A DNA stretch of 64,000 nucleotides from Viridibacillus arenosi (GTDB lineage Bacteria > Bacillota > Bacilli > Bacillales_A > Planococcaceae). The translations under genes were made by a program, and so were the position numbers. Position 1 is the stretch's first letter. Each line of letters begins with the position of its first letter. The notes under the pieces are model-generated. The model made no database searches, was not told the DNA's origin, and worked only from the letters and a program-made list of their open reading frames with translations. The DNA is taken from contig NZ_MSPW01000004.1 of assembly GCF_001955655.1 (NCBI RefSeq), positions 62,001 to 126,000 of the forward strand, written 5' to 3'. This document shows, in pieces, positions 1 through 64,000 of the stretch.

Positions 1-647
1 ACAAAGTAAATAAAAAGCAAGCTAATATACAAGGAATAGAGTTATTAAAACAAGTAGGTATTCCATACCCTGAAAAACGGATGAAGCAATATCCACATGA
101 ATTAAGTGGTGGAATGAGACAACGTGTCATGATTGCACTTGCCTTAGCTGGAAACCCTGGTTTACTCATTGCTGATGAGCCAACTACTGCCTTAGATGTG
201 ACTATACAAGCTCAAATTCTCGATTTAATCAATTCGCTTAAAGAAAAATTAGATATGGGCGTTATGTTTATTACCCATGATATGGGTGTTGTGGCAGAAG
301 TTGCGGATCGAGTGATGGTTATGTATGGAGGAAAGAAAATTGAAGAAGGATCAGTAGAAGAAATATTTAATCAACCTCGTCATCCATATACAATAGGCTT
401 GTTAAACTCCGTGCCCAATGTTGATGACCCTGAGTTTGAGTTAGAACCAATACCTGGATCGTTACCAAGTTTAACAGAGCAGATTTCAGGTTGTAGATTC
501 CATCCAAGATGTCAATTCGCTACAGAGCAGTGTAGAATCACAGCACCTACTGAATTTGAAATTGGAAATGATCATAATGTAAGCTGTTGGTTGGTCGAAG
601 AGGAGGCGAGTAATAATGGTAGAGCAATTGGAGTTGCAAAAGCGTAA
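1..647 (+). CDS. Dipeptide/oligopeptide ABC transporter ATP-binding protein, DppD/OppD type (5' end outside window)
   Basis: This is the C-terminal part of a peptide-import ATPase that acts on the cytoplasmic side of the membrane. The frame is open from base 3, so the Walker A half lies upstream of the window. Visible parts are the ABC signature LSGGMRQR, the Walker B region [12 protein letters not shown], the H-loop [19 protein letters not shown], and the C-terminal oligopeptide-family extension with the cysteines of [11 protein letters not shown] and VSCW. In this family those cysteines can bind an iron-sulfur cluster. The next gene starts inside its 3' end, with its ribosome binding site in this coding sequence, so the two ATPases are translationally coupled. 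The substrate cannot be read from the ATPase. The downstream gamma-glutamyltransferase makes gamma-glutamyl peptides or glutathione an attractive guess. Confidence 0.93.
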
Positions 648-1632
648 AATAATTCTTAAATTGAATGGTGTAAAAAAATATTTTCCTATTAAAAGTGGAT
701 TATTAAGACGTGTACAAAATCATGTCAAAGCTGTAGAATCGGTAAATTTAGAATTATATGAAGGCGAGAGTTTAGGCGTAGTAGGCGAGTCAGGATGTGG
801 AAAATCAACATTAGGCAGAGCAATACTAGGCTTAGAGCCTTTAACTGAAGGTAAAATTAGTTTTCGCGATGAAGAGATACAAGATCTCAAGAGAAAAGAA
901 AAGCTAAGGTTTGTTAAGGAAATGCAAATGATTTTCCAAGATCCCTTTGCTTCTTTGGACCCGAGACAACGAGTTGGAGATGCACTAAGTGAAGTATTTT
1001 CAATTCATACAAACATGGGGGCAAGAGAACGTAAAGAAGCAGTTCTTAAGTTATTAGGAGAAGTAGGCTTAAAAGAAGAGCACTATGACAGATATCCACA
1101 TGAATTTAGTGGCGGGCAGCGCCAAAGGATTGGCATTGCAAGGGCAATTGCTCTTAATCCCTCTTTTATTATTTGTGATGAAGCGGTATCAGCCTTAGAT
1201 GTATCAGTACAAGCGCAAGTACTAAAGTTATTGAAGACATTACAAGAAAAATATCACTTATCCTATATGTTCATTTCACATGATTTAGGTGTAGTTCGAT
1301 ACTTTTGCAATCGTGTACTTGTAATGTATTTAGGGAATACAGTTGAGTTGGCAGAAGTTGAGGAACTTTTTAAAGAACCTCTTCATCCATATACTCAGGC
1401 GTTATTATCTGCGATTCCAAGACCATCTGTCAACACTAAAGTTCAACGGGTACGACTTCAAGGAGATTTGCCAAATCCAGCAAATCCACCGACAGGTTGT
1501 CCATTCCATACAAGATGTCCGGTAGTAAAAGATATTTGTAAAACAGAAAAACCACAGTGGGAAGAATATACAAGCGGTCACTTCGTAGCATGTCATTATG
1601 CTGGGACTAGTATTGTGTCAGGAGAGGTATAA
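616..1632 (+). CDS. Dipeptide/oligopeptide ABC transporter ATP-binding protein, DppF/OppF type
   Basis: This is the second ATPase of a peptide ABC importer (338 aa, normal family length). It has Walker [10 protein letters not shown] near residue 56, the Q-loop region [13 protein letters not shown], the signature [14 protein letters not shown], Walker [13 protein letters not shown] and the H-loop [12 protein letters not shown]. The C-terminal oligopeptide extension carries [10 protein letters not shown] and VACHYA. The ATG at 616 follows AGGAGG at 601-606 with good spacing. It lies 32 bases inside the preceding ATPase gene, as is usual for DppD/DppF pairs. The gamma-glutamyltransferase starts 2 bases after its stop, so the peptidase is probably in the same operon. 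The permeases and binding protein should lie upstream of the window. Confidence 0.93.
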
Positions 1633-1634
1633 AA

Positions 1635-3239
1635 ATGGATCATTTATTTCACCCGTTCACGGGAAAACGTCATACTGTATTTGGCAGAAAAGGTATGGTG
1701 GCAACTTCACAACCATTAGCTGCTCAAGCAGGACTAGAAATCTTACAAAAAGGCGGGAATGCAATTGATGCTGCTATTGCAACAGCGGCTGCATTAACAG
1801 TTGTAGAACCAACTTCAAATGGTATTGGTGGAGATGCCTTCGCATTAGTTTGGACTAAGGATCAACTACATGGTCTAAATGCATCGGGGCCTGCTCCAAA
1901 GTCAATCTCAGTTGAGAAATTACGGGAAAAAGGGTATGAAAAGATCCCTACATATGGCGTATTACCAGTTACAGTTCCTGGTGTACCAGCCGGTTGGGTA
2001 GAGCTTTCTAAAAAATTTGGTAAGCTATCGTTTAAAGAAGTACTTGAACCTGCTATCCGATATGCTGAAGAGGGATATCCTGTTTCACCGATATTAGGAA
2101 AGTTTTGGGATTCTGCATATCGTAAATTCAAGGAAACATGTACATCCGAGGAGTTTACTAGTTGGTTTGATACATTTGCTCCTAATGATCGTGCACCGCA
2201 CATCGGAGAGATGTGGTCATCTCCTGGCCATGCTTCAACTTTAAGACAAATAGCAGAAACCGATGGACATGCTTTTTACCATGGAGAATTAGCAGAGAAA
2301 ATGGATGCATTTATGAAACAACATGGTGGCTATTTATCGAAAGAAGATTTAGCTGATTATAAAGTGGAATGGGTAGATCCAATTTCTACTACTTATAATG
2401 GGTATGATGTGTGGGAAATTCCCCCGAATGGTCAAGGATTAATTGCACTAATGGCTTTAAACATTTTCAAACAGACTGGAGATTCTAAGTGGCAAGATGC
2501 TGAAACGATTCATCGACAAATTGAAGCTATGAAACTAGCATTTACTGATGGAAAGGCATTCGTGACAGAAGTTGATGAAATGCCAATAGATGTACAGCAT
2601 TTATTGTCAGATGAATATGCTACAAAACGCGCGGCGTTAATAGGTAAGCAAGCCATTAATCCGGAACCGTATGAATTACCTAAAGGTGGGACTGTCTATC
2701 TAGCTGCAGCTGATGAAGAAGGAAACATGATTTCATATATTCAAAGTAACTATATGGGTTTTGGTTCAGGAATTGTGATTCCCGATACGGGAATTGCATT
2801 ACAAAATCGTGGGCATGATTTTTCATTGGAAAAAGAACATCCAAATATTCTTAAGCCAGGAAAACGTACATATCATACAATTATTCCGGGATTTTTAACA
2901 AAAGAAGGGCAAGCAATCGGACCATTTGGCGTGATGGGAGGATATATGCAACCACAGGGCCATTTCCAAGTCGTAGCTAACACAGTTGATCATCAATTAA
3001 ATCCACAAGCCACATTAGATATGCCACGTTGGCAGTGGGTTGGAGGGAAAACTGTGCATGTTGAACCAGAGTTCCCGAACTACATTGCTCAATCACTTAT
3101 ACGAAAAGGTCATAATGTGCAAGTGATGTCAGACGGTGGAAGTTTTGGCCGTGGACAAATTATTTGGAGGGATCCTGAAACGGGCGTATTACAGGGTGGA
3201 ACAGAATCACGAACAGATGGAGCTATTGCTACTTGGTAA
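1635..3239 (+). CDS. Gamma-glutamyltransferase family protein, YwrD-like, cytoplasmic
   Basis: This 534-residue Ntn-hydrolase is predicted to remove or transfer gamma-glutamyl groups from glutathione-like peptides. The N-terminus shows the family pattern GMVATSQPLAAQAGLEILQKGGNAIDAAIA and then PTSNGIGGDAF. The likely autoprocessing and catalytic threonine is T353 in KGGTVYLAAAD, which would split it into large and small subunits. There is no signal peptide, which fits YwrD rather than the secreted GGT. The ATG at 1635 follows GGAGAGG. Its 3' end overlaps the first CHR gene. In Bacillus subtilis ywrD sits near the CHR genes ywrA and ywrB, so the neighbourhood is conserved. Coupling to a peptide ABC transporter suggests uptake and hydrolysis of gamma-glutamyl peptides, which is inference. 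Confidence 0.88.
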   Translation: MDHLFHPFTGKRHTVFGRKGMVATSQPLAAQAGLEILQKGGNAIDAAIATAAALTVVEPTSNGIGGDAFALVWTKDQLHGLNASGPAPKSISVEKLREKGYEKIPTYGVLPVTVPGVPAGWVELSKKFGKLSFKEVLEPAIRYAEEGYPVSPILGKFWDSAYRKFKETCTSEEFTSWFDTFAPNDRAPHIGEMWSSPGHASTLRQIAETDGHAFYHGELAEKMDAFMKQHGGYLSKEDLADYKVEWVDPISTTYNGYDVWEIPPNGQGLIALMALNIFKQTGDSKWQDAETIHRQIEAMKLAFTDGKAFVTEVDEMPIDVQHLLSDEYATKRAALIGKQAINPEPYELPKGGTVYLAAADEEGNMISYIQSNYMGFGSGIVIPDTGIALQNRGHDFSLEKEHPNILKPGKRTYHTIIPGFLTKEGQAIGPFGVMGGYMQPQGHFQVVANTVDHQLNPQATLDMPRWQWVGGKTVHVEPEFPNYIAQSLIRKGHNVQVMSDGGSFGRGQIIWRDPETGVLQGGTESRTDGAIATW

Positions 3240-3829
3240 AAAAAAATGAAGTGAAGTCCCAAAGTGAACGCCCTATTTTGCGACTACATGGAGAGATTGC
3301 ATCCGCATTTTTTAGAGTAGGTATGCTAGGATTTGGCGGTGGACCATCTGCTATTCCTCTTGTTCATCAAGAAGTGGTGAAAAAGTATAAGTGGATGGAA
3401 GATGATGAGTTTAGTGACGTAGTAGCACTTGCTAACACTATGCCGGGTCCAATTGGTACAAAAATGGCTGGCTATATAGGATATAGAGTAGCTGGAGTGG
3501 TAGGTGCAATTAATGCAATTTTAGTCAGCGTAGTCCCAACAATTGTATTAATGATTATATTGCTATTTTTATTACAAACGAATAAAGATATACCTGCCGT
3601 TCAGGCAATGGCTTCGGCGGTTGTACCAGTAGTAGCTGTAATGCTTGGTATATTGGCTCTAGATTTCGTTAAAAAGTCTGGCGAATCTATGGGGTGGAAG
3701 AAAACACTCATTATTCTTTTGCTTTCATTCATTGCAATGTCTTTATTAAATATACACCCGGCTTTTGTCATCTTGTCGGTCTTTATAATCGTCTTTGCTC
3801 CTCTAGTAAAAAGGAGGAATAATAAATGA
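3233..3829 (+). CDS. CHR (chromate) transporter half-protein, first of pair
   Basis: This is a single-domain CHR-family membrane protein of 198 aa. Full-length ChrA has two CHR domains in one chain; short-chain members work as pairs. The motifs FFRVGMLGFGGGPSAIPLVHQEVV and NTMPGPIGTKMAGYIGY are the family signature, followed by hydrophobic helices. The proposed start is TTG at 3233, inside the end of the transferase gene, with GATGGAGC about 10 bases upstream; GTG at 3251 is an alternative. The partner gene overlaps it by 4 bases. The family exports chromate, but many genomic members have unknown anion substrates. It corresponds in position to B. subtilis YwrB/YwrA. Confidence 0.88.
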   Translation: MVKKNEVKSQSERPILRLHGEIASAFFRVGMLGFGGGPSAIPLVHQEVVKKYKWMEDDEFSDVVALANTMPGPIGTKMAGYIGYRVAGVVGAINAILVSVVPTIVLMIILLFLLQTNKDIPAVQAMASAVVPVVAVMLGILALDFVKKSGESMGWKKTLIILLLSFIAMSLLNIHPAFVILSVFIIVFAPLVKRRNNK

Positions 3830-4359
3830 TTTATTGGAATATTTTTATGGCATTTTTTATTCCTGGTATTTTAGGTTATGGAGGGGGTCCTTCTTCTATT
3901 CCGCTCGTTCAGCAAGAGGTAGTTGAGCACTATGAATGGATGACCAATCAAGAATTTTCAGAAATGGTCGCAGCGGGCAATGCATTACCAGGGCCAATAG
4001 CAACAAAAATGGCTGGCTTTGTTGGATATGACCAAGGAGGTATTTTAGGCATTATTGTTGCAGTTTTTGCTACAGTTGCACCTTCTTTGCTCCTCATGAT
4101 AGCGTTGTTAAGTGTCTTAATGAAATACAAAGAATCACCATACGTTAAAAATTTAACGAAATATATTCGCCCAATCATAGCCGTATTATTATTAGTGATG
4201 ACTTTCGATTTCGCAAAAGATGCTTGGTTAAGTATAGGTTGGATATCAACATTAATAATAATGATTGGCTCTTACTTGTTACTTGAAAAGATTAAAATTC
4301 ATCCGGCTTTTGTTATTTGTATTGCATTGATATATGGGATGGTATCTACACTTTTTTAA
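3826..4359 (+). CDS. CHR (chromate) transporter half-protein, second of pair
   Basis: This is the second single-domain CHR protein (177 aa) of the pair. It repeats the signature of its neighbour: FFIPGILGYGGGPSSIPLVQQEVVEHY and GNALPGPIATKMAGFVGYDQGG, then several transmembrane helices. Its ATG overlaps the stop of the first half in an ATGA arrangement, which is typical of translational coupling between subunits of one transporter. Paired short CHR proteins are thought to form an antiparallel heterodimer equivalent to full-length ChrA. The operon appears to end here, because a strong hairpin follows about 65 bases downstream. Confidence 0.88.
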   Translation: MIYWNIFMAFFIPGILGYGGGPSSIPLVQQEVVEHYEWMTNQEFSEMVAAGNALPGPIATKMAGFVGYDQGGILGIIVAVFATVAPSLLLMIALLSVLMKYKESPYVKNLTKYIRPIIAVLLLVMTFDFAKDAWLSIGWISTLIIMIGSYLLLEKIKIHPAFVICIALIYGMVSTLF

Positions 4360-4423
4360 ATTACAAGGTAATATGGATAACAAAAAACAAATGTTATTGA
4401 TAAATAGCCTCAACGGGCAAAAT

Positions 4424-4482
4424 AAAACACCTTCTAGTTAGAAGCTTGGTTTAGATATACCAAACTAACTGGAAGGTGTTTT
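4424..4482 (+). terminator. Large intrinsic terminator hairpin after CHR pair
   Basis: The arms AAAACACCTTCTAGTTAG (4424-4441) and CTAACTGGAAGGTGTTTT (4465-4482) are complementary except for one position. An inner TTGGT/ACCAA pair extends the stem. It ends the rightward peptide/CHR operon. Confidence 0.8.
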
Positions 4483-4558
4483 AAAGATGACTCATTTTTA
4501 GCTCCATAGAACCTATTGTTGAAAGATAACAGGCTGTTAGAGAGCTATTTTGTTGTCA

Positions 4559-6706
4559 TTATTTCATTTTATCAAGTTGTGCATTTAACTCTTTAACACT
4601 TTTCACTTCATCTTGAACAGATGTCTTTAGTAATTTTTCTTGTCTTTCAAGAGCTGCATTTAGAGTTGATATTTCTTTAGAAACATCAGCATTCTTTTGG
4701 TCACGTTTCTTTTTCAATGATGCTACTGTGTCATATAAGTCTTCGTGACCCATAATACGACCTGCACCCCACATTAAACGATCTGCAGGTTGATCCAATA
4801 CATAATCTGTGAAGTAATCGAATACCTCTTTGTCAAAATCATAAGTGTACCAGTTATTATCAATTAACCATAAATAATCATCTAGTGCTTTACCCGCATC
4901 ACCTTTTTCAAGTGCTTTGATTGCTCCTTGTAAGTTAGGGATATTATTTTGTGCGTGTTCGTGAGGGAAAATTGGTTCGTCTTCCCAAGTTAAACGTACG
5001 AATTGATCTTGAGCATATTTATAAGTAGCTAACAAACTACTATTTAAAGAGCGACTGTCATCATAAAGCTTTTTCACTACTTTTTCGTCACCAGCTACTA
5101 ATGCTTTTGTATAATCAGCATTAATTTTTTCAACTTGAGCATTAATCTCTTTAGCTGTTTTAGCCGTTTCTTCAATAGCTGCTGTTAATTCGTTTGAAGA
5201 AACATTTGCAGATTTAAAGACATCAGATTTAACAGATTTAGCTAATGCATCTAATCTTGTTGTGAAATCAAGAGGTGTTACAGCTGTTTGGTCATAATGC
5301 ATAGCTAGTAGACCATATAAATTTAAATGGAATTCTAAAGCTTGACCGTTATAAGTATCTTCATTATCGTACTGTGTATGATAATGTGAATGCATGAATT
5401 CGCTATCTTGGAAATCATTTCGTAATGATGGAACACCTGCAATAGAGAATGAAAAATCATCCGACCAAGTGCGTAATGGTGATACAACAGAAATACCGTC
5501 TTTATATACACCATCAACTGATGGTACAGACTTCGTGAATTTAGTTAAGAAGTTTTTCAACTCATAATCTGCTCGAATTTCATTTGTCGTTGTATGCTCA
5601 TAAGCTGGAAGCTCGAAGTTCATGTCTGCAAATGCTTTTCCAACCCATTCTGGATGGATGCGGAAAATTTGATTGTAAGCACCAGTAGACCAGTCATAAC
5701 GCGTATTTGAAACGCCCCATTCTTCGGCAGCCAATGCATTAAATATAATTGTTTTCTCAGGTTTATAGCCACTGTCTACTAGACCTTTCGCTACGCCCAT
5801 CATTAGGGCAATCGCAGCATTATCATCTTGGAAACCGTCAAAGTAAGAATCATAATGTGCTGAAAGGATGATATATGATTCTGGATCTTTACCTTCGATT
5901 TTCCCATAGTAATTGTATGTTGGTTGATCGAATTTAACTGTAGATTTGGCATCAAAGTTAACAGTAAGTTTATTGTTATTTGCTTTTAGTGATTTTTTTA
6001 ACTCTTTCGCATCATTTTGAGACATAGAAAATGCAGGCGCATCATCAGGTCCACAAATATCCTGTGCATTTAAAGCGTCGCCATCTACTTCGCTATAACC
6101 TTCACTTTGCACGGCTATAACTGCAGCTGCCCCTTTTAAATGAGCTTGATAGGCTGGGTAGTTAACCCACCAATCTTCTCGTTGGTTTACATCTATAAGT
6201 ACGAGCTTGCCTTTAATATCAAGGTTTTTCAAATCATCTGATGTTCCACGATTTGCATAAACAACATCAAATTCTTTCGTCCCCTTTGTATCAAAATTTG
6301 TTTGATATGCCCCTAAAACAGCTAATTTTTCTTTACCATCAACTGTATTGAATGTCATATCTGCTTTTTCGAATGTCCAGCTATCAACTGTAAATTCATC
6401 TTTTGATACGTCGGTAAGCCCAATTTTCTTCATTTCATCTGCAATTTTTTCGCCAGTTTTTAGTTCTGCTTCAGAGCCTGCAGTACGATATCCTAGCTTT
6501 TCATTTGTTTTAAATTCTTCAAGACTTTTGGCGAAATCAAATGAATAATCAGCACTTACTTTTGATAAATAATTATCGGAGTATTGCTTTACTGCTGCTA
6601 AATCCCCATTTTCTTTTACCTCTGTCTTTTTGTCTGCTGGTGTACAAGCCGCAAGTGATGATGCAATTAGAGCTGTTGCTATTGCACCACGAAAAAATCT
6701 GTTCAA
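4559..6706 (-). CDS. M28-family zinc aminopeptidase lipoprotein
   Basis: This is a secreted, membrane-anchored peptidase of 715 aa. It starts at TTG (6706-6704) with AAGGA about 10 bases upstream. A type II signal peptide ends in the lipobox SLAAC with the lipidated Cys21. A protease-associated-like region (about 120-250) precedes the M28 catalytic domain. The predicted zinc ligands are H284 in LSAHYDS, D294 or D295 in FQDDNAA, E328/E329 in LAAEEWG and H443 in HYHTQYDNED. The C-terminal 200 residues are helical and highly charged, ending in a probable coiled coil. It probably degrades extracellular peptides for nutrition. A decayed copy of its first codons lies just upstream (7002-7139). The downstream gene in this direction lies outside any clear operon, so it is probably monocistronic. 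Confidence 0.87.
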   Translation of the reverse strand: MNRFFRGAIATALIASSLAACTPADKKTEVKENGDLAAVKQYSDNYLSKVSADYSFDFAKSLEEFKTNEKLGYRTAGSEAELKTGEKIADEMKKIGLTDVSKDEFTVDSWTFEKADMTFNTVDGKEKLAVLGAYQTNFDTKGTKEFDVVYANRGTSDDLKNLDIKGKLVLIDVNQREDWWVNYPAYQAHLKGAAAVIAVQSEGYSEVDGDALNAQDICGPDDAPAFSMSQNDAKELKKSLKANNNKLTVNFDAKSTVKFDQPTYNYYGKIEGKDPESYIILSAHYDSYFDGFQDDNAAIALMMGVAKGLVDSGYKPEKTIIFNALAAEEWGVSNTRYDWSTGAYNQIFRIHPEWVGKAFADMNFELPAYEHTTTNEIRADYELKNFLTKFTKSVPSVDGVYKDGISVVSPLRTWSDDFSFSIAGVPSLRNDFQDSEFMHSHYHTQYDNEDTYNGQALEFHLNLYGLLAMHYDQTAVTPLDFTTRLDALAKSVKSDVFKSANVSSNELTAAIEETAKTAKEINAQVEKINADYTKALVAGDEKVVKKLYDDSRSLNSSLLATYKYAQDQFVRLTWEDEPIFPHEHAQNNIPNLQGAIKALEKGDAGKALDDYLWLIDNNWYTYDFDKEVFDYFTDYVLDQPADRLMWGAGRIMGHEDLYDTVASLKKKRDQKNADVSKEISTLNAALERQEKLLKTSVQDEVKSVKELNAQLDKMK

Positions 6707-6933
6707 TTAACCACATTCCTTTACAATAATTTTTTTCAAGCAGAACTAATTAAACGATAGTTTTAATAAAATAGCAATATTTTTTCGAATTGTTAGACAA
6801 AATATTTTTCGACAAATAGAAGGAAGGCAATATATTTAATTTGAAATAGTAATTTAGATTCATAGACTCTAACAACTAATGTATTAAGATGGGGTGGAAT
6901 TTTAATAAAACTTACATTAATCTTAGGAATACG

Positions 6934-6969
6934 AAAAAGCTAAGAGTTAAAATTTACTCTTAGCTTTTT
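6934..6969. terminator. Bidirectional hairpin between aminopeptidase and its decayed copy
   Basis: The perfect arms AAAAAGCTAAGAGT and ACTCTTAGCTTTTT surround a short AT loop. The A and T runs on both sides would allow termination in either direction. It sits between the intact aminopeptidase gene and the degenerate copy of its 5' end, so it may once have followed the lost gene. Confidence 0.65.
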
Positions 6970-7001
6970 ATGTCATATTGGTAAGATGTTATTTCATAAA
7001 A

Positions 7002-7139
7002 AAATTATCGGAGTATTGCTTCAATTCTGCTAAGCGTCACTTACTTTTACTTCTGTCTTTTCTTCTGCCAGAGCTCAAGCTGCAAGTGATGAAGTGATTA
7101 GAGTTGTGGCTATTACACCACAAAAGAATCTTTTAAACT
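7002..7139 (-). pseudogene. Decayed partial copy of the aminopeptidase 5' end
   Basis: This stretch aligns almost base for base with the 5' end of the neighbouring aminopeptidase gene (about 6571-6709). Read on the minus strand it gives FKRFFCGVIATTLITSSLAA, then a stop, then ALAEEKTEVKVSDA and another stop. The intact protein has NRFFRGAIATALIASSLAAC followed by TPADKKTEVKENGDLAA. The lipobox Cys codon TGC has become TGA and at least two further stops follow. It is the remnant of a tandem duplication of the peptidase gene after deletion of the rest. The remainder of the 6707-7276 spacer holds a hairpin and AT-rich DNA with no other gene. Confidence 0.85.
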
Positions 7140-7276
7140 AGCATTATTAACTCGTGTCCTGTTTTTTGGTACATTACTAATTTGATATTAATTTCCCTTA
7201 AATACCAATATTGTTTTAAAAATGATAATTTAGTTATGTGAAAAAAAGAAATATAAAAAACCAGCATGCGCTGGTT

Positions 7277-8707
7277 CTAAAGTAAAATTGTAATAGTTGT
7301 ACCTTCATTTAATACACTAGATAATCGCAGATCGCCGTTGTGAGCGAAAATAATATCACGAGCAATTGCCATTCCTAGCCCGGTACCGTGTGTGTTTTTT
7401 GTATTTGATCCCCGGTAATAACGATCAAATACTTGTTTAATATCTTCAGGTGAAATACCTCTACCATTATCAGTTATCATTATTCGTGTTTTATAAAGAG
7501 TAGGTTGTGAATCTTCAACTTGTCCACATTGTGGATAATCGGTATCAATTTTTATTGTTACACACACATTTTCATCGTTATGCACAAGTGCATTGTAGAT
7601 AAAGTTCAAAATGGCCCTTTTTAGTAATTTTTTATCCACTTTATGCACGATTTTATTCACATTACTAACAAATTCTACCTGACGTTCCCCAAATTGAGGG
7701 TCATTCAACAATTCAATCGTCAGTTCGCGTATAAAGCTTACTATATTAATATCTTCAAAGTGCATAGGTAGCTGTTGATTACGTAAACGAGTCGTTAAAT
7801 TTAAATCATCAAGTAGATCTTTCATATAAATAGATTTTTTCTCAATAATAGTTGAGAATTCTTGTACTTCGCTAGCAGTGAGATTATCAACATCATCCTT
7901 CATCAGTTCAGCATATCCTTGAATTGATGCAAGGGGAGTTTTCATATCATGTGATACATTACTAATCCACTCTTCACGCATTTGATCTAGGCGATTCCGC
8001 TCTTTCTCATGTTCACTTAATTTTATTGAGAGTTCATTTACATTGAGGAAAACGTCTTTATACACACCATTTGGTACGTTTATTTTTTTGAATTGGCGGT
8101 TACGTAGTTGTCCGATAAAATCAATTAATATGTGAAGTGGTTTCGTTAAATGTCGTGTGAACAACAACCCGATGATCAAAGCGACTAGCACATCCACTAT
8201 TAAAAATGCTATTAAAAGTAGGTTAATAAATTTTAAAAATTGATTATAATCATAGTTCAAAACATAACGTCCAACCCCGTAATTCTTCACACCGACAAAA
8301 TAATCTAAATCGTCCATTGTACTAATATAAACAGTCGTATTGCTATCAACTTCTTTATATTTATACATTTGCACGACTTCAGCAGGGGAGTAGCTCGTGG
8401 CAAGATTATCTGGTGTCTCATAAGCAGCAACTTGGTTCCCTTTAGAATCTAAAAATTGAACCCATGCATTCTTATCTTGCAATGCTTTTACACCTTCATC
8501 ATTTACAATAGGTAAACCATTTTTAATCTCGACATATTGAGAGAAGGAACGTGTGAATTCCTCAGAAGAGGTTTCAGGAGTGCTTAAAGCAAGATGACTT
8601 CTTTGATAAAGGAGTAGTCCAACTAATAGCACAGTATTGATGATACCGACAATAATAACAATCATTACAACGGACCATAAAAAACGTCCAGTTATTCTCC
8701 ACTTCAT
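7277..8707 (-). CDS. Sensor histidine kinase of a two-component system
   Basis: This 476-residue membrane histidine kinase senses an unknown extracytoplasmic signal and phosphorylates the adjacent regulator. It has a transmembrane helix at about 12-34, an extracellular sensor of about 130 residues, a second helix at about 160-184 and a HAMP linker. The HisKA motif ISNVSHDMKTPLASIQGYAEL has phospho-acceptor His253. The HATPase domain has IYNALVHNDEN (N-box), MITDNGRGISPEDI (G1), FDRYYRGSNTKN (F) and GTGLGMAIARD (G2). The ATG at 8707 follows GGGGTGAT and starts 7 bases after the regulator's stop, so the two are co-transcribed with the regulator first. The nearby aminopeptidase could be a target, but nothing in the sequence proves this. 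Confidence 0.92.
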   Translation of the reverse strand: MKWRITGRFLWSVVMIVIIVGIINTVLLVGLLLYQRSHLALSTPETSSEEFTRSFSQYVEIKNGLPIVNDEGVKALQDKNAWVQFLDSKGNQVAAYETPDNLATSYSPAEVVQMYKYKEVDSNTTVYISTMDDLDYFVGVKNYGVGRYVLNYDYNQFLKFINLLLIAFLIVDVLVALIIGLLFTRHLTKPLHILIDFIGQLRNRQFKKINVPNGVYKDVFLNVNELSIKLSEHEKERNRLDQMREEWISNVSHDMKTPLASIQGYAELMKDDVDNLTASEVQEFSTIIEKKSIYMKDLLDDLNLTTRLRNQQLPMHFEDINIVSFIRELTIELLNDPQFGERQVEFVSNVNKIVHKVDKKLLKRAILNFIYNALVHNDENVCVTIKIDTDYPQCGQVEDSQPTLYKTRIMITDNGRGISPEDIKQVFDRYYRGSNTKNTHGTGLGMAIARDIIFAHNGDLRLSSVLNEGTTITILL

Positions 8708-8714
8708 TTTATCA

Positions 8715-9413
8715 TCACCCCTTACTGTTCAATTTATAGCCTAGACCTTTAACGGTGATCAAAAATGTTGGGTTAGATGGAGTATCCTCAATCTTTTCAC
8801 GTAACCGGCGTATATGCACCATGACTGTATTATCTGAACCAAAAAAGTCTTCTCCCCAAACTCTTTCAAAAAGTGTTTCTTTACTTAAGATTTGATTAGG
8901 ATGATGGATAAAACAATTCATTAAGCCAATCTCCTTTGCTGTAAGCTCGATTATTGTGCCATTTTTCTTCAATTCAGTACCGTCCATATTCATTTCAAAA
9001 GGGCCTACAGTAATATTGTTTAAAACTGTTTTTTCCTCCGAAAAGCTTGCTCGTCGTAGTTGTGCTTTCACTCGATAAGCCACTTCTTTAGGGCTAAATG
9101 GTTTTGTAATATAATCATCCCCACCAATTGCGAGCCCTAAGAGCTTATCAATCTCTTCATCCTTCGCGGACATAAATAAGATCGGTACATTTGAGATTTC
9201 ACGAATCTGTTTGCATAAATCATACCCTTCACCGTCAGGCAGCATAATATCTAGTAGCACTAATTCGGGTTTTACTTCCTGGAATTTAGCCCAGCCATCA
9301 CGAATTGTTCCAGCCGTTATCACATTTGAAAAGCCTTCCTTATGTAATACTGTTTGTAGCAAATTTGCCAAATCCTCTTCATCATCTATTAATAAAATAC
9401 ATTGTGTGTTCAT
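8715..9413 (-). CDS. OmpR/PhoB-family response regulator
   Basis: This 232-residue DNA-binding response regulator is the partner of the kinase that follows it. The receiver domain has the acidic pocket LIDDEED near residue 10, phospho-acceptor Asp55 in LVLLDIMLPDGEGYD, the switch serine in ILFMSAKDEE and the lysine in DYITKPFSPKEV. The C-terminal winged helix (about 130-230) ends in TVMVHIRRLREKIED and the wing LITVKGLGYKL. The ATG at 9413 has a strong AGGAGG about 8 bases upstream. The pair forms a leftward two-gene operon divergent from rtcB, and its promoter must lie in the spacer at 9414-9560. No specific system could be assigned. Confidence 0.93.
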   Translation of the reverse strand: MNTQCILLIDDEEDLANLLQTVLHKEGFSNVITAGTIRDGWAKFQEVKPELVLLDIMLPDGEGYDLCKQIREISNVPILFMSAKDEEIDKLLGLAIGGDDYITKPFSPKEVAYRVKAQLRRASFSEEKTVLNNITVGPFEMNMDGTELKKNGTIIELTAKEIGLMNCFIHHPNQILSKETLFERVWGEDFFGSDNTVMVHIRRLREKIEDTPSNPTFLITVKGLGYKLNSKG

Positions 9414-9561
9414 TAGAAAGCCTCCTCCGTATTAATTGTTATATCGTAAGTATAGTATACGTTTTCATTTTTCACTGCATATGATAATTTCAAACACTCA
9501 CCTAGTATGTTAAAATAGCCCAAACTACACTGGCGGAAAAAATTACAAGGAGATGACTAAT

Positions 9562-10806
9562 TTGATTGAAATAAAGGGTTTGTATACAAATGCGAAAATA
9601 TTTTCCCATATTAAACAGGACAAAGCAGTAGAACAAGTTCAAGAATTATGCGACCAACAATTTTTAAACGATGCGAAAATTCGTATTATGCCTGATTATC
9701 ATGCTGGTAAAGGTTGTGTCATTGGTACAACTATCGTCTTAAAAGATAAAGTCGTTCCAAACCTAGTAGGAGTGGATGTTGGCTGCGGAGTACATGTGAC
9801 AAAGATTGCACCAATCGACATCGACTTCCAAAAGCTTGATGATACTGTAAAACAATATGTTCCATCCGGCACCAATTTACATGATAACGACAGTATTCGA
9901 TACGTCACAGGCAACTTCCCTAAAGCACAGCAATTTATAGCTTCTCATATTTTAAATGATGAAAGAAGTAAGCTTAGTCTCGGAACATTAGGTGGAGGTA
10001 ATCATTTTATCGAAGTATCTCAAGATGAGGATGGCTACCTGTATCTATGCATTCATACAGGTAGCCGCTCAGTAGGTGCTAAAATAGCTACTTATTATCA
10101 AAAGATAGCATATGAAAAAATACAACACCGCGATGTATCAGGAATAGTAGCTGCTTTAAAAGAGCAAGGGCGCTTTCAAGAAATTCAACCTGCCCTTAAG
10201 AAATACCAAAAAGAAACACCACTTATTCCAAAGGAACTTGCTTATGTACAAGGTGAAGATTTTCAAAATTATATCCATGATATGAAGCTTGCACAGCAAT
10301 ACGCAAAAGAAAATCGTCGACAAATTGCGCGTTCTATTATTGAACATTTAGATCTTGAAAAGTATTTAGTTGAAGAATTTGATTCTATTCACAATTATAT
10401 CGATACTGACAATATGATCTTAAGAAAAGGTGCCATTTCTGCGCAAAAGGGGGAACAGCTCATTATACCTATTAATATGCGTGACGGCTCCATTATCGCC
10501 TATGGGCAGGGAAATGAAGATTGGAACTATTCAGCCCCACACGGTGCAGGGCGTATTATGAGCCGTACTCAAGCGAATAAAAATTTAAATCTTGAAGAAT
10601 ATCAAAAAACAATGGCTGGTATTTGGACATCATCAGTTAATAAGGAAACGCTTGATGAAGCGCCAATGGCTTATAAACCAATGGAAGAAATTCTTGAAAA
10701 TGTCCGTAATACTGTTGATGTCAAAACTATCATTAAGCCTGTTTATAACTTTAAAGCGAGTGAGAATGAGTGGCCATCTTATCGCCGTAAGAAACGTTCT
10801 AAATAA
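9562..10806 (+). CDS. rtcB: RtcB-family RNA ligase (3'-phosphate RNA-splicing ligase)
   Basis: RtcB joins RNA ends bearing 2',3'-cyclic or 3'-phosphate to 5'-hydroxyl ends using GTP and Mn2+. The hallmark motifs are present: PDYHAGKGCVIGTT, VGVDVGCGVHV (metal-binding Asp72 and Cys75), LGGGNHFIEV, HTGSRSVG and SAPHGAGRIMSR. In the last, His327 is the expected guanylation site. The longest frame begins at ATG 9553, but AAGGAG ends at 9552 with no spacer. TTG 9562 sits 9 bases from it and is preferred. The protein is about 414 aa, a usual length for bacterial RtcB2-like forms. No RtcA, archease or RtcR regulator is beside it. It probably serves stress or tRNA repair, which is inference. Confidence 0.92.
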   Translation: MIEIKGLYTNAKIFSHIKQDKAVEQVQELCDQQFLNDAKIRIMPDYHAGKGCVIGTTIVLKDKVVPNLVGVDVGCGVHVTKIAPIDIDFQKLDDTVKQYVPSGTNLHDNDSIRYVTGNFPKAQQFIASHILNDERSKLSLGTLGGGNHFIEVSQDEDGYLYLCIHTGSRSVGAKIATYYQKIAYEKIQHRDVSGIVAALKEQGRFQEIQPALKKYQKETPLIPKELAYVQGEDFQNYIHDMKLAQQYAKENRRQIARSIIEHLDLEKYLVEEFDSIHNYIDTDNMILRKGAISAQKGEQLIIPINMRDGSIIAYGQGNEDWNYSAPHGAGRIMSRTQANKNLNLEEYQKTMAGIWTSSVNKETLDEAPMAYKPMEEILENVRNTVDVKTIIKPVYNFKASENEWPSYRRKKRSK

Positions 10807-10894
10807 TTTTTGATCAGAAATGGAACTTGTCCTAATGTTACTTCGTATATAGAGAAGATAGAATAAAATCTTAACATTAGTGGAGGAACAAAAT

Positions 10895-11509
10895 ATGCTT
10901 AAAAAATTTGCCTCAGATGCACTAGGTCTTTCTGATATTGGGATTGTCGTACCAAAAGAAAATTTCGACAAAACAGAAGCCGACGATTTCGTTCTACACG
11001 AATCAGGTGAAGTTGTTTACTTCCTAATCAAAACGAAAGCAGACGAATATTGTTTCACAAATAAAGCACTGATACACGTAGACGGTGAAAATGCGATTAG
11101 TAAAAAGCGTCTATTAAAGCGCTATGACTATCAACATAGCACAATTACAGATGTTATGTTAGAAACTGCAGGCACAATCGATCTAGATATCGAAATTAAA
11201 TTCACTATTAACAATATTCCAATGTCCATCGATATTCACAAAAAATTCGACACAGAAATTAAAGATTTATATAAAGCACTTCATGCAATTTCAGTAGAAA
11301 TGAAAAACAACACACAATACTTTGAAATAGCTCAAAACAGCTTAACGTATGCAGCAGAGTCAATCGGCAAAGTAGAGAGTAATGTAGTAACACCGGCTCA
11401 ATCATTTGAACAAATTGCTCGCTTCGCTAACGATTGGGTTCTTCAAAACAAAAAGCAATATGTTAAAGAAGATTACAGAGAAATATTTGAGTTATATATT
11501 AATCACTAA
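10895..11509 (+). CDS. YvbH-like bacterial PH-domain protein
   Basis: This cytoplasmic protein of about 204 aa resembles B. subtilis YvbH. It has an N-terminal bacterial pleckstrin-homology-like domain (about 1-125; segments include FTNKALIHVDGENAISKKRLLKRYDY and DLDIEIKFTINNIPMSIDI). A C-terminal helical region (about 130-204) resembles the YvbH oligomerisation extension. No enzymatic motif is seen and the role is unknown. The GTG at 10880 overlaps the ribosome binding site; ATG 10895, 7 bases after GGAGGA, is the real start. It is probably its own unit, with a terminator directly after its stop. Confidence is good for the family and low for any function. Confidence 0.82.
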   Translation: MLKKFASDALGLSDIGIVVPKENFDKTEADDFVLHESGEVVYFLIKTKADEYCFTNKALIHVDGENAISKKRLLKRYDYQHSTITDVMLETAGTIDLDIEIKFTINNIPMSIDIHKKFDTEIKDLYKALHAISVEMKNNTQYFEIAQNSLTYAAESIGKVESNVVTPAQSFEQIARFANDWVLQNKKQYVKEDYREIFELYINH

Positions 11510-11510
11510 T

Positions 11511-11550
11511 AAAAAAGAAGTTATCCACTTTAGTGGATAACTTCTTTTTT
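11511..11550 (+). terminator. Intrinsic terminator after the YvbH-like gene
   Basis: An 18-base perfect stem runs from AAAAAAGAAGTTATCCAC to its complement, with a 4-base loop and a T6 tract. It begins 2 bases after the stop codon. Confidence 0.88.
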
Positions 11551-11651
11551 AGTGACTAGTAAAAGCATTTCTAGCAATATAATTTAAATATTAAGACTCC
11601 TTAATTATTCACTTAGTTGTAGTAAAGTAAATAAATCAGGAGGGAAACAAC

Positions 11652-12197
11652 GTGTCACAAAATGCATCACCAAAACAAAAATCAAAAACGCTATCGTACA
11701 TCGCTAAAATGAGAGGTAAAGGCAATTCACCGCTGAAAACAAATTGGAAAGATATACTGACAGCTTTAATTGGTTGTTATATCACGATCTTTGTTCTCCT
11801 TGAACTAACGAAAATGACTAATACGCTATGGTTTATGGCACCTTTTGGTTCAAGTTGTTTATTAGCCTTTGCTTTTTGGAACGGACCACTATCACAGCCA
11901 CGTAATATTATTGGAAGTCATGTATTAACAAGTGCAGTTGGTATCATTATACTAAACCTTTTTGGTAACGAGCCTTGGGCAATTGCTCTAGCAGTAGCGT
12001 TAGCTATAGCACTTATTATGATTACTAAGACAACACATCCACCAGCAGGAGCCAATCCAGTTATAATAATGCTGGGTAACTACAGCTGGCATTATATCAT
12101 TACTCCTGTATTAATAGGTTCACTAATAATTGTTATTTTCGCACTCATAATAAATAACATGAGAAGCACAAGAAGATATCCAACTTTCTGGTGGTGA
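11652..12197 (+). CDS. HPP-family integral membrane protein
   Basis: This 181-residue membrane protein belongs to the HPP family, named for the motif seen here in TKTTHPPAGANPVIIMLG. It has about five hydrophobic segments: the conserved LWFMAPFGSSCLLAFAFW, PLSQPRNIIGSH followed by a helix, an alanine-rich helix, the HPP loop, and a C-terminal helix near 155-175. Some cyanobacterial members transport nitrite; the function of Firmicute members is not established. The GTG start at 11652 has AGGAGG 7 bases upstream. The N-terminal 30 residues are charged and cytoplasmic. It is a single-gene unit ended by the hairpin at 12331. Confidence 0.85.
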   Translation: MSQNASPKQKSKTLSYIAKMRGKGNSPLKTNWKDILTALIGCYITIFVLLELTKMTNTLWFMAPFGSSCLLAFAFWNGPLSQPRNIIGSHVLTSAVGIIILNLFGNEPWAIALAVALAIALIMITKTTHPPAGANPVIIMLGNYSWHYIITPVLIGSLIIVIFALIINNMRSTRRYPTFWW

Positions 12198-12330
12198 CAA
12201 AATCTACCCAAAATTGGTTAATAATTTTTAGATTAAAACAGCTAACTTAGAAGTGCCTGTTTTAATTTATAAAATTATTGTTCACAGTGAATCATTTTAT
12301 AGTTAGTGAATTATTTAGGTATTTATATGA

Positions 12331-12376
12331 AAAATCCGACATCGCTAAGTTATTGGCAGGTTGTCGGATTTTTTAT
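12331..12376 (+). terminator. Intrinsic terminator after the HPP gene
   Basis: AAAATCCGACA pairs with TGTCGGATTTT, followed by a T-rich tract. It lies about 130 bases after the stop. The rest of the 12198-12586 spacer is AT-rich and holds only this hairpin and the opposing one at 12557. Confidence 0.75.
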
Positions 12377-12556
12377 TTAAATGAATGAAAAAAAAGAGCA
12401 CCTAACCGAGTGTTAGAAGCTCAAAAACAAGTTTATACTCACATGAAGTTCGAACTTTACCGAATTAAAAAACGATAAAATTACCGAACGATTGAAATCT
12501 TATCAAATTTTAGTGATTGAGTCAAGCTTTGGATATGTTAGGTTTCTAAAAATAAA

Positions 12557-12579
12557 AGAGCTTCTATTAAAGAAGCTCT
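12557..12579 (-). terminator. Intrinsic terminator for the leftward membrane-protein gene
   Basis: The perfect arms AGAGCTTCT/AGAAGCTCT lie just past the stop of the minus-strand gene at 12587. On that strand they are followed by TTTTATTTTTAG. Confidence 0.7.
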
Positions 12580-12586
12580 AACTACA

Positions 12587-13084
12587 TCACTCATTTTTTT
12601 TAGCTTGCTCTGGTTTTTCATAACTAAATACGGCCACAATAATATATAAAAGTACAAATATAATAATAGAACCAGTCCATGTTACATCAATTCGACTAAA
12701 GCTCATTACTAATAAACTTTTAAAAAGGATAGCACAAACAGTAGTTTGTATGGCATAACTAATAACTGCTACCGGTTTTGACCAAAGTAGATTAAAACTC
12801 GCAACGACAAATAAATTTATGAAGTCCACCAAGAACATCATTGCGGCAATCAATATTAAAAACCATCCGTAATATAATCCATTTCTATACCACTGTTCGT
12901 AAATTTGTATAGATGCTAAATCATACTTAGCCAATAAATTATACAAACCAAAAAATCCGAAGAGCGGTACAGTCACTACTAAAAAAAGTCCAAGAATTAA
13001 TATAAATATCAAAATCAGAAGTGCTGACCATCCAGATACACGGATTTTTATTTTTTTATTTTTAAACATAAAACCCTTCTTCAC
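12587..13084 (-). CDS. Small four-helix integral membrane protein, possibly YrvL-like
   Basis: This is a 165-residue predicted membrane protein with four hydrophobic segments: about 17-45, 70-92, 103-128 and 134-155. A basic N-terminus (KKGFMFKNKKIKIR) suggests it stays inside the cell. The segment FGFFGLYNLLAKYDLASI, followed by a four-helix layout, is reminiscent of the YrvL family of small Bacillus membrane regulators. I could not confirm this by eye and give it no symbol. It is transcribed alone, with a clear terminator just after its stop. No partner gene suggests a role. Confidence 0.65.
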   Translation of the reverse strand: MKKGFMFKNKKIKIRVSGWSALLILIFILILGLFLVVTVPLFGFFGLYNLLAKYDLASIQIYEQWYRNGLYYGWFLILIAAMMFLVDFINLFVVASFNLLWSKPVAVISYAIQTTVCAILFKSLLVMSFSRIDVTWTGSIIIFVLLYIIVAVFSYEKPEQAKKNE

Positions 13085-13285
13085 CTACTCATGACGCAAC
13101 TTATGCGCCTCTCTTTAACCCCAAATTAATACTCTCTATTCATTTCATACCTTTCATTATAAATCAGGAATGCTTACAATGCACCTGAATGCTATATCAG
13201 AGTATTAGAAGATAATAGAAAGTGGCTAGTGAGCGATGGAATAGCACAGAGGTAAAAGAACTATTAGCTACTTATAAAAAAATCT

Positions 13286-13582
13286 TCATCCACGTATTCT
13301 TTTGTACGTTTGAATAAATTGAGTTGGATCCACTTCGATTTCGAACATGAATACTCCTTGGTTTGTATGCAAATAAAATAATCCGGACCCACTAGAGAAA
13401 GGTTTATATGACATGTCATGAACATGTTCTAACTTAAAGATTTTTTTGGCAGTTGAAACTGAATCGGTATACAAGTGTATGTGGTGAGTAGTACGTTGTG
13501 TTGTTTGTTCAAACCAACCTGTAATCCGCTCTACTAAATGATATTTGATGGCGCATATAGCTGTGTTATTTTGTTGAGTCAT
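13286..13582 (-). CDS. Small hypothetical protein, PH-like segment
   Basis: This is a 98-residue cytoplasmic protein of unknown function. The longest frame starts earlier, but a GGAGGT motif 7 bases before the internal ATG at 13582 marks the real start (MTQQNNTAICAIKYHL). The first half is polar and rich in His and Thr. The second half, FKLEHVHDMSYKPFSSGSG then LFYLHTNQGVFMFEIEVDP, looks like the beta strands of a small PH- or YokE-like fold. That is a pattern impression only. It sits alone between the membrane-protein gene and the blaI operon. It is probably a real gene, given the good ribosome binding site. Confidence 0.6.
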   Translation of the reverse strand: MTQQNNTAICAIKYHLVERITGWFEQTTQRTTHHIHLYTDSVSTAKKIFKLEHVHDMSYKPFSSGSGLFYLHTNQGVFMFEIEVDPTQFIQTYKRIRG

Positions 13583-13751
13583 GACGATACCTCCAATCAT
13601 AAGATGCCCATGATAGAAAAACTATACGCATATCTTAACAGTTTTCTAATTAAAGAATGTTATTTGAACCCTCAAATTTAATGAATTCATAATATATTTA
13701 ATAATTAAAGATGATAAATGATGTTAATAAATAGTATTTGGTTAACAATTC

Positions 13752-13780
13752 TTGACTGGAAATAGACGTAACACTACAAT
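13752..13780 (+). promoter_or_regulatory. Sigma-A promoter of the blaI-bdb operon, possible BlaI half-sites
   Basis: TTGACT and TACAAT are separated by exactly 17 bases, 24 bases before the blaI-like start. A short dyad, GTA-N4-TAC (about 13769-13778), overlaps the -10 box. It recalls the TACA/TGTA half-sites bound by BlaI-family repressors, so autorepression is plausible. The dyad is weak evidence. Confidence 0.6.
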
Positions 13781-13803
13781 GAGTAATGTGAGGTGAACAA
13801 GTC

Positions 13804-14217
13804 GTGAGGATTCGAAAATTCAAAATGAACGAAAGTGGGTTAAATCGTTTTTTTGGCCCTCTAGAAGCAAAGATTATGGACATTTTATGGAACGATGTAG
13901 AAATGACCATCAAAGATGTTCAACAAACACTTGATCAAGAAAAGTTGACGAACTTTAACACAGTCATGACAGTCATGAATCGATTAGTAGACAAGGGAAT
14001 TCTTCAAAAGAGAACAGAAGGTAGATCGTCTTTGTATAAGCCAGTTCTCTCGAGAGATGACTTTTTGAATACACAATCTAAAGAAATGACTAATGAGCTA
14101 ATTGACGAGTTTGGTAATGTTGTAGTTAGCCATATGCTTGATGCATTAGAAGATGTCGATGATGATCTTGTAGCTATGCTTGAGAAAAAAATTAAAGAAC
14201 TGAAAAAGGACATGTAA
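13804..14217 (+). CDS. BlaI/MecI/CopY-family winged-helix repressor
   Basis: This 137-residue repressor has the BlaI signature LEAKIMDILWNDVEMTIKDVQ, followed by the recognition region FNTVMTVMNRLVDKGILQKR and a wing GRSSLYKPVLSRDDF. The acidic C-terminal dimerisation segment is at about 85-137. In BlaI and MecI the repressor is cleaved after a BlaR1-type metalloprotease is activated. Exactly such a protease gene follows after 3 bases. GTG 13804 is chosen as the start because GAGGTGA lies 8 bases upstream; ATG 13828 is an alternative. No beta-lactamase gene is present in the operon. The presumed targets are its own promoter and the thiol-oxidase genes downstream. Confidence 0.9.
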   Translation: MRIRKFKMNESGLNRFFGPLEAKIMDILWNDVEMTIKDVQQTLDQEKLTNFNTVMTVMNRLVDKGILQKRTEGRSSLYKPVLSRDDFLNTQSKEMTNELIDEFGNVVVSHMLDALEDVDDDLVAMLEKKIKELKKDM

Positions 14218-14220
14218 CGT

Positions 14221-15069
14221 ATGTACAAACGTCACTCGTCTATCACCCTCATCGTATCACTCATTATTTCGGGAATTATTTTTTTAGAAATGGGTTTATA
14301 TTTCGTAGCAAAGATAGCTGGTTGGACTGTTCAATACAATCTTGTAGCCGTCTGTCATAGCTGGATGAGGATAGCAGGATTGTCTTCACTGGACTATATA
14401 CTTGATATACTGGTCGGCTATACACTGATTTTGACTATATGGAAAATAGGATCTCAATTCTATCATGCTATTCGTATGAAAAAGAGATTTAAGCAATATA
14501 GAGAGAATATGCTTACACTCAATATGAATTGTATATATAGCCAAGGTAAAGAGGTATTGCTTGTCATTTCTCATCCTACACCATTAGCACTTACTATTGG
14601 GTTTATAAGACCAAAGATCGTCTTATCAACAGGTTTGATGAATCTTATATCTGACGAAGAGTTAGAAGCGGTTATTTCACACGAGATGTACCATAAGGAA
14701 AATCGAGATCCACTTAAAATCTTTTTAATGGAACTCTGTTCATCTACAATGTGGTATATTCCGATTTTAGATTGGTGTAATCAGAAATATAAAATCATGA
14801 AAGAATTACTAGCAGATGAATATGCTATTGAAAAACAGCAGACATCTGTGCACTTGGGTAGTGCCTTGTTGAAGATGTTAAAAGTAAGTAAGTATGAAAA
14901 AATGCCTTTTTCTTATGCATCATTTGCAGATACATCTGTTAACTATCGAATTGGCTTTATTTTAGATCCGTTAAGAGAAATTCAATGGAATTTACCAGTG
15001 AAAATGTTAGTAATCTCTTTAGTAGTTTTTAGCTTTATTTGTTCTTTATTTATTTACGCCTTGGCGTAA
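14221..15069 (+). CDS. M56-family (BlaR1/MecR1-like) membrane metalloprotease without sensor domain
   Basis: This 282-residue membrane protease has transmembrane helices at about 10-32 and 57-77, a cytoplasmic zinc metalloprotease domain and a final helix at about 262-281. The catalytic motif is H154-E-M-Y-H158, with a third ligand likely at E200 in KELLADEYA. BlaR1 and MecR1 carry a C-terminal extracellular penicillin-binding sensor. This protein ends straight after the last helix and has none, so its trigger must be different or supplied by another protein. It starts 3 bases after the BlaI-like gene. Together they form a regulator/anti-regulator pair in front of bdbD and bdbC. Confidence 0.88.
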   Translation: MYKRHSSITLIVSLIISGIIFLEMGLYFVAKIAGWTVQYNLVAVCHSWMRIAGLSSLDYILDILVGYTLILTIWKIGSQFYHAIRMKKRFKQYRENMLTLNMNCIYSQGKEVLLVISHPTPLALTIGFIRPKIVLSTGLMNLISDEELEAVISHEMYHKENRDPLKIFLMELCSSTMWYIPILDWCNQKYKIMKELLADEYAIEKQQTSVHLGSALLKMLKVSKYEKMPFSYASFADTSVNYRIGFILDPLREIQWNLPVKMLVISLVVFSFICSLFIYALA

Positions 15070-15122
15070 ATTTTTTACCCCAATACACTACGTAATGTAG
15101 TCTTGATTAGGAGTGCTTATTA

Positions 15123-15773
15123 ATGTCTAAGAAAATATTTTGGTTTGTAGGTATAGTAGTAGTTTGTATCGTAGGTATTATTTTTTTAACGAATTCTGCA
15201 GAAAAATCGGCAGAAATTGATTATAAAGGGCAACCGTTTTTAGGTGAAGCATCAGCACCCGTAGATATTATTGAATTCGGCGATTATAAATGTCCAAACT
15301 GTAAAGATTTTAATGATCAAATGGTCCCTGTTATTTATAAAGACTTTGTTGAAACAGGGAAAGCTAAGTTTTACTTTATGAATTATTCTTTTATAAATAT
15401 TGATTCAAATCGATCTGCTCAATTTGCTGAAACAGTCTATAAAGAGTTGGGAAATGAGAAGTTTTGGGCTTTCCATGAGCTACTGTTCAGTAAACAACCA
15501 ACAGATTTATCTTATGAAAAAGTAGATTTATATACTGAGGACTTTTTAGAAGAAGCATTATCTGAAATAGCCACTGAGAAAGAAACTAAAAAGGTAATGA
15601 AAGCTTTTGGTGAAAATGCGGGACAAGAAGCATGGGATAAAGATATGCAAATGGCAAAAAATCTCGGTGTCCAATCAACACCAACTATCTATATTGATGG
15701 CAAACAATTCACTGGAAAAACATACGATGATTTTGTGAGAAAGGTAGAAGAGGCGACTGCTAATGGTAAATAA
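15123..15773 (+). CDS. bdbD: DsbA-like extracytoplasmic thiol oxidase (BdbD type)
   Basis: This 216-residue thiol-disulfide oxidoreductase has an N-terminal membrane anchor (about 5-24) and a thioredoxin fold with an inserted helical domain. The active site is C57-P-N-C60 in EFGDYKCPNCKDF. The conserved cis-proline loop is GVQSTPTIYIDGK. It introduces disulfides into secreted proteins and is reoxidised by BdbC, whose gene overlaps its 3' end by 11 bases. The start has AGGAG about 10 bases upstream. Placement behind a BlaI/M56 pair suggests inducible expression, an unusual context compared with the competence-linked bdbDC of B. subtilis. Confidence 0.92.
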   Translation: MSKKIFWFVGIVVVCIVGIIFLTNSAEKSAEIDYKGQPFLGEASAPVDIIEFGDYKCPNCKDFNDQMVPVIYKDFVETGKAKFYFMNYSFINIDSNRSAQFAETVYKELGNEKFWAFHELLFSKQPTDLSYEKVDLYTEDFLEEALSEIATEKETKKVMKAFGENAGQEAWDKDMQMAKNLGVQSTPTIYIDGKQFTGKTYDDFVRKVEEATANGK

Positions 15774-16167
15774 AGCACTCCTCTTTGGCTGGATAACGTC
15801 GATTATAGCCATGATGGGTAGTTTGTTTTTTAGTGAAAAAATGGGTTTTATCCCATGTACACTTTGTTGGTATCAGCGGATATTAATGTACCCACTTGTC
15901 TTTTTCTTAGGGATGGCATTTTATAGGAATGATAAAGCGATTTATAAATATGTGCTTCCAATGTCGACTTTTGGGATGCTTCTCTCTGGCTATCATTATG
16001 CATTACAAAAGATACCATCCATGCATGAGTTCAGTACATGCACAAATGGAGTACCTTGCTCAGGGCAATATATTAATTGGTTTGGCTTTGTAACGATTCC
16101 ATTTTTATCTTTTATCGGTTTTACATTGATTACAATTTCGATGTTAGTACTATGGAAACGTAAATAA
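15763..16167 (+). CDS. bdbC: DsbB-like quinone-linked disulfide reductase partner (BdbC type)
   Basis: This four-helix membrane protein (134 aa) reoxidises BdbD and passes electrons to quinone. It has the two required cysteine pairs: C32/C35 in PCTLCWYQR and C93/C99 in STCTNGVPCSGQ. The helices lie at about 5-24, 40-56, 62-80 and 108-131. Length and layout match the DsbB/BdbC family. Its start lies inside the end of bdbD, implying translational coupling. The operon ends here with a strong terminator. Confidence 0.92.
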   Translation: MVNKALLFGWITSIIAMMGSLFFSEKMGFIPCTLCWYQRILMYPLVFFLGMAFYRNDKAIYKYVLPMSTFGMLLSGYHYALQKIPSMHEFSTCTNGVPCSGQYINWFGFVTIPFLSFIGFTLITISMLVLWKRK

Positions 16168-16172
16168 ATTAG

Positions 16173-16214
16173 AAAACGCCCACCTCTTATAAAACTTAGA
16201 GGTGGGCGTTTTTT
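16173..16214. terminator. Strong terminator between bdbC and the convergent sulfur operon
   Basis: A 15-base perfect GC-rich stem AAAACGCCCACCTCT with its complement is flanked by A and T runs on both sides. It probably serves both converging operons. Confidence 0.9.
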
Positions 16215-16217
16215 AAT

Positions 16218-16973
16218 TTAAATAAAGAATGAATAATCTTCAGGTAGCACACGTTTTAAAAATTTCTTCGTACGTTCTTCTTTAGGTTTAACGAAAATTT
16301 CATGAGGATTACCTTCCTCAACGACAACGCCACCATCCATAAAGATAACGCGGTTAGCTACATCTTTAGCAAAGGACATCTCATGAGTAACTACAAGCAT
16401 TGTTGTGCCTTCATTGGCGATATTCTTCATAACTGCAAGTACTTCACCAACAAGCTCTGGATCTAGAGCAGATGTAGGTTCATCAAAAAGAATAATATCA
16501 GGATTCAAAGCAACTGCACGTGCAATACCGACTCGTTGTTGTTGTCCACCTGATAGTTGGCTTGGATAAGCATCATATTTGTCGGTAAGACCAACTTTAC
16601 TTAAAGCTTTTTTACCGATTTCAATAGCTTCATTTTTTGGCACTTTACGTCCAATAATAAGGCCTTCTATGACGTTTTCAAGTGCAGTTTTATTGTTAAA
16701 TAGGTTGTAGTTTTGAAAGACAAATGCAATTTTCTGGCGAATAGCATGAATATCTTTTTTCTTTGCATCATGTAAATCTACATCAATTTCTCCGAAAGTA
16801 GCATGACCTTGATCTGCCTTTTCTAAAAAGTTAAGGCAACGAAGTAAAGTCGTTTTACCAGAACCACTAGGACCTAAGATGACGACAACATCCCCCTTAT
16901 CAATGGATAAGTCGACACCTTTTAATATTTCATTATTGCCAAATGATTTATGCACATTTTTAATATTTAACAT
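16218..16973 (-). CDS. Polar amino acid (cystine-type) ABC transporter ATP-binding protein
   Basis: This 251-residue ATPase energises the two permeases encoded just upstream. It has Walker [16 protein letters not shown] near residue 35, the Q-loop [11 protein letters not shown], signature [14 protein letters not shown], Walker [14 protein letters not shown] and H-loop [15 protein letters not shown]. Length and motifs match the GlnQ/TcyC/TcyN type. It is the last gene of a leftward five-gene operon whose leader is a SAM riboswitch, so the substrate is most likely cystine or another sulfur compound. That assignment rests on context. A terminator follows immediately. Confidence 0.9.
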
Positions 16974-16990
16974 ATTATCACACCCCAGTT

Positions 16991-17704
16991 TTAAGCATTT
17001 GCTAATTTATATTTTCGTAAGTGTTTTTCATACAATTTAAATCCATATTCGACAACACTACATAAGATTAAGTACACGATGAATATATCTATATATGCTT
17101 CAACATAGTTGTAACCTACGTTTGCAGCAACCTTAGCTTTCAATGTGATTTCCTGTAAAGACATTGCGTAACCAAGGGAAGTAGCTTTGATAAGGTTGAC
17201 GGTTGCTGTACAAATATTCGGTAGTGCTACCACAAGTGCTTGTGGAATGATGATACGTCGGTATGCTTGATAAGTCGTTAAGCCTACCGAATATGCAGCT
17301 TCTAACTGTCCTTTGTTGACTGTGCTCAGTGCAGAACGGAAAATCTCGATTAAAATGGCAGTAGTGCTAAATGAAAAGACGATAAAGGCGTACCAAATTG
17401 GGTGGATTTTATAGACATCAATAGCAATATCATATTTTTTAAATAGTGCGGTTAAAATTAATGGAACGCTACTATAGACGATGAAGATTTGAATAATAAT
17501 AGGAGTACCTCGTACAAAAGATACGTACACTTGAGTTAAACGTTGTATAAAAGGTATTCGATAAATACGTGTTAAAGCGAGTGAAAACGCAAGAGGTATA
17601 GCAATCAGTAAAGAAACAATAGTCACGAGTAGGGCCACTGGTACGCCAGACAATGCGACGAAAAATGTATCAATCAAAAATTTATAATTTAATCCTTCAG
17701 ACAT
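16991..17704 (-). CDS. Cystine-type amino acid ABC transporter permease (second)
   Basis: This 237-residue inner-membrane permease of the His/Glu/Gln family has about five helices. The family EAA loop is [22 protein letters not shown], which docks on the ATPase, and [13 protein letters not shown] is the conserved N-terminal motif. AAGGAGGT 5 bases before the ATG gives a strong start. It is paralogous to the permease encoded just upstream and the two probably form a heterodimer, as TcyL and TcyM do. Confidence 0.9.
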
Positions 17705-17716
17705 GGGCGTACCTCC

Positions 17717-18424
17717 TTATGTTGTCTCCAAAGTTTTTTTACCTTTACTAAAGAATTTCTCTAGAATTGAGAAGAATTTTTCGATGATCAATGACAATAC
17801 CCAGTAGATGATTGCTAAAGCGATAAAAATTTCGAGAGCATGTGCATTTATATTGCTGGCGATAATGAGATTAGCTTTTCCAACGACATCAATAAGCCCG
17901 ATAGTATAAGCAAGTGCACCTTCTTGTAATAAGGCAATCATACCGTTACCAAGATTGGGGAGTGCTACAACTAAAGCTTGTGGAAAAATAATACGACGAT
18001 AGGCCTGAAAAGGTGTTAGGCCTACACTAACAGCTGCTTCGTATTGGCCCTTGTCAATTGAACCGTAAGAAGAACGAATTACTTCTGACATAATGGCTGC
18101 AAATTGTAGTGTGAAAGTTACGATAACAAATATGGCTGTATCAATATCATGGAAATTGAGGCCGAAATTTTCAGCTAATGCAGGTACACCATAATAAACG
18201 AGAAATAGTAAGACGATTGAAGGTGTACAACGCATGATAGTTGTATAGCCGTTTGCAAGTTTTTGAGCAATTCTACTGCTGCTCAGTTTGGCTATCGCAA
18301 GTAATAAACCGAAAAAAGAACCTAGTAAAATGGACAGACCTGCTATCATAAATGTCACCTTTAGAAAGGGGAGTAAAATAGGGAGTGACTCCCAGATGTA
18401 AGATGCATCAAAATATTTTTCCAT
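17717..18424 (-). CDS. Cystine-type amino acid ABC transporter permease (first)
   Basis: This 235-residue permease has the motifs RCTPSIVLLFLVYYG and EAAVSVGLTPFQAYRRIIFPQA, and about five transmembrane helices. It lies 12 bases before the second permease in the leftward sulfur operon. The gap of about 85 bases between it and the binding-protein gene holds a stable hairpin, which may lower permease expression relative to the binding protein. The role follows from family and from the SAM riboswitch upstream. Confidence 0.9.
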   Translation of the reverse strand: MEKYFDASYIWESLPILLPFLKVTFMIAGLSILLGSFFGLLLAIAKLSSSRIAQKLANGYTTIMRCTPSIVLLFLVYYGVPALAENFGLNFHDIDTAIFVIVTFTLQFAAIMSEVIRSSYGSIDKGQYEAAVSVGLTPFQAYRRIIFPQALVVALPNLGNGMIALLQEGALAYTIGLIDVVGKANLIIASNINAHALEIFIALAIIYWVLSLIIEKFFSILEKFFSKGKKTLETT

Positions 18425-18453
18425 ATGCTCACCATTTTCGTTTTGTATTGGAA

Positions 18454-18483
18454 AGGCTGTTGAGTGTAATGACTCAACAGCCT
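18454..18483 (-). promoter_or_regulatory. Intercistronic 12-bp hairpin in the sulfur operon
   Basis: The perfect inverted repeat AGGCTGTTGAGT-N6-ACTCAACAGCCT lies between the substrate-binding protein gene and the first permease. There is no T run after it, so it is more likely an RNA-stabilising or processing element than a terminator. Confidence 0.75.
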
Positions 18484-18508
18484 AAGGACGTTACGTATGC
18501 ATAAGCAA

Positions 18509-19375
18509 TTAACGCTCCACTTGCTCAAGTACTTCAAATAAATCACGGTCGTAGAATTTTTTGCTTAGTTCATTTGTTTTTTGTTCTTCTTTAATTTGTT
18601 TTATAGCTTTGTCGTATGCATCTGCAAATTTCTGTTCTTTTTTGTTGTATAGTGGCCATGTTTTAATTACTGCAAATTCGTTGTACACAATGTCATTTTC
18701 TAATTTATGATAAGCACCGTCTTTGGCTGTAACTTGTTGGTTAAAAGGACCTTCAATCATTACACCACCATCTACTCGACCTTCATTGACCCATTGAACA
18801 ATATCGATAGTGAAAGCATCTCCAGCTTTTAGTTTTACTTTGTTATCTGGATTTTTTTTGTTGTATTCATCGATGACTGTATATTGAGCATTATTAGCAG
18901 CGATTGGTGCTAGAGAGTAACCTGCTGATGCAAAGTCTTTTAATGATTTAATATTTTCATCCTCTTTACGTAATACTAAACCTGCACTACTTAAGCCAAG
19001 GAACTCTTTAGGGTAGATGAATTTTTCTGTACGCTCTTCTGTGAAGAAGGCATTTTTGACACCGACTTGGTATTTACCTTGTTCGACACCAATCAATAGG
19101 TCGTCACTAGTTGTGCCTACATATTCAAATTTATAGTCTGGTAATAATTCATCTACTAGCTTCATCACTTCTACATCGTATCCAGTTGGATTACCTTGGT
19201 CGTCAATATATGAAATTGGCTTACTCGCTTGGTCAAAGGCAACTTTCACGGTACGTACTTTAGAGGAATTTCCTTTATCTTTAGAATCAGATGCTTCACT
19301 TGTAGAGCAACCAGCTAAAATTGCTATTGAAGTAATACCGACTGCTGCAAATTTTAATAGTTTTTTACTGAACAT
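18509..19375 (-). CDS. Cystine-type amino acid ABC transporter substrate-binding lipoprotein
   Basis: This 288-residue solute-binding protein is anchored outside the membrane by Cys23 of the lipobox ILAGC. It has the family SBP_bac_3 fold, with segments VKVAFDQASKPISYIDD, GYDVEVMKLVDELLP, LLIGVEQGKYQVGVKN and DGGVMIEGPFNQQV. It resembles the TcyJ/TcyK group. It presents substrate to the two permeases encoded downstream. The ATG has AAGGGG upstream. It is second in the SAM-riboswitch operon, after the YdbM-like oxidoreductase gene. Confidence 0.9.
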   Translation of the reverse strand: MFSKKLLKFAAVGITSIAILAGCSTSEASDSKDKGNSSKVRTVKVAFDQASKPISYIDDQGNPTGYDVEVMKLVDELLPDYKFEYVGTTSDDLLIGVEQGKYQVGVKNAFFTEERTEKFIYPKEFLGLSSAGLVLRKEDENIKSLKDFASAGYSLAPIAANNAQYTVIDEYNKKNPDNKVKLKAGDAFTIDIVQWVNEGRVDGGVMIEGPFNQQVTAKDGAYHKLENDIVYNEFAVIKTWPLYNKKEQKFADAYDKAIKQIKEEQKTNELSKKFYDRDLFEVLEQVER

Positions 19376-19410
19376 ATCTTAAAACCCCTTTTAAGTTAAT
19401 TTTTTTATTA

Positions 19411-20586
19411 TTAATTCACAATCGAATTCTTTTTCTTTTCTTCTTCAATAGCTGTTAATGCTAATTTTGTTATAGTCATATCATCCATTGGAGGATTGTG
19501 TAGACCCGCACGGACATTCCGGTAATATCGTTGTAATGGATTAGCGTTTTGTAAACTTTTTGCACCTACTACTCTCATAGCTTTATCAACGATATCAATG
19601 GCTGCATTAGTCACTGTATGTTTGGCAACGGCAATTTCATTGCTCAATGAGTCTCTTCGTTTTGGGTCGTCATAAGCTTCTGCTGTACCATATAAGACAA
19701 ATCTAGATTGCTGAAGTTTTAACTCAATTTCACCTAATTGATGCTGCACATTTGGTAATGAGCTGATCGGTGAATTTAAGCTATTTGGTTGATGATGATT
19801 TGCGAAGTGAACCGCATAATCACGAGCTGCTTGTGCTATGCCTAAATATGTTGCAGGAATATGCAACAACCAGCCGTTGATTTTACCTCCGCTTGGATGA
19901 TTTGGTAATTCGACTAAATCCGAGTCACTTACTTTAACATTTTGTAATATTAAGTCGTGACTTGATGTGCCGCGCATCGACATAACATCCCACGTTTCTT
20001 CAATAGATACCCCTGCTGTATCTTTATGAATTAAAAAGAACCCGACTTGTTGTTTTTCTTCAATCCAAGCAGAAGTTAAAAAATAATCTAAAACAGGGGA
20101 AGCCGTTGTGAAAATTTTGCGTCCATTTATAAGCCACCCTATTTCAGAACGAACTGCAGTTGTTCCAGGACGCCCGCCTCGAGTGGGGCTGCCAGTGCGT
20201 GCCTCACTTACAGAACGATTCACAATGGCGCCATTTTGTACTTCGTTTGCAAAAAAATTAAGCTTGTCATCTGACCACAATTTCTCCTGATACAATTCAC
20301 CCACAACTCCTAAAGTCCAGCCCATTGAAAGTGAAGTATTCTCATCGTAGCTTGCAAGTGTTTCTTGTAGAAGGACCATATCGTAAACTGAAAATCCTTC
20401 GCCACCAAATTCTTTCGGCAAAGTGATTGCAGGATAGCCAATTTCGCGTAGCAGGCTAAAGCTCTCTTTAGGAAAGATAGATAATTCATCTACAGTTGCG
20501 GCGCTACCTGTAATTTGGTCTTGAAGCAACGCTAGCTTATCTAACCATTGTCGTTGTAGCTCTGTTCTTATAAATATCTCTTTCAT
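19411..20586 (-). CDS. Acyl-CoA-dehydrogenase-fold oxidoreductase, YdbM/DszC-like
   Basis: This 391-residue flavoprotein has the acyl-CoA dehydrogenase fold: N-terminal helices to about 120, a central beta domain with NRSVSEARTGSPTRGG and GRKIFTTASPVLDY, and a helical C-terminal domain. It resembles B. subtilis YdbM, a gene under sulfur control (CymR regulon). It also recalls flavin-dependent monooxygenases such as DszC and SfnB that attack organosulfur compounds. The usual acyl-CoA dehydrogenase catalytic glutamate is not obvious, which favours a monooxygenase role. It is the first gene after the SAM riboswitch and precedes a cystine-type transporter, so a role in sulfur scavenging is likely. 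The substrate is unknown. Confidence 0.82.
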   Translation of the reverse strand: MKEIFIRTELQRQWLDKLALLQDQITGSAATVDELSIFPKESFSLLREIGYPAITLPKEFGGEGFSVYDMVLLQETLASYDENTSLSMGWTLGVVGELYQEKLWSDDKLNFFANEVQNGAIVNRSVSEARTGSPTRGGRPGTTAVRSEIGWLINGRKIFTTASPVLDYFLTSAWIEEKQQVGFFLIHKDTAGVSIEETWDVMSMRGTSSHDLILQNVKVSDSDLVELPNHPSGGKINGWLLHIPATYLGIAQAARDYAVHFANHHQPNSLNSPISSLPNVQHQLGEIELKLQQSRFVLYGTAEAYDDPKRRDSLSNEIAVAKHTVTNAAIDIVDKAMRVVGAKSLQNANPLQRYYRNVRAGLHNPPMDDMTITKLALTAIEEEKKKNSIVN

Positions 20587-20649
20587 AATAAATCCCCTCG
20601 TCTTTTCTAAGTTTATAATTCTTATAGAATTACTATGTATTGAAGGTAT

Positions 20650-20680
20650 AAAAAATCCCCCATTTATAATAGAGGGAGCT
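20650..20680 (-). terminator. Riboswitch expression-platform terminator
   Basis: On the minus strand CTCCCTCT pairs, with G-U pairs, to ATGGGGGA and is followed by TTTTTTAT. It lies just 3' of the SAM aptamer and 65 bases before the first gene, as expected for S-box transcription termination. Confidence 0.75.
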
Positions 20681-20699
20681 TAAATGTTGTGTATGCACC

Positions 20700-20798
20700 C
20701 TTATCTGTCAAGATTTCTCTTGCTGGAAGTAGCACCATTCTGTTATACAGTGGTTGCTGAAGCTTCATCGGACCAGTCCCTTAGCTTCTCATGATAAG
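20700..20798 (-). ncRNA. SAM-I (S-box) riboswitch aptamer
   Basis: Read on the minus strand the leader shows the S-box consensus in order: CTTATCATGAGAAG opening P1/P2, GGGACTGGTCCGATGAAGC, CTTCAGCAACC, GGTGCTACTTCCAGC, and the closing GATAAG of P1. These blocks match known SAM-I elements closely. When SAM is plentiful, the downstream terminator should form and shut off the YdbM-like/cystine transporter operon. When SAM is low, transcription continues. Confidence 0.95.
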
Positions 20799-20819
20799 TA
20801 ATATTCTATTGTTTCAATT

Positions 20820-20848
20820 ATCTTACTTTTTCTAAAGATGAAAGTCAA
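20820..20848 (-). promoter_or_regulatory. Sigma-A promoter of the SAM-riboswitch operon
   Basis: On the minus strand TTGACT (20848-20843) and TAAGAT (20825-20820) are separated by 17 bases. Transcription would begin near 20813, about 15 bases before the aptamer. Confidence 0.75.
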
Positions 20849-21082
20849 TATGAAAAACAAAGTATTTTTGTAGGGATTAAAAGTTATAGAAAAGAACCTA
20901 AGATTACAATTTAAAATGAGATAAATTCTATTGGATATAAATGAAGGATTTTAATTATCAATGATCAGTAGATTGCAAGGAATCAAAGCATTTGACGTAT
21001 TGAAACAAGCACATTCATACAGTTGGAAATTGTGATGAATTATACAATCAAGTAAATATTTTCAATATTTTTATTTTTTGAG

Positions 21083-21108
21083 GTTTAATGTCTATCGATA
21101 GTGGGTAA
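21083..21108 (+). promoter_or_regulatory. Sigma-B-like promoter of the opuC-type operon
   Basis: GTTTAA and GGGTAA are separated by 14 bases. This matches the general-stress sigma-B pattern (GTTTAA-N12-15-GGGTAT) with one mismatch. It lies 36 bases before the opuCA-like ATG. Sigma-B control of osmoprotectant uptake is known in Listeria and Bacillus. A weak sigma-A candidate (TTGACG at 20992) lies further upstream. Confidence 0.65.
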
Positions 21109-21144
21109 AAGAACTTAGGTTATAAAATTTGAGGGGGAATACTT

Positions 21145-22329
21145 ATGCTAAAGATAGAGAATTTATCGAAAGTATATAGGGGTGGAAAGAAAGCCGTTGA
21201 TGATATGAATATTGAAATAGAACGCGGTGAATTTGTCGCCTTTATCGGTACAAGTGGAAGTGGGAAAACGACTGCCATGCGTATGATTAATAGAATGATA
21301 GAACCAACCAAAGGCACCATATACTTAGAAGGGGAAGATTTAGCGAAAAAGAACCCCGTAGCACTTCGTAGGAGTATTGGATATGTTATTCAACAAATCG
21401 GTCTTATGCCACATATGACCATTCGTGAAAATATTACGCTTGTACCTAAATTGTTAAAATGGACAAAAGAAAAGAAAGATCAAACAGCAGAACGCCTCAT
21501 TGAACTTGTTAATTTACCTCAAAGCTATCTCGATCTATATCCCGCGCAATTATCTGGTGGTCAACAACAGCGTATCGGCGTGCTCCGGGCATTAGCCGCA
21601 GACCAAGACATTATCTTAATGGACGAACCATTCGGCGCATTAGACCCTATTACTCGTGACACGCTACAAGACTTGATGAAAGATTTACAGCAACGTCTTG
21701 GTAAAACAGTAATTTTCGTCACGCACGATATGGACGAAGCGATTAAATTGGCAGATCGTATTTGCATAATGCATAGTGGCCAAGTTATCCAATTTGATAC
21801 TCCTGACAATATCCTATCTAACCCTGCTAACGAATTTGTTCGTGAATTTATTGGCTCTCACCGTTTAATGCAAGAAAAACCAAGTGCAAAAATTGTTGAT
21901 GATGTAATGATTAAACCAATCTCTATAACGTTAGAAAAAAGTATTAATGATGCTTTTCGTTTGATGGTGACAAAGCGTGTCGACACATTATTTGTTGTTG
22001 ATGGACAAAATCATTTGAAAGGTTATATCGATGTTGAGGGATTAACTACGGCACGACATACCACTTCTAGCATTTCTGAAGCAGTAGAAAAAGACGTCTT
22101 TTATGTACGAAATGGTACAAAATTACAAGATTCAGTGCGTCGTATTTTAAAGCGGAATTTAAAACACATTCCTGTTGTAGATGAAGAGCATCGTTTAATT
22201 GGACTTGTTACTCGTGCAAATATTGTGGATATGGTATACGACACTATTTGGGGTGATGAGGAAATAAATGAGGATGCAAATGGTATTAATCCAGAGCAAC
22301 AAAGTGAATCTAATAAACAACTTAACTGA
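21145..22329 (+). CDS. opuCA: Glycine betaine/carnitine/choline ABC transporter ATP-binding protein, OpuCA type
   Basis: This 394-residue ATPase powers compatible-solute uptake. It has Walker A GTSGSGKTTAMRMIN near residue 37, signature [14 protein letters not shown], Walker B ILMDEPFGALDPITRD and H-loop FVTHDMDEAIKLADR. Two CBS domains follow (about 255-365; segments DTLFVVDGQNHLKGYIDVEG and IPVVDEEHRLIGLVTRANIVDMV). In OpuA-type systems such domains sense ionic strength or cyclic nucleotides. GGGGG lies about 8 bases before the ATG. The operon order opuCA-CB-CC-CD follows B. subtilis opuC and a sigma-B-like promoter lies upstream. Confidence 0.92.
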   Translation: MLKIENLSKVYRGGKKAVDDMNIEIERGEFVAFIGTSGSGKTTAMRMINRMIEPTKGTIYLEGEDLAKKNPVALRRSIGYVIQQIGLMPHMTIRENITLVPKLLKWTKEKKDQTAERLIELVNLPQSYLDLYPAQLSGGQQQRIGVLRALAADQDIILMDEPFGALDPITRDTLQDLMKDLQQRLGKTVIFVTHDMDEAIKLADRICIMHSGQVIQFDTPDNILSNPANEFVREFIGSHRLMQEKPSAKIVDDVMIKPISITLEKSINDAFRLMVTKRVDTLFVVDGQNHLKGYIDVEGLTTARHTTSSISEAVEKDVFYVRNGTKLQDSVRRILKRNLKHIPVVDEEHRLIGLVTRANIVDMVYDTIWGDEEINEDANGINPEQQSESNKQLN

Positions 22330-22359
22330 ATATTAACTAAATAGAAAGGACGTGAGTAG

Positions 22360-22995
22360 ATGATTGATTTTATAACACAAAACGGCGGAGATATTGTGCA
22401 AAAAACATGGGAACATTTTTATATATCTGCTATAGCTTTAATTTTAGGTATAGTCGTTGCAGTTCCTTTAGGTATTTTATTATCAAAACTACAGAGAACC
22501 GCTAAAATCGTTTTAGGTATTACAAGTGTTTTACAAACACTGCCGTCATTAGCTATTTTAGCAATTATGATTCCATTCTTAGGAGTCGGGAAAATCCCTG
22601 CAATTATTGCTCTATTTATCTACACACTATTACCTATTTTAAATAATACTTATATTGGTATGAATTCTGTGAATTCAGGTCTGAAATCAGCAGGAATTAG
22701 TATGGGAATGACAAAAATACAATCCATCGGGATGGTGGAACTGCCATTAGCTATCCCTGTCATTATGTCTGGGATTCGCTTATCTGCAGTGTACGCAATC
22801 TCATGGGCAACGTTAGCATCTTACATAGGAGCAGGTGGCTTAGGTGATTTTATTTTTAATGGACTGAACCTTTATCAACCTGAATTTATTATTGGCGGCG
22901 CTGTATTAGTAACTATTTTGGCCTTAATTACTGACTTTATATTATCTAAAGTAGAAAAGTGGGCTACACCAAGAGGTTTAAAAATTGAACGTTAG
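22360..22995 (+). CDS. opuCB: Compatible-solute ABC transporter permease, OpuCB type
   Basis: This 211-residue membrane permease has about six helices and the EAA-like loop [30 protein letters not shown]. Segments [22 protein letters not shown] and [16 protein letters not shown] are typical of OpuCB and ProW relatives. It starts 30 bases after the ATPase gene, with GAAAGGACGTGAG before the ATG. It forms the channel together with OpuCD. Confidence 0.91.
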
Positions 22996-23004
22996 GAGGG
23001 GAAC

Positions 23005-23943
23005 ATGCTTATGAAATATAAAAAAATAATTACCATTGGCTTGATTATGACGGTGTTAATTTTATCTGCTTGTTCACTAACCGGTTCAAGTGATGATAAT
23101 GACGTGAAAATTGCTTCAATGACAACGACAGAAAGTAAGATTATGGCTAATATGCTGAAATTAATGATTGAACATGAAACAGATGAAAAGGTAGAACTGA
23201 TTAATAATTTAGGATCAAGTGTCGTGCTGCATCAAGCAATGATTAACGGCGATGCAAATATTTCTTCAACACGTTATACAGGAACAGACCTTACTGGGGC
23301 TTTAAAAGAAGATCCTGTTAAAGATCCTAAAAAAGCGATGGATACTGTACAAAAAATATTCCAAGAGCGCTATGATCAAACATTTTTCGACACATATGGT
23401 TTTGCAAATACGTATGCATTTATGGTCACACGTGAAATGGCTGAAAAGCATCATTTGAAAAAAGTGAGTGACTTAAAAGGCATCGCAAAAGATTTACAGG
23501 CAGGCGTCGACAACTCATGGGTCAATCGTGTAGGGGATGGCTATAAAGACTTTGTGAAAACGTATGGTTTTGATTTTAAAGACGTTTATCCTATGCAGAT
23601 TGGGCTTGTCTACGATGCTGTAGAAGCAGGCAAAATGGATGTTATTCTTGGCTATACAACAGATGGTCGTATTGCAAGTTATGATCTTGTTGTATTAGAG
23701 GATGACCGACAATTCTTCCCACCGTATGATGCGAGTACTCTTGCAGTAAATGAATTATTAGAAGCAAAACCAAAAGTAAAAGAAGCGATTGAAAAATTAA
23801 TAGGTAAAATTTCAACAGAGCAAATGCAAAAGCTTAACTATGAAGCTGATAACAATCTAGTTGAACCAGCTATTGTGGCCGAAAAATTTTTAGAAGAACA
23901 TAATTATTTTGAAGATGCAGAAGGAGGGAAAAAGGATGACTGA
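23005..23943 (+). CDS. opuCC: Compatible-solute-binding lipoprotein, OpuCC type
   Basis: This 312-residue binding protein of the quaternary-amine family (OpuAC/OpuCC) is attached to the membrane through Cys23 of the lipobox ILSAC. Domains show VKIASMTTTESKIMANMLKLM, GDANISSTRYTGTDLTG and DVILGYTTDGRIASYDLVVLEDD. The last is the family's hallmark ligand-loop region. The ATG at 23005 follows AGGAGGG closely; ATG 23011 is an alternative. Its 3' end overlaps the opuCD start by 8 bases. Confidence 0.92.
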   Translation: MLMKYKKIITIGLIMTVLILSACSLTGSSDDNDVKIASMTTTESKIMANMLKLMIEHETDEKVELINNLGSSVVLHQAMINGDANISSTRYTGTDLTGALKEDPVKDPKKAMDTVQKIFQERYDQTFFDTYGFANTYAFMVTREMAEKHHLKKVSDLKGIAKDLQAGVDNSWVNRVGDGYKDFVKTYGFDFKDVYPMQIGLVYDAVEAGKMDVILGYTTDGRIASYDLVVLEDDRQFFPPYDASTLAVNELLEAKPKVKEAIEKLIGKISTEQMQKLNYEADNNLVEPAIVAEKFLEEHNYFEDAEGGKKDD

Positions 23944-24631
23944 TTTAAATACATTCCAACAATTCTTTTACTACTTCTCTGAAAATGGTTCTTATGTATT
24001 CGAGCAATTTATAACACATTTTCTTATCTCAATTTACGGTGTAATCTTAGCAGCCATCGTCGGTATTCCACTAGGCGTACTAATTTCGAAATACGCTAAA
24101 TTATCAGGGTTTATCATTACGATAGCGAATATTATACAGACTATACCAGCGCTTGCATTACTAGCGATTCTTATGCTAGGTATGGGGCTTGGAAAAACGA
24201 CAGTAATTATCACGGTATTCCTATATTCATTACTGCCGATTATTAAAAACACATATACAGGTATTAATAATATTAATAAGGATCTTACCGATTCCGGTAG
24301 AGGGATGGGAATGACACGCATTCAAGTGCTGTATATGATTGAGTTACCACTCTCACTCTCTGTAATTATTGCAGGAATTCGTATAGCCCTTGTTGTTGCT
24401 ATCGGTATTACAGCAATTGGTGCTTTCATTGGAGCAGGTGGACTTGGGGATATTATCATCCGTGGTACAAATGCTACGGATGGTACAGCGATTATTCTAG
24501 CAGGTGCCATTCCAACAGCACTGATGGCTATCATTACAGATTTGATACTTGGTTTCATAGAGCGTAAATTGGATCCAGTAAAGCGTCATAAAAATTTGAC
24601 GACACCAACAGTACAAAGTTTGAATGAGTAA
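23936..24631 (+). CDS. opuCD: Compatible-solute ABC transporter permease, OpuCD type
   Basis: This 231-residue permease is the partner of OpuCB. It has segments NIIQTIPALALLAILMLGMGLG, DSGRGMGMTRIQVLYMIELPLSL (coupling loop) and [17 protein letters not shown]. The longest frame begins at 23909, but AAGGAGGG at 23920-23927 points to ATG 23936 as the true start. That start overlaps the opuCC stop by 8 bases. A strong terminator follows and closes the operon. Confidence 0.91.
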   Translation: MTDLNTFQQFFYYFSENGSYVFEQFITHFLISIYGVILAAIVGIPLGVLISKYAKLSGFIITIANIIQTIPALALLAILMLGMGLGKTTVIITVFLYSLLPIIKNTYTGINNINKDLTDSGRGMGMTRIQVLYMIELPLSLSVIIAGIRIALVVAIGITAIGAFIGAGGLGDIIIRGTNATDGTAIILAGAIPTALMAIITDLILGFIERKLDPVKRHKNLTTPTVQSLNE

Positions 24632-24634
24632 AGT

Positions 24635-24674
24635 AAAAGCCTTGAAACCAAAATTAATCGGTTTCAAGGCTTTT
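24635..24674. terminator. Strong terminator between opuCD and the convergent TOPRIM gene
   Basis: A 15-base perfect stem AAAAGCCTTGAAACC/GGTTTCAAGGCTTTT is symmetric in A and T runs. It ends 4 bases before the stop of the convergent minus-strand gene, so it probably serves both directions. Confidence 0.88.
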
Positions 24675-24678
24675 ATTG

Positions 24679-25407
24679 TTACTCGTTAATCATTTTCATA
24701 TAATCGAACATTAGAGATACATTAGTAAATCTTTCCAAAGAGGCAAGGTCAGCAGATATGCTTTGCCAACTTTCCAAATACTTTTCTTCTAATGTCATAC
24801 TAGTTGAAATGGGTAAAAAATTAGAAAGAAACTCTTCTATTGGCTTTTGTTCATTTTCTAAAAACTCCTCAACCTCACGTACTTTATAACGTGTTTCTGG
24901 ATTGGCTTCGTTAAACAAAATATGTTCAAGTGCTCTTGAAAAATAATAAATTTGATAATTTACCTTGCCAGATAAAATGGTATTGAGTGTCCGCATGGTA
25001 TGAATGTTTTTGCTTTTTAATTTGTTTCTTTCAATAATTTTACTTTGTTGATTACTATTTGGCACGCTGATTGTTGTAGCGTTATAAAGTGTTAATCTAT
25101 CTTGGTTTTCATCAATAATTACGGCCGATTCGCCGATGAAGCAGCCGTCTGTATCGGCTATTTGGATAATTGCCAATAAATCTGTAGGGCCTAATTTCAT
25201 TTTATTAATATAGCTTTTAACACGATCTCCAATTAAGTTTTTTATATTGGAGTTCTTTTGATTTAAATCCCCCAAAATATCCCCTTTAATAATGTCGAAT
25301 CTAATTTCATTATTATTAAATAATGTACGTATTCGATCGTATAATAAAGCTTCTTCACAGGCACCTTCTACTAGTAACAAGACAACTTTTTTCGCTTTTT
25401 TACTCAT
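24679..25407 (-). CDS. TOPRIM-like putative nuclease/effector paired with an ATPase
   Basis: This 242-residue protein starts with KKVVLLLVEGACEEALLYDRI, where Glu14 fits the conserved acidic residue of TOPRIM domains. It continues to LLAIIQIADTDGCF, where Asp85 and Asp87 fit the DxD pair. A later YYFSRALEHILF (E161) lies where AriB/DUF4435-like and RloB-like proteins have further conserved residues. The rest is helical with no recognised domain. Its start overlaps the end of the ATPase gene by 8 bases, so the two are coupled. ATPase plus TOPRIM pairs are the architecture of OLD, Gabija, PARIS and RloAB type phage-defence systems. I cannot place it in a named family by eye. No housekeeping role is suggested by its neighbours. 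Confidence 0.72.
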   Translation of the reverse strand: MSKKAKKVVLLLVEGACEEALLYDRIRTLFNNNEIRFDIIKGDILGDLNQKNSNIKNLIGDRVKSYINKMKLGPTDLLAIIQIADTDGCFIGESAVIIDENQDRLTLYNATTISVPNSNQQSKIIERNKLKSKNIHTMRTLNTILSGKVNYQIYYFSRALEHILFNEANPETRYKVREVEEFLENEQKPIEEFLSNFLPISTSMTLEEKYLESWQSISADLASLERFTNVSLMFDYMKMINE

Positions 25408-26737
25408 TAATAATAGCCGCTTTTCTAAATGCTCTCTTCATATCATAGGCATTCGTTTCTTTATAAATTGCTTCGTCTTGACCACCTAACTGTATTGCAC
25501 GTAAATAAACATCCCTAGGATTATTAAGCTTTTTAACACCTTTTAATTGCATATAACGATTCTCTTCATTGGTAGTAGTGAACCATAAATTATGAATTGG
25601 TAGTACTTCAAGGATACGTAAGTTATGAGAAGTGAATATCAATTGGCCTGCTCCATTCTCATGGATAATTTCAAGTAATTCACCTAATAAGTATTCAAAT
25701 ACACCAGCATCTAATTCATCAATAATAACGCATGCATTAGGATTGTTATAAACAGCAATGAGTGTACTTAAGATAGAAATTATTTTCAATGTACCCTCGG
25801 ATTCACATTTCAAAGGTAGCTCGATGTCGCCTTTTCGAGAAAGAAATTCAACGAGCACACCATCAGATCCGTCATTCAATTTTTGTGTATGAAGAACATG
25901 AATTTTAATCTGTAAACCAGGAATAAGCATTTTAAGGACAATGTTCGTTTGTTCTATTAATTCTTTCATTGCATTGAACATGTCTTTTGGCAGTAAAGTA
26001 GTATCTTCTAATTTGGAGGGAATCACGCCACGTTTATTTTCGAGATGTATATTAAAAGGCATCGTAATATTAGAGATTAAATTGCCAAACTGCGTATTAT
26101 CAATGATATGCAAATCTCTTTTGAAGTCAAAAATAATATTTTGAATGAGTGCCATTTCCACTTCATCTAAATAATTGGGAAGAATATTTCTAACTTCTTT
26201 TCTGAAAATGAAAGAAGAATGATTTTCTTTAGAAAGATGGTTTGCTACTAATACTTTAACTCGATCATTTTGGTTTAAAGAGGTGAGATTGGTAGTGCGG
26301 ATAGTAACTTCTTCTCCGTTTTTTGAGAGTATATTTTTAAAGCGTTTACCTCGTTTATTTTCTCGATAACTTAAGCTTTCTGCCATCACATTTAACCTTT
26401 GTTCACCAACCACAAGAGAAACAGCGTATTTTAAGAAATACTCGCCAAATTTATTTTTGATGATGAATTGGAAATTTAGTTGTAAAGATGATTCACCGTA
26501 GTATATATGTAGATGATGAACATGAGGAAGTTTTTTATAGATTCCACCATCTAAGAGTGCCGATAAAATTTGAAATGCCTGTACAACTGCAGTCTTACCT
26601 GAACCATTTTGACCATAGAATCCAATAACATTAGCCTCTTCTAATTTGTCAAAATTTGTATCGATGTGGAATGTTCCATATTTTACGTTTTTTAGGTTGT
26701 TTAATGTAACATCTAGAACTTTAATAATCGGTTTCAT
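25400..26737 (-). CDS. SMC/ABC-like AAA ATPase (AAA_15/AAA_21 type), partner of TOPRIM-like protein
   Basis: This 445-residue cytoplasmic ATPase opens with a strand-loop LDVTLNNLKNVKYGTF and Walker A G42-QNGSGKT49. A long variable middle domain (about 60-300) replaces the coiled coil of SMC proteins. The late signature-like SEGTLKIIS (about 313-321), Walker B ACVIIDELDAG (about 335-345) and H-loop LIFTSHN (His371) are all intact, so it should hydrolyse ATP. Such ATPases act as sensors in phage-defence and overcoming-lysogeny systems. It has a strong AGGAGG start and is first in a two-gene leftward operon with the TOPRIM-like gene. Confidence 0.85.
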   Translation of the reverse strand: MKPIIKVLDVTLNNLKNVKYGTFHIDTNFDKLEEANVIGFYGQNGSGKTAVVQAFQILSALLDGGIYKKLPHVHHLHIYYGESSLQLNFQFIIKNKFGEYFLKYAVSLVVGEQRLNVMAESLSYRENKRGKRFKNILSKNGEEVTIRTTNLTSLNQNDRVKVLVANHLSKENHSSFIFRKEVRNILPNYLDEVEMALIQNIIFDFKRDLHIIDNTQFGNLISNITMPFNIHLENKRGVIPSKLEDTTLLPKDMFNAMKELIEQTNIVLKMLIPGLQIKIHVLHTQKLNDGSDGVLVEFLSRKGDIELPLKCESEGTLKIISILSTLIAVYNNPNACVIIDELDAGVFEYLLGELLEIIHENGAGQLIFTSHNLRILEVLPIHNLWFTTTNEENRYMQLKGVKKLNNPRDVYLRAIQLGGQDEAIYKETNAYDMKRAFRKAAIINE

Positions 26738-26980
26738 GTACTTCCTCCTAAAAACGAACTGTTTATATTATTTAGATAAAGGATAAAAAATATACTAATT
26801 TTAATTATAAACTCGAAGTTGTTATGTGTCATTTATTGTTAATAATAGTATTTTTGTTACATAAAAGATGGGTTGATCATTGACATACTACATTAGTATT
26901 CTCTCTATTTATTTATCAAATTGTTAAATTTACCCTATTTAAAATAGTGAAAATATAAACAAAATTGTCTCAATTAATAA

Positions 26981-27061
26981 TTGATTTTGAAAAATATATC
27001 CTTTATAATTTCACTAAACCGATTTAGTAATTATATTTTATAAATACTAAACCGATTTATT
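26981..27061 (+). promoter_or_regulatory. Hexuronate operon promoter with two LacI-type operators
   Basis: The promoter is TTGATT (26981-26986), 17 bases, TATAAT (27004-27009). Operator 1, ACTAAACCGATTTAGT (27013-27028), covers the expected start site. Operator 2, ACTAAACCGATTTATT (27046-27061), lies 33 bases further, about three helical turns. Both are near-palindromes with a central CpG, as LacI-family operators are. The same sequence recurs before the transporter and regulator genes. The rest of the 26738-27215 spacer is AT-rich without a gene. Confidence 0.85.
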
Positions 27062-27215
27062 GTTTATAAATACCTAAATTAGCTACATAGGACAACAAAA
27101 TTCTACAAATGAAAAAATTTTTGATCTAAATAGGTAATGTGTAATCTATGAATTTGCATCTAAATTAGAAAGACTGCTTATAAACTATAAGTTTCTAAAA
27201 GAAAGGATGTTAAAA

Positions 27216-28235
27216 ATGAAAGCGCTTCAAGTATTAGGGCCATATGAGCTGGTTATGAAAGATATGGAAAAACCACAAGTAAGCGAAGGTACAGATGTAC
27301 TTGTGAAAGTTAAACGTGTTGGGATATGCGGGTCAGATATGCATATTTATCATGGGACAAATCCACTTGCTACTTTACCAAGAGTTGTTGGTCATGAGGT
27401 AACAGGAGAAGTAGTAGAAATCGCTTCTGAAGTAACAAATTTAAAAGTAGGAGACCATGTCGTTGTAGAACCAATTAGTTACTGTGGGAAATGTTATGCG
27501 TGTCGTAAAGGTCAACCTAATGTATGTGAGCAATTGTCTGTTTTCGGTGTTCATGAAGACGGAGGTATGCGTGAGTGGATCGTACTTCCGGAGAAGCAAC
27601 TTCATGTAGTAGATTCTGCATTACCATGGGAAGAAGTCGTGTTGGCGGAACCATATACAATTGGTGCACAAGCTGTTTGGAGAGGCGGAGTAGAAAAGGG
27701 AGATACCGTTTTAATCCAAGGAGCCGGTCCAATTGGAATTTGTATTTTGAAACTAGCAAAAATTCAAGGTGCTAAAGTTTTCATTACAGATTTAAGTGAA
27801 GAACGACTTGCTTATGCAAAACAATTAGGGGCAGATGAAGTCATACAAGTAGGCTCAGAAGATGTGAAGGAACGTGTAATGGCAATAACAGACGGTGAAG
27901 GAGCAAATATTGTGATTGATGCAGTATGTTTACCTTCAACTTTCGAGTTATCATTTGAAGTAGTGTCTGCTGCAGGTAACATAGTCGTGTTAGGATTTGA
28001 TGAGCGTCCAGCGGCTATTTCGCAATTACCAATTACGAAAAAGCAAATTACAGTAACTGGATCACGTTTACAAACCTACCAATTCCCTAAAATTGTTCAA
28101 TTATTGAATGAAGGAAAGTTACGTCATGATGGGTTAATTACACATACATTTACAGTTGATCAAGTTCAAGAGGCTTTTGACTTTATCGAAAAACATCCAG
28201 ATCAAGTTAGAAAAGCTATTATCACATTTGAGTAA
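27216..28235 (+). CDS. Zinc-dependent alcohol/polyol dehydrogenase of the hexuronate operon (YjmD-like)
   Basis: This medium-chain dehydrogenase of about 339 aa has the catalytic-zinc region [13 protein letters not shown] and [10 protein letters not shown]. Its structural-zinc cysteines are in [15 protein letters not shown], and the NAD(H) fold is at [30 protein letters not shown]. It resembles B. subtilis YjmD and the RspB/LgoD group, which oxidise or reduce sugar acids. The longest frame begins at 27207, but AAAGGA at 27202-27207 favours ATG 27216. It is first in the operon, before uxuA, matching the B. subtilis order yjmD-uxuA-yjmF-exuT-exuR. The exact sugar acid is unknown. Confidence 0.87.
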
Positions 28236-28260
28236 AAAGAAAAAATGTCGGAGGTGCTAT

Positions 28261-29337
28261 ATGAATATTACATTTAGATGGTATGGACGAGGTAATGACA
28301 CAGTTACTTTAGAGCAAGTGAAGCAAATCCCAGGTGTACAGGGAATTGTTTGGGCATTACATCAAAAACCGGTTGGTGAAGTTTGGGGAAAAGAAGAGAT
28401 TCAGAGTGAAGTAGATTATATTCAAAGCTTTGGATTCCACACAGCTGTAGTGGAAAGTGTGAATGTCCATGAATCAATTAAATTAGGTAATGCTGAACGC
28501 GATCAGTATATCGAAAATTATAAACAAACAATACGTAATCTTGCAGCAGTTGGAGTTAATACAATTTGTTATAACTTCATGCCGATTTTCGACTGGACAC
28601 GTACAGAAATGTTCCATCCTTTAGAAGATGGCTCAACAGCATTATTTTTTGAAAAAGCAAAAGTGGAAAATTTAGATCCAAAAGAACTTATTAATACAGT
28701 AGCTTCAGCGTCAGATTTAACACTTCCAGGTTGGGAGCCAGAAAAAATGGCGAAGATTTCTGAACTATTCGAAGCGTATAAAGAAATCGACGAACAACGA
28801 TTGTGGGAAAATCTGGGATATTTCTTGGAAGCAATTTTACCAGTGGCCGAAGAGTGCAATGTTAAAATGGCAATTCATCCGGATGATCCACCATATTCAA
28901 TCTTTGGATTACCTCGTATTATCACAGGTGCCCAAAGCTATGAAAAATTAATCGAAATTTCAGACTCACCTTCAAATGCCTTTACATTCTGCTCTGGTTC
29001 AATGGGAGCTAGTCCTGAAAATGATATGGTGGAAATTGCAGAAAAATATGCATATCGTTCCCCATTTGCTCATATTCGTAACGTGAAAATCTATGACAAT
29101 GGTGACTTTGTTGAAACATCGCACTATACACAAGATGGTTCAATAGATGTCAAAGGTATTGTAAATGTATTACATAAACAAGATTATACAGGTTATGTAA
29201 GACCAGACCACGGCCGTCATATTTGGGGAGAAAAATGTAGACCTGGTTACGGTTTATATGACCGTGCATTAGGAATTATGTATTTACTTGGCCTTTGGGA
29301 TGCGTACAAAACAATTGAAGAAGGTAATACGAGATGA
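28261..29337 (+). CDS. uxuA: Mannonate dehydratase
   Basis: This 358-residue TIM-barrel enzyme converts D-mannonate to 2-keto-3-deoxy-D-gluconate. The UxuA pattern is clear: TFRWYGRGNDTVTLEQVKQIPGV, GLVWALH-like IVWALHQKPVGEVW, NFMPIFDWTRTEM, MAIHPDDPPYSIFGLPRI, FCSGSMGASPENDM and RPDHGRHIWGE. His, Asp and Cys metal ligands are in these motifs. The longest frame runs from 28156, inside the previous gene, but ATG 28261 with CGGAGGTG just upstream is the true start. Its stop overlaps the next start (ATGA). Confidence 0.94.
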   Translation: MNITFRWYGRGNDTVTLEQVKQIPGVQGIVWALHQKPVGEVWGKEEIQSEVDYIQSFGFHTAVVESVNVHESIKLGNAERDQYIENYKQTIRNLAAVGVNTICYNFMPIFDWTRTEMFHPLEDGSTALFFEKAKVENLDPKELINTVASASDLTLPGWEPEKMAKISELFEAYKEIDEQRLWENLGYFLEAILPVAEECNVKMAIHPDDPPYSIFGLPRIITGAQSYEKLIEISDSPSNAFTFCSGSMGASPENDMVEIAEKYAYRSPFAHIRNVKIYDNGDFVETSHYTQDGSIDVKGIVNVLHKQDYTGYVRPDHGRHIWGEKCRPGYGLYDRALGIMYLLGLWDAYKTIEEGNTR

Positions 29338-30170
29338 TACCAATTCATGAAAATCTAACTGGTAGAGTTGCTGTAATTACGGGTGGGAGCGGTGTTTTAT
29401 GCTCCCGCATGGCAATAGAGTTAGCTCGTCATGGGATGAAAATAGCCATTTTGAATAGAACAGCTGCAAAGGGACAAGTCATTGTAGATGAAATTGTATC
29501 AGCAGGTGGAACGGCTATTTCAGTTGTAACAGATGTCCTAAGTCGCGATGAGTTAGTGCTAGCAAAAGAACAAGTTTTGAAGCAATTTGGTCGTATCGAT
29601 TTGTTGATTAACGGTGCAGGCGGAAATGATGCCGATGCTATAACATCAACTGAAATTTATGAAGAAGAAACAGAGGGGAAAAGTTTCTTTGATTTAAAAG
29701 AAGAAGGATTTTATAAAGTCTTTTCTAGCAATTTCACAGGAAGCTTTTTGGCTAGTCAAGTATTCGGGGAAGTACTTTTAAAAAGTGAATCACCTTCGAT
29801 TATTAATATTTCGTCTATGAGCGCTTACTCTCCAATGACTAAAGTGCCAGCTTATAGTGCTGCAAAAGCGTCTATTAATAATTTTACTCAATGGATGGCC
29901 GTTCATTTCGCTGAAGCAGGATTACGTGTAAATGCAATTGCCCCAGGTTTTTTCCTAACAAAACAAAATCATAATTTATTGGTCAACGAAGAGGGCGGCT
30001 ATACACCACGCTCTAAAAAAATATTAACGGCGACTCCGATGAAACGTTTCGGTCAGCCAGAAGATTTGCTTGGAACATTATTATGGCTCTCTGATGAAGC
30101 TTATTCAGGTTTTGTAACAGGAATAACAGTACCGGTAGATGGTGGTTTTATTGCTTACTCAGGAGTTTAA
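29334..30170 (+). CDS. uxuB: Short-chain dehydrogenase, D-mannonate oxidoreductase (UxuB/YjmF type)
   Basis: This 278-residue SDR enzyme has the cofactor motif ITGGSGVLCSRMAIELA, the NG motif LLINGAGGND, catalytic Tyr and Lys in YSAAKASINNF and the C-terminal GFVTGITVPVDGGF. In B. subtilis the equivalent YjmF (UxuB) reduces fructuronate to mannonate. Its coupling by a 4-base overlap to uxuA supports that reaction here. About 75 bases after it, a LacI-type operator precedes the transporter gene. Confidence 0.88.
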   Translation: MIPIHENLTGRVAVITGGSGVLCSRMAIELARHGMKIAILNRTAAKGQVIVDEIVSAGGTAISVVTDVLSRDELVLAKEQVLKQFGRIDLLINGAGGNDADAITSTEIYEEETEGKSFFDLKEEGFYKVFSSNFTGSFLASQVFGEVLLKSESPSIINISSMSAYSPMTKVPAYSAAKASINNFTQWMAVHFAEAGLRVNAIAPGFFLTKQNHNLLVNEEGGYTPRSKKILTATPMKRFGQPEDLLGTLLWLSDEAYSGFVTGITVPVDGGFIAYSGV

Positions 30171-30196
30171 GGGAAACGTGAATTTTGTGCGATATT

Positions 30197-30212
30197 ACTA
30201 AATCGGTTTATT
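30197..30212 (+). promoter_or_regulatory. LacI-type operator before exuT
   Basis: ACTAAATCGGTTTATT matches the two operators before the first operon gene (ACTAAAYCGRTTTAKT). It lies 33 bases before the transporter start and suggests an internal repressible promoter. Confidence 0.8.
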
Positions 30213-30244
30213 ACGTTTAATAAAATGACAATTGGGGTGATTTT

Positions 30245-31495
30245 ATGTTTTCACAAGGCAGAGGCGTTGTAATAGCATTTTTATTTTTAGCTGGTGTGAT
30301 TAACTATCTTGATCGTTCTGCACTATCAATTGCAGCACCGTTCATTAAAGATGATTTATCGTTAACTGCAACGCAAATGGGGATTATTTTCAGTAGTTTC
30401 TCTGTTGGATATGCGTTATTCAACTTTTTCGGGGGTATGGCTTCAGATAAATTTGGGGCAAAAATGACGCTTTTTGTAGCAATGATTGTTTGGTCATTAT
30501 TTAGTGGTGCGTTAGTTTTAGCAGTTGGATTTGTTAGTATGATCGTTATTCGCGTGTTGTTTGGTATGGGAGAAGGTCCGTTATCAGCCACCATTAATAA
30601 GATGGTCAATAACTGGTTTCCGCCGAACCAACGTGCTTCCGTTGTCGGATTAACAAATAGTGGTACCCCACTTGGCGGAGCAATTTCAGGACCAATTGTT
30701 GGTTATATTGCAATAGCATATGGTTGGAGAATTTCATTTATCGCAATTATGATCATTGGTTTAATCTGGGCGGCTTTCTGGTGGAAATTTGTGAAGGAAA
30801 AACCAGAAAAAGCTGGTGACAAAGATCAAAAAGAAGATATGAATTTAATAAAAGAAAGCAAATTAAAATTCACCTTCTATATTAAACAAAAAACAGTCTT
30901 ATTTACTGCCTTTGCATTTTTCGCTTATAACTATATTTTATTTTTCTTCTTAACATGGTTCCCGAGCTATTTAGTAAGTGCACGTGGATTGAGTGTTAAG
31001 GATATGAGTATTATTACAGTTATTCCTTGGGTTTTAGGTTTTATTGGTCTTGCAATGGGTGGTTTTGTTTCAGACTTTATTTATAAAAAGTTTTTACAAA
31101 AAGGTGTTTTGTTCTCTCGTAAATTAATACTTGTGTCATGTTTATTCCTTTCGGCATTATGTATTGGATTTGCTGGATTAGTAACAACGACTGTAAGTGC
31201 AGTTGCTTTAGTAGCAGCATCTGTATTCTTCTTATACTTAACTGGTGCAATTTATTGGGCAATTATCAATGATGTAGTAGATCAAAGTAATGTAGGTTCA
31301 GTAGGAGGTTTCATGCACTTCTTAGCAAATACTGCAGGGATTATTGGACCAACTTTAACAGGTTATCTTGTAGATACTACAGGAACATATACAGCAGCAT
31401 TCCTATTAGCAGGGGGCTTAGCAATAGTTGCTTCACTAGCAGTTATTCGTTTCGTCAAACCTATTATTAAGCCAAATGAAGAGACAGTAGCTTAA
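30245..31495 (+). CDS. exuT: MFS hexuronate transporter, ExuT-like
   Basis: This 416-residue, 12-helix major facilitator belongs to the anion:cation symporter branch that imports hexuronates and aldonates. The family motif after helix 2 is GGMASDKFGAKMTLFVAMIVWS, and FGMGEGPLSATINKMVNNWFPPNQRA is characteristic of ExuT/GarP-type proteins. The ATG has GGGGTGA upstream. It follows uxuB by 74 bases, which include one operator. Position between uxuB and the LacI regulator equals B. subtilis exuT (yjmG). The substrate could be glucuronate, galacturonate, fructuronate or mannonate. Confidence 0.88.
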   Translation: MFSQGRGVVIAFLFLAGVINYLDRSALSIAAPFIKDDLSLTATQMGIIFSSFSVGYALFNFFGGMASDKFGAKMTLFVAMIVWSLFSGALVLAVGFVSMIVIRVLFGMGEGPLSATINKMVNNWFPPNQRASVVGLTNSGTPLGGAISGPIVGYIAIAYGWRISFIAIMIIGLIWAAFWWKFVKEKPEKAGDKDQKEDMNLIKESKLKFTFYIKQKTVLFTAFAFFAYNYILFFFLTWFPSYLVSARGLSVKDMSIITVIPWVLGFIGLAMGGFVSDFIYKKFLQKGVLFSRKLILVSCLFLSALCIGFAGLVTTTVSAVALVAASVFFLYLTGAIYWAIINDVVDQSNVGSVGGFMHFLANTAGIIGPTLTGYLVDTTGTYTAAFLLAGGLAIVASLAVIRFVKPIIKPNEETVA

Positions 31496-31517
31496 GTTAA
31501 ATAAGATATCTTCATAC

Positions 31518-31588
31518 ATAGGGAATTATTTTTCACTTCTTGTCTTCAATAAATTGTAAAAATTGTGCTAGAAGTGAAAATGCCCTAT
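31518..31588 (+). promoter_or_regulatory. Long imperfect inverted repeat between exuT and the regulator gene
   Basis: ATAGGG and TTTTCACTTCT on the left (31518-31540) are matched by AGAAGTGAAAA and CCCTAT on the right (31570-31588). The repeat leaves a loop of about 29 bases. It overlaps the regulator promoter. It could be a processing hairpin in read-through RNA or a protein-binding dyad. Confidence 0.55.
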
Positions 31589-31618
31589 AATTTTAATAAA
31601 TAACTAAACCGATTTATT
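31563..31618 (+). promoter_or_regulatory. Promoter and LacI-type operator of the regulator gene
   Basis: TTGTGC (31563-31568) and TATAAT (31586-31591) are separated by 17 bases. The operator ACTAAACCGATTTATT (31603-31618) overlaps the start site and is identical to operator 2 of the operon. This fits autoregulation by the LacI-family protein. Confidence 0.75.
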
Positions 31619-31637
31619 AAAAATGGAGAGATGACAA

Positions 31638-32639
31638 ATGGAACGAGTAACAATGGCGGATGTCGCCAACAAAGCGAATGTCTCGAAAAGTACGGTATCA
31701 CAGTATATTAACAACCGTTTTGAATATATGAGTTTGGAAACAAAGAAAAGAATTGAATGTGCCATTGATGAGTTGAATTATCAACCAAACATAATCGCAC
31801 GGAGTTTAAAACAGAAAAAGACATATACAATCGGTGTCATTGTTGCGAACATCTTGCACACATTTTCAACACAAGTTATTCGTGCAATTGAAGATGAATG
31901 CCAGCTCAAAAATGTAAATGTCATAGTTTGTAATGCAGATGATCAACCTTCAAAAGAAAGAAAGTATATTGAAACACTAAGAGCGAAACAAGTGGATGGA
32001 TTAATAATTTTCCCGACAGGCGGCAACTTAGACTTATATAAGAAGTTAGAGAAAAGTGGTTATCCCCTCGTTTTTGTAGATAGATCTGTAGAAAATACGG
32101 ACATAACTTCGGTGTTATTAGATAACGAGAAAGCCTCTTTTCTTGCTGTTGATCATTTAGTGAAAAAAGGATATCGAAATATAGCATTTTTAACAACTTC
32201 TATTGAAATGAATATTACCCCTCGTATAGAGCGGATGAACGGATTTAAAAAAGCGTTGCAAAAGCACAATTTGCCACTTTTAGAACAGTTTTGTGCAGGT
32301 GAGCAAATTCATAAAATGCAGGAGAAAATACATTTTATGTTTTCACAAGATGAAGTGCCAGATGCAATTATTTGTGGGAATGACCTGACATTACTTGAAG
32401 TTTTGAAGTTTTGCCGAAAAAAATCGTTAATAATTCCAACAGATATCGCTTTGGTAAGTATAGATGAAGTTAGCTTTTCAGAGATATACAATCCTCCAAT
32501 CACAGTTGTAACACAGCCATCTTATGAGATTGGTACTTATGCAGCAAAGCAGTTATTAAAAAAAGCAGATGATCATGAAAAAACGGAAGAAACTATTATC
32601 CGTTTTGAACCACAATTAGTAGAACGTTCTTCAACTTAA
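31638..32639 (+). CDS. LacI-family repressor of the hexuronate regulon (ExuR-like)
   Basis: This 333-residue regulator has the LacI helix-turn-helix VTMADVANKANVSKSTVSQYINN and the hinge YQPNIIARSLKQKKTYTIGV. A periplasmic-binding-protein-like effector domain follows (about 60-325; segments GLIIFPTGG and AIICGNDLTLLEVLKFCRKK). GGAGAG lies about 8 bases before ATG 31638. Four copies of one CpG-centred palindrome in the surrounding operon, one before its own gene, are its probable operators. The position matches B. subtilis exuR (yjmH). The inducer is probably a hexuronate or a pathway intermediate. Confidence 0.88.
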   Translation: MERVTMADVANKANVSKSTVSQYINNRFEYMSLETKKRIECAIDELNYQPNIIARSLKQKKTYTIGVIVANILHTFSTQVIRAIEDECQLKNVNVIVCNADDQPSKERKYIETLRAKQVDGLIIFPTGGNLDLYKKLEKSGYPLVFVDRSVENTDITSVLLDNEKASFLAVDHLVKKGYRNIAFLTTSIEMNITPRIERMNGFKKALQKHNLPLLEQFCAGEQIHKMQEKIHFMFSQDEVPDAIICGNDLTLLEVLKFCRKKSLIIPTDIALVSIDEVSFSEIYNPPITVVTQPSYEIGTYAAKQLLKKADDHEKTEETIIRFEPQLVERSST

Positions 32640-32665
32640 AAACAAAAAGAATGGGAGCGAATATA

Positions 32666-33616
32666 TTGGATGTACTAACAATAGGTGACGCACTCATCAC
32701 AATGAATCCTATGTCTAATGGGCCATTAAGATTTGTAAATTCCTTTGAAAGAAAAGTAGGAGGCGCAGAGCTTAATGTAGCTATTGGCTGTTCAAGATTA
32801 GGATTGAAATCAGGTTGGATTAGTCGTTTAGGACAGGATGAATTCGGCAGGCATATTTATTCATTTGCTCGAGGAGAAGGTATTGATGTTGAGCATGTGA
32901 AGCTAGTGGAAGGTTATCCAACGTCAGTATATTTTAAAGAAATTTTAAACGCCAATCGTATCAACTCATATTACTATAGAGGGAATTCTCCTACAGAAAC
33001 ATTTGAAACTACGGATATAGATGAAGAATACGTAAGGCAATTCAAAATTCTTCACATTAGTGGCGTATTTTCAGCCATTCATAAAAACAACCGAGAAATT
33101 ATTTTAGCATTATTAAAAATAGCTAAAAAAAATAATGTTTATGTTACTCTTGATCCTAATATTCGCCTGAAGTTATGGAGTGCTGAAGAAGCTCGTAATA
33201 CATTATGTTCTTATTTACCATATGTAGACATGATTATGATGGGTGAAGAAGAAGCAGAAATATTATTTTCGACAAGTAAAATGGATGAACTTACTCAACT
33301 TTTGCAAGAAACCTATAGCATCAAGAATTTTGTCTTAAAGCGCGGATCGAAAGGTGCAGTTGGTTACGAAGACGACCAAATCACTTCATCATCAGCCTTA
33401 GAAAATTTAGAAATTGTCGACGAAATTGGTGCAGGAGATGCCTTTGCATCTGGTTACATTTACGGAATTATTAACGGCTGGACAATGGAAAAACGATTAA
33501 GCTTTGCAAACTCTGTAGCAGCATTCGTATTAACAGTACCAGGAGATAATGAAGGTTTACCTTATATAGAGGATCTAGAAAAATTCCTAGGTTTAAAGAA
33601 AGATATACAAAGATAG
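32666..33616 (+). CDS. kdgK: 2-keto-3-deoxygluconate kinase (PfkB family)
   Basis: This sugar kinase of about 316 aa phosphorylates KDG, the product of UxuA, to KDPG. It has the PfkB N-terminal pattern VLTIGDALITMNP, RFVNSFERKVGGAELNVAIGCSRLG, and the second signature VDEIGAGDAFASGYIYG with catalytic Asp. The frame is open from ATG 32651, but GGGAGCG at 32653-32659 points to TTG 32666 as the start, giving MDVLTIGDA as is usual for KdgK. It lies 26 bases after the regulator gene. A hairpin terminator follows. Confidence 0.88.
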   Translation: MDVLTIGDALITMNPMSNGPLRFVNSFERKVGGAELNVAIGCSRLGLKSGWISRLGQDEFGRHIYSFARGEGIDVEHVKLVEGYPTSVYFKEILNANRINSYYYRGNSPTETFETTDIDEEYVRQFKILHISGVFSAIHKNNREIILALLKIAKKNNVYVTLDPNIRLKLWSAEEARNTLCSYLPYVDMIMMGEEEAEILFSTSKMDELTQLLQETYSIKNFVLKRGSKGAVGYEDDQITSSSALENLEIVDEIGAGDAFASGYIYGIINGWTMEKRLSFANSVAAFVLTVPGDNEGLPYIEDLEKFLGLKKDIQR

Positions 33617-33645
33617 TATAGACGCAAATCGAATAGGACAAAAAA

Positions 33646-33703
33646 ATGCATGTAATATTTTTCATTAACTTAATTGTATATTGAAATAATACATGCATCT
33701 TTT
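33646..33703 (+). terminator. Terminator after kdgK
   Basis: The stem ATGCATGTA/TACATGCAT, extended by an imperfect AT-rich stem, is followed by CTTTTATTTTAG. Confidence 0.7.
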
Positions 33704-33747
33704 ATTTTAGTGGACTATTTAATCTTTCAAGAAGGGGTTGTTACTAA

Positions 33748-34334
33748 TTGGTGTCTCAAAAAACTATTCAAATCAATATAGCTGATAATGTAGCCATTGC
33801 ATTGGAAGATTTAGAAAAGGGCTATGTGATTAAATTACAAGATAGAAAAATCACTGATTTGCCAAGTTACAAGGTGCTACAACTTTCCTAATGGATTTAA
33901 GCGAAGAACGCCTTAACTATAGTAAAGACTGGACAGATGCAGATGCAGTATTTCAGCCAAGTGAGCAAGTATTAGATGAATTAAGAGAAAAAAATAATGG
34001 CCAATTGCCAACTATTGTTTTTGATGCTACTGGCAATAAGCATTCGATGATGAAAGCGTTTGAATATGCAGAGCATGGAAGAAAAGTAGTCTATGTTGGT
34101 TTAGTGAAAGGTACAATAAGCTTCTTCGATCCAGATTTTCATGCAAAAGAAATGACATTACTAGGAAGTAGAAATGCTACTTTAGAAGATTTCCAATATG
34201 TCATTGATTCTATGCAAAACGGATCGGTTAAAGGGGGCTATGTTACAAAGAAAATTACATTCGAGCAAACACCTGAATACTTCCAACAAGGTGATTTCCG
34301 AACAAATAAAGCACAAATCACTTTAGAGAGGTAA
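33748..34334 (+). pseudogene. Remnant: start of uxaA fused to the 3' half of a zinc dehydrogenase gene
   Basis: From TTG 33748 or GTG 33751 the frame encodes SQKTIQINIADNVAIALEDL followed by EKGYVIKLQDRKITDL. This resembles the N-terminal SAF domain of altronate dehydratase UxaA. At about 33857 the similarity switches, in another frame, to FAKLQGATTFLMDLSEERLNYSK, the coenzyme-binding region of a medium-chain dehydrogenase. That frame stays open to 34334 and ends in QITLER. The N-terminal half of the dehydrogenase, with its zinc sites, is missing. The simplest reading is a deletion that joined uxaA codon 36 or so to the middle of a neighbouring dehydrogenase gene. The 147-residue frame from ATG 33891 would not be an active enzyme. 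Confidence 0.82.
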
Positions 34335-34345
34335 GGGGAATTCAA

Positions 34346-34975
34346 ATGAATAAAGAACAAGCACTTTTACGTATGAAAGAAGCAGGTGTCATCCCTGTTA
34401 TGCGCGGTATGGAAACAGCTACAGTTATTGATTTACTGCAAGCATTATATGAGGGTGGTTTAAAGGCAGTTGAAATTACAATCGAGGGCGACGAAGGTTT
34501 AGATTCTATTAAAGTTGCAAAGGAGCATTTCCAGGACAAACTATTTGTCGGTGCAGGCACAATTTTAAGTGGAGCAGATGCACAAGCTTCAATCGATGCA
34601 GGAGCAGATTTTATCGTTACACCAATCGTTGTGGCAGATGCTATTACAGTAGCAAAGGAAAATGACTGCTTTGTCGCAATTGGAGCATTCTCACCAACTG
34701 AAATTGCCACAGCGTATTCATTAGGCGCAGATATCGTAAAAGTATTCCCGGCAAACACACTTGGGGCTGATTATTTAAAAAATGTTAAAGGTCCACTTCC
34801 ACAAATTCCGTTAATGCCAACTGGTGGTATCGATTTAAGTAATATTCAATCGTATTTCAAAAATGGCGCAATTTGCGTAGGTGTAGGCAGTGCAATTTAT
34901 AAATTCAACACAGCAGCTGAAATTACAGCAGCAGCTCGTGAATATGTTCAAGCATTTGAATCTGCTAAAAACTAA
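34346..34975 (+). CDS. kdgA: KDPG/KHG aldolase
   Basis: This 209-residue class I aldolase splits KDPG into pyruvate and glyceraldehyde 3-phosphate, the last step of the hexuronate pathway. Its motifs are GVIPVMRGMETATVIDLLQALYEGGLKAVEIT (catalytic Glu), FVGAGTIL, GADFIVTPIV (Schiff-base lysine region; the lysine is in DIVKVFPANTLG) and PLMPTGGIDLSNIQSYFKNGAICVGVGSAI. It lies 11 bases after the dehydrogenase remnant. Its own promoter is not obvious, so it may depend on read-through or on the promoter of the decayed unit. Confidence 0.93.
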   Translation: MNKEQALLRMKEAGVIPVMRGMETATVIDLLQALYEGGLKAVEITIEGDEGLDSIKVAKEHFQDKLFVGAGTILSGADAQASIDAGADFIVTPIVVADAITVAKENDCFVAIGAFSPTEIATAYSLGADIVKVFPANTLGADYLKNVKGPLPQIPLMPTGGIDLSNIQSYFKNGAICVGVGSAIYKFNTAAEITAAAREYVQAFESAKN

Positions 34976-34987
34976 TAACATTTTTAT

Positions 34988-35040
34988 AAAAAAGAGGTTG
35001 CTCATAGTCAATTAAATTGGCTTATGAGCAACCTCTTTTT
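34988..35040. terminator. Terminator after kdgA that overlaps the end of the convergent gene
   Basis: AAAAAAGAGGTTGCTCATA pairs with TATGAGCAACCTCTTTTT over about 18 bases. The last ten codons of the minus-strand gene at 35012 lie in the right arm and loop. Confidence 0.85.
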
Positions 35041-35527
35041 GCATAGTAATATTATTTTGAGTTTTTTCGTAATAAACTTTGCCATCTTCTGAAATCTCCC
35101 AATAACCATACTGAGAATCTTTGCGGATAAAGTTTTTAATATTCAGCTGTTGACTAGCCCAACGAACATTGTTTTTCCATTGAGGCTCTTGACCATCACG
35201 TACTGTAATACGTGCTTCATCCTCAGTGATTTCGAACATCTCGCGCATTTCCTCATATGCATCATTAATTGCTACGGGTTCATTGCGATTGTATAAATAA
35301 GCTAGTAAATTTGGCTCTATGTCTGTAGAGGTAGGAAGGATAGGACGTTTGTTTTTAATCTCCAAAGACAAATCCTTAAACCCGTTTCTCTGTATCTCTT
35401 GCTCGATTAGGAACCGTATAGAATCTCCGATTTCAGATTGAGCACCGGCCCATTTCATAATGCCCTCATCACTTTTTCGTAATCGCAAAGTTAATGAGTT
35501 TCCGGCATGATATTGCTCCTTTGACAT
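35012..35527 (-). CDS. Predicted DNA-binding protein: RHH-like N-terminus plus Mrr-type winged helix
   Basis: This 171-residue protein is of unknown function. The N-terminal part SLTLRLRKSDEGIMKWAG followed by SEIGDSIRFLIEQEIQRNG looks like a ribbon-helix-helix. The C-terminal part (about 70-155) has NNVRWASQQLNIKNFIRKD and then YGYWEISEDGKVYYEK, a pattern typical of the winged helix at the N-terminus of Mrr-type proteins. The next gene upstream encodes a shorter paralogue of that C-terminal domain (WSISEKGKKVY). GGGGGATAAC precedes the ATG. No nuclease motif is seen, so it is more likely a regulator. Its stop lies within the kdgA terminator. Confidence 0.65.
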   Translation of the reverse strand: MSKEQYHAGNSLTLRLRKSDEGIMKWAGAQSEIGDSIRFLIEQEIQRNGFKDLSLEIKNKRPILPTSTDIEPNLLAYLYNRNEPVAINDAYEEMREMFEITEDEARITVRDGQEPQWKNNVRWASQQLNIKNFIRKDSQYGYWEISEDGKVYYEKTQNNITMQKEVAHKPI

Positions 35528-35562
35528 ATGTTATCCCCCTGGAAGCCGATTATATCGATTTA

Positions 35563-35895
35563 TTAATTGAATTTTTTTAGACGAGAATGGAGATAAACTT
35601 TTTTGCCTTTTTCGCTAATGCTCCAAAATCCTCGTTTTGCAGTACTCGTAGTATATTCCTTTTTCTTTAATTCAGTATGAGCATTTCTTACTTCATTTTC
35701 GAAAAGGCTTGCCCCGCTTTTTAGGGTTAGTTTTTGTTGTGCAATAGTCAGTTGAAAAACATTGGCCATGGCTTTATAAACATCTTGAATAGGTACCTGT
35801 CTTTCTTTTAAATAAAGAAATTCGAAAAGACGATTTGTAATAATTTTACGCTCCGGTAAGCTGACCTCTGGAGTTACAACGTTGACATTTGACAT
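35563..35895 (-). CDS. Small Mrr_N-like winged-helix protein
   Basis: This 110-residue protein consists almost wholly of a winged-helix-like region. Segments are LFEFLYLKERQVPIQDVYKAMANVF, LFENEVRNAHTELKKKEYTTS and RGFWSISEKGKKVYLHSRL. It resembles the C-terminal domain of the protein encoded 35 bases downstream, and the two probably form one operon. AAGGGGG lies upstream of ATG 35895. The upstream spacer holds several ATTGT/ACAAT palindromes that may be its operators. The function is unknown. Confidence 0.62.
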   Translation of the reverse strand: MSNVNVVTPEVSLPERKIITNRLFEFLYLKERQVPIQDVYKAMANVFQLTIAQQKLTLKSGASLFENEVRNAHTELKKKEYTTSTAKRGFWSISEKGKKVYLHSRLKKFN

Positions 35896-35941
35896 AATGT
35901 AAAGCCCCCTTAGTTAGTAGAAGCAATTTTAAGTAGCTGCT

Positions 35942-35995
35942 AATGTACCTATTGTAACACAATGAAGTACATTAGTCGACAATGCAATGCATTGT
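35942..35995. promoter_or_regulatory. Nested palindromes upstream of the winged-helix genes
   Basis: The site holds AATGTAC...GTACATT (35942-35973) around ATTGT-AAC-ACAAT (35951-35963), then ACAATGCAATGCATTGT (35979-35995). Such nested dyads fit autoregulator operators for the leftward gene pair. They are separate from the BirA box. Confidence 0.5.
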
Positions 35996-36011
35996 AATAT
36001 GTTCTAGTGAC

Positions 36012-36067
36012 TTGTGTTAACCATTGTGAATTTATAGGTTGACACAAATTGTTTTTTTTTTTACTAT
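36012..36067 (+). promoter_or_regulatory. BirA operator and promoter of bioY-bioB
   Basis: The inverted repeat TTGTGTTAACC-N14-GGTTGACACAA (36012-36047) is the biotin repressor (BirA) operator type of Bacillales. Its right arm contains the -35 box TTGACA (36039-36044). TACTAT (36062-36067) follows after 17 bases as the -10. Holo-BirA binding would block the promoter when biotin is plentiful. Confidence 0.88.
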
Positions 36068-36100
36068 ATTTATAAATACATAAACATACAGGGGTGTAAA

Positions 36101-36697
36101 ATGACAACAAGTACAGTGAATTCTAAAAGTAAATGGAGAACAGTCGATTTAGTCTATTGTGCATTATTCGCAACACTTATGATGATTGGAGCGAATATTA
36201 CTTCTTTCGCGCCGTTTATGGTAGTAGGTGGCGTACCGATTACATTGCAGCTATTCTTTGCTGTATTGGCTGGTCTTGTATTGGGAAGTCGACTAGGTGC
36301 CCTCTCAATTACGGTTTATATGTTAATCGGTTTAGCGGGTGCACCTGTTTTCGCACGTTTCGGTGGAGGCTTTGCCCAAATATTGAGTCCAACATTTGGT
36401 TTTATAGTTGCATTTATACTAGTTGCATTTATTGTCGGTAAAATTGTAGAAAATCATAGTTCGAAAAGAATGTACATCACAGCAGCGGTAGTAGGGGCAA
36501 TCGTGAGCTATTTGATCGGTACTAACTGGATGTATGCTGCATATATGTTATGGTTTAGCGCACCTGAAGGTTTCACCTATAAAATGGCATGGCTTTGGAT
36601 GATGCCACCATTACCGAAAGATTTAATATTAGCCGTATTTGCAGGCATATTTGGTCATCGATTACAAAAAGTGTTGAAGGTGAGGCAATCACGATGA
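36101..36697 (+). CDS. bioY: Biotin transporter BioY (ECF S-component)
   Basis: This 198-residue, six-helix substrate-binding membrane protein takes up biotin alone or with the ECF energising module. BioY features are FAPFMVVGGVPITLQLFFAVLAGLVLGSRLG and GAPVFARFGGGFAQILSPTFGF. It starts about 9 bases after a GGGGTG ribosome binding site. bioB overlaps its stop by 4 bases. The promoter carries a BirA box, so import and synthesis are repressed together by biotin. Confidence 0.94.
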   Translation: MTTSTVNSKSKWRTVDLVYCALFATLMMIGANITSFAPFMVVGGVPITLQLFFAVLAGLVLGSRLGALSITVYMLIGLAGAPVFARFGGGFAQILSPTFGFIVAFILVAFIVGKIVENHSSKRMYITAAVVGAIVSYLIGTNWMYAAYMLWFSAPEGFTYKMAWLWMMPPLPKDLILAVFAGIFGHRLQKVLKVRQSR

Positions 36698-37695
36698 ATT
36701 ATGAAGTGTTAGCACAGAAGGTCCTAGATGGATATCAACTGACAGATACCGAAGCATTCGCAATATTGAAAAGTCCAGATGAAGATTTATTACCTTTATT
36801 ACACTCAGCTTATAAAATTCGCAATCATTATTATGGTAATAAAGTGAAATTAAATATGATTATTAATACGAAATCAGGTTTATGCCCAGAAAATTGCGGA
36901 TACTGCTCACAGTCCATTATTTCAAAAGCACCGATTGAAAAATATGCGATGATGAAACAAGATGAAATCGTTGCAGGAGCAGAACGAGCAGCATCACTAA
37001 ATGTAGGGACATATTGTATCGTTGCGAGCGGGCGTGGTCCTGTTAATAGAGAAATTGATATTGTAGTAGATTCTGTAAAGGCTATAAAAGAAAAACATAA
37101 TGATATGACCATCTGTGCGTGCTTAGGTATTCTAAAACCGGAACAAGCCCAGAAGTTAAAGGAAGCGGGCGTTGATCGTTATAATCACAATATAAATACG
37201 TCTGCTAACCATCACGAGAACATTACGACATCACATACATATGATGATCGTGTAAGAACTGTTGAACTAGCTAAAGAAGCGGGTATTTCACCTTGCTCAG
37301 GTGTTATCGTCGGTATGAGAGAGACACAACAAGATGTGATTGCAATGGCACGTAGCCTACATGCCTTGGATGCAGATTCTATTCCAGTAAACTTTTTAAA
37401 TGCAGTAGATGGTACACCGCTAGAGGGTACACATGATCTCAACCCTCGTTATTGTCTAAAGGTATTATGCCTATTCCGTTTCATCAATCCAACTAAAGAA
37501 ATTCGAGTATCTGGGGGCCGTGAAGTGAATCTGGGTACACTTCAACCACTCAGCTTATACCCGGCAAACTCTATTTTCCTAGGTGATTACTTAACAACGG
37601 AAGGACAAGCAGGAGAAAAAGATCGCCAAATGCTTGAAGATTTAGGGTTTGAAGTGGATTTGGAGCCTTTACAACGTGAATTAAAAGTTAATTAA
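36694..37695 (+). CDS. bioB: Biotin synthase
   Basis: This 333-residue radical-SAM enzyme inserts sulfur into dethiobiotin. The SAM-binding cluster motif is CPENCGYCSQS; NHNINTSANHHENITTSH and SGGREVNLG are further BioB signatures. The longest frame begins inside bioY at 36589. ATG 36694, coupled to the bioY stop, is the natural start (MNYEVLAQKVLDG). No bioA, bioD, bioF or bioW genes are next to it, so the cell may depend on imported or salvaged dethiobiotin, or have the rest elsewhere. Confidence 0.95.
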   Translation: MNYEVLAQKVLDGYQLTDTEAFAILKSPDEDLLPLLHSAYKIRNHYYGNKVKLNMIINTKSGLCPENCGYCSQSIISKAPIEKYAMMKQDEIVAGAERAASLNVGTYCIVASGRGPVNREIDIVVDSVKAIKEKHNDMTICACLGILKPEQAQKLKEAGVDRYNHNINTSANHHENITTSHTYDDRVRTVELAKEAGISPCSGVIVGMRETQQDVIAMARSLHALDADSIPVNFLNAVDGTPLEGTHDLNPRYCLKVLCLFRFINPTKEIRVSGGREVNLGTLQPLSLYPANSIFLGDYLTTEGQAGEKDRQMLEDLGFEVDLEPLQRELKVN

Positions 37696-37696
37696 A

Positions 37697-37735
37697 AAAT
37701 ACCCTGTCGTAGATTATTACGACAGGGTATTTGTG
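37697..37735 (+). terminator. Terminator after bioB
   Basis: The perfect 15-base stem AAATACCCTGTCGTA/TACGACAGGGTATTT lies directly after the stop. The T tract after it is short. Confidence 0.82.
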
Positions 37736-37765
37736 TTTAATGTTTTTCTATAACATGAATTTATC

Positions 37766-38851
37766 TTAAAATACACATGCTTTAGGGATCCAACCAATCT
37801 CACCAATTGAATTTTTAATCAGGATATACCCATCTGTAGAATCATTTATCAGCCATACTTTTTCTGATTCTTGTACTGAAAGAAATGTTGTACTAATCCC
37901 TCGGGTACATGTTGCTTTTCCATCAACAATTTGTAAATATTCGTTTTTGATCCATTGTTGTTGCTGGAGATTGATATTTTCACAAAGCGTGAAATATTGT
38001 TCTTGTTGAATGATTTGCATTTCATAATATGGATAAGTAACGGTCCCTACTCGGCTTGTTGTGTCGAAATGGTCTTTTTTGATAATGACTTCATTTGTTA
38101 AATCGTCAACATAACATGATGTATATTGATTATCTTGAATGATTAAAGCATTTAATTGACCGTCTTCTTTGATTCGATTTCCTCCATCTATCGCCGTTAT
38201 TTTCTTATCCCAATCGATTAATGGGAGATGTGAAGTTGTATGATTAAATCTATAATTTACCACTGGCCAATGTCCAACAATCACCATCTTGTCGGCTTGA
38301 TGATTTTTTTCATAAAATGCATCTGCTTGCAAAGCAAATGTCTCCTGTGTTTGTTGCCAATCCTCTTTATTTTCAATTCCTGCATGAATAACTATGAATT
38401 CCTCTGTTTCGATTGCATGAGGTAATTGTTCAAGCCAAGTTAATATATCTTCAAAATGTTGACGATAATATTGCGTTAGTTGCTCTAAATTTCCAAAATC
38501 ATTCAAGGATTTATGATAGACAGCTAGCATGTCGTTTAAAATGGAATTCTTTCTTTTTTCAATATAAGAGAGAATACCCTGGTCACCATTTTCTACATAG
38601 CGAAACAATACATCACAATTGCCTTTAGTGACATACACATTACTAGAGTGATTACATAGTGTTCTAATGTATTCTACGACTTCTAAACTATTCTCACCTT
38701 TCTCACACATATCACCATTAATAATTAAATAATCATTTGTTGTGTAAGTAACTTTATGAAGCAATTTTTTAAATAAATCCAAGCTTGCATGAATATCTGA
38801 AACAATAATGACTCGCTTTTCTTTTTCTACATGAACCTTCTCTACTCTCAT
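37766..38851 (-). CDS. Calcineurin-like metallophosphoesterase with C-terminal SH3-like domain
   Basis: This 361-residue protein has an N-terminal phosphoesterase domain of the PrpA/ApaH type (about 1-230). Metal-binding motifs are in order: IIVSDIHASLDLFKKLL, YLIINGDMCEKGENS, VTKGNCDVLF, FIVIHAGIENKEDW and MVIVGHWPV. The GNC in place of the usual GNH is notable. The last 130 residues are not part of the enzyme and end in VWLINDSTDGYILIKNSIG and EIGWIPKACVF, an SH3-like signature. There is no signal peptide. It is probably a phosphoprotein phosphatase or nucleotide hydrolase; the substrate is unknown. It is a single-gene unit with AGAGGGA before the ATG. Confidence 0.82.
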   Translation of the reverse strand: MRVEKVHVEKEKRVIIVSDIHASLDLFKKLLHKVTYTTNDYLIINGDMCEKGENSLEVVEYIRTLCNHSSNVYVTKGNCDVLFRYVENGDQGILSYIEKRKNSILNDMLAVYHKSLNDFGNLEQLTQYYRQHFEDILTWLEQLPHAIETEEFIVIHAGIENKEDWQQTQETFALQADAFYEKNHQADKMVIVGHWPVVNYRFNHTTSHLPLIDWDKKITAIDGGNRIKEDGQLNALIIQDNQYTSCYVDDLTNEVIIKKDHFDTTSRVGTVTYPYYEMQIIQQEQYFTLCENINLQQQQWIKNEYLQIVDGKATCTRGISTTFLSVQESEKVWLINDSTDGYILIKNSIGEIGWIPKACVF

Positions 38852-39090
38852 ATTTGTTGATCCCTCTTTTATGTAAAAGTAATAACAATTCCTAATAATT
38901 CAATAACATAAGATGAAAATCCTGCTTTAATAGAAACAAATTTTTCCATTACTATACAAAATAATGCAGAAATGTAGATTCGGCCTTTAGAATCTGTTAG
39001 TGAGGGATTCTATGATATAGGGCATTTAACATAACAATGTTCAATAATTTGAGCGTGTTAAACGAAATTTAATAGAACTTATAATGGGTG

Positions 39091-39152
39091 TTGACACTTT
39101 GTATATTAAGGGTTATATTGGTAAAAGTTATTGATATTGATAATCATTATCA
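39091..39152 (+). promoter_or_regulatory. Promoter and perfect Fur box of the siderophore operon
   Basis: TTGACA (39091-39096), 17 bases, TATATT (39114-39119). Downstream the perfect 7-1-7 palindrome TGATAATCATTATCA (39138-39152) is the Bacillus Fur box. It covers the early transcribed region, so iron-loaded Fur should block transcription. The rest of the 38852-39215 spacer is AT-rich with no gene. Confidence 0.92.
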
Positions 39153-39215
39153 GTTGTTTAACGGTAAATAAGTAGGCCTGCTTATATTAACTAATACATA
39201 AAGGAGATTTAACAG

Positions 39216-40175
39216 ATGAAAATGAATAGATTTTGGATATTTGGATTAGCGGTATTTTTAGTAGCTTGTGGAGGGAATGAAACAACTCCAAAAAAAGAGG
39301 ACAATAAAGCTGTAGAAACCGAAGAAACAGCTTCAAAAGAACAAACAATCACATATCTAGATAAATCATATACTTTACCATCTAAAGTAAATAATATTAT
39401 CGCTGCAAGTTTAGAATCTATGGAAGACGCAGCAATGCTTAATGTGAAACCACTAGGAGCTGTAACAACTGCTGGTAAACTCCCAGAATACCTTGCTAGT
39501 GATTTGGAAGGTGCAACTTCTATAGGAGAAAAAATGCAACCGAACTATGAAACTATTTTAAAATTAAAGCCAGATGTTATTTTAGGTTCATCAAAATATC
39601 CGGATGAAGTGGTTGAGCAATTAAATAAAATTGGAACGATGATCCCGGTATCACATATTTCTACGGATTGGGAAGATAATCTACTTTTAATGGGTAAGTT
39701 GACAGGTAAAGAATCTGAAGCGGAAAAAATTATTAGTGATTACAAAACAGAAGCAGAAGCTGCAAAAACTAAGGTAGCTGAAAAAGTGAAAGACAAAAGT
39801 GTTTTTGTAATACGTATCCGTGCTAATAGCATGTTCGTTTATCCAGCTAGTGTGTATTTAAATCCCGTTATATATGAAGATTTGGGAATAAAAGTTCCTG
39901 AATTAATTACTAAAACTGCTGCTCAAGAAGAAATCTCAATTGAAACTTTGGCAGATGTAAATCCAGATATTATTTTCTTGCAATTCGAGGAAAGCGAGAA
40001 TGATAAGAAAACTGCTGCACTAGATGATGTATTAAAAAATCCTATCTTCAAGAGCATTAACGCTGCTAAAAACGACAAAGTATTTGTGAACGTAGTAGAA
40101 CCTATGGCTCAAGGTGGTACAGCTTGGAGTAAAGAAAAATTCTTAAATGCAGCTGTTGAAAACCTTTCGAAATAA
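39216..40175 (+). CDS. Iron-siderophore ABC transporter substrate-binding lipoprotein
   Basis: This 319-residue class III binding protein has a lipobox LVAC with lipidated Cys18. It has the FecB/FeuA pattern: PSKVNNIIAASLESMEDAAML, YETILKLKPDVILGSS, a long linking helix (about 170-195) and the C-terminal KNDKVFVNVVEPMAQGGTAWS. AAGGAG lies 10 bases before the ATG. It is the first gene after the Fur-box promoter and binds the ferric siderophore. Neighbouring FecCD permeases, an ATPase and an esterase suggest a catecholate trilactone such as bacillibactin, by analogy with feuABC-ybbA. Confidence 0.91.
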   Translation: MKMNRFWIFGLAVFLVACGGNETTPKKEDNKAVETEETASKEQTITYLDKSYTLPSKVNNIIAASLESMEDAAMLNVKPLGAVTTAGKLPEYLASDLEGATSIGEKMQPNYETILKLKPDVILGSSKYPDEVVEQLNKIGTMIPVSHISTDWEDNLLLMGKLTGKESEAEKIISDYKTEAEAAKTKVAEKVKDKSVFVIRIRANSMFVYPASVYLNPVIYEDLGIKVPELITKTAAQEEISIETLADVNPDIIFLQFEESENDKKTAALDDVLKNPIFKSINAAKNDKVFVNVVEPMAQGGTAWSKEKFLNAAVENLSK

Positions 40176-41206
40176 TGTGTGAACCTATGATAAATAAAAT
40201 GATGAAACCTAAATTTGTGCCAATCCTAATTATTGGTGCCGCACCTCTCTTCATCATATTTACAATTGCGTTATCGATCTTATACGGTACAAAGGATATT
40301 GATGTTACTACAATTTGGTTGGCGATTACACAATTTGATTCGGGAAATGTTGATCATAATATTATCATGCAATCTCGTTTGCCACGTGTTTTGGCTGCTC
40401 TGCTAGTAGGAGCATTTCTAGCAATATCAGGAGCTATTATGCAGGGGATGACAAGAAACTATCTTGCTTCCCCTTCTATTATGGGAGTAACCGATGGTTC
40501 AGCATTTGTGATCACGATTTGTATGATTTTTTACCCTGGAATGTCTAACTTTAATCTAATCATTTTCTCTATGATTGGCTCTGCTTTTGGAGCGGGGATT
40601 GTATTTGGTTTTGGTTCATTAATGAGAAATGGCCTATCTCCTGTAAGATTAGCCATTATTGGCACAGTTATTGGAACTTTTTTAAGCAGTATATCAGCAG
40701 CACTTTCTACATACTTTCAAATTTCACAAGATATGAGTTTTTGGTATAACGCTAAAATTCATAAGGTTGATCCTGAAGTTCTTTTACTTGCTTTACCATT
40801 TGGTTTAGTTGGTCTTTTACTTGCTTTATACATTGCTAAATCAATTACTATTTTATCAATTGGCGAGGATATTTCGATAAGTCTTGGTCAACGTACAAAA
40901 TGGGTTAAGGCTATTAGTATATTAATAGTCGTTTGTTTAACCGGTACTGCTGTGGCTCTTGTTGGGAAAATCGGTTTCGTAGGATTAATTATTCCTCACA
41001 TTACGAGATTTCTTGTAGGAGTCGATTACCGATTTGTCATCCCATGTTCAGCGATTATTGGTGGGGTCTTTTTAGCATTATGTGACGTTGGTAGTCGATT
41101 TATTAACTTTCCGTTTGAAACGCCAGTAGGTGTAGTTACATCGTTAATTGGTGTACCTTTCTTCCTCTATTTAATTCGTACGAGAGGGGGAGAACGACGT
41201 GCATAA
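40175..41206 (+). CDS. Iron-siderophore ABC permease, FecCD family (first)
   Basis: This 343-residue permease has about ten helices. FecCD motifs include QSRLPRVLAALLVGAFLAISGAIMQG, LASPSIMGVTDGSAF and GKIGFVGLIIPHITRFLVGVDYR. The ATG overlaps the binding protein's stop; ATG 40187 is an alternative because no strong ribosome binding site is visible. It overlaps the second permease by 8 bases, which indicates coupled synthesis of the heterodimer. Confidence 0.91.
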   Translation: MCEPMINKMMKPKFVPILIIGAAPLFIIFTIALSILYGTKDIDVTTIWLAITQFDSGNVDHNIIMQSRLPRVLAALLVGAFLAISGAIMQGMTRNYLASPSIMGVTDGSAFVITICMIFYPGMSNFNLIIFSMIGSAFGAGIVFGFGSLMRNGLSPVRLAIIGTVIGTFLSSISAALSTYFQISQDMSFWYNAKIHKVDPEVLLLALPFGLVGLLLALYIAKSITILSIGEDISISLGQRTKWVKAISILIVVCLTGTAVALVGKIGFVGLIIPHITRFLVGVDYRFVIPCSAIIGGVFLALCDVGSRFINFPFETPVGVVTSLIGVPFFLYLIRTRGGERRA

Positions 41207-42221
41207 ACAACATTTTATGATGAAAATTACAGCCGCTTTTTTGCTTATTTTTATAGCTATGTACATTCATATCACCAATGGCACTTTCGATATGTCGATT
41301 AAAGATGTCGTCACAACGCTGTTACGAATTAATCCAAATGAAGATTTTGATCTAGTTATCTTTCAATTCCGGCTTCCGCGAATTGTTATTGCGGCTCTTG
41401 TAGGTCTAGGGCTAGGTATAGCGGGTACGGTTATTCAAGGAATCACAAGAAATGGCTTAGCTGATCCAGGAATATTAGGTATCAACGCTGGTGCAGGTAC
41501 TTCTATTGTAGTATTCATGTTTCTTTTTCAGATGCAGTTAGTTGCATCTGGTAGCTCTAACTGGATTTCGATATTAATAATGCCTTTATTTGGATTTATA
41601 GGTGGATTAGCTGCTGCAATTATTATATATAGCTTTTCCTGGCGTAATGGCAAACTAGATACGCAGCGTCTGATTTTAACAGGTATTGCCATTAGTTCAG
41701 GATTTGGTGCGCTTTCAATGTTTATTTCTCTTAAAATGCGTGAAAGTGACTTTGAGATGGCGACTGTTTGGATGACTGGAAGTATCTATAATGCAAACTG
41801 GATTTTCATCGTTGCCATGTTACCTTGGCTTTTGATTTTGATACCTATAATCTACAGAAAAGCATATTTATTAGATTATTTACAACTTGAAGAGGCAAGC
41901 GTTAAAAGTCTTGGAATTGAAATTGAAAAAGAGAAATCGATACTGCTTTTATGTAGCATCGGTGTGATAAGTGCATGTGTAGCAGTATCAGGTAGTATAT
42001 CCTTCATTGGATTAATGGCTCCTCATATCGCAAGACAACTTGTAGGTATACAACATCGGTATGTCATTCCTATGAGTGGTGTAGTAGGAATGCTATTAGT
42101 CATCTTCTCTGATTATGTTGCAAAAACAGTATTCGCCCCTGCGGAAATTCCCGTAGGCATCATAGTAGCAATTTTAGGTGTACCTTATTTTCTATATTTA
42201 TTAGTTAAATCAAAAGCGTAA
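41199..42221 (+). CDS. Iron-siderophore ABC permease, FecCD family (second)
   Basis: This 340-residue permease is paralogous to the first. It has IFQFRLPRIVIAALVGLGLGIAGTVIQG, LADPGILGINAGAGTSIVVF and GSISFIGLMAPHIARQLVGIQHRY. The GTG start at 41199 is preceded by GAGGGGGAG inside the first permease gene. The two permeases together form the membrane channel for the ferric siderophore. Confidence 0.91.
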   Translation: MHKQHFMMKITAAFLLIFIAMYIHITNGTFDMSIKDVVTTLLRINPNEDFDLVIFQFRLPRIVIAALVGLGLGIAGTVIQGITRNGLADPGILGINAGAGTSIVVFMFLFQMQLVASGSSNWISILIMPLFGFIGGLAAAIIIYSFSWRNGKLDTQRLILTGIAISSGFGALSMFISLKMRESDFEMATVWMTGSIYNANWIFIVAMLPWLLILIPIIYRKAYLLDYLQLEEASVKSLGIEIEKEKSILLLCSIGVISACVAVSGSISFIGLMAPHIARQLVGIQHRYVIPMSGVVGMLLVIFSDYVAKTVFAPAEIPVGIIVAILGVPYFLYLLVKSKA

Positions 42222-42236
42222 AAGGAGAACCGATAA

Positions 42237-43049
42237 ATGGTGACTAGTGTTATTAGAGCGAAACAATTGACGGCAGGATATGAAAAAGTCACAGTTTTTT
42301 CAGATTTGAATACGACAATTAAAGAAGGAAAAATAACAACAATTATCGGTCCAAATGGATGTGGTAAATCAACCTTATTAAAAACAATTGGACGAATCCT
42401 AAAACAACAAAGTGGTAATGTATTTTTGCAGGAACAAGACATGAAGACAATTTCGACGAAGGAGATTGCAAAGCAACTGGCACTCTTATCTCAAAATCCC
42501 GAAGCACCTTTACAATTAAAAGTAGAGGAGCTTATTTCTTACGGTCGCTTCCCGCATCGGAAAAATGTAGGTACTTTATCAAATAAAGATATTGAAGTGA
42601 TTGAATGGGCTATGGATATAACGAAAACGACTGCTTTTCGTGATCGAGAAATCGCTCAACTTTCAGGTGGTCAACGTCAAAAAGTATGGCTAGCAATGGC
42701 TCTTGCACAAGAGACAAGTATTTTACTGTTGGATGAACCGACGACTTATTTAGATCTTGCTCACCAACTTGAAGTACTGAAGATTGTAGAGCGTCTAAAT
42801 AGAGAGCATCATTGCACAATAATAATGGTATTACATGATATCAATCATGCTGCACGTTTTTCGCATGAAATCATTGCAATGAAAGAAGGAGAAATTATTA
42901 CTGTCGGTACACCTAATGAAATTTTAGAAAAAGGAACTCTAAAGCAAGTGTTCAATATCGATGCACGCATAATGATTGACCCAGATAATGGGGCACCAGT
43001 GTGTTTTGGATATGATACTTTCCTAGAGCAGGAATCGGGGGAAAAGTAG
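42237..43049 (+). CDS. Iron-siderophore ABC transporter ATP-binding protein (FecE/YusV-like)
   Basis: This 270-residue ATPase has Walker A GPNGCGKSTLLKTIGR near residue 38, signature AQLSGGQRQKVWLAMA, Walker B ILLLDEPTTYLD and H-loop VLHDINHAARFSHE. The WLAMALAQ and TTYLDLAHQ variants are typical of the iron-siderophore branch. AAAGGAG precedes the ATG by 9 bases. In B. subtilis the Feu system borrows the distant YusV ATPase, but here the ATPase is in the operon. Confidence 0.93.
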   Translation: MVTSVIRAKQLTAGYEKVTVFSDLNTTIKEGKITTIIGPNGCGKSTLLKTIGRILKQQSGNVFLQEQDMKTISTKEIAKQLALLSQNPEAPLQLKVEELISYGRFPHRKNVGTLSNKDIEVIEWAMDITKTTAFRDREIAQLSGGQRQKVWLAMALAQETSILLLDEPTTYLDLAHQLEVLKIVERLNREHHCTIIMVLHDINHAARFSHEIIAMKEGEIITVGTPNEILEKGTLKQVFNIDARIMIDPDNGAPVCFGYDTFLEQESGEK

Positions 43050-43852
43050 TGAAAGCAATAAATAAAGTCACTCAAGACAATACAGAACAATGGCTATACT
43101 ATTCTGATGAAATGGATTATTCATATGATATAAAAGTATCATTACCTAGTTCACCCCCACCTGTAGATGGCTATCCTGTTATTTATATATTAGATGGAAA
43201 TTCATACTTTCAATTTGCTCAAGGCATCGTAAGTTTGCAATCTAGAAATGCACCGAAAACATTGGTGAATGAGGCGATTATTGTAGGTATTGGGCATCAA
43301 GGTGAGGGAAAGGATGCTTCCAAACGAAGATTCTATGATTTTACTGCACCTGCAAATAAGTATGTTTATCCAGATCGGCTAAAGGGTTTTGATGTTGGTG
43401 TCCACGGAGGAGCACAGAAATTTCTTGATTTTATTGAGTTAGAGTTAAAACCGAAAATAGAAAGACGCTATTCTATTAATAAGGGAAAACAAGCTCTGTT
43501 CGGACATTCTCTCAGCGGCCTTTTTACATTATGGACACTTTTCACAAAACCAAAAGCCTTTCAAACTTATCTAGCTTTAAGTCCATCAATCTGGTGGAAT
43601 GATCATGAAATTTTAACATACATGGATGGATTTCTGAGACAATCGGAAGCGTATGGGAAGAAGAACCTTTACATTGCAGTAGGTGAATGTGAGGGCTTTA
43701 TGGTTGACGATGCAAAACAAGTGTTCAGCCGATTAAGTGCAGATCAACAAAAGTATGTGGAATGTGAATTTTACTGTGCTCCAGAAGAAAATCATGCATC
43801 TGTCGTGCCTACAGTCATGAGTAGAGCAATTCGCTTTGCAAATAAGAAATAG
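43049..43852 (+). CDS. Alpha/beta-hydrolase esterase of the siderophore operon (BesA/YbbA-like)
   Basis: This 267-residue cytoplasmic esterase of the esterase D/IroE type has its nucleophile in GHSLSGLFTLW, with the conserved YILDGNSYFQ near the N-terminus. The likely catalytic histidine is in APEENHASVVPTVMSR. The GTG start overlaps the ATPase stop by one base. In bacillibactin and enterobactin systems such enzymes hydrolyse the trilactone to release iron. The operon position makes that the best guess; the siderophore itself is not identified. Confidence 0.85.
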   Translation: MKAINKVTQDNTEQWLYYSDEMDYSYDIKVSLPSSPPPVDGYPVIYILDGNSYFQFAQGIVSLQSRNAPKTLVNEAIIVGIGHQGEGKDASKRRFYDFTAPANKYVYPDRLKGFDVGVHGGAQKFLDFIELELKPKIERRYSINKGKQALFGHSLSGLFTLWTLFTKPKAFQTYLALSPSIWWNDHEILTYMDGFLRQSEAYGKKNLYIAVGECEGFMVDDAKQVFSRLSADQQKYVECEFYCAPEENHASVVPTVMSRAIRFANKK

Positions 43853-43978
43853 AAAGTTCTGATATAATGGATTATTACGAGGCTGATGGTGCTTAGGGAA
43901 AATAGTACTGTAACATCATACATTTAAGCTAGTTAGCCCAAATGATGAAGTTATTAAAGAACAAAGGAGTAAGAGTAA

Positions 43979-44200
43979 ATGGCAGAACTAAAATACGAAA
44001 TCGTAGAAAACATTGCAGTACTTTCTGAAGGTGCTAAAGGTTGGCAGAAAGAATTAAATTTAATCAGTTGGAATGATCGTGCCCCTAAGTATGATCTAAG
44101 AGATTGGTCTGAGGATCATACGAAGATGGGTAAGGGCGTAACGTTAAGTTCGGAAGAGGTTCAGGAATTGAAAAAGGCGTTGCAAGAATTGACATTATAA
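43979..44200 (+). CDS. PC4/YdbC-like single-stranded nucleic acid binding protein
   Basis: This 73-residue protein resembles the Firmicute PC4-like family (YdbC). It has the beta-rich part YEIVENIAVLSEGAKGWQKELNLISWN, then PKYDLRDWSEDHTKMGKG and a C-terminal helix SSEEVQELKKALQEL. Family members bind single-stranded DNA and are thought to help transcription or repair. AAAGGAG precedes the ATG. An extended -10 box TGATATAAT at 43860-43868 may be its promoter. A terminator follows, so it is a single-gene unit. Confidence 0.85.
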   Translation: MAELKYEIVENIAVLSEGAKGWQKELNLISWNDRAPKYDLRDWSEDHTKMGKGVTLSSEEVQELKKALQELTL

Positions 44201-44252
44201 TCAAGTGCAGTTTTTTGTAAAAATTGACTAAGTTATTCAATAGAACACATAG

Positions 44253-44292
44253 AAAAAGAGTTATCCGCTAATATGACGGATAGCTCTTTTTT
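44253..44292 (+). terminator. Terminator after the PC4-like gene
   Basis: AAAAAGAGTTATCCG pairs with CGGATAGCTCTTTTTTT, with one mismatch and a T7 tract. Confidence 0.85.
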
Positions 44293-44399
44293 TATGTGTA
44301 TATGGTTTAAAAAAAAATTTCAGAAATCCGCTTATTTTTTGTTATTTAATTTCATATCGTAATAACATGGAAAATCTAAAAAATAACAAGGGTGTTGTC

Positions 44400-45419
44400 A
44401 TGATAGACGAGTATATCAAACAAATAATTCAAAAAAAATTGCTACCGGGTGTAGTTATTAGTGCGCAACAGGATTCGAGGCATTTAATAACCAAGAGCTA
44501 CGGGCATTTCAAAGGACAGGATTTGCAATTGCATGCAATCACAGAAAATACCCTTTTTGATTTGGCTTCTTTAACAAAGGTCGTCGCTACATTACCAGCT
44601 ACCTTATATTTACTAAGTAGAAATGAACTTCAACTTGATAGAAGTGTGTCGGAAATTATACCAGCATTTCGTTTTCCAAAGGTGACGATTCGACATTTGT
44701 TACAGCATAGATCAGGATTACCAGCAGGGTTAGTACCAAAAGTAGAGAGACATCATAACAGGGATATAATGAGTGAAATATTAGCATGTAATTTAGTCTA
44801 TAATCCAGGTCGATTTGTCGCTTATAGTGATCTAGGGATGATCTTATTAGGCAAGATAGTAGAAAAAGTGACAGGGGAATTGTTAGATCAATTTGTGAAA
44901 CGACATTTTTTTAATCCGTGGAATATGCATAATACACAATTTTTATTGCCGGATAACCAAAAGTATAAGGTGGCTTCTACTGAACTAGTTAAAGGACAAT
45001 ATGTCCAAGGAGATGTACATGATGAGAAAGCGCTTTTATTAGGCGGTGTATCTGGTAGTGCGGGCTTATTTTCAAGTGCAAAGGATTTACTCTTGTTTTC
45101 AGAGTATTGGTTAGGTATTAGACAACAGTCGGTTATTCCATTCAATTGGATGGAGTCAGCATATATGAATACGTTTTTAGGAAGGGGTCTTGGGTTTGAA
45201 GTGCTGACTGGTGAAGAACCATCAGTATCCTTTGGAAAGAAGGTGAGCGTAGGAGCTTTTGGACATACAGGATTTACAGGAACTAGTATTTGCATGGATC
45301 CTGTAAAAAAATCTTCTATCATATTATTAACTAATGCCGTGCATTTTGGAAGAAACAATTCGATTCGAGAAATCAGAAGGCAGATTCACGACCTGGTGTA
45401 TGAGGAATTGCTTAACTAA
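44400..45419 (+). CDS. Serine beta-lactamase-fold hydrolase of the muropeptide operon (YbbE/AmiE-like)
   Basis: This penicillin-binding-protein-like hydrolase of about 339 aa has the active-site motif S-L-T-K in FDLASLTKVVA, the tyrosine motif in VAYSDLGMILLGK and a third motif region FGHTGFTGTS. No signal peptide is seen, so it probably works in the cytoplasm. The ATG at 44367 lacks a ribosome binding site, so ATG 44400, after AAGGGTG, is preferred. In B. subtilis a similar protein next to the murQRP genes (YbbE/AmiE) removes peptides from MurNAc. The downstream MurNAc genes support the same job here. Confidence 0.8.
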   Translation: MIDEYIKQIIQKKLLPGVVISAQQDSRHLITKSYGHFKGQDLQLHAITENTLFDLASLTKVVATLPATLYLLSRNELQLDRSVSEIIPAFRFPKVTIRHLLQHRSGLPAGLVPKVERHHNRDIMSEILACNLVYNPGRFVAYSDLGMILLGKIVEKVTGELLDQFVKRHFFNPWNMHNTQFLLPDNQKYKVASTELVKGQYVQGDVHDEKALLLGGVSGSAGLFSSAKDLLLFSEYWLGIRQQSVIPFNWMESAYMNTFLGRGLGFEVLTGEEPSVSFGKKVSVGAFGHTGFTGTSICMDPVKKSSIILLTNAVHFGRNNSIREIRRQIHDLVYEELLN

Positions 45420-45440
45420 TTTTGGGGTGGAGGAACAGAC

Positions 45441-46727
45441 ATGAAGGTATTGAATAGGTGGTTCTTTTTGTTTGTACTTTTGTTGACAATCGTATTAGCT
45501 GGCTGTGGCTCAAAAGACAAATCTGATGACACGAGCAAGGGAGATAAAGAATCCGAATCTTCAAAGGAAGTGTCACTGACAATTGGTAGCTGGCGTACAG
45601 AAGATGTAGCAAAATATGAAAAAGTAATCGCATTATTCAACGAGGAACATCCAGATATTAAAGTCACTTTCAGTCCTACAAAAAACACAGAATATAATAC
45701 GGTATTAAACACAGCATTACAAGCGGGAGAAGGTCCGGATATTATTCATTTACGTCCATATGCTGCTGGTTTAAAACTAGCAGAATCAGGATTCATAGAA
45801 AAAATTAACGATTTAAATGGAATGAATGTATTCTCGGAAGAAGCGCTACAAGCTTCTCGAGATGCAGAAGGAAATCAGTATGGGGTACCAATTAATTTGA
45901 GTTCTACTCAATTCTTCTATAATAAGAAGATTTTCAAAGAGCAAGGTTTAGATGTTCCAAATACATGGGATGAATTCATTCAATTAAATGACAAACTTCT
46001 AGCAAAAGGTATCACACCTATTGCGATGGGTACAAAGGAAAGTTGGCTATTATCTTTGCTCCACGGCATTGTGGGGCCAGGTGTTTATGAGGGTAATGAT
46101 TTCTACAAGTCAGTTTTAGCTGGTGAAAAAGATTTCACAGATGCAAAGTTTAAAGAATCTATTCAAGTGATGAATGATTTGAAGAAATACTTTCCTAAAA
46201 ACTCAGAGGGTCTAGGAATGGATGATATTCGAACTGAGTTTGCATTAGAAAAAGCAGCCATGTTCCCATTAGGTAGTTGGGAAATCCCCGTTGTTTCGGA
46301 AATGAATCCAGATTTAGATTTTGGCTTTTTCCCCATGCCATCTAAAGCAGGCAATAAAACTGTTACAACATGGGTTGATGGCTCATTTGCTATGAATGCC
46401 AACTCAAAAAATAAAGAGGCAGCAAAGGTGTTTTTAGAATTTTTAACTACAAAAGAATTTGGTGAACTATTTGTAAAAGAGTTCTCAATGATTAGTGCAA
46501 TGCCTGGCATTTCTTCTGATCAGGCACTATTAAGTGATCTTAGTAAAGCAGTAGAATCTAACGCGACACCTTATATGTGGGTTACTAATTTTACAGGTGG
46601 AGACCCAACAACGAAAACAGTACTTGAAACTGAACTACAAGGAATGTATTTAGGTGATGTGAAAGTTGATGGTGTAGCAAAAAAAGTGCAAGAAAATGCA
46701 AAAACATGGTTTAAGCCGTTTCAATAA
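45441..46727 (+). CDS. Sugar ABC transporter substrate-binding lipoprotein (probably MurNAc or muropeptide)
   Basis: This 428-residue carbohydrate-binding protein of the MalE-like group has lipobox VLAGC. It has the typical segments SLTIGSWRTEDVAKYEKVI, FNEEHPDIKVTF and NTALQAGEGPDIIHLRPYA, plus the late WVDGSFAMNANSKNKEAAKVFLEFL. GTGGAGG precedes the ATG. The operon context, between a YbbE-like hydrolase and MurQ, indicates an amino-sugar ligand from cell wall. A GC-rich hairpin separates it from the permeases. Confidence 0.88.
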   Translation: MKVLNRWFFLFVLLLTIVLAGCGSKDKSDDTSKGDKESESSKEVSLTIGSWRTEDVAKYEKVIALFNEEHPDIKVTFSPTKNTEYNTVLNTALQAGEGPDIIHLRPYAAGLKLAESGFIEKINDLNGMNVFSEEALQASRDAEGNQYGVPINLSSTQFFYNKKIFKEQGLDVPNTWDEFIQLNDKLLAKGITPIAMGTKESWLLSLLHGIVGPGVYEGNDFYKSVLAGEKDFTDAKFKESIQVMNDLKKYFPKNSEGLGMDDIRTEFALEKAAMFPLGSWEIPVVSEMNPDLDFGFFPMPSKAGNKTVTTWVDGSFAMNANSKNKEAAKVFLEFLTTKEFGELFVKEFSMISAMPGISSDQALLSDLSKAVESNATPYMWVTNFTGGDPTTKTVLETELQGMYLGDVKVDGVAKKVQENAKTWFKPFQ

Positions 46728-46736
46728 ATAATAATT

Positions 46737-46761
46737 GCCCTCACTGAAAAGAGGTGAGGGC
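46737..46761 (+). promoter_or_regulatory. Intercistronic hairpin between binding protein and permease genes
   Basis: GCCCTCAC-N9-GTGAGGGC is a perfect stem followed by a weak T-rich stretch. It may reduce permease expression relative to the binding protein or protect its mRNA end. Confidence 0.7.
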
Positions 46762-46797
46762 CTATTGTTTCAATTTACATAAAGGAGGCTATGGTAT

Positions 46798-47742
46798 ATG
46801 ACAAATGGGACAGCTCCATCGATAAAAAAGAAACGGAGTTGGTCAAAGTGGACAATTCACTTATTTCCTATACCGGCATTAATCATTTATGGAATGTTCG
46901 TGTTATATCCAATAATGGCTGCCCTATCCTATAGTTTTTTTGAATTTAATGGAATGAGCAGAGGCAATTTTGTAGGGCTTCAAAACTTCCTTACGCTCTT
47001 TACAAAAGAACCTTATGGGTCTATGTTTTGGAATGCTTTTAAGCATAATGGAATTTATTTTATTATACAGATGGTTGTGATGAATGGTCTGGCTTTCTTT
47101 TTAGCCTTTATCATCTATAAAAGAATCAGAGGTTCAGAGTTTTTCAAAGCTGCTTTCTTTTTACCAAGGGTACTCTCTGTTATTGTAGTCGGCTTTTTAT
47201 GGAAACTCATCTTAAATCCAAACTATGGTACAGTGAATGTTTTACTTGAAAAGCTAGGCCTAGAAAGTTTGCAAAGAGCATGGTTAGGTGATCCGGATAC
47301 AGCTCTTATTGTTATTATTCTAGTGAATTGTTGGTTTGGTATTGGATTTGGTGTTCTTATTTTTTTGGCCGGTTTTCAAGGGATTTCAAGTGAACTTATT
47401 GAAGCAGCCAGATTAGATGGAGCAAAGGGCTTTAAAATGTTGTCTAGAATCTATTTACCATTAATGATTCCCTCCATTATGATTATGGGCGTATTGACGT
47501 TCATTCAATCGTTTGAAGCTTTCGAACTTATTTATGCTATGCAGGGATCGATGGGCGAACCCTATTATTCTACAGATACATTAGCAGTGTTTTTCTATAG
47601 GTTAGCATTTGGCAGTTCAACTGCTGCGGGATCTACTTCTATAGGATTAGGCTCGGCTTTAGCGACATGCTTATTCTGCTTTATTTTAATATGTACTTCG
47701 GTTTTCTTACGAGTGATGAATAAAAAAGACGTTGAGATGTGA
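46798..47742 (+). CDS. Sugar ABC transporter permease, MalF type
   Basis: This 314-residue, six-helix permease has the coupling loop EAARLDGAKGFKMLSRIYLPLMIPS and an N-terminal FPIPALIIYGMFVLYPIMAALSYSFFEFNG. The ATG has AAGGAGG about 10 bases upstream. It is co-transcribed with the MalG-type permease whose gene begins right at its stop. No ATPase gene is in the operon, so a shared ATPase such as MsmX probably energises it. Confidence 0.9.
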   Translation: MTNGTAPSIKKKRSWSKWTIHLFPIPALIIYGMFVLYPIMAALSYSFFEFNGMSRGNFVGLQNFLTLFTKEPYGSMFWNAFKHNGIYFIIQMVVMNGLAFFLAFIIYKRIRGSEFFKAAFFLPRVLSVIVVGFLWKLILNPNYGTVNVLLEKLGLESLQRAWLGDPDTALIVIILVNCWFGIGFGVLIFLAGFQGISSELIEAARLDGAKGFKMLSRIYLPLMIPSIMIMGVLTFIQSFEAFELIYAMQGSMGEPYYSTDTLAVFFYRLAFGSSTAAGSTSIGLGSALATCLFCFILICTSVFLRVMNKKDVEM

Positions 47743-47753
47743 GAGGTGAAGGT

Positions 47754-48581
47754 ATGAAGCAAGGTACTATTTGGACTAAACCTTTCTATTATATTGTTGT
47801 TTTTGTTGCAGCGACAATTAGTTTGTATCCGATCTTGTTAATGATTCTTTCTTCATTCAAAACGAGTGCAGAAATTTTTAAAAACCCTTTAGGTCTGCCG
47901 ACAAGTATTAGCTTAGATACTTATCGGACGTTATTATCAAAAGTTCCTTTTACTACTTACTTTATGAATAGTGTCATAGTAAGCGTTGTGTCAGTATCTT
48001 TAATTATTATTGTGTGTTCTTTAGCAGCTTTTTATATTGCTCGTTTTAAATTTTCGTGGACTAATGCCATTTTCTTTATTTTTTTATTAGGAATGATGAT
48101 ACCGATTAAGTTAGGGATTGTACCATTATTTATTTTGATGAGAGATTTAGGATTAATTAATTCACTTTGGTCATTAATTTTTATGAATGTTGCAACAGGG
48201 ATCCCGTTAACGATGCTTATTTTGACAGGCTTTTTCCGTACAATGCCTGTTGAATTAGAGGAAGCAGCTCGAATGGATGGTGCAGGAAATATACGCATAC
48301 TCTGGCATGTGCTCTTACCAATTATGCGACCTGCTTTAGGAACTGTAGTTATTATTAATTTTATATCTGCATGGAATGATTTTTTCTTCCCATTAATTTT
48401 TATTACGGAAAAGGCGAAAATGACGATCCCTGTAGGAATGATGTCATTATTTGGTGAACATTCGGCAGATTGGGGTTCACTATTCGCAGGCTTAACTTTA
48501 GCTTCATTACCAATGATTTTACTATTTTTCATCGCTTCAAAGCAGTTTATGGAAGGACTGACGGCAGGTGCAGTTAAATAA
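47754..48581 (+). CDS. Sugar ABC transporter permease, MalG type
   Basis: This permease of about 275 aa has the coupling loop EEAARMDGAGNIRILWHVLLPIMRPAL. Its N-terminal ISLYPILLMILSSFKTSAEIFKNPLGLP is typical of MalG-like subunits. The frame is open from GTG 47739, but that codon is part of the ribosome binding site GAGGTGAAGG, so ATG 47754 is chosen. Its 3' end overlaps the kinase gene. Confidence 0.89.
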   Translation: MKQGTIWTKPFYYIVVFVAATISLYPILLMILSSFKTSAEIFKNPLGLPTSISLDTYRTLLSKVPFTTYFMNSVIVSVVSVSLIIIVCSLAAFYIARFKFSWTNAIFFIFLLGMMIPIKLGIVPLFILMRDLGLINSLWSLIFMNVATGIPLTMLILTGFFRTMPVELEEAARMDGAGNIRILWHVLLPIMRPALGTVVIINFISAWNDFFFPLIFITEKAKMTIPVGMMSLFGEHSADWGSLFAGLTLASLPMILLFFIASKQFMEGLTAGAVK

Positions 48582-49584
48582 ACGATATTTTATTGGAATA
48601 GATGGTGGCGGAACTAAAACTCAAGCGGTGATTGGCAATAGCGATGGAGAGATTCTAGCTCTTGTAACTGGTGAAGGCTCGAATATAAAAGCCACTCCAA
48701 AGGAAAAAGTTAAAATCCAATTAGTCCATTTATTAGATAAGTTGTTAGTAAAGTCCGCTATTCAAAAAGCGGAGGTCAAGGCTGTATTTGTATGTGCAGC
48801 TGGTGGTGATCGTGAGGAAGATTTAGTCTGCTGGAATGAATGGATACAAGAGTATTTTCAATCGTATCATTGTACAATTCGAGTTACTAATGATGCAGTA
48901 GCAGCCTTGGTAAGTGGCACATTTAAATTGGATGGATTGGTTTTAATAGCTGGTACCGGTTCTATTGCTTATTTAGTACAAGAAGATGGTCGCAAAATTA
49001 GTCGAGCAGGTGGATGGGGCTATTTATTTGGCGATGAAGGTAGTGGTTATTATATTGGGACACAGGCATTAAGTCATATCTCACAACTATACGATTTACA
49101 AGAGCAGCTTGATGAATTTACGGAAGAAGTTCTCAAATATCTTCAACTGAATAATACCGTAGGCATCATCACGAAAGTTTATGAACAGGAGCAACCACGT
49201 TTGATCGTGTCATCTATTGCGATGATTGTTTTGAAATTAGCAGAGCGAGGTAACGATGTAGCGTGTCGAATTGTATTTGATGCGGTGGCTCAACTAGTGC
49301 ACCTATTGGAAATTATATATTCAAGAGAGGAAAGTGCAAAGTCATTACCAATAGTTGTATGTGGTGGCTTATTTGAAAATGAGTATTTCTTAAGTCAATT
49401 TGAGAATTCTCTAAGCTTAGTCTTAAGTGACAATGAATTGATTAAACCATCTGTATCACCAGTAGTTGGTGCATTTACTTTAGCACTACTTGAAATGTAC
49501 ATTCCAATCACAAAGAAAATGAAAGTTGATCTGTTACAGACATGGATGAAAGTTGATCTTGAAAATAAGATTAGGAGGAATTGA
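48568..49584 (+). CDS. BadF/NagK-family amino-sugar kinase, MurK-like
   Basis: This 338-residue ASKHA kinase has the phosphate-1 motif FIGIDGGGTKTQAVIGN, phosphate-2 LVLIAGTGSIAYLV, and GGWGYLFGDEGSGYYIG. This is the BadF/BadG family that includes GlcNAc kinases and the Clostridium MurK, which phosphorylates MurNAc and GlcNAc at position 6. It starts at GTG 48568 inside the permease gene. Placed between a sugar ABC transporter and MurQ, it should make MurNAc-6-phosphate from imported MurNAc. Confidence 0.87.
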   Translation: MQLNKRYFIGIDGGGTKTQAVIGNSDGEILALVTGEGSNIKATPKEKVKIQLVHLLDKLLVKSAIQKAEVKAVFVCAAGGDREEDLVCWNEWIQEYFQSYHCTIRVTNDAVAALVSGTFKLDGLVLIAGTGSIAYLVQEDGRKISRAGGWGYLFGDEGSGYYIGTQALSHISQLYDLQEQLDEFTEEVLKYLQLNNTVGIITKVYEQEQPRLIVSSIAMIVLKLAERGNDVACRIVFDAVAQLVHLLEIIYSREESAKSLPIVVCGGLFENEYFLSQFENSLSLVLSDNELIKPSVSPVVGAFTLALLEMYIPITKKMKVDLLQTWMKVDLENKIRRN

Positions 49585-49590
49585 AAATCT

Positions 49591-50496
49591 ATGGAGCGAG
49601 AGCTAAAACTGAAAACAGAAGCGCATCATAGGGAAACAACCAATTTAGATTTAATGTCTGTAGCTGAAATTATAAAATTAATGAATCAGGATGACCTCAA
49701 AATTCCACTAGCTATTGAAAAGGTACTACCAAAAATAGAAAAAACGATTAAGGTAGTATATCATTCGCTTGAGACAGGGGGAAGATTATTCTATGTAGGT
49801 GCTGGAACAAGCGGGAGAATTGGTTTGTTAGACGCAGTGGAATGTCCTCCTACATTTAGTACATCACCAGAAGTAGTACAGGCAATATTAGCAGGTGGAA
49901 TCGATGCAGTTGTCTTAGCCATTGAAGGAGCGGAAGATGATGAACAATGGGGTCAATCGAGCCTAAAAGAACATGGTTTAACAGAACATGATGTGGTGAT
50001 CGGTATTGCGGCAAGCGGAAGTACCCCTTTCGTAAAAGGGGCTTTAGTTTATGCTCGTTCTGTCGGAGCTAAAACAATGAGTTTAACAAGTAATCCAAAC
50101 TCAATTATTAGCGAATGTGCTGATATTGCGCTTGAGGTAGATACAGGTCCAGAAATCTTAACAGGGTCTACACGATTAAAGGCAGCTACAGCACATAAAA
50201 TGGTATTAAACATGATCTCTACAGCTACTATGGTTCAATTAGGTAAAGTCTATAAAAATCTAATGGTTGATGTACATGCTAGTAATAATAAATTAAAAGA
50301 ACGTGCAAAAAGAATTGTTTGTGAGGCAACAGAAGTTACTTACGAACAAGCAGAGCAGGTATTAGCTAAAACAGGTTATGAAGTGAAACCAGCGATAGTT
50401 ATGCTTTTAACACAGTCAACTTTGGATGAGTCAAAACAACTTTTAGCAAATTCAAAAGGTCACGTTCGTGCAGCAATACAACTGAAGAATCTCTAA
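49591..50496 (+). CDS. murQ: N-acetylmuramic acid 6-phosphate etherase
   Basis: This 301-residue SIS-fold enzyme cleaves the lactyl ether of MurNAc-6-phosphate to GlcNAc-6-phosphate and D-lactate. The MurQ signatures are TEAHHRETTNLDLMSVAEI, RLFYVGAGTSGRIGLLDAVE, PPTFSTSPEVVQAILAGG and GIAASGSTPFVKGAL. The length is normal. AGGAGG lies 12 bases before ATG 49591, a slightly long spacing. It is the key enzyme that fixes the operon as MurNAc recycling. Confidence 0.95.
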   Translation: MERELKLKTEAHHRETTNLDLMSVAEIIKLMNQDDLKIPLAIEKVLPKIEKTIKVVYHSLETGGRLFYVGAGTSGRIGLLDAVECPPTFSTSPEVVQAILAGGIDAVVLAIEGAEDDEQWGQSSLKEHGLTEHDVVIGIAASGSTPFVKGALVYARSVGAKTMSLTSNPNSIISECADIALEVDTGPEILTGSTRLKAATAHKMVLNMISTATMVQLGKVYKNLMVDVHASNNKLKERAKRIVCEATEVTYEQAEQVLAKTGYEVKPAIVMLLTQSTLDESKQLLANSKGHVRAAIQLKNL

Positions 50497-50565
50497 TTAA
50501 GAGAGAATATAGTAATATTGCTTCAATATTAAATAAGGAAGCAGGGGGTTATAAGTATAGAAAAG

Positions 50566-51438
50566 ATGAATTCGGGATTGCTAATACTTTCCGAAATGGA
50601 AGCTAGCTTGCCACCTTCTGAGAGGAAAATTGCTCAATATATTTTAAAACATCCTGCTGAAGCAATTAAAATGACAGCAATCGATATTGGCAAACATAGT
50701 CATACAAGTAGTGCGGCTGTCATTCGCCTTTGTAAATCATTGAATTTAAGTGGCATACAAGAATTGAAGCTTAGAATTGCTGGAGATTTACAAAGCGAGA
50801 AGGTTGATGTACGTGATATCGAACCGAATGAGCCGTTAGAGTTAACTATTGATAAGATTACAAATCATAGTATGCAAATTTTACGTGAAACTGCAGATTT
50901 AATCGATCAAAAAGCGCTTATGCATGCTGTGGATGCAATATTAAATGCTAAGAGAATTTTCTTCTTTGGTGTTGGTGCATCAGCAATAGCTGCAATGGAT
51001 GCGTATCAAAAATTTGTGCGTATTAATAAATACTGTATGTATTTCACGGATACACATTTAGGCGGCACCGCCGTTGTAAACGCGGAAGAGGGAGATGTAA
51101 TTGTTGGCATTTCATTTTCAGGAGAAACACATGAGGTAGCTAAGGTGTTAGAGATAGCAAATGGTGTAAATGCTACAACAATTAGTCTTACCAGATACGG
51201 GAATTCACTTGTTGCCAGCTTAGCAGACATTTGTTTATATACTTCACCTAAATTAGAAGCTACTTTTAGAAGCGGTGCAACTTCTTCGCGATTAGCACAG
51301 CTACATGTGTTAGATATATTATTTATGTGCGTGGCAACTAGTACATATGAAGAGACAATAGAGTATTTGGATAAAACGAGAACAGTAATTAAAACATTAC
51401 ATGAAAAAGTTGGGAAACGGAGAATCAACTATTCTTAA
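50566..51438 (+). CDS. RpiR/MurR-family transcriptional regulator
   Basis: This 290-residue regulator has an N-terminal helix-turn-helix (about 15-75; KIAQYILKHPAEAIKMTAIDIG and TSSAAVIRLCKSLNLSGIQELK). A sugar-phosphate-binding SIS domain follows (FFFGVGASAIAAMDAYQKFVRI and VIVGISFSGETHEVAKVLEIA). It is the last gene of the MurNAc operon. It is likely to sense MurNAc-6-phosphate, like B. subtilis MurR. The ribosome binding site GGGGGT is unusually far, about 16 bases from ATG 50566, so the start is uncertain. Confidence 0.9.
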   Translation: MNSGLLILSEMEASLPPSERKIAQYILKHPAEAIKMTAIDIGKHSHTSSAAVIRLCKSLNLSGIQELKLRIAGDLQSEKVDVRDIEPNEPLELTIDKITNHSMQILRETADLIDQKALMHAVDAILNAKRIFFFGVGASAIAAMDAYQKFVRINKYCMYFTDTHLGGTAVVNAEEGDVIVGISFSGETHEVAKVLEIANGVNATTISLTRYGNSLVASLADICLYTSPKLEATFRSGATSSRLAQLHVLDILFMCVATSTYEETIEYLDKTRTVIKTLHEKVGKRRINYS

Positions 51439-51694
51439 AAAGAAGTATCAGTTCTTTATTTAGGCCAGATATTTCTTTTTTGGGGTTTGTTCTTAGGATT
51501 CAAATTCTTGCAATAGTAATTTTTTATGAGCAAAGCTGAAAATATTTGCAAAATTAAAGCATTAATCTAGTAATTGTTTATACAGATAACTATGGAAACT
51601 ACTACTATTACAGCAAATCAATAAAAGTGATAAGGATTCGGTTGTTTTTATTGAAATGGTACTTAGTATAGATTAGTGATTAACCTAAAATATA

Positions 51695-51723
51695 AAAACC
51701 GCGACCATTTCTGGTTGCGGTTT
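51695..51723 (-). terminator. Terminator of the methyltransferase gene
   Basis: On the minus strand AAACCGCAACCA-N4-TGGTCGCGGTTTTT forms a stem with one G-U pair and a T run. It lies 7 bases past the stop. The rest of the 51439-51694 spacer shows no gene. Confidence 0.85.
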
Positions 51724-51729
51724 AATCTC

Positions 51730-52929
51730 TTATTTATTCAGCTTTTTAATGAACACAACTTTTAAATAGTTGAACTCAGGGAAGTCGCGGTTTGCGCGGA
51801 AATCTTTTGGTAGTGAAGATTGTTCAACTATTTTATAGCGAGTGTTTGAATCTTTAAACGCCTTATCAATGAACGTCTTGAACTTTTTCATACCGAAGCT
51901 TGCATTGTTTGTAGAAGCAACAATAATACCGTTTTTTTCCGTAATAGAAATTGCGTCCATTAGCAATTTCGGATAGTCTTTTGCAGTACTAAATGTCATT
52001 TTTTTCGAACGTGCAAAGCTAGGAGGATCAAGTACAACTAAATCATATTTCATGTTGTGACGAACGGCATATTTGAAGTAATCAAATACATCCATTACTT
52101 TAATATTTTGCGCTTCATAATCGATACCATTGACACTAAATTGTTCAATCGTTTTTGCTAAGCTACGTTTTGCAAGATCAACACTCGTTGTTTCTTTTGC
52201 GCCGCCAAGAGCAGCAGCAACTGAAAATGCACCAGTGTAAGAGAAAGTATTCAGCATATTCGTATCTTCTGCATAATAATCACGAATTGTACGACGTACA
52301 TCGCGTTGGTCAAGGAAAATCCCAGTCATTGCACCATCATTTAGGTTCACTGCAAAATTCATACCATTCTCTTTAATAATGATAGGGAAATCTCCAGGTT
52401 CACCCATTACGAAATCATCTTGCTCGATATATTGTCCCTTCGTATCAAAACGTTTTTTCTCATAAATAGCTTTGAACTCAACTAACTCAGCAAGTGCATC
52501 ATAGATATATTGTTTGAAGCTATATATTCCATCACTATACCAACTAACCATGTAATAACCATCAAAATAATCGATTGTTAGACCGCCAATGCCGTCCCCT
52601 TCGCCGTTAAATACACGGAATGCTGTTGTTTGGCTATCCTCGAAAAAGTCAGCACGGTGATCTAGTGCAGTTTTCAATTTAGTCTTGAAAAATGCCCCAT
52701 CAATCTCTTCATGTTCTTTTGTCGTTAGGACCCAACCAATTCCTTTATTTTGATTACCATAATATCCAGTTGCTAAATAGCGATTAGCGCGGTCTACAAG
52801 ACGAATAAGTTCGCCTTCTTCACGTAGCATATCTGTATTAACTACAGCCTCTTTTAAAATTAATGGATAGCCTCTTTTTAAATCTGCAAGAAAGCTTTGA
52901 TCCACTCTAAGTGTTATCATTTTTGTCAT
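51730..52929 (-). CDS. Class I rRNA large-subunit methyltransferase, RlmI-like
   Basis: This methyltransferase of about 399 aa has an N-terminal PUA-like domain (about 1-75), a middle linker strand domain and a C-terminal Rossmann methyltransferase. It has NTFSYTGAFSVAAALGGAKETTSVDLA (SAM binding) and LVVLDPPSFARSK (catalytic motif). RlmI methylates a cytosine at C5 in 23S rRNA; Firmicute relatives are assigned by similarity. The longest frame starts at 52977, but the AAGGA signal favours ATG 52929 (MTKMITLRVDQ). It is monocistronic. Confidence 0.87.
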   Translation of the reverse strand: MTKMITLRVDQSFLADLKRGYPLILKEAVVNTDMLREEGELIRLVDRANRYLATGYYGNQNKGIGWVLTTKEHEEIDGAFFKTKLKTALDHRADFFEDSQTTAFRVFNGEGDGIGGLTIDYFDGYYMVSWYSDGIYSFKQYIYDALAELVEFKAIYEKKRFDTKGQYIEQDDFVMGEPGDFPIIIKENGMNFAVNLNDGAMTGIFLDQRDVRRTIRDYYAEDTNMLNTFSYTGAFSVAAALGGAKETTSVDLAKRSLAKTIEQFSVNGIDYEAQNIKVMDVFDYFKYAVRHNMKYDLVVLDPPSFARSKKMTFSTAKDYPKLLMDAISITEKNGIIVASTNNASFGMKKFKTFIDKAFKDSNTRYKIVEQSSLPKDFRANRDFPEFNYLKVVFIKKLNK

Positions 52930-53181
52930 CATGTCATCCTTAATATTCGTTTTCCTCATTATCGCATTTTTCGCCATAAAATGCGAAACTAATGAGGAAG
53001 TTTAAGGTTGATTAAATAATAAAATAATGGAATATATGAATTGCAGCCATTAAAGGTATCGCTTCCAAGATGAGAAGTTGAACAACAGCCTTGTACATTT
53101 CAGCAATAATCCTTATCACTCCCCAATATTCTAAAAATTCATAGTAAAATAATAATAATGAGTATCAAGGAGGCAATGAAA

Positions 53182-54327
53182 ATGCATTATGATGTGATAG
53201 TTATAGGAGCAGGTTCAATGGGAATGGCTGCGGGATATTTCCTTTCACAAAGTGGAAAAAAGACTTTACTATTAGATGCCTTTAATCCACCACATGATAA
53301 AGGAAGTCACCATGGTGAGACACGCATAATTCGTTATGCATATGGTGAAGGGGTAGAGTATGTTCCACTCGCTTTACGTGCACGTGATTTATGGCAAGAA
53401 CTTGCACAACAAACAGGTAAGGAAATTTTTCTCCAAACTGGTGTCATTAATGTTGGTGATAAAAATATTCCGTTCATAAAAAACGTGATTAAGAGTGCAG
53501 AGAAATTTGATCTACCATTAGAGGTTATGACGGCAACTGAGGTAAACGAAAAATGGGAAGGTATGCAATTACCAGATAACTACCTCGGTTGTTTCGAACC
53601 TACTTCGGGCGTGTTAAGAGTAGAATCATGCATTGAAGCTTATAGAGAATTGGCCATAAATGCAGGAGCAACTATTCGTACAAATAGTCGTGTTATTAAA
53701 GTCGATCCACAGACAGACAAAGTTACGATTTATACAGAAGATGGTGCAATATTTACAGCAGACTCCGTAATTATTTCTGCGGGTGCTTGGGCTGGAGAAA
53801 TACTAAAACAATTGGATTTAAAACTTCCACTAAACCCAATTCGCAAAACATTCGCTTGGTACGATGTAGATGAAAAATACTATAATCAAAACGATTTTCC
53901 AGCTTTCACATTCGAGCTTGCGGAAAGTATATACTACGGTTTTCCAAGTATTGATGGCGCAGGATTAAAAGTGGGACGGCATGATGGAGGAGATAATATT
54001 AATCCAGATGAGGACAAACTTGCATTTGGTGATGTCGTCGGTGATGTAGAAAATCTGAATGGATTCCTAGATGAATTTATGCCACGTGAGCATGAGTTGA
54101 AATTCGGAAAAACATGTATGTACACAATGACGCCAGATGAAGATTTCATCATAGATGTCCATCCAAAACACAATAACATCGCCATCGCAGCTGGTTTCTC
54201 AGGACATGGTTTCAAATTTGCTAGCGCTGTTGGAGAAGTCCTAAGTGACTTGATTACAAAAGGATTTACAGATTTAGATATCACACCGTTTTCTATTAAA
54301 CGGTTTAGTAACGTAGGGAAAATATGA
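53182..54327 (+). CDS. FAD-dependent N-methyl-amino-acid oxidase (sarcosine oxidase/MTOX-like)
   Basis: This flavoenzyme of about 381 aa has the dinucleotide-binding motif DVIVIGAGSMGMAAGYFLSQSG. Monomeric sarcosine oxidase features are GSHHGETRIIRYAYGEG, VIISAGAWAGEIL, KTCMYTMTPDEDFIID and AAGFSGHGFKFASAVGEVLSDL. The cysteine in GKTCMYT is the covalent FAD attachment site in this family. It oxidises N-methyl amino acids such as sarcosine, giving H2O2. AAGGAGG favours ATG 53182 over the earlier ATG 53158. It stands alone; the spacer after it holds no clear gene. Confidence 0.88.
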   Translation: MHYDVIVIGAGSMGMAAGYFLSQSGKKTLLLDAFNPPHDKGSHHGETRIIRYAYGEGVEYVPLALRARDLWQELAQQTGKEIFLQTGVINVGDKNIPFIKNVIKSAEKFDLPLEVMTATEVNEKWEGMQLPDNYLGCFEPTSGVLRVESCIEAYRELAINAGATIRTNSRVIKVDPQTDKVTIYTEDGAIFTADSVIISAGAWAGEILKQLDLKLPLNPIRKTFAWYDVDEKYYNQNDFPAFTFELAESIYYGFPSIDGAGLKVGRHDGGDNINPDEDKLAFGDVVGDVENLNGFLDEFMPREHELKFGKTCMYTMTPDEDFIIDVHPKHNNIAIAAGFSGHGFKFASAVGEVLSDLITKGFTDLDITPFSIKRFSNVGKI

Positions 54328-54368
54328 TTACAGTAAAAAATCCAGAGCATGATCTATAAAAAACAAAA

Positions 54369-54473
54369 TTGCAGAAAATACAAGTAGAAGATTTCTATAG
54401 AAATATTGAGTCATTTCAGGGATTTCAAATTCCAATGTCAATGACAGCTCTCAGTTTAGAAATTTATCAATAA
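54369..54473 (+). other. Short open frame in spacer, possible gene remnant
   Basis: A 34-codon frame from TTG reads LQKIQVEDFYRNIESFQG then FQIPMSMTALSLEIYQ. It has no ribosome binding site and no match I recognise. The remaining spacer from 54328 to 54872 is AT-rich and otherwise holds only a terminator. Confidence 0.2.
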
Positions 54474-54504
54474 GAACCATAATCAGTTCTTTCACTATAT
54501 AAGT

Positions 54505-54542
54505 AAACTCCCTTAGCTTTTTAAGCAGAAGGGAGTTTTTTG
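54505..54542 (+). terminator. Terminator in the spacer after the oxidase gene
   Basis: AAACTCCCTT pairs with AAGGGAGTTT, followed by a T run. It lies about 180 bases after the oxidase stop. Confidence 0.78.
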
Positions 54543-54872
54543 CATTGAATAATTATGTTTTTATCAAGTAGTTACCATTTTCAGTAAAAAAATTATGGAA
54601 TTCATCAATTAAATAAAATAACAAAGAAAAGTAGTATTAAATGGAAAATTAATCCGTTTATATTTCCGTTTTATTAAAAACTGGATATAGTATGAGGATT
54701 TTGAGTTATTTGTAATAAAGTGTAATGACATTGTAAATGAAATGCCGTTGTTTCTCCATCTGACTTTCCTTAGTATTAATAGTGGAATTAATAAAAAAAC
54801 GTTATTTACATCCATAAACATCGAAATATTATTATCTACTATAAAAGAAAAAATTGGAGGAACATTATTAAT

Positions 54873-55880
54873 ATGAACAAGCAAACAGTATTTAAGGCAA
54901 TCACAGCAACTACTTTGACAATAACACTTGGACTTGGAGCATTAGTAAATAATCAACCTCAACAACCAACACAAACGAATGCAACAAATGTTTTACAAGA
55001 TTCTGCTAACGGAATTACGATGGTTTCAAGTTCAAAAGCAACTAAAATTTCAGGTAAATATAAAACAACAGCAGCATTGAATATGCGTAAAGGTCCATCT
55101 ACAAGCAGCAAGAAAATAACAACACTAAAAAAAGGTGCAGTCGTAACAGCTACATATAAAAAGAAAGTAAGTGGTACAACATGGTACAAAGTAAAACACG
55201 GTGGAAAAACTGGTTGGGTATCTGGTTCATACTTAAAAAAATATAAAAAATCAACATCATCTACTGCTAAAGCAACAAAAATTAGTGGTAAATATAAAAC
55301 AAAATCAATATTAAATATGCGTAAAAGTGCATCACTAAAAAGTGGGAAAATAACAACACTAAAAAAGGGAGCTGTCGTGACAGCTTCATATAAAAAGACA
55401 GTAGGCGGAACAACGTGGTATAAAGTCAAACATAGTAGCAAGAAAGGTTGGGTATCAAGCTCATACTTAAAAAAATACAAAAAAACAACAAAAGTTTCTA
55501 GCTCAAACTCAGCACTTCGTAACAAAGTGATAAGTGTAGGTAGTCAATATTTAGGCGTTCCTTATGTATGGGGTGGCATGTCGACATCAGGTTTTGATTG
55601 CTCAGGTTTTACAGCTTATGCATATAAAAAAGCTGGATACGGTACACTTCCACATAATAGTCGTTCTCAACGTGCTGTTACTAAAAAAGTAAGTAGTCCA
55701 GAAGTAGGCGATTTAATCTTCTTCACTGCTACACCAGGAGGTAGCACGATTACGCATGTTGGTCTATATGCAGGAAACAACAAAGTTTTACACGCAGCAG
55801 GGGACAAAGTACAGTATCAAAGTGTTGCAAAAGGTAGTTACTGGGAACCACGTATCGTAAGCTACGGATCATTAAATTAA
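54873..55880 (+). CDS. Secreted SH3b-SH3b-NlpC/P60 cell-wall endopeptidase
   Basis: This is a 335-residue secreted hydrolase. A signal peptide (about 1-37, ending near TQTNA) precedes two nearly identical bacterial SH3 repeats at about 55-126 and 133-204, each starting KATKISGKYKT and ending SYLKKYKK. The NlpC/P60 domain (about 212-335) has catalytic Cys243 in FDCSGFTAYAYKKAG, His295 in THVGLYAGNN and a third polar residue at His307 in VLHAAG. It cuts peptide stems in peptidoglycan, while the SH3 domains hold it on the wall. GGAGG lies 12 bases before the ATG. A terminator follows. Confidence 0.92.
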   Translation: MNKQTVFKAITATTLTITLGLGALVNNQPQQPTQTNATNVLQDSANGITMVSSSKATKISGKYKTTAALNMRKGPSTSSKKITTLKKGAVVTATYKKKVSGTTWYKVKHGGKTGWVSGSYLKKYKKSTSSTAKATKISGKYKTKSILNMRKSASLKSGKITTLKKGAVVTASYKKTVGGTTWYKVKHSSKKGWVSSSYLKKYKKTTKVSSSNSALRNKVISVGSQYLGVPYVWGGMSTSGFDCSGFTAYAYKKAGYGTLPHNSRSQRAVTKKVSSPEVGDLIFFTATPGGSTITHVGLYAGNNKVLHAAGDKVQYQSVAKGSYWEPRIVSYGSLN

Positions 55881-55894
55881 TAGTATAAATTTAA

Positions 55895-55939
55895 AAAGGC
55901 TCTAACTGGAGAATAAAAACTTCAGTTTAGAGCCTTTCT
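55895..55939. terminator. Hairpin between the wall hydrolase and heme monooxygenase genes
   Basis: AAAGGCTCTAACTG-type and CAGTTTAGAGCCTTT arms form a long imperfect stem. The two genes converge on it, so it probably serves both. Confidence 0.72.
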
Positions 55940-55953
55940 TATTGAATAAAAGC

Positions 55954-56289
55954 TTAAGCTTGTGCTGCTTCAATACGTGAAACAATTTCAGCTATAACGA
56001 TTTGACTACCAAGCATTGGAGATTCTTTTGGAGCTTCACCTGGTTTTGCTTCTGGACGTTTGTGAGATGCTTTGAATGCGTCACTTTCGCGCCACGCTTT
56101 GAAGCCATCAAGTGTTTCCCAGTACATATTAACGCTCATTTCATCGTATTCTTCAAAATCTTTGCATACAGCTACTTCAACTTTGACAAAGCCTTCAAAT
56201 GATTGAAGTGCACCTGGACGAGTGAAGTTAGGAGCCATTTTTTCAGCAAAGCCTTTTTTCGTTTTAATACGGTTAGTTACTACGAACAT
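55954..56289 (-). CDS. Heme-degrading monooxygenase, HmoA/IsdG-like
   Basis: This small ABM-domain enzyme of about 111 aa has VVTNRIKTKKGFAEKMAPNF then RPGALQSFEGFVKVEV, and MYWETLDGFKAWRESDAFKASHK. This is the pattern of Firmicute HmoA and IsdG relatives, which open heme and release iron. The asparagine in TNRIK and the histidine in KASHKR are the positions expected to contact heme. The frame is open from TTG 56295, but GGAGAGA points to ATG 56289. No Fur box is evident in its upstream region. Confidence 0.83.
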   Translation of the reverse strand: MFVVTNRIKTKKGFAEKMAPNFTRPGALQSFEGFVKVEVAVCKDFEEYDEMSVNMYWETLDGFKAWRESDAFKASHKRPEAKPGEAPKESPMLGSQIVIAEIVSRIEAAQA

Positions 56290-56498
56290 AAACAATCTCT
56301 CCTTTTTTTAAAACATTGGCATACTAGAAACCTATGCCTTTTAAGAAATCGTATACCATGTTGAAACCCCAATGCAAATGAGAACCTATATTTCAGTTGA
56401 AAACGCTTAAAAAATGTGTTCCCATATGTTTATTAGAAAGGACAATTTAATTATATCTCTTTTATAGTAAGTACTTAATAATATAAATACCCTAAGAT

Positions 56499-56753
56499 TT
56501 AATAATCAAACAATTTCAAATGGAATTGTTTGTGCTGATAATAAGAGTTGTATAAATCTTGTATAAATTGAGAGCTATACTTATGCGATGATACAAAGAA
56601 TACAGTGGCTCCCTTCCTTTGTGCGTGAAGCGAAACCAGCCTTTGTTTTAGATGTTGATCACTCTTAATACAATGTTTGAAGATAGTTACAACTGGCAAT
56701 ATAGTGGTACAGTTGGACTTTTCAAGGAAGATATCAATGCCTATTTTGCTCAC
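56499..56753 (-). CDS. Hypothetical small protein, uncertain
   Basis: This is an 84-codon open frame beginning at GTG with only a weak AGAAAG upstream. The product MSKIGIDIFLEKSNCTTI continues into a mildly amphipathic, polar sequence rich in His, Lys and Gln and ending in FHLKLFDY. I do not recognise it. No terminator lies directly after it. It may be a small gene, a gene fragment or chance. Confidence 0.3.
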   Translation of the reverse strand: MSKIGIDIFLEKSNCTTILPVVTIFKHCIKSDQHLKQRLVSLHAQRKGATVFFVSSHKYSSQFIQDLYNSYYQHKQFHLKLFDY

Positions 56754-56804
56754 TTTCTAAAAAAGTATTGTTTGATAAGAAAATTCTTATTAAAAAGAAG
56801 TAAT

Positions 56805-56842
56805 AAAAAGCGCTAGGAGTCCTAAAAACTTCTAGCGTTTTT
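56805..56842. terminator. Hairpin in the spacer before the TetR gene
   Basis: AAAAGCGCTAG and CTAGCGTTTTT form a stem with one G-U pair, with A and T runs on either side. It does not follow closely any recognised rightward gene. Confidence 0.6.
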
Positions 56843-56938
56843 AATGTGAAAGAATTTCTTGGTTTTACATAAAATTATTCAATATATTGAGATAAATATA
56901 TAATTTGCACTATGGTAATGCTATTATTGGGTGATAAT

Positions 56939-56951
56939 GGTATAATATACC
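56939..56951 (+). promoter_or_regulatory. Palindrome at the TetR promoter
   Basis: GGTATAATATACC is a perfect odd palindrome that contains a TATAAT -10 box. It lies about 50 bases before the TetR-family start and is a candidate autoregulatory operator. Confidence 0.45.
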
Positions 56952-57002
56952 TTGTCGATATTATAGGATAGTACCACTACTTTAAAAATAGAGGTGATTA
57001 AA

Positions 57003-57593
57003 ATGGCGCGGGAGAGAAAATTTTCATCCGATGAAATATTTAATACTACCAAAATACTTTTATTAAAGTATGGATATGAAGGTTATACATTTAGTCTACT
57101 GGCTGATACTTTGAATGTCTCAAGAGCAGCAATTTATAAATACTATGTTAATAAAGAGGAACTTATTTTTGATTATTTAGTTTCAGCCTTAAAAAAAATA
57201 CATATAGACTTAAAGTTAATAGATCAAGAACTGCCCTTTACGGCACAGTTAGATGAATTAGTGACGAAAATGTATAAATATAAAGATTTACAACAAATTT
57301 TAGTGAAAGCAAAGGAAATTCAGGAAAACGATTCTGAAGTACTTATACATAAAAAAGCGGCAATACAGCAATTACAAATAGGTATGTATAGCATATTACA
57401 AACAATAATAGATCAAGGCAAAAAAGAGAATTTTCTGGATAAAGAAATGCCAAATGAAATTATATTAAAGTTTATTCTCCATAGTGTCGCTACTCCAAAT
57501 AGTGATGGAGTTAAACAGGAATCGTGGTTATTTTACATAAAAAAACTCATTTGTAGTGGAATTTTTGCTAAAAAAGTTAGCATAGAGGTTTGA
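57003..57593 (+). CDS. TetR-family transcriptional regulator
   Basis: This regulator of about 196 aa has an N-terminal helix-turn-helix: IFNTTKILLLKYGYEGYTFSLL followed by ADTLNVSRAAIYKYYVNKEELIFDYL. A helical ligand-binding domain makes up the rest. GAGGTG directly precedes ATG 57003, while GTG 56994 lies inside that signal and is rejected. It stands alone; no adjacent efflux or enzyme gene indicates a target. A palindrome in its promoter suggests autorepression. Confidence 0.88.
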   Translation: MARERKFSSDEIFNTTKILLLKYGYEGYTFSLLADTLNVSRAAIYKYYVNKEELIFDYLVSALKKIHIDLKLIDQELPFTAQLDELVTKMYKYKDLQQILVKAKEIQENDSEVLIHKKAAIQQLQIGMYSILQTIIDQGKKENFLDKEMPNEIILKFILHSVATPNSDGVKQESWLFYIKKLICSGIFAKKVSIEV

Positions 57594-57697
57594 TGAGTTC
57601 TAGATATAAATTTAGTTTTTACTTAATGATCCTTTTCATTTCATTTGAAAAATAAGCATTTTGCTATTTCTTATGTTGTTAATGGATACTATAATTG

Positions 57698-57743
57698 AAA
57701 GCCTCCTCATTGTTGGATAGATATAACTATGAGGAGGTTTTTT
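57698..57743. terminator. Terminator after the TetR gene
   Basis: AAAGCCTCCTCAT pairs with ATGAGGAGGTTT and a T run follows. It lies about 105 bases after the TetR stop. Confidence 0.8.
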
Positions 57744-57907
57744 GTATAGAATAAGTAACCTTAATATGACAGTAATCGTGCATGGTTAGCGTCTTATTAG
57801 AATTTCTATCAATTTTTATGTATAATAATAGTAGGAACGAAAGTAAATCATCGAAATAAGTATAGGAATTTCAAGAATGTCAGTACGAAGATTAAGGGGT
57901 TGATCGT

Positions 57908-58033
57908 ATGTTGGACAGGTTATTGAGGTTTTTAGGTATTAAAATAGATGATGTAGAAGAAGATTTTGACGATACTATACACTGTTTCGACAATGCAGAT
58001 TCTATTTTCAACCACTCTAGAGACAAAGAATAG
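57908..58033 (+). CDS. 41-residue acidic small protein
   Basis: This short frame starts at ATG 57908 with AAGGGG 7 bases upstream. It encodes MLDRLLRFLGIKIDDVEED, then FDDTIHCFDNADSIFNHSRD and KE. The N-terminal segment is a short amphipathic helix and the rest is strongly acidic. I know no homologue. It lies between two clear terminators (57698 and 58085), and that isolation is what makes it likely to be a real transcript with a coding role. It is too short for most gene finders. Confidence 0.55.
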   Translation: MLDRLLRFLGIKIDDVEEDFDDTIHCFDNADSIFNHSRDKE

Positions 58034-58084
58034 TAAGGAAATTGCCTTACGAGTAATTAACATTAATAATTAATTAATTTGGAT

Positions 58085-58124
58085 AAATCGCTATTAAGCT
58101 GGATGGCTTAATAGCGATTTTTTT
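58085..58124 (+). terminator. Terminator after the small-protein gene
   Basis: The perfect arms AAATCGCTATTAAGC/GCTTAATAGCGATTT have a 6-base loop, then a T run. It lies about 50 bases after the 41-codon gene. Confidence 0.88.
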
Positions 58125-58245
58125 ATTTTAAAAAGAGAATAAATTACTTATAAAATAGTAAATTATTGTATTTTAACACTTGTGGTATGTTACTATTTTA
58201 CTTGATGTATTATATCGAGCTATATAAGGAAATAGGTAGGGGCAT

Positions 58246-59823
58246 ATGAAAAAAATCAATCTAAAATTACACCATTTAATTATCAGTGTAGCTGTTTTGG
58301 CATTCCTTTTAACAATTGCGAGTAGTTTGTGGAGTAGTTATCGTACGAATACGCAATCCTTACAAGAAAGTACTCTTGAAACGAATCATGCGTATGCTCA
58401 AAAACTAGCAATGACAGCAAATGATTATATGAAAGAAACATTACAAACACTTAATATAAGTGCAGAAGAAATCACAGCTATTTTTGATGATGAGGATAAA
58501 TTGTTACATGAAGCAGATCGTGTGAAAAATCAAACAAATACTTTTAATTCTGTAGCTATTGTCGACTCAAAGGGAGAAGTACTTGCAACTTCCCCTCAAT
58601 CATTAGATTTAAAAGGAAAGACTCTTACTTCTAATGCTATAAAAGAAGCGATAACGCAAAAGAAACCATTAATATCAAAGCCGTATAAAGGAATTACAAA
58701 TCGTTTGCTCATCTTCATTTCAGTTCCAGTTTTCGCAAAAGAGGGCCTATACCTAGGGCTAATAGGTGGAACTATTTATTTGAAAGAAGATAATGTATTG
58801 AATGAGGTTCTCGGTGAGCATTTTTATAAAGACGGTTCTTACGTGTATGTAGTAGATAACGATGGCCGCATAATTTATCATCAAGATAAATCACGCATTA
58901 ATGATGTAGTATCTGATAATAAGATTGTAAGTGAAATGCTTGAAAACCATAGTACAGGTGCATCTCGTTTGATTAATTCTAAAGGTAAAGATATGCTGGC
59001 AGGATATTCGTATATTTCAATTGCCAATTGGGGAGTTGTGGCACAACGCTCAACTGAAATTGCTTTGAAACCGGCAACAAATATGGTAAAGCAGATGCTG
59101 TACGTTGCATTACCACTATTGCTCGTTTCACTAGTTATCATCTTATGGGCTTCACTTAAAATTGCACGTCCATTACAGCAACTAGCAACATTAACGGAAA
59201 GTAGTATGAAAGCAAACGAAGAAAAGAATCTCGCTCAAGTACCCGGCTGGTATTATGAAGTTATACAACTAAAAAAAGCATTAATTCAGAGCCTATCTTT
59301 TCTCCATGGACAAGTAAGTTTCTTTATGGACCAATCAACAACAGATCCACTTACAGGATTGACGAATCGCCGAACATTAAATGAACGAATGCAAAAATGG
59401 ACAAGTGGGAATACACCTTACTCAATTATTTTAATCGATATAGATCATTTTAAGTCGGTGAATGATACATACGGTCACGGTGTTGGAGATGAAGTATTAA
59501 AATTCTTAGCTTTGAAAATGAAAAAAGCAACAAGAGCAAATGATTTATGTTGCCGTTATGGTGGAGAAGAGTTTATTATCTTATTGCCAAATACATCTGC
59601 AACTGACGCTTATTTAGTAGCAGAGCAGCTACGTACGGATATCGAGCGAACAATAAGTCCAACTGGGGAAAATATTACAATTTCAGCAGGAATCGCAGAA
59701 TATCCTTCAATGGCAAGTGAGCCTGCAACAATGATTGGATTAGCAGATCAATGCTTATATGAGGCGAAGGAACAAGGTAGAAATCGCGTTGTAATGGCAA
59801 AAGAAATATTTATTGTACTGTAA
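58246..59823 (+). CDS. Membrane diguanylate cyclase with Cache sensor
   Basis: This 525-residue protein makes the second messenger c-di-GMP. It has an N-terminal helix (about 9-30), an extracytoplasmic double-Cache sensor (about 35-275; segments FNSVAIVDSKGEVLATS and SYVYVVDNDGRIIYHQDKS) and a second helix (about 283-305). A short linker leads to a GGDEF domain with TDPLTGLTNRRTLNERM, IILIDIDHFKSVNDTYGHGVGDEVL and the active-site loop G439-GEEF443. The GGEEF form is catalytically competent. No RxxD inhibitory site is evident before it. It is a single gene. Confidence 0.93.
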   Translation: MKKINLKLHHLIISVAVLAFLLTIASSLWSSYRTNTQSLQESTLETNHAYAQKLAMTANDYMKETLQTLNISAEEITAIFDDEDKLLHEADRVKNQTNTFNSVAIVDSKGEVLATSPQSLDLKGKTLTSNAIKEAITQKKPLISKPYKGITNRLLIFISVPVFAKEGLYLGLIGGTIYLKEDNVLNEVLGEHFYKDGSYVYVVDNDGRIIYHQDKSRINDVVSDNKIVSEMLENHSTGASRLINSKGKDMLAGYSYISIANWGVVAQRSTEIALKPATNMVKQMLYVALPLLLVSLVIILWASLKIARPLQQLATLTESSMKANEEKNLAQVPGWYYEVIQLKKALIQSLSFLHGQVSFFMDQSTTDPLTGLTNRRTLNERMQKWTSGNTPYSIILIDIDHFKSVNDTYGHGVGDEVLKFLALKMKKATRANDLCCRYGGEEFIILLPNTSATDAYLVAEQLRTDIERTISPTGENITISAGIAEYPSMASEPATMIGLADQCLYEAKEQGRNRVVMAKEIFIVL

Positions 59824-59903
59824 TCCACTTTATAATAGAAAATTCCCTTTTTGCATTCAATAGTATAAAATTACACTAAAAGAAACAATTAAGGGTGATA
59901 AAT

Positions 59904-60368
59904 ATGGATAAAGAAAAAATCATTAGTATCGCTACTGAGAAATTTAAGTTAGTGCGTACAGAAAATAATTATACTCAGGATAAAATGGCTGAGGTACTAG
60001 GTATTTCAAAAAAAACACTTGTTCAAATCGAAAAACAACGAACACCATGTGGCTGGACAACAACAGTTGCACTATGTGCCCTATTTAGAGAAAGTTCAAT
60101 TTTGCAAAATGCAATGGGTGGCGATCCTATGGAAGTAGTGGAACTAACAGCGCATGACGTGATTGCACGCCCAAAAGAAAAAACTATGGGCGGACATGTA
60201 TGGTGGCGAACAGTACAAGAGGATAAGGGATATCGTTTGCAACAAAATATTTTAAGCAACCATTATCGAATTTTAGATTCTGAATCATATCGTTGGTTTA
60301 GTACGATGAATGAAGTGGCCGCGTTAGAAGAATTTACCCGTATTATAGAAGAAAATCACTTTAATTAA
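59904..60368 (+). CDS. XRE-like HTH regulator with small C-terminal domain
   Basis: This regulator of about 154 aa has an N-terminal Cro/CI-type helix-turn-helix, KLVRTENNYTQDKMAEVLGISKKTLVQIEKQRT. A C-terminal region of about 80 residues follows, with GGHVWWRTVQEDKGYRLQQNILSNHYRIL and YRWFSTMNEVAALEEFTRII. I do not recognise the second part, which is beta-rich and may bind a ligand or partner. AAGGGTGAT before ATG 59904 sets the start. It follows the diguanylate cyclase by 80 bases and might be in the same unit. Confidence 0.78.
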   Translation: MDKEKIISIATEKFKLVRTENNYTQDKMAEVLGISKKTLVQIEKQRTPCGWTTTVALCALFRESSILQNAMGGDPMEVVELTAHDVIARPKEKTMGGHVWWRTVQEDKGYRLQQNILSNHYRILDSESYRWFSTMNEVAALEEFTRIIEENHFN

Positions 60369-60611
60369 GTATTTGGCATCCATGTAATATGTGGATGCCT
60401 TTATTTATGTTACATAATAAACAAGTGAATAAATGCAATCATGAGTTAGGGATTGAGTATATATTTGTAGTAGATTGTCAAACTGTTTTAGTAACAACAC
60501 TCACAAGTTGTATTACAGTAACGATTGTAATATACATATCAGTCATACTTTATACATAGGTACTACAGATGAAATATGAAGTTAAATTATTTATTTGAGT
60601 TTAAAAAGCAG

Positions 60612-60638
60612 CTCTTCAACGCGAAGAGTTGTTTTTTT
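60612..60638 (+). terminator. Hairpin with T tract before the DnaA-box cluster
   Basis: CTCTTC-N5-GAAGAG is followed by TTGTTTTTTT. Its T tract touches the first DnaA box. Confidence 0.6.
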
Positions 60639-60752
60639 GTGGATAACTTTTTGGTGGAAAAATGATACTATCCACAATCTACACAAAGTTATACACCAAT
60701 TCTGTGAATAAGTGCATAGAATATTCAAAATAATTAAGTAAATTGTGGATAA
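60638..60752. other. Cluster of DnaA boxes
   Basis: Three exact TTATNCACA boxes lie within 115 bases, all read on the minus strand: TTATCCACA at 60638-60646, TTATTCACA at 60703-60711 and TTATCCACA at 60744-60752. Two one-mismatch boxes lie between them on the plus strand: CTATCCACA at 60668-60676 and TTATACACC at 60689-60697. There is no dnaA or dnaN gene here, so it is not oriC. It could be a DnaA-titrating cluster of the kind known in B. subtilis. The rest of the 60369-60811 spacer has no gene. Confidence 0.7.
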
Positions 60753-60764
60753 GTAGTTAAAAAG

Positions 60765-60809
60765 TAACAAAGCCTCGTTTAGCATGAGTAGCTAAACGAG
60801 GCTTTGTTA
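60765..60809 (-). terminator. Long terminator stem after catalase
   Basis: TAACAAAGCCTCGTTTAGC pairs perfectly with its complement over 19 bases around a 7-base loop. It lies 2 bases past the catalase stop. Confidence 0.85.
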
Positions 60810-60811
60810 TA

Positions 60812-62299
60812 TTAGCGATATTGAATTTCTTTTTTAAGGTCAATTTCTTTGATATCGATACCCATTGCTTTGGCAACACCTGTACCATAAGCTGGATCTG
60901 CTTTGTAGCAGTGAATGATATGGCGTTCTTTAATAAAGAACTCAACACCTTCCATGTTACGAGCAGTATTTTCGAATAAACGTTGTTGCTCTTCTTGGCT
61001 CATGATGTTGAACAATTTACCTGGTTGTTCGAAGTAATTGTCATCATCTTCGCGGAAGTCATAGATATCTGCTGGTCCATCAAGTGCTAATGCAGGGTCT
61101 TTATATGATGGTTGTTCTTGCCATTCACCGTAGCTATTTGGCTCATAATGCAATGTGCTTCCTAAGTTTCCATCTACACGCATTTGTCCATCGCGGTGGA
61201 AGTTGTGTACTGGGCATTTTGGTGCATTAACAGGGATAGATGTATTGTTTACACCTAAACGGTAACGAGCAGCATCTGCATAAGCGAATAAACGAGCTTG
61301 TAGCATACGGTCTGGTGAGAAGCTAATACCAGGAACAACGTTAGATGGCGCAAATGAAGCTTGTTCAACTTCAGCAAAGTAGTTAGCTGGGTTACGGTTC
61401 AATTCGAATTCACCAACAGGGATTAATGGGAATTCAGATTTGTACCATACTTTTGTTAAATCAAATGGGTTGTAACGGTGGTTACGAGCTTGTTCTTCTG
61501 TCATCACTTGGATAGACATTTTCCATTTAGGGAAGTCGCCTTTTTTGATTGATTCAAATAGGTCACGTTGTGAAGATTCACGGTCGTGTGCAACTACTTC
61601 AGCAGCTTCTTGGTCTGTGTAGTTATTAATACCTTGTTGTGAAGCGAAGTGGAATTTCACATATACACGTTCATTATCAGCATTGATCATTGAATACGTA
61701 TGTGAACCGAATCCGTGCATATGACGGTAATCAGTTGGGATACCACGGTCACCCATAACATAAGTTACTTGGTGCAATGCTTCCGGTAAGTTTGTCCAAA
61801 AATCCCAGTTGTTATTAGCTGAGCGCATGTTAGTATGCGGGTCACGTTTAACAGCGTGGTTCAAGTCAGGGAAGTGCATTGCATCACGGAAGAAGAATAC
61901 TGGAGTGTTGTTACCAACTAAATCCCAGTTACCTTGTTCTGTGTAGAATTTTAATGCGAATCCGCGGATATCACGTTCAGCATCAGCTGCACCACGTTCA
62001 CCAGCTACAGTAGAAAAACGAGCGAACATTTCTGTTTTTTTACCTACTTCAGAGAAGATTGCAGCTTTTGTATATTTAGTAATATCGTGAGTTACTGTGA
62101 AAGTACCAAATGCACCTGAACCTTTAGCATGCATACGACGCTCCGGAATAACTTCACGGTTAAAATTAGCTAATTTTTCAATCAACCATACGTCTTGCAG
62201 TAAAAGGGGTCCACGTTTACCTGCAGACATAGAGTTAGTATTACTAACGACTGGTGCGCCAGCAGCAGTTGTTAACTTTTTATTATTATCATTTGTCAT
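60812..62299 (-). CDS. katA: Monofunctional heme catalase (KatA type)
   Basis: This 495-residue catalase breaks H2O2 into water and oxygen. It has the catalytic-His region [48 protein letters not shown], the catalytic Asn region [19 protein letters not shown] and the proximal heme tyrosine motif [14 protein letters not shown]. The length matches small-subunit clade 3 catalases. AGGAGG lies 8 bases before ATG 62299. A PerR box next to the promoter indicates induction by peroxide. The nearby oxidase at 53.2 kb makes peroxide, but is not linked in transcription. Confidence 0.96.
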
Positions 62300-62344
62300 A
62301 ATGTTGTGCCTCCTATTTTGAACTCAATTGAACTCTTCAAAACT

Positions 62345-62388
62345 AATATAACAGATTGCTAGATGAAAGTAAATTATAATGATTATCT
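62345..62388 (-). promoter_or_regulatory. katA promoter with PerR box
   Basis: On the minus strand TTTACT (62373-62368), 17 bases, TATATT (62350-62345). Immediately upstream lies TTATAATGATTATCT (62374-62388 on the plus strand), 13 of 15 bases of the PerR consensus TTATAATNATTATAA. PerR bound here would occlude the -35 box. Confidence 0.82.
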
Positions 62389-62624
62389 TTAAGGAATTTA
62401 TATCTTTAAGTATGTTCTATAAATAATGGGAGGTTAATTATGTATATATAGTGTTTCAAAAAGTGCAATTCACTTACTAAATAAATTATAAAAGGAACAA
62501 AAAGTGTAATGAAATAGCTTGAATAGTGATAAGTGTATTAAAAAATCATTGAGAATATGAGTTAGACAAAATAAAGATCTTTTAAACAACTTACTCATCA
62601 ATTAAAGTCAAGAATAAATTTTAT

Positions 62625-62644
62625 ATAATAATAATTATTATTAT
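62625..62644. repeat. Perfect 20-bp AT palindrome in the katA/DISM spacer
   Basis: ATAATAATAATTATTATTAT is self-complementary over all 20 bases. It resembles the ATAAT/ATTAT core of Fur-family sites but is also low-complexity. The rest of the 62389-62935 spacer is very AT-rich, with no gene seen. Confidence 0.5.
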
Positions 62645-62935
62645 CATTTTGGTAGTAAAGATAAGAGTAATTGATAATGTTTTAATGATAGTTGAATCTT
62701 TATTTCTTTTTTTATGATCAGTAGATTGGCTATAAGAAAGGCATGTTGAGAGTTTAAACTTTGCGCAGTTTTTTTATATTCAAATGTATTCTAAAGTGAA
62801 TATTCTTTGAAATGATTTAACAATTTAAGCATCTTATGGATTATTCATTTACAATAGGTTTATACGAATTGAAAAATAGAAATTGATTCATAAAAGAAAC
62901 AAACTTACATATTTGATCTAGCAAAGAGGTGTGTT

Positions 62936-64000
62936 ATGAAAAGAAAGCTGTTCATCGCTATTTGTATCGGTATTTTTTTGTTCACAATTATAAGTAGTTT
63001 TAACTACTTTAATATTTTCCAACCGAATGGGCCTGATGCAAAAAATGGTGTATTAGATTTGAGTAATTGGGATTTTGAAAGAGATGGAAATATAAATTTA
63101 AATGGTGAATGGCAATTTTACGCCGGAGATTTAATAACGCCTGACAATAACCCGCATACTTATGATGAATATACTCAAAATCTGACAACTATTAATGTTC
63201 CAGGAAATTGGAATAACCAATATACAGAACAATATGGTACATACCGTTTACTTATTAAGTTGCCAAATAACGAGAAGTACGGATTCAAAATGGATACGAT
63301 TCGATCTTCTAGCCGATTGTTTATAAATGGCGTAGAGGCCGGTGCAAAAGGCGACCCTTCAAAAAATATGAAAATACATCAGTTTAGTAATGAGAAGTAT
63401 GTGGCGTATGGAACTGGTGAAGGCCTAGAAATAGAGGTTGTTATTCAAGTGGCCAATCTAAATTACCATGTTGCTGGCATTATTTCTCCAATAAAATTTG
63501 GGACTTCAAAGGACATTGAAATATCAAAAACAATGGATGTAATGTTGGAAACGGCTCTTTTTGCAGGTTATTTCTTATTGTTTATTATGTATTTAGTAAC
63601 CTACTTACAACGAAAAAGAATTTTATATGAATTATACTTTAGTTTGTTTTGCCTCTTTCAAGGATTTTATATTACTACGTTAAATGAGCAATTATTTTTT
63701 ATAAAAATGTCGAATTTATCTTTGCTTGATAGGTCGTATTTCCAATTCACATTTTTTCATCTAGCAATTCTATTCTTTCTGTTATTTATATATGAATTTT
63801 TTAAACAATATACAAATAAAAAAGTTGTCATATTTTTATGTAGCTTATTAATTGTTGAGGTGTTTATAGAGGGAATACCAAATCCTATATTGTTGTTAGT
63901 AACTCCTCCTATTATGGTCGAGAAAATAGTAATGGTTTTCATTTTAGGGTTAAGCTATGGATACATCGTATATATATTACTGAAGGCGGCTTTAATAAAA
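62936..64000 (+). CDS. 7TMR-DISM sensor protein, N-terminal part (3' end outside window)
   Basis: The frame starts at ATG 62936 after GAGGTG and stays open for 355 codons to the window edge. A signal-anchor helix (about 4-24) is followed by an extracellular beta-sandwich of the DISMED2 type (about 40-200; LDLSNWDFERDGNINLNGEWQFY, INVPGNWNNQY and GTYRLLIKLPNNEKYG). A run of hydrophobic helices then fits the 7TMR-DISM module (from about 203: LETALFAGYFLLFIMYLVTY and onward). Such sensors carry a C-terminal histidine kinase, GGDEF or other signalling domain, which here lies beyond the window. The identity of the output domain is therefore unknown. Confidence 0.8.
   Translation, partial: MKRKLFIAICIGIFLFTIISSFNYFNIFQPNGPDAKNGVLDLSNWDFERDGNINLNGEWQFYAGDLITPDNNPHTYDEYTQNLTTINVPGNWNNQYTEQYGTYRLLIKLPNNEKYGFKMDTIRSSSRLFINGVEAGAKGDPSKNMKIHQFSNEKYVAYGTGEGLEIEVVIQVANLNYHVAGIISPIKFGTSKDIEISKTMDVMLETALFAGYFLLFIMYLVTYLQRKRILYELYFSLFCLFQGFYITTLNEQLFFIKMSNLSLLDRSYFQFTFFHLAILFFLLFIYEFFKQYTNKKVVIFLCSLLIVEVFIEGIPNPILLLVTPPIMVEKIVMVFILGLSYGYIVYILLKAALIK

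Follow-up and report, generated by a model that had tools for sequence, protein, structure and literature searches.

A translationally coupled ATPase and TOPRIM-type gene pair in Viridibacillus and related genera: a candidate sensor-effector system

The stretch of Viridibacillus arenosi DNA that was analysed (64,000 nucleotides, hereafter the window) carries two overlapping genes, A and B, which form a conserved and translationally coupled unit. A encodes an ABC-type ATPase and B encodes what is very probably a TOPRIM protein. The pair is both vertically inherited and mobile: it is present in every examined genome of two genera, the window's own and a second genus (g8), and related copies are found on plasmids and phage-like elements. 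We favour, with modest confidence, the reading that the pair is a sensor-effector system similar to PARIS and AbiL that is core in several genera.

The gene pair and the proteins it encodes

An earlier note on this DNA had described an SMC-like ATPase gene that overlaps a small gene by 8 bases, and both open reading frames were found on the minus strand where it had placed them (Table 1). A lies directly upstream of B in all 44 loci with an intact B, among 45 loci parsed. A start codon sits exactly 8 nt before the end of A in 49 of 58 loci (35 ATG, 14 GTG or TTG) and is absent in nine. Since A adjoins B so regularly and the 8-nt offset recurs, A and B are not a chance pair of reading frames, and the translational coupling read from the overlap was borne out. 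Lys48 of A and Glu14, Asp85 and Asp87 of B also stand at the positions that had been given for them. A candidate promoter precedes A, among promoter-like matches that show no excess across the region (18 found, 15.1 expected, sd 4.8); at the matching place the sister genome G002 has ACGACA-17-TATAAT (by eye). A strong hairpin in the gap between B and the convergent osmoprotectant operon is proposed as a two-way terminator. The site scan, which had a loop limit of 8, listed no terminator-like sites in the region; the loop of this hairpin is 10.

Table 1. Positions of the features in the window (g8, second genus)
Feature	Position	Strand	Remarks
Gene A	25400..26737	-	ABC/SMC-type ATPase of 445 aa (Pfam AAA_21); proposed to act as sensor and to keep B inactive
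Gene B	24679..25407	-	242-aa TOPRIM-type protein; proposed nuclease effector
8-base overlap of A end and B start	25400..25407	-	translational coupling
Walker A of A (residues 42-49, GQNGSGKT)	26591..26614	-	in 32/32 g8 genomes
Walker B of A (Asp340-Glu341)	25715..25720	-	DELD[AS]G in 32/32 g8 genomes
First TOPRIM motif of B (Val13-Glu14-Gly15)	25363..25371	-	E14 and G15 invariant in 20/20; VEG in 32/32 g8 genomes
Second TOPRIM motif of B (Asp85-x-Asp87)	25147..25155	-	invariant in 20/20; DxDG in 32/32 g8 genomes
Candidate A-B operon promoter (ATGACA-17-TATAAT)	26804..26832	-	11/12 consensus
Strong hairpin, proposed two-way terminator	24628..24685		-27.3 kcal/mol, z -8.2
Sugar-acid operon segment (8.2 kb)	26812..34984		context outside the system; absent in G002

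A matched Pfam AAA_21 with E 1e-13 and 52.5 bits (cut-off 27 bits) and AAA_15 with 27 bits. When A of the window was aligned with 19 others, the Walker A GQNGSGKT, a signature-like E-S-x-G, D340/E341, and H371 were invariant, and the description of A as an SMC-like ATPase with intact motifs therefore stands. Its PADLOC matches were AbiLi (E 8.7e-27), AriA (9.4e-17), and HEC-01A (2.1e-15). All 20 members of the A family match AbiLi, and they equally match the HEC-01A, AriA, mad3, and PDC-M07A models, suggesting that A can be assigned only to the ATPases of this general kind. The AriA matches were considered as evidence for PARIS and rejected as unspecific. PADLOC has two AriA models, of 304 and 373 positions, while Pfam AAA_21 has 304 and AAA_15 has 374, from which we infer that the models represent the general ATPase domains.

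B was much harder to recognise. Window B had no Pfam or PADLOC match at E ≤ 10, only chance-level matches in NCBIfam (E 0.14) and PHROGs (E 0.26), and nothing significant when its sequence was compared with solved structures. In an alignment of window B with 19 others, which are 26-82% identical to it, E14, G15, D85, D87, and G88 were invariant, and so were K7, Y151, L160, K175, W214, and N229 (20/20). The 20 sequences were scanned singly against Pfam at E ≤ 1 and matched OLD-like_TOPRIM (8/20), DUF4276 (5/20), Toprim (3/20), and RloB (1/20) with best E values of 0.0049-0.039, but unrelated families scored alike (DUF1836 0.011, Pneumo_M2 0.012 in two members, Flavoprotein 0.014) and window B itself had no match. 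In ten B relatives scanned singly, stretches matching DUF4276 and Toprim cover both motif regions, all of them under the curated cut-offs. With hhalign, the B profile scored 79.8% against the OLD TOPRIM (E 1.5e-5), 49% against DUF4276, and 3% against RloB, while five unrelated control families scored 0.1-0.2%; the profiles were thin (33/62 rows for B after filtering, 30 for OLD, and 3 for DUF4276), and the aligned core of B and the OLD TOPRIM lies around the first motif. The three TOPRIM-type families scored only 4.5-7.2% among themselves.

Since E14, D85, and D87 are invariant in 20/20 and the OLD TOPRIM match lies far above the five controls, B is very probably a TOPRIM protein, and the proposal of an ATPase with a TOPRIM-type partner is supported. 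The failure of the database searches with window B and the sub-threshold TOPRIM matches of its relatives would also suit a protein that is not a nuclease, in which the VEG/DxD pattern is coincidental or which is a non-cutting TOPRIM-like binder that regulates A. The invariant acidic residues and the profile match argue against this, and we consider it very improbable.

Comparison with known ATPase-TOPRIM systems

PARIS, in which an Ocr-type trigger leads to tRNA cleavage by the effector, has a similar layout of two genes, the first for an ABC ATPase and the second for a small TOPRIM nuclease. Its detection rule, as given in the excerpted text of PMC9122126, asks for an ATPase with AAA_15 at ≥32 bits or AAA_21 at ≥27 bits, together with DUF4435 at ≥27 bits. 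A reaches the ATPase threshold through AAA_21. The DUF4435 partner was not found: window B has no match to it at E ≤ 10, and it is absent from the 24 families listed for the 20 B sequences at E ≤ 1. AbiL is also bicistronic, with an ATPase and a TOPRIM-type partner, and the best PADLOC match of A is the AbiLi model. When the profile of A was compared with those of ATPases paired with AbiLii-like proteins, only 86 columns were covered. Window B has no AbiLii match, and 2/20 B sequences match weakly (best 0.002). Moreover, AbiLii-like proteins differ from B (hhalign 17% and 3%, confined to the first motif), and in g8 their genes are at a separate locus from A-B. The RloB domain (PF13707) was not found in the window pair and matched 1/20 B sequences at 0.039.

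OLD and the Gabija protein GajA contain the same two domain types, and among the profiles compared B is closest to the OLD TOPRIM. However, OLD and GajA are single-chain proteins, whereas A and B are separate genes with no fusion in 44/44 loci. No helicase partner was recognised by eye among the neighbours of 12 loci. The PADLOC candidate HEC-01, with its DUF4276 protein, also combines an ATPase with a small TOPRIM-like protein, and B relatives match one HEC-01B model weakly (7/20, best 2.3e-5). It differs in that the two strong HEC-01B loci have a 315-371-aa ATPase with a DUF4276 protein; A aligned with one HEC-01 ATPase over only 87 residues (E 0.008). A matches HEC-01A, but window B matches neither HEC-01B nor DUF4276. 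For MADS (MAD3/MAD4), A scored 26.8 bits against the MAD3 equivalog cut-off of 420.

Two further comparisons bear on function. Cran1, an archaeal class 5 OLD protein, resembles the pair in that its ATPase-TOPRIM machinery is conserved across a lineage and not scattered. In the excerpts of PMC12796447 it is a single chain, reported as essential, with a cell-cycle role in archaea. NetFlax, as excerpted from PMC10440598, includes toxicity-neutralisation assays for two AAA-TOPRIM_OLD pairs; these pairs, from C. algidicarnis and S. agalactiae, are likened to A-B by description only. The literature search, which went by title and abstract, found no paper recognisable as dealing with the A-B pair. 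The earlier note could not place the pair by eye in OLD, Gabija, PARIS, or RloAB, and by the tests run it could not be placed in OLD, PARIS, AbiL, RloAB, HEC-01, or MADS. As for its being a new system, the pair fits the full definition of none of these, but it would work like known ATPase-TOPRIM pairs.

Inheritance, mobile copies, and decay

In the window's genus, the pair is at the same site beside the osmoprotectant operon in 3/3 examined genomes (its own included), and window B has a 96% match to a record named V. arvi. The alignment of the window with the sister genome G002 is unbroken from 21100 to 26811 and starts again at 34985; in G002 these two matches are separated by only 45 bases. 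Therefore, the part that differs is the sugar-acid operon segment (Table 1) and not the A-B pair. An insert of the pair at this site was rejected, as G002 has the pair aligned continuously with the flank. The pair had been called an isolated two-gene insert, which related genomes might lack exactly (24.68-26.74 kb). Neither was borne out, since the pair stands at the site in all three genomes and the variable element is the sugar-acid segment, which either one lineage gained or the other lost. A V. arvi relative matches the window through this segment to at least 33851 in the stretch compared. The divergence of the A and B proteins from two sister genomes is within the range of their neighbours, and the GC content of the pair is 31.7% compared with 35.1% for the window; composition and divergence are weak evidence either way on a recent arrival.

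Several other features of this region were observed. In G002, A adjoins orthologues of two small co-directional genes located at 35012-35895 in the window. These orthologues lie immediately upstream of A in G002 and have matches to the Mrr N-terminal domain; no such genes were found beside the pair in the other parsed loci (45 parsed). Upstream of the sugar-acid operon, at 27015-27075, there are two close copies of the palindrome-like ACTAAACCGATTTA (by eye), which are possibly a LacI-type operator, and a LacI-like gene was read by eye at 31638-32639. A SAM riboswitch (Rfam RF00162, 84.3 bits) is on the minus strand at 20698-20800, from a search that covered 20000-36500.

Across the family of the window, A was found in 57 of 261 genomes and B in 56. 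The additional A belongs to G066, which lacks B, and the B of G177 is broken. In g8 the pair is present in 32/32 species. In 31 of the 32 genomes, counting the reference G030 itself, at least one flanking gene belongs to a family that also flanks the pair in G030; flanks were scored by family, so that paralogues are possible. No flank is shared by G045, and in G033 the shared one lies on the opposite side. The tested A and B motifs are intact in 32/32 g8 genomes. In g8 the dN/dS of A has a median of 0.074 (100 pairs) and that of B a median of 0.092 (152 pairs), compared with 0.046-0.114 for three neighbours; the values come from simple Nei-Gojobori counting over pairs whose dS is 0.05-1.2. Thus the pair is under strong purifying selection in g8. 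Across the phylum it is sparse: 11 of 398 sampled genomes matched, including its own genome, four marginal matches (E about 7e-4, frames of 544-547 aa), and six plausible others, three of which are full length. In a tree of 62 pairs the genera largely group together, and most genus-level groups are recovered alike from A and from B. As exceptions to this grouping, G045 of g8 clusters with g11 and g17, and G226 and G165 are separated from the rest of their own genera. The neighbours are mostly ordinary genes (12 loci, by eye).

Presence in every examined genome of two genera, purifying selection, and mostly ordinary neighbours are together unusual for a defence system. The pair might instead be domesticated, with a housekeeping job in chromosome maintenance, repair, or RNA processing and its defence role lost in the genera where it is core. 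Its occupation of mostly one site per genus and dN/dS values in the range of its neighbours are consistent with this, as is the archaeal OLD-type precedent of Cran1, to the extent described in the excerpts of PMC12796447. Furthermore, OLD-like TOPRIMs are patchy in g8 (11/32 genomes; judged single-chain only from open frames of 532-721 aa). However, A was not found in 204 of the 261 family genomes at E ≤ 1e-20, so it is not generally needed, and copies of the pair are on plasmids and phage-like elements. B has been lost or broken in several lineages, and no neighbour family is common to all genera in the loci parsed (45). We therefore regard a housekeeping role as fairly unlikely. The earlier note had named conservation at the locus in all relatives, combined with a housekeeping link, as grounds for abandoning the defence reading. 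Conservation was seen within the two genera, but the link was not found.

The genus g8 has another fixed TOPRIM gene. All 32 of its 32 species also carry an AbiLii/RloB-like TOPRIM gene, and thus the A-B pair is not unique in being core. This gene had been tried as a patchy contrast, as expected from its presence in 11/299 in the class, and was ruled out by the 32/32. Of the 13 genomes inspected for its surroundings (loci L227-L239), 12 have it in one neighbourhood. An ATPase gene is beside it in 10/13; in G045 the ATPase is farther out, while in G049 and G055 two short ORFs replace the associated ATPase and the TOPRIM gene is kept.

Plasmids from Lysinibacillus capsici, Paenibacillus, and Ruminococcus carry copies of the pair, with conjugation genes next to the one in L. 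capsici. A further copy is in a record named Clostridioides phage pCD1602_4. By PLSDB typing, the Lysinibacillus and Paenibacillus plasmids are non-mobilizable and the Ruminococcus plasmid is mobilizable. A 126-kb contig of G165 carries a copy nearly identical to that of the L. capsici plasmid, which points to recent transfer. A or B was also found on eight contigs of a viral collection, with one short fragment uncounted; no relative turned up in viral scans that used single clostridial queries. A defence island was considered and rejected, as nine of ten chosen neighbour proteins, a sample of all neighbours, had no PADLOC match at 1e-5. The one that matched is a thermonuclease-family protein beside the Paenibacillus plasmid copy. 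On the viral contig L083 (4040-6169), A is followed by a 219-aa protein that is not B and has no Pfam match at 0.001, a possible partner swap. A distant A homologue on a Cetobacterium plasmid (L145, 3095-4444) is near Cas13c and HepT/nucleotidyltransferase genes, with no B-like neighbour annotated.

Damage mainly in one gene was seen at seven loci. It fell on B in six and on A in one, though A is nearly twice as long; the count is small, and it mixes searches started from A and from B, which are not symmetric. In G177 the B frame is broken and A is largely kept. G066 has no trace of B, and its A frame ends a few residues early. In Paenibacillus sp. 37, B is recognisable only over its first ~57 residues; an E. 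eligens plasmid (one of two similar records) has no trace of it. In G626, B is cut to 152 aa by internal loss with both motifs present. The viral contig L083 has no B, and the first residues of its A are without a start codon in the ORF list. The reverse case is L078, which keeps B with A recognisable only over about its last 50 residues. L082 (both genes damaged), L139 (at a contig edge), and G603 were left out of the count. More frequent damage of B is as expected for a costly effector.

The same bias would be expected of a toxin-antitoxin or addiction module, in which A is an antitoxin that neutralises a toxic B, the pair is kept mainly by post-segregational killing or selfish retention, and defence is secondary or absent. 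The order of A then B with coupling and the NetFlax neutralisation assays on two AAA-TOPRIM_OLD pairs, as excerpted from PMC10440598, also fit such a module. However, addiction does not easily account for chromosomes having preserved the motifs of both proteins over a long vertical descent, and L078 keeps B with little of A. In the nearest mechanism model, PARIS, deleting ariA was reported as non-toxic according to the excerpts of PMC9122126. We consider this explanation improbable. Since deletion of either PARIS gene is reported there as non-toxic, the toxin-antitoxin reading is kept apart from one of abortive infection.

Proposed mechanism and significance

In the sensor-effector reading that we prefer, A, an ABC-type ATPase that is probably multimeric and co-translated with B, would bind B and hold it inactive. 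On sensing a trigger, which may be a phage protein or another signal of an invader, A would release or activate B. B would then cut nucleic acid through a two-metal TOPRIM site; its target may be tRNA, by analogy with AriB, or DNA, by analogy with OLD/GajA, and the outcome would be growth arrest or abortive infection. A role in defence is inferred. In favour of this reading are the matches of A to the ATPases of known defence pairs, the TOPRIM-type similarity of B, the agreement of the A and B trees, the copies on mobile elements, the sparse spread over the phylum, and the more frequent damage of B. Besides the core status and the mostly ordinary neighbours, the lack of a significant library match for window B, the counter-example L078, the reportedly non-toxic PARIS deletions, and the typing of two of the plasmids as non-mobilizable count against it. 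Precedents for such a mechanism are found in the excerpted accounts of PARIS (PMC12409363, PMC11455837) and of AAA-TOPRIM toxin-antitoxin pairs (PMC10440598). In several genera of the family the pair is a chromosomal operon handed down vertically; related copies travel on plasmids and phage-like elements.

The unusual part of the pair is its core status, for which Cran1 is a precedent in the excerpts of PMC12796447. We suggest tentatively, as a possibility that is on balance doubtful, that an unnamed ATPase-TOPRIM family has passed from mobile immunity to a fixed, vertically inherited chromosomal part in several genera, where it serves as standing innate immunity or has taken on a Cran1-like cellular job, and that in one genus a second, AbiL-like TOPRIM gene has also been fixed.

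ATPase-TOPRIM pairs are a large and mostly uncharacterised class of immune machinery. To this class the present family adds a TOPRIM-type partner which, in the case of window B, Pfam, PADLOC, NCBIfam, and PHROGs do not recognise at a significant level. It also adds a pair found throughout two genera, in one of which OLD-type TOPRIMs are patchy. In a soil genus, the pair thus raises the question of whether an ATPase-TOPRIM unit can become core, and whether it would do so while still defending its host or in another role.
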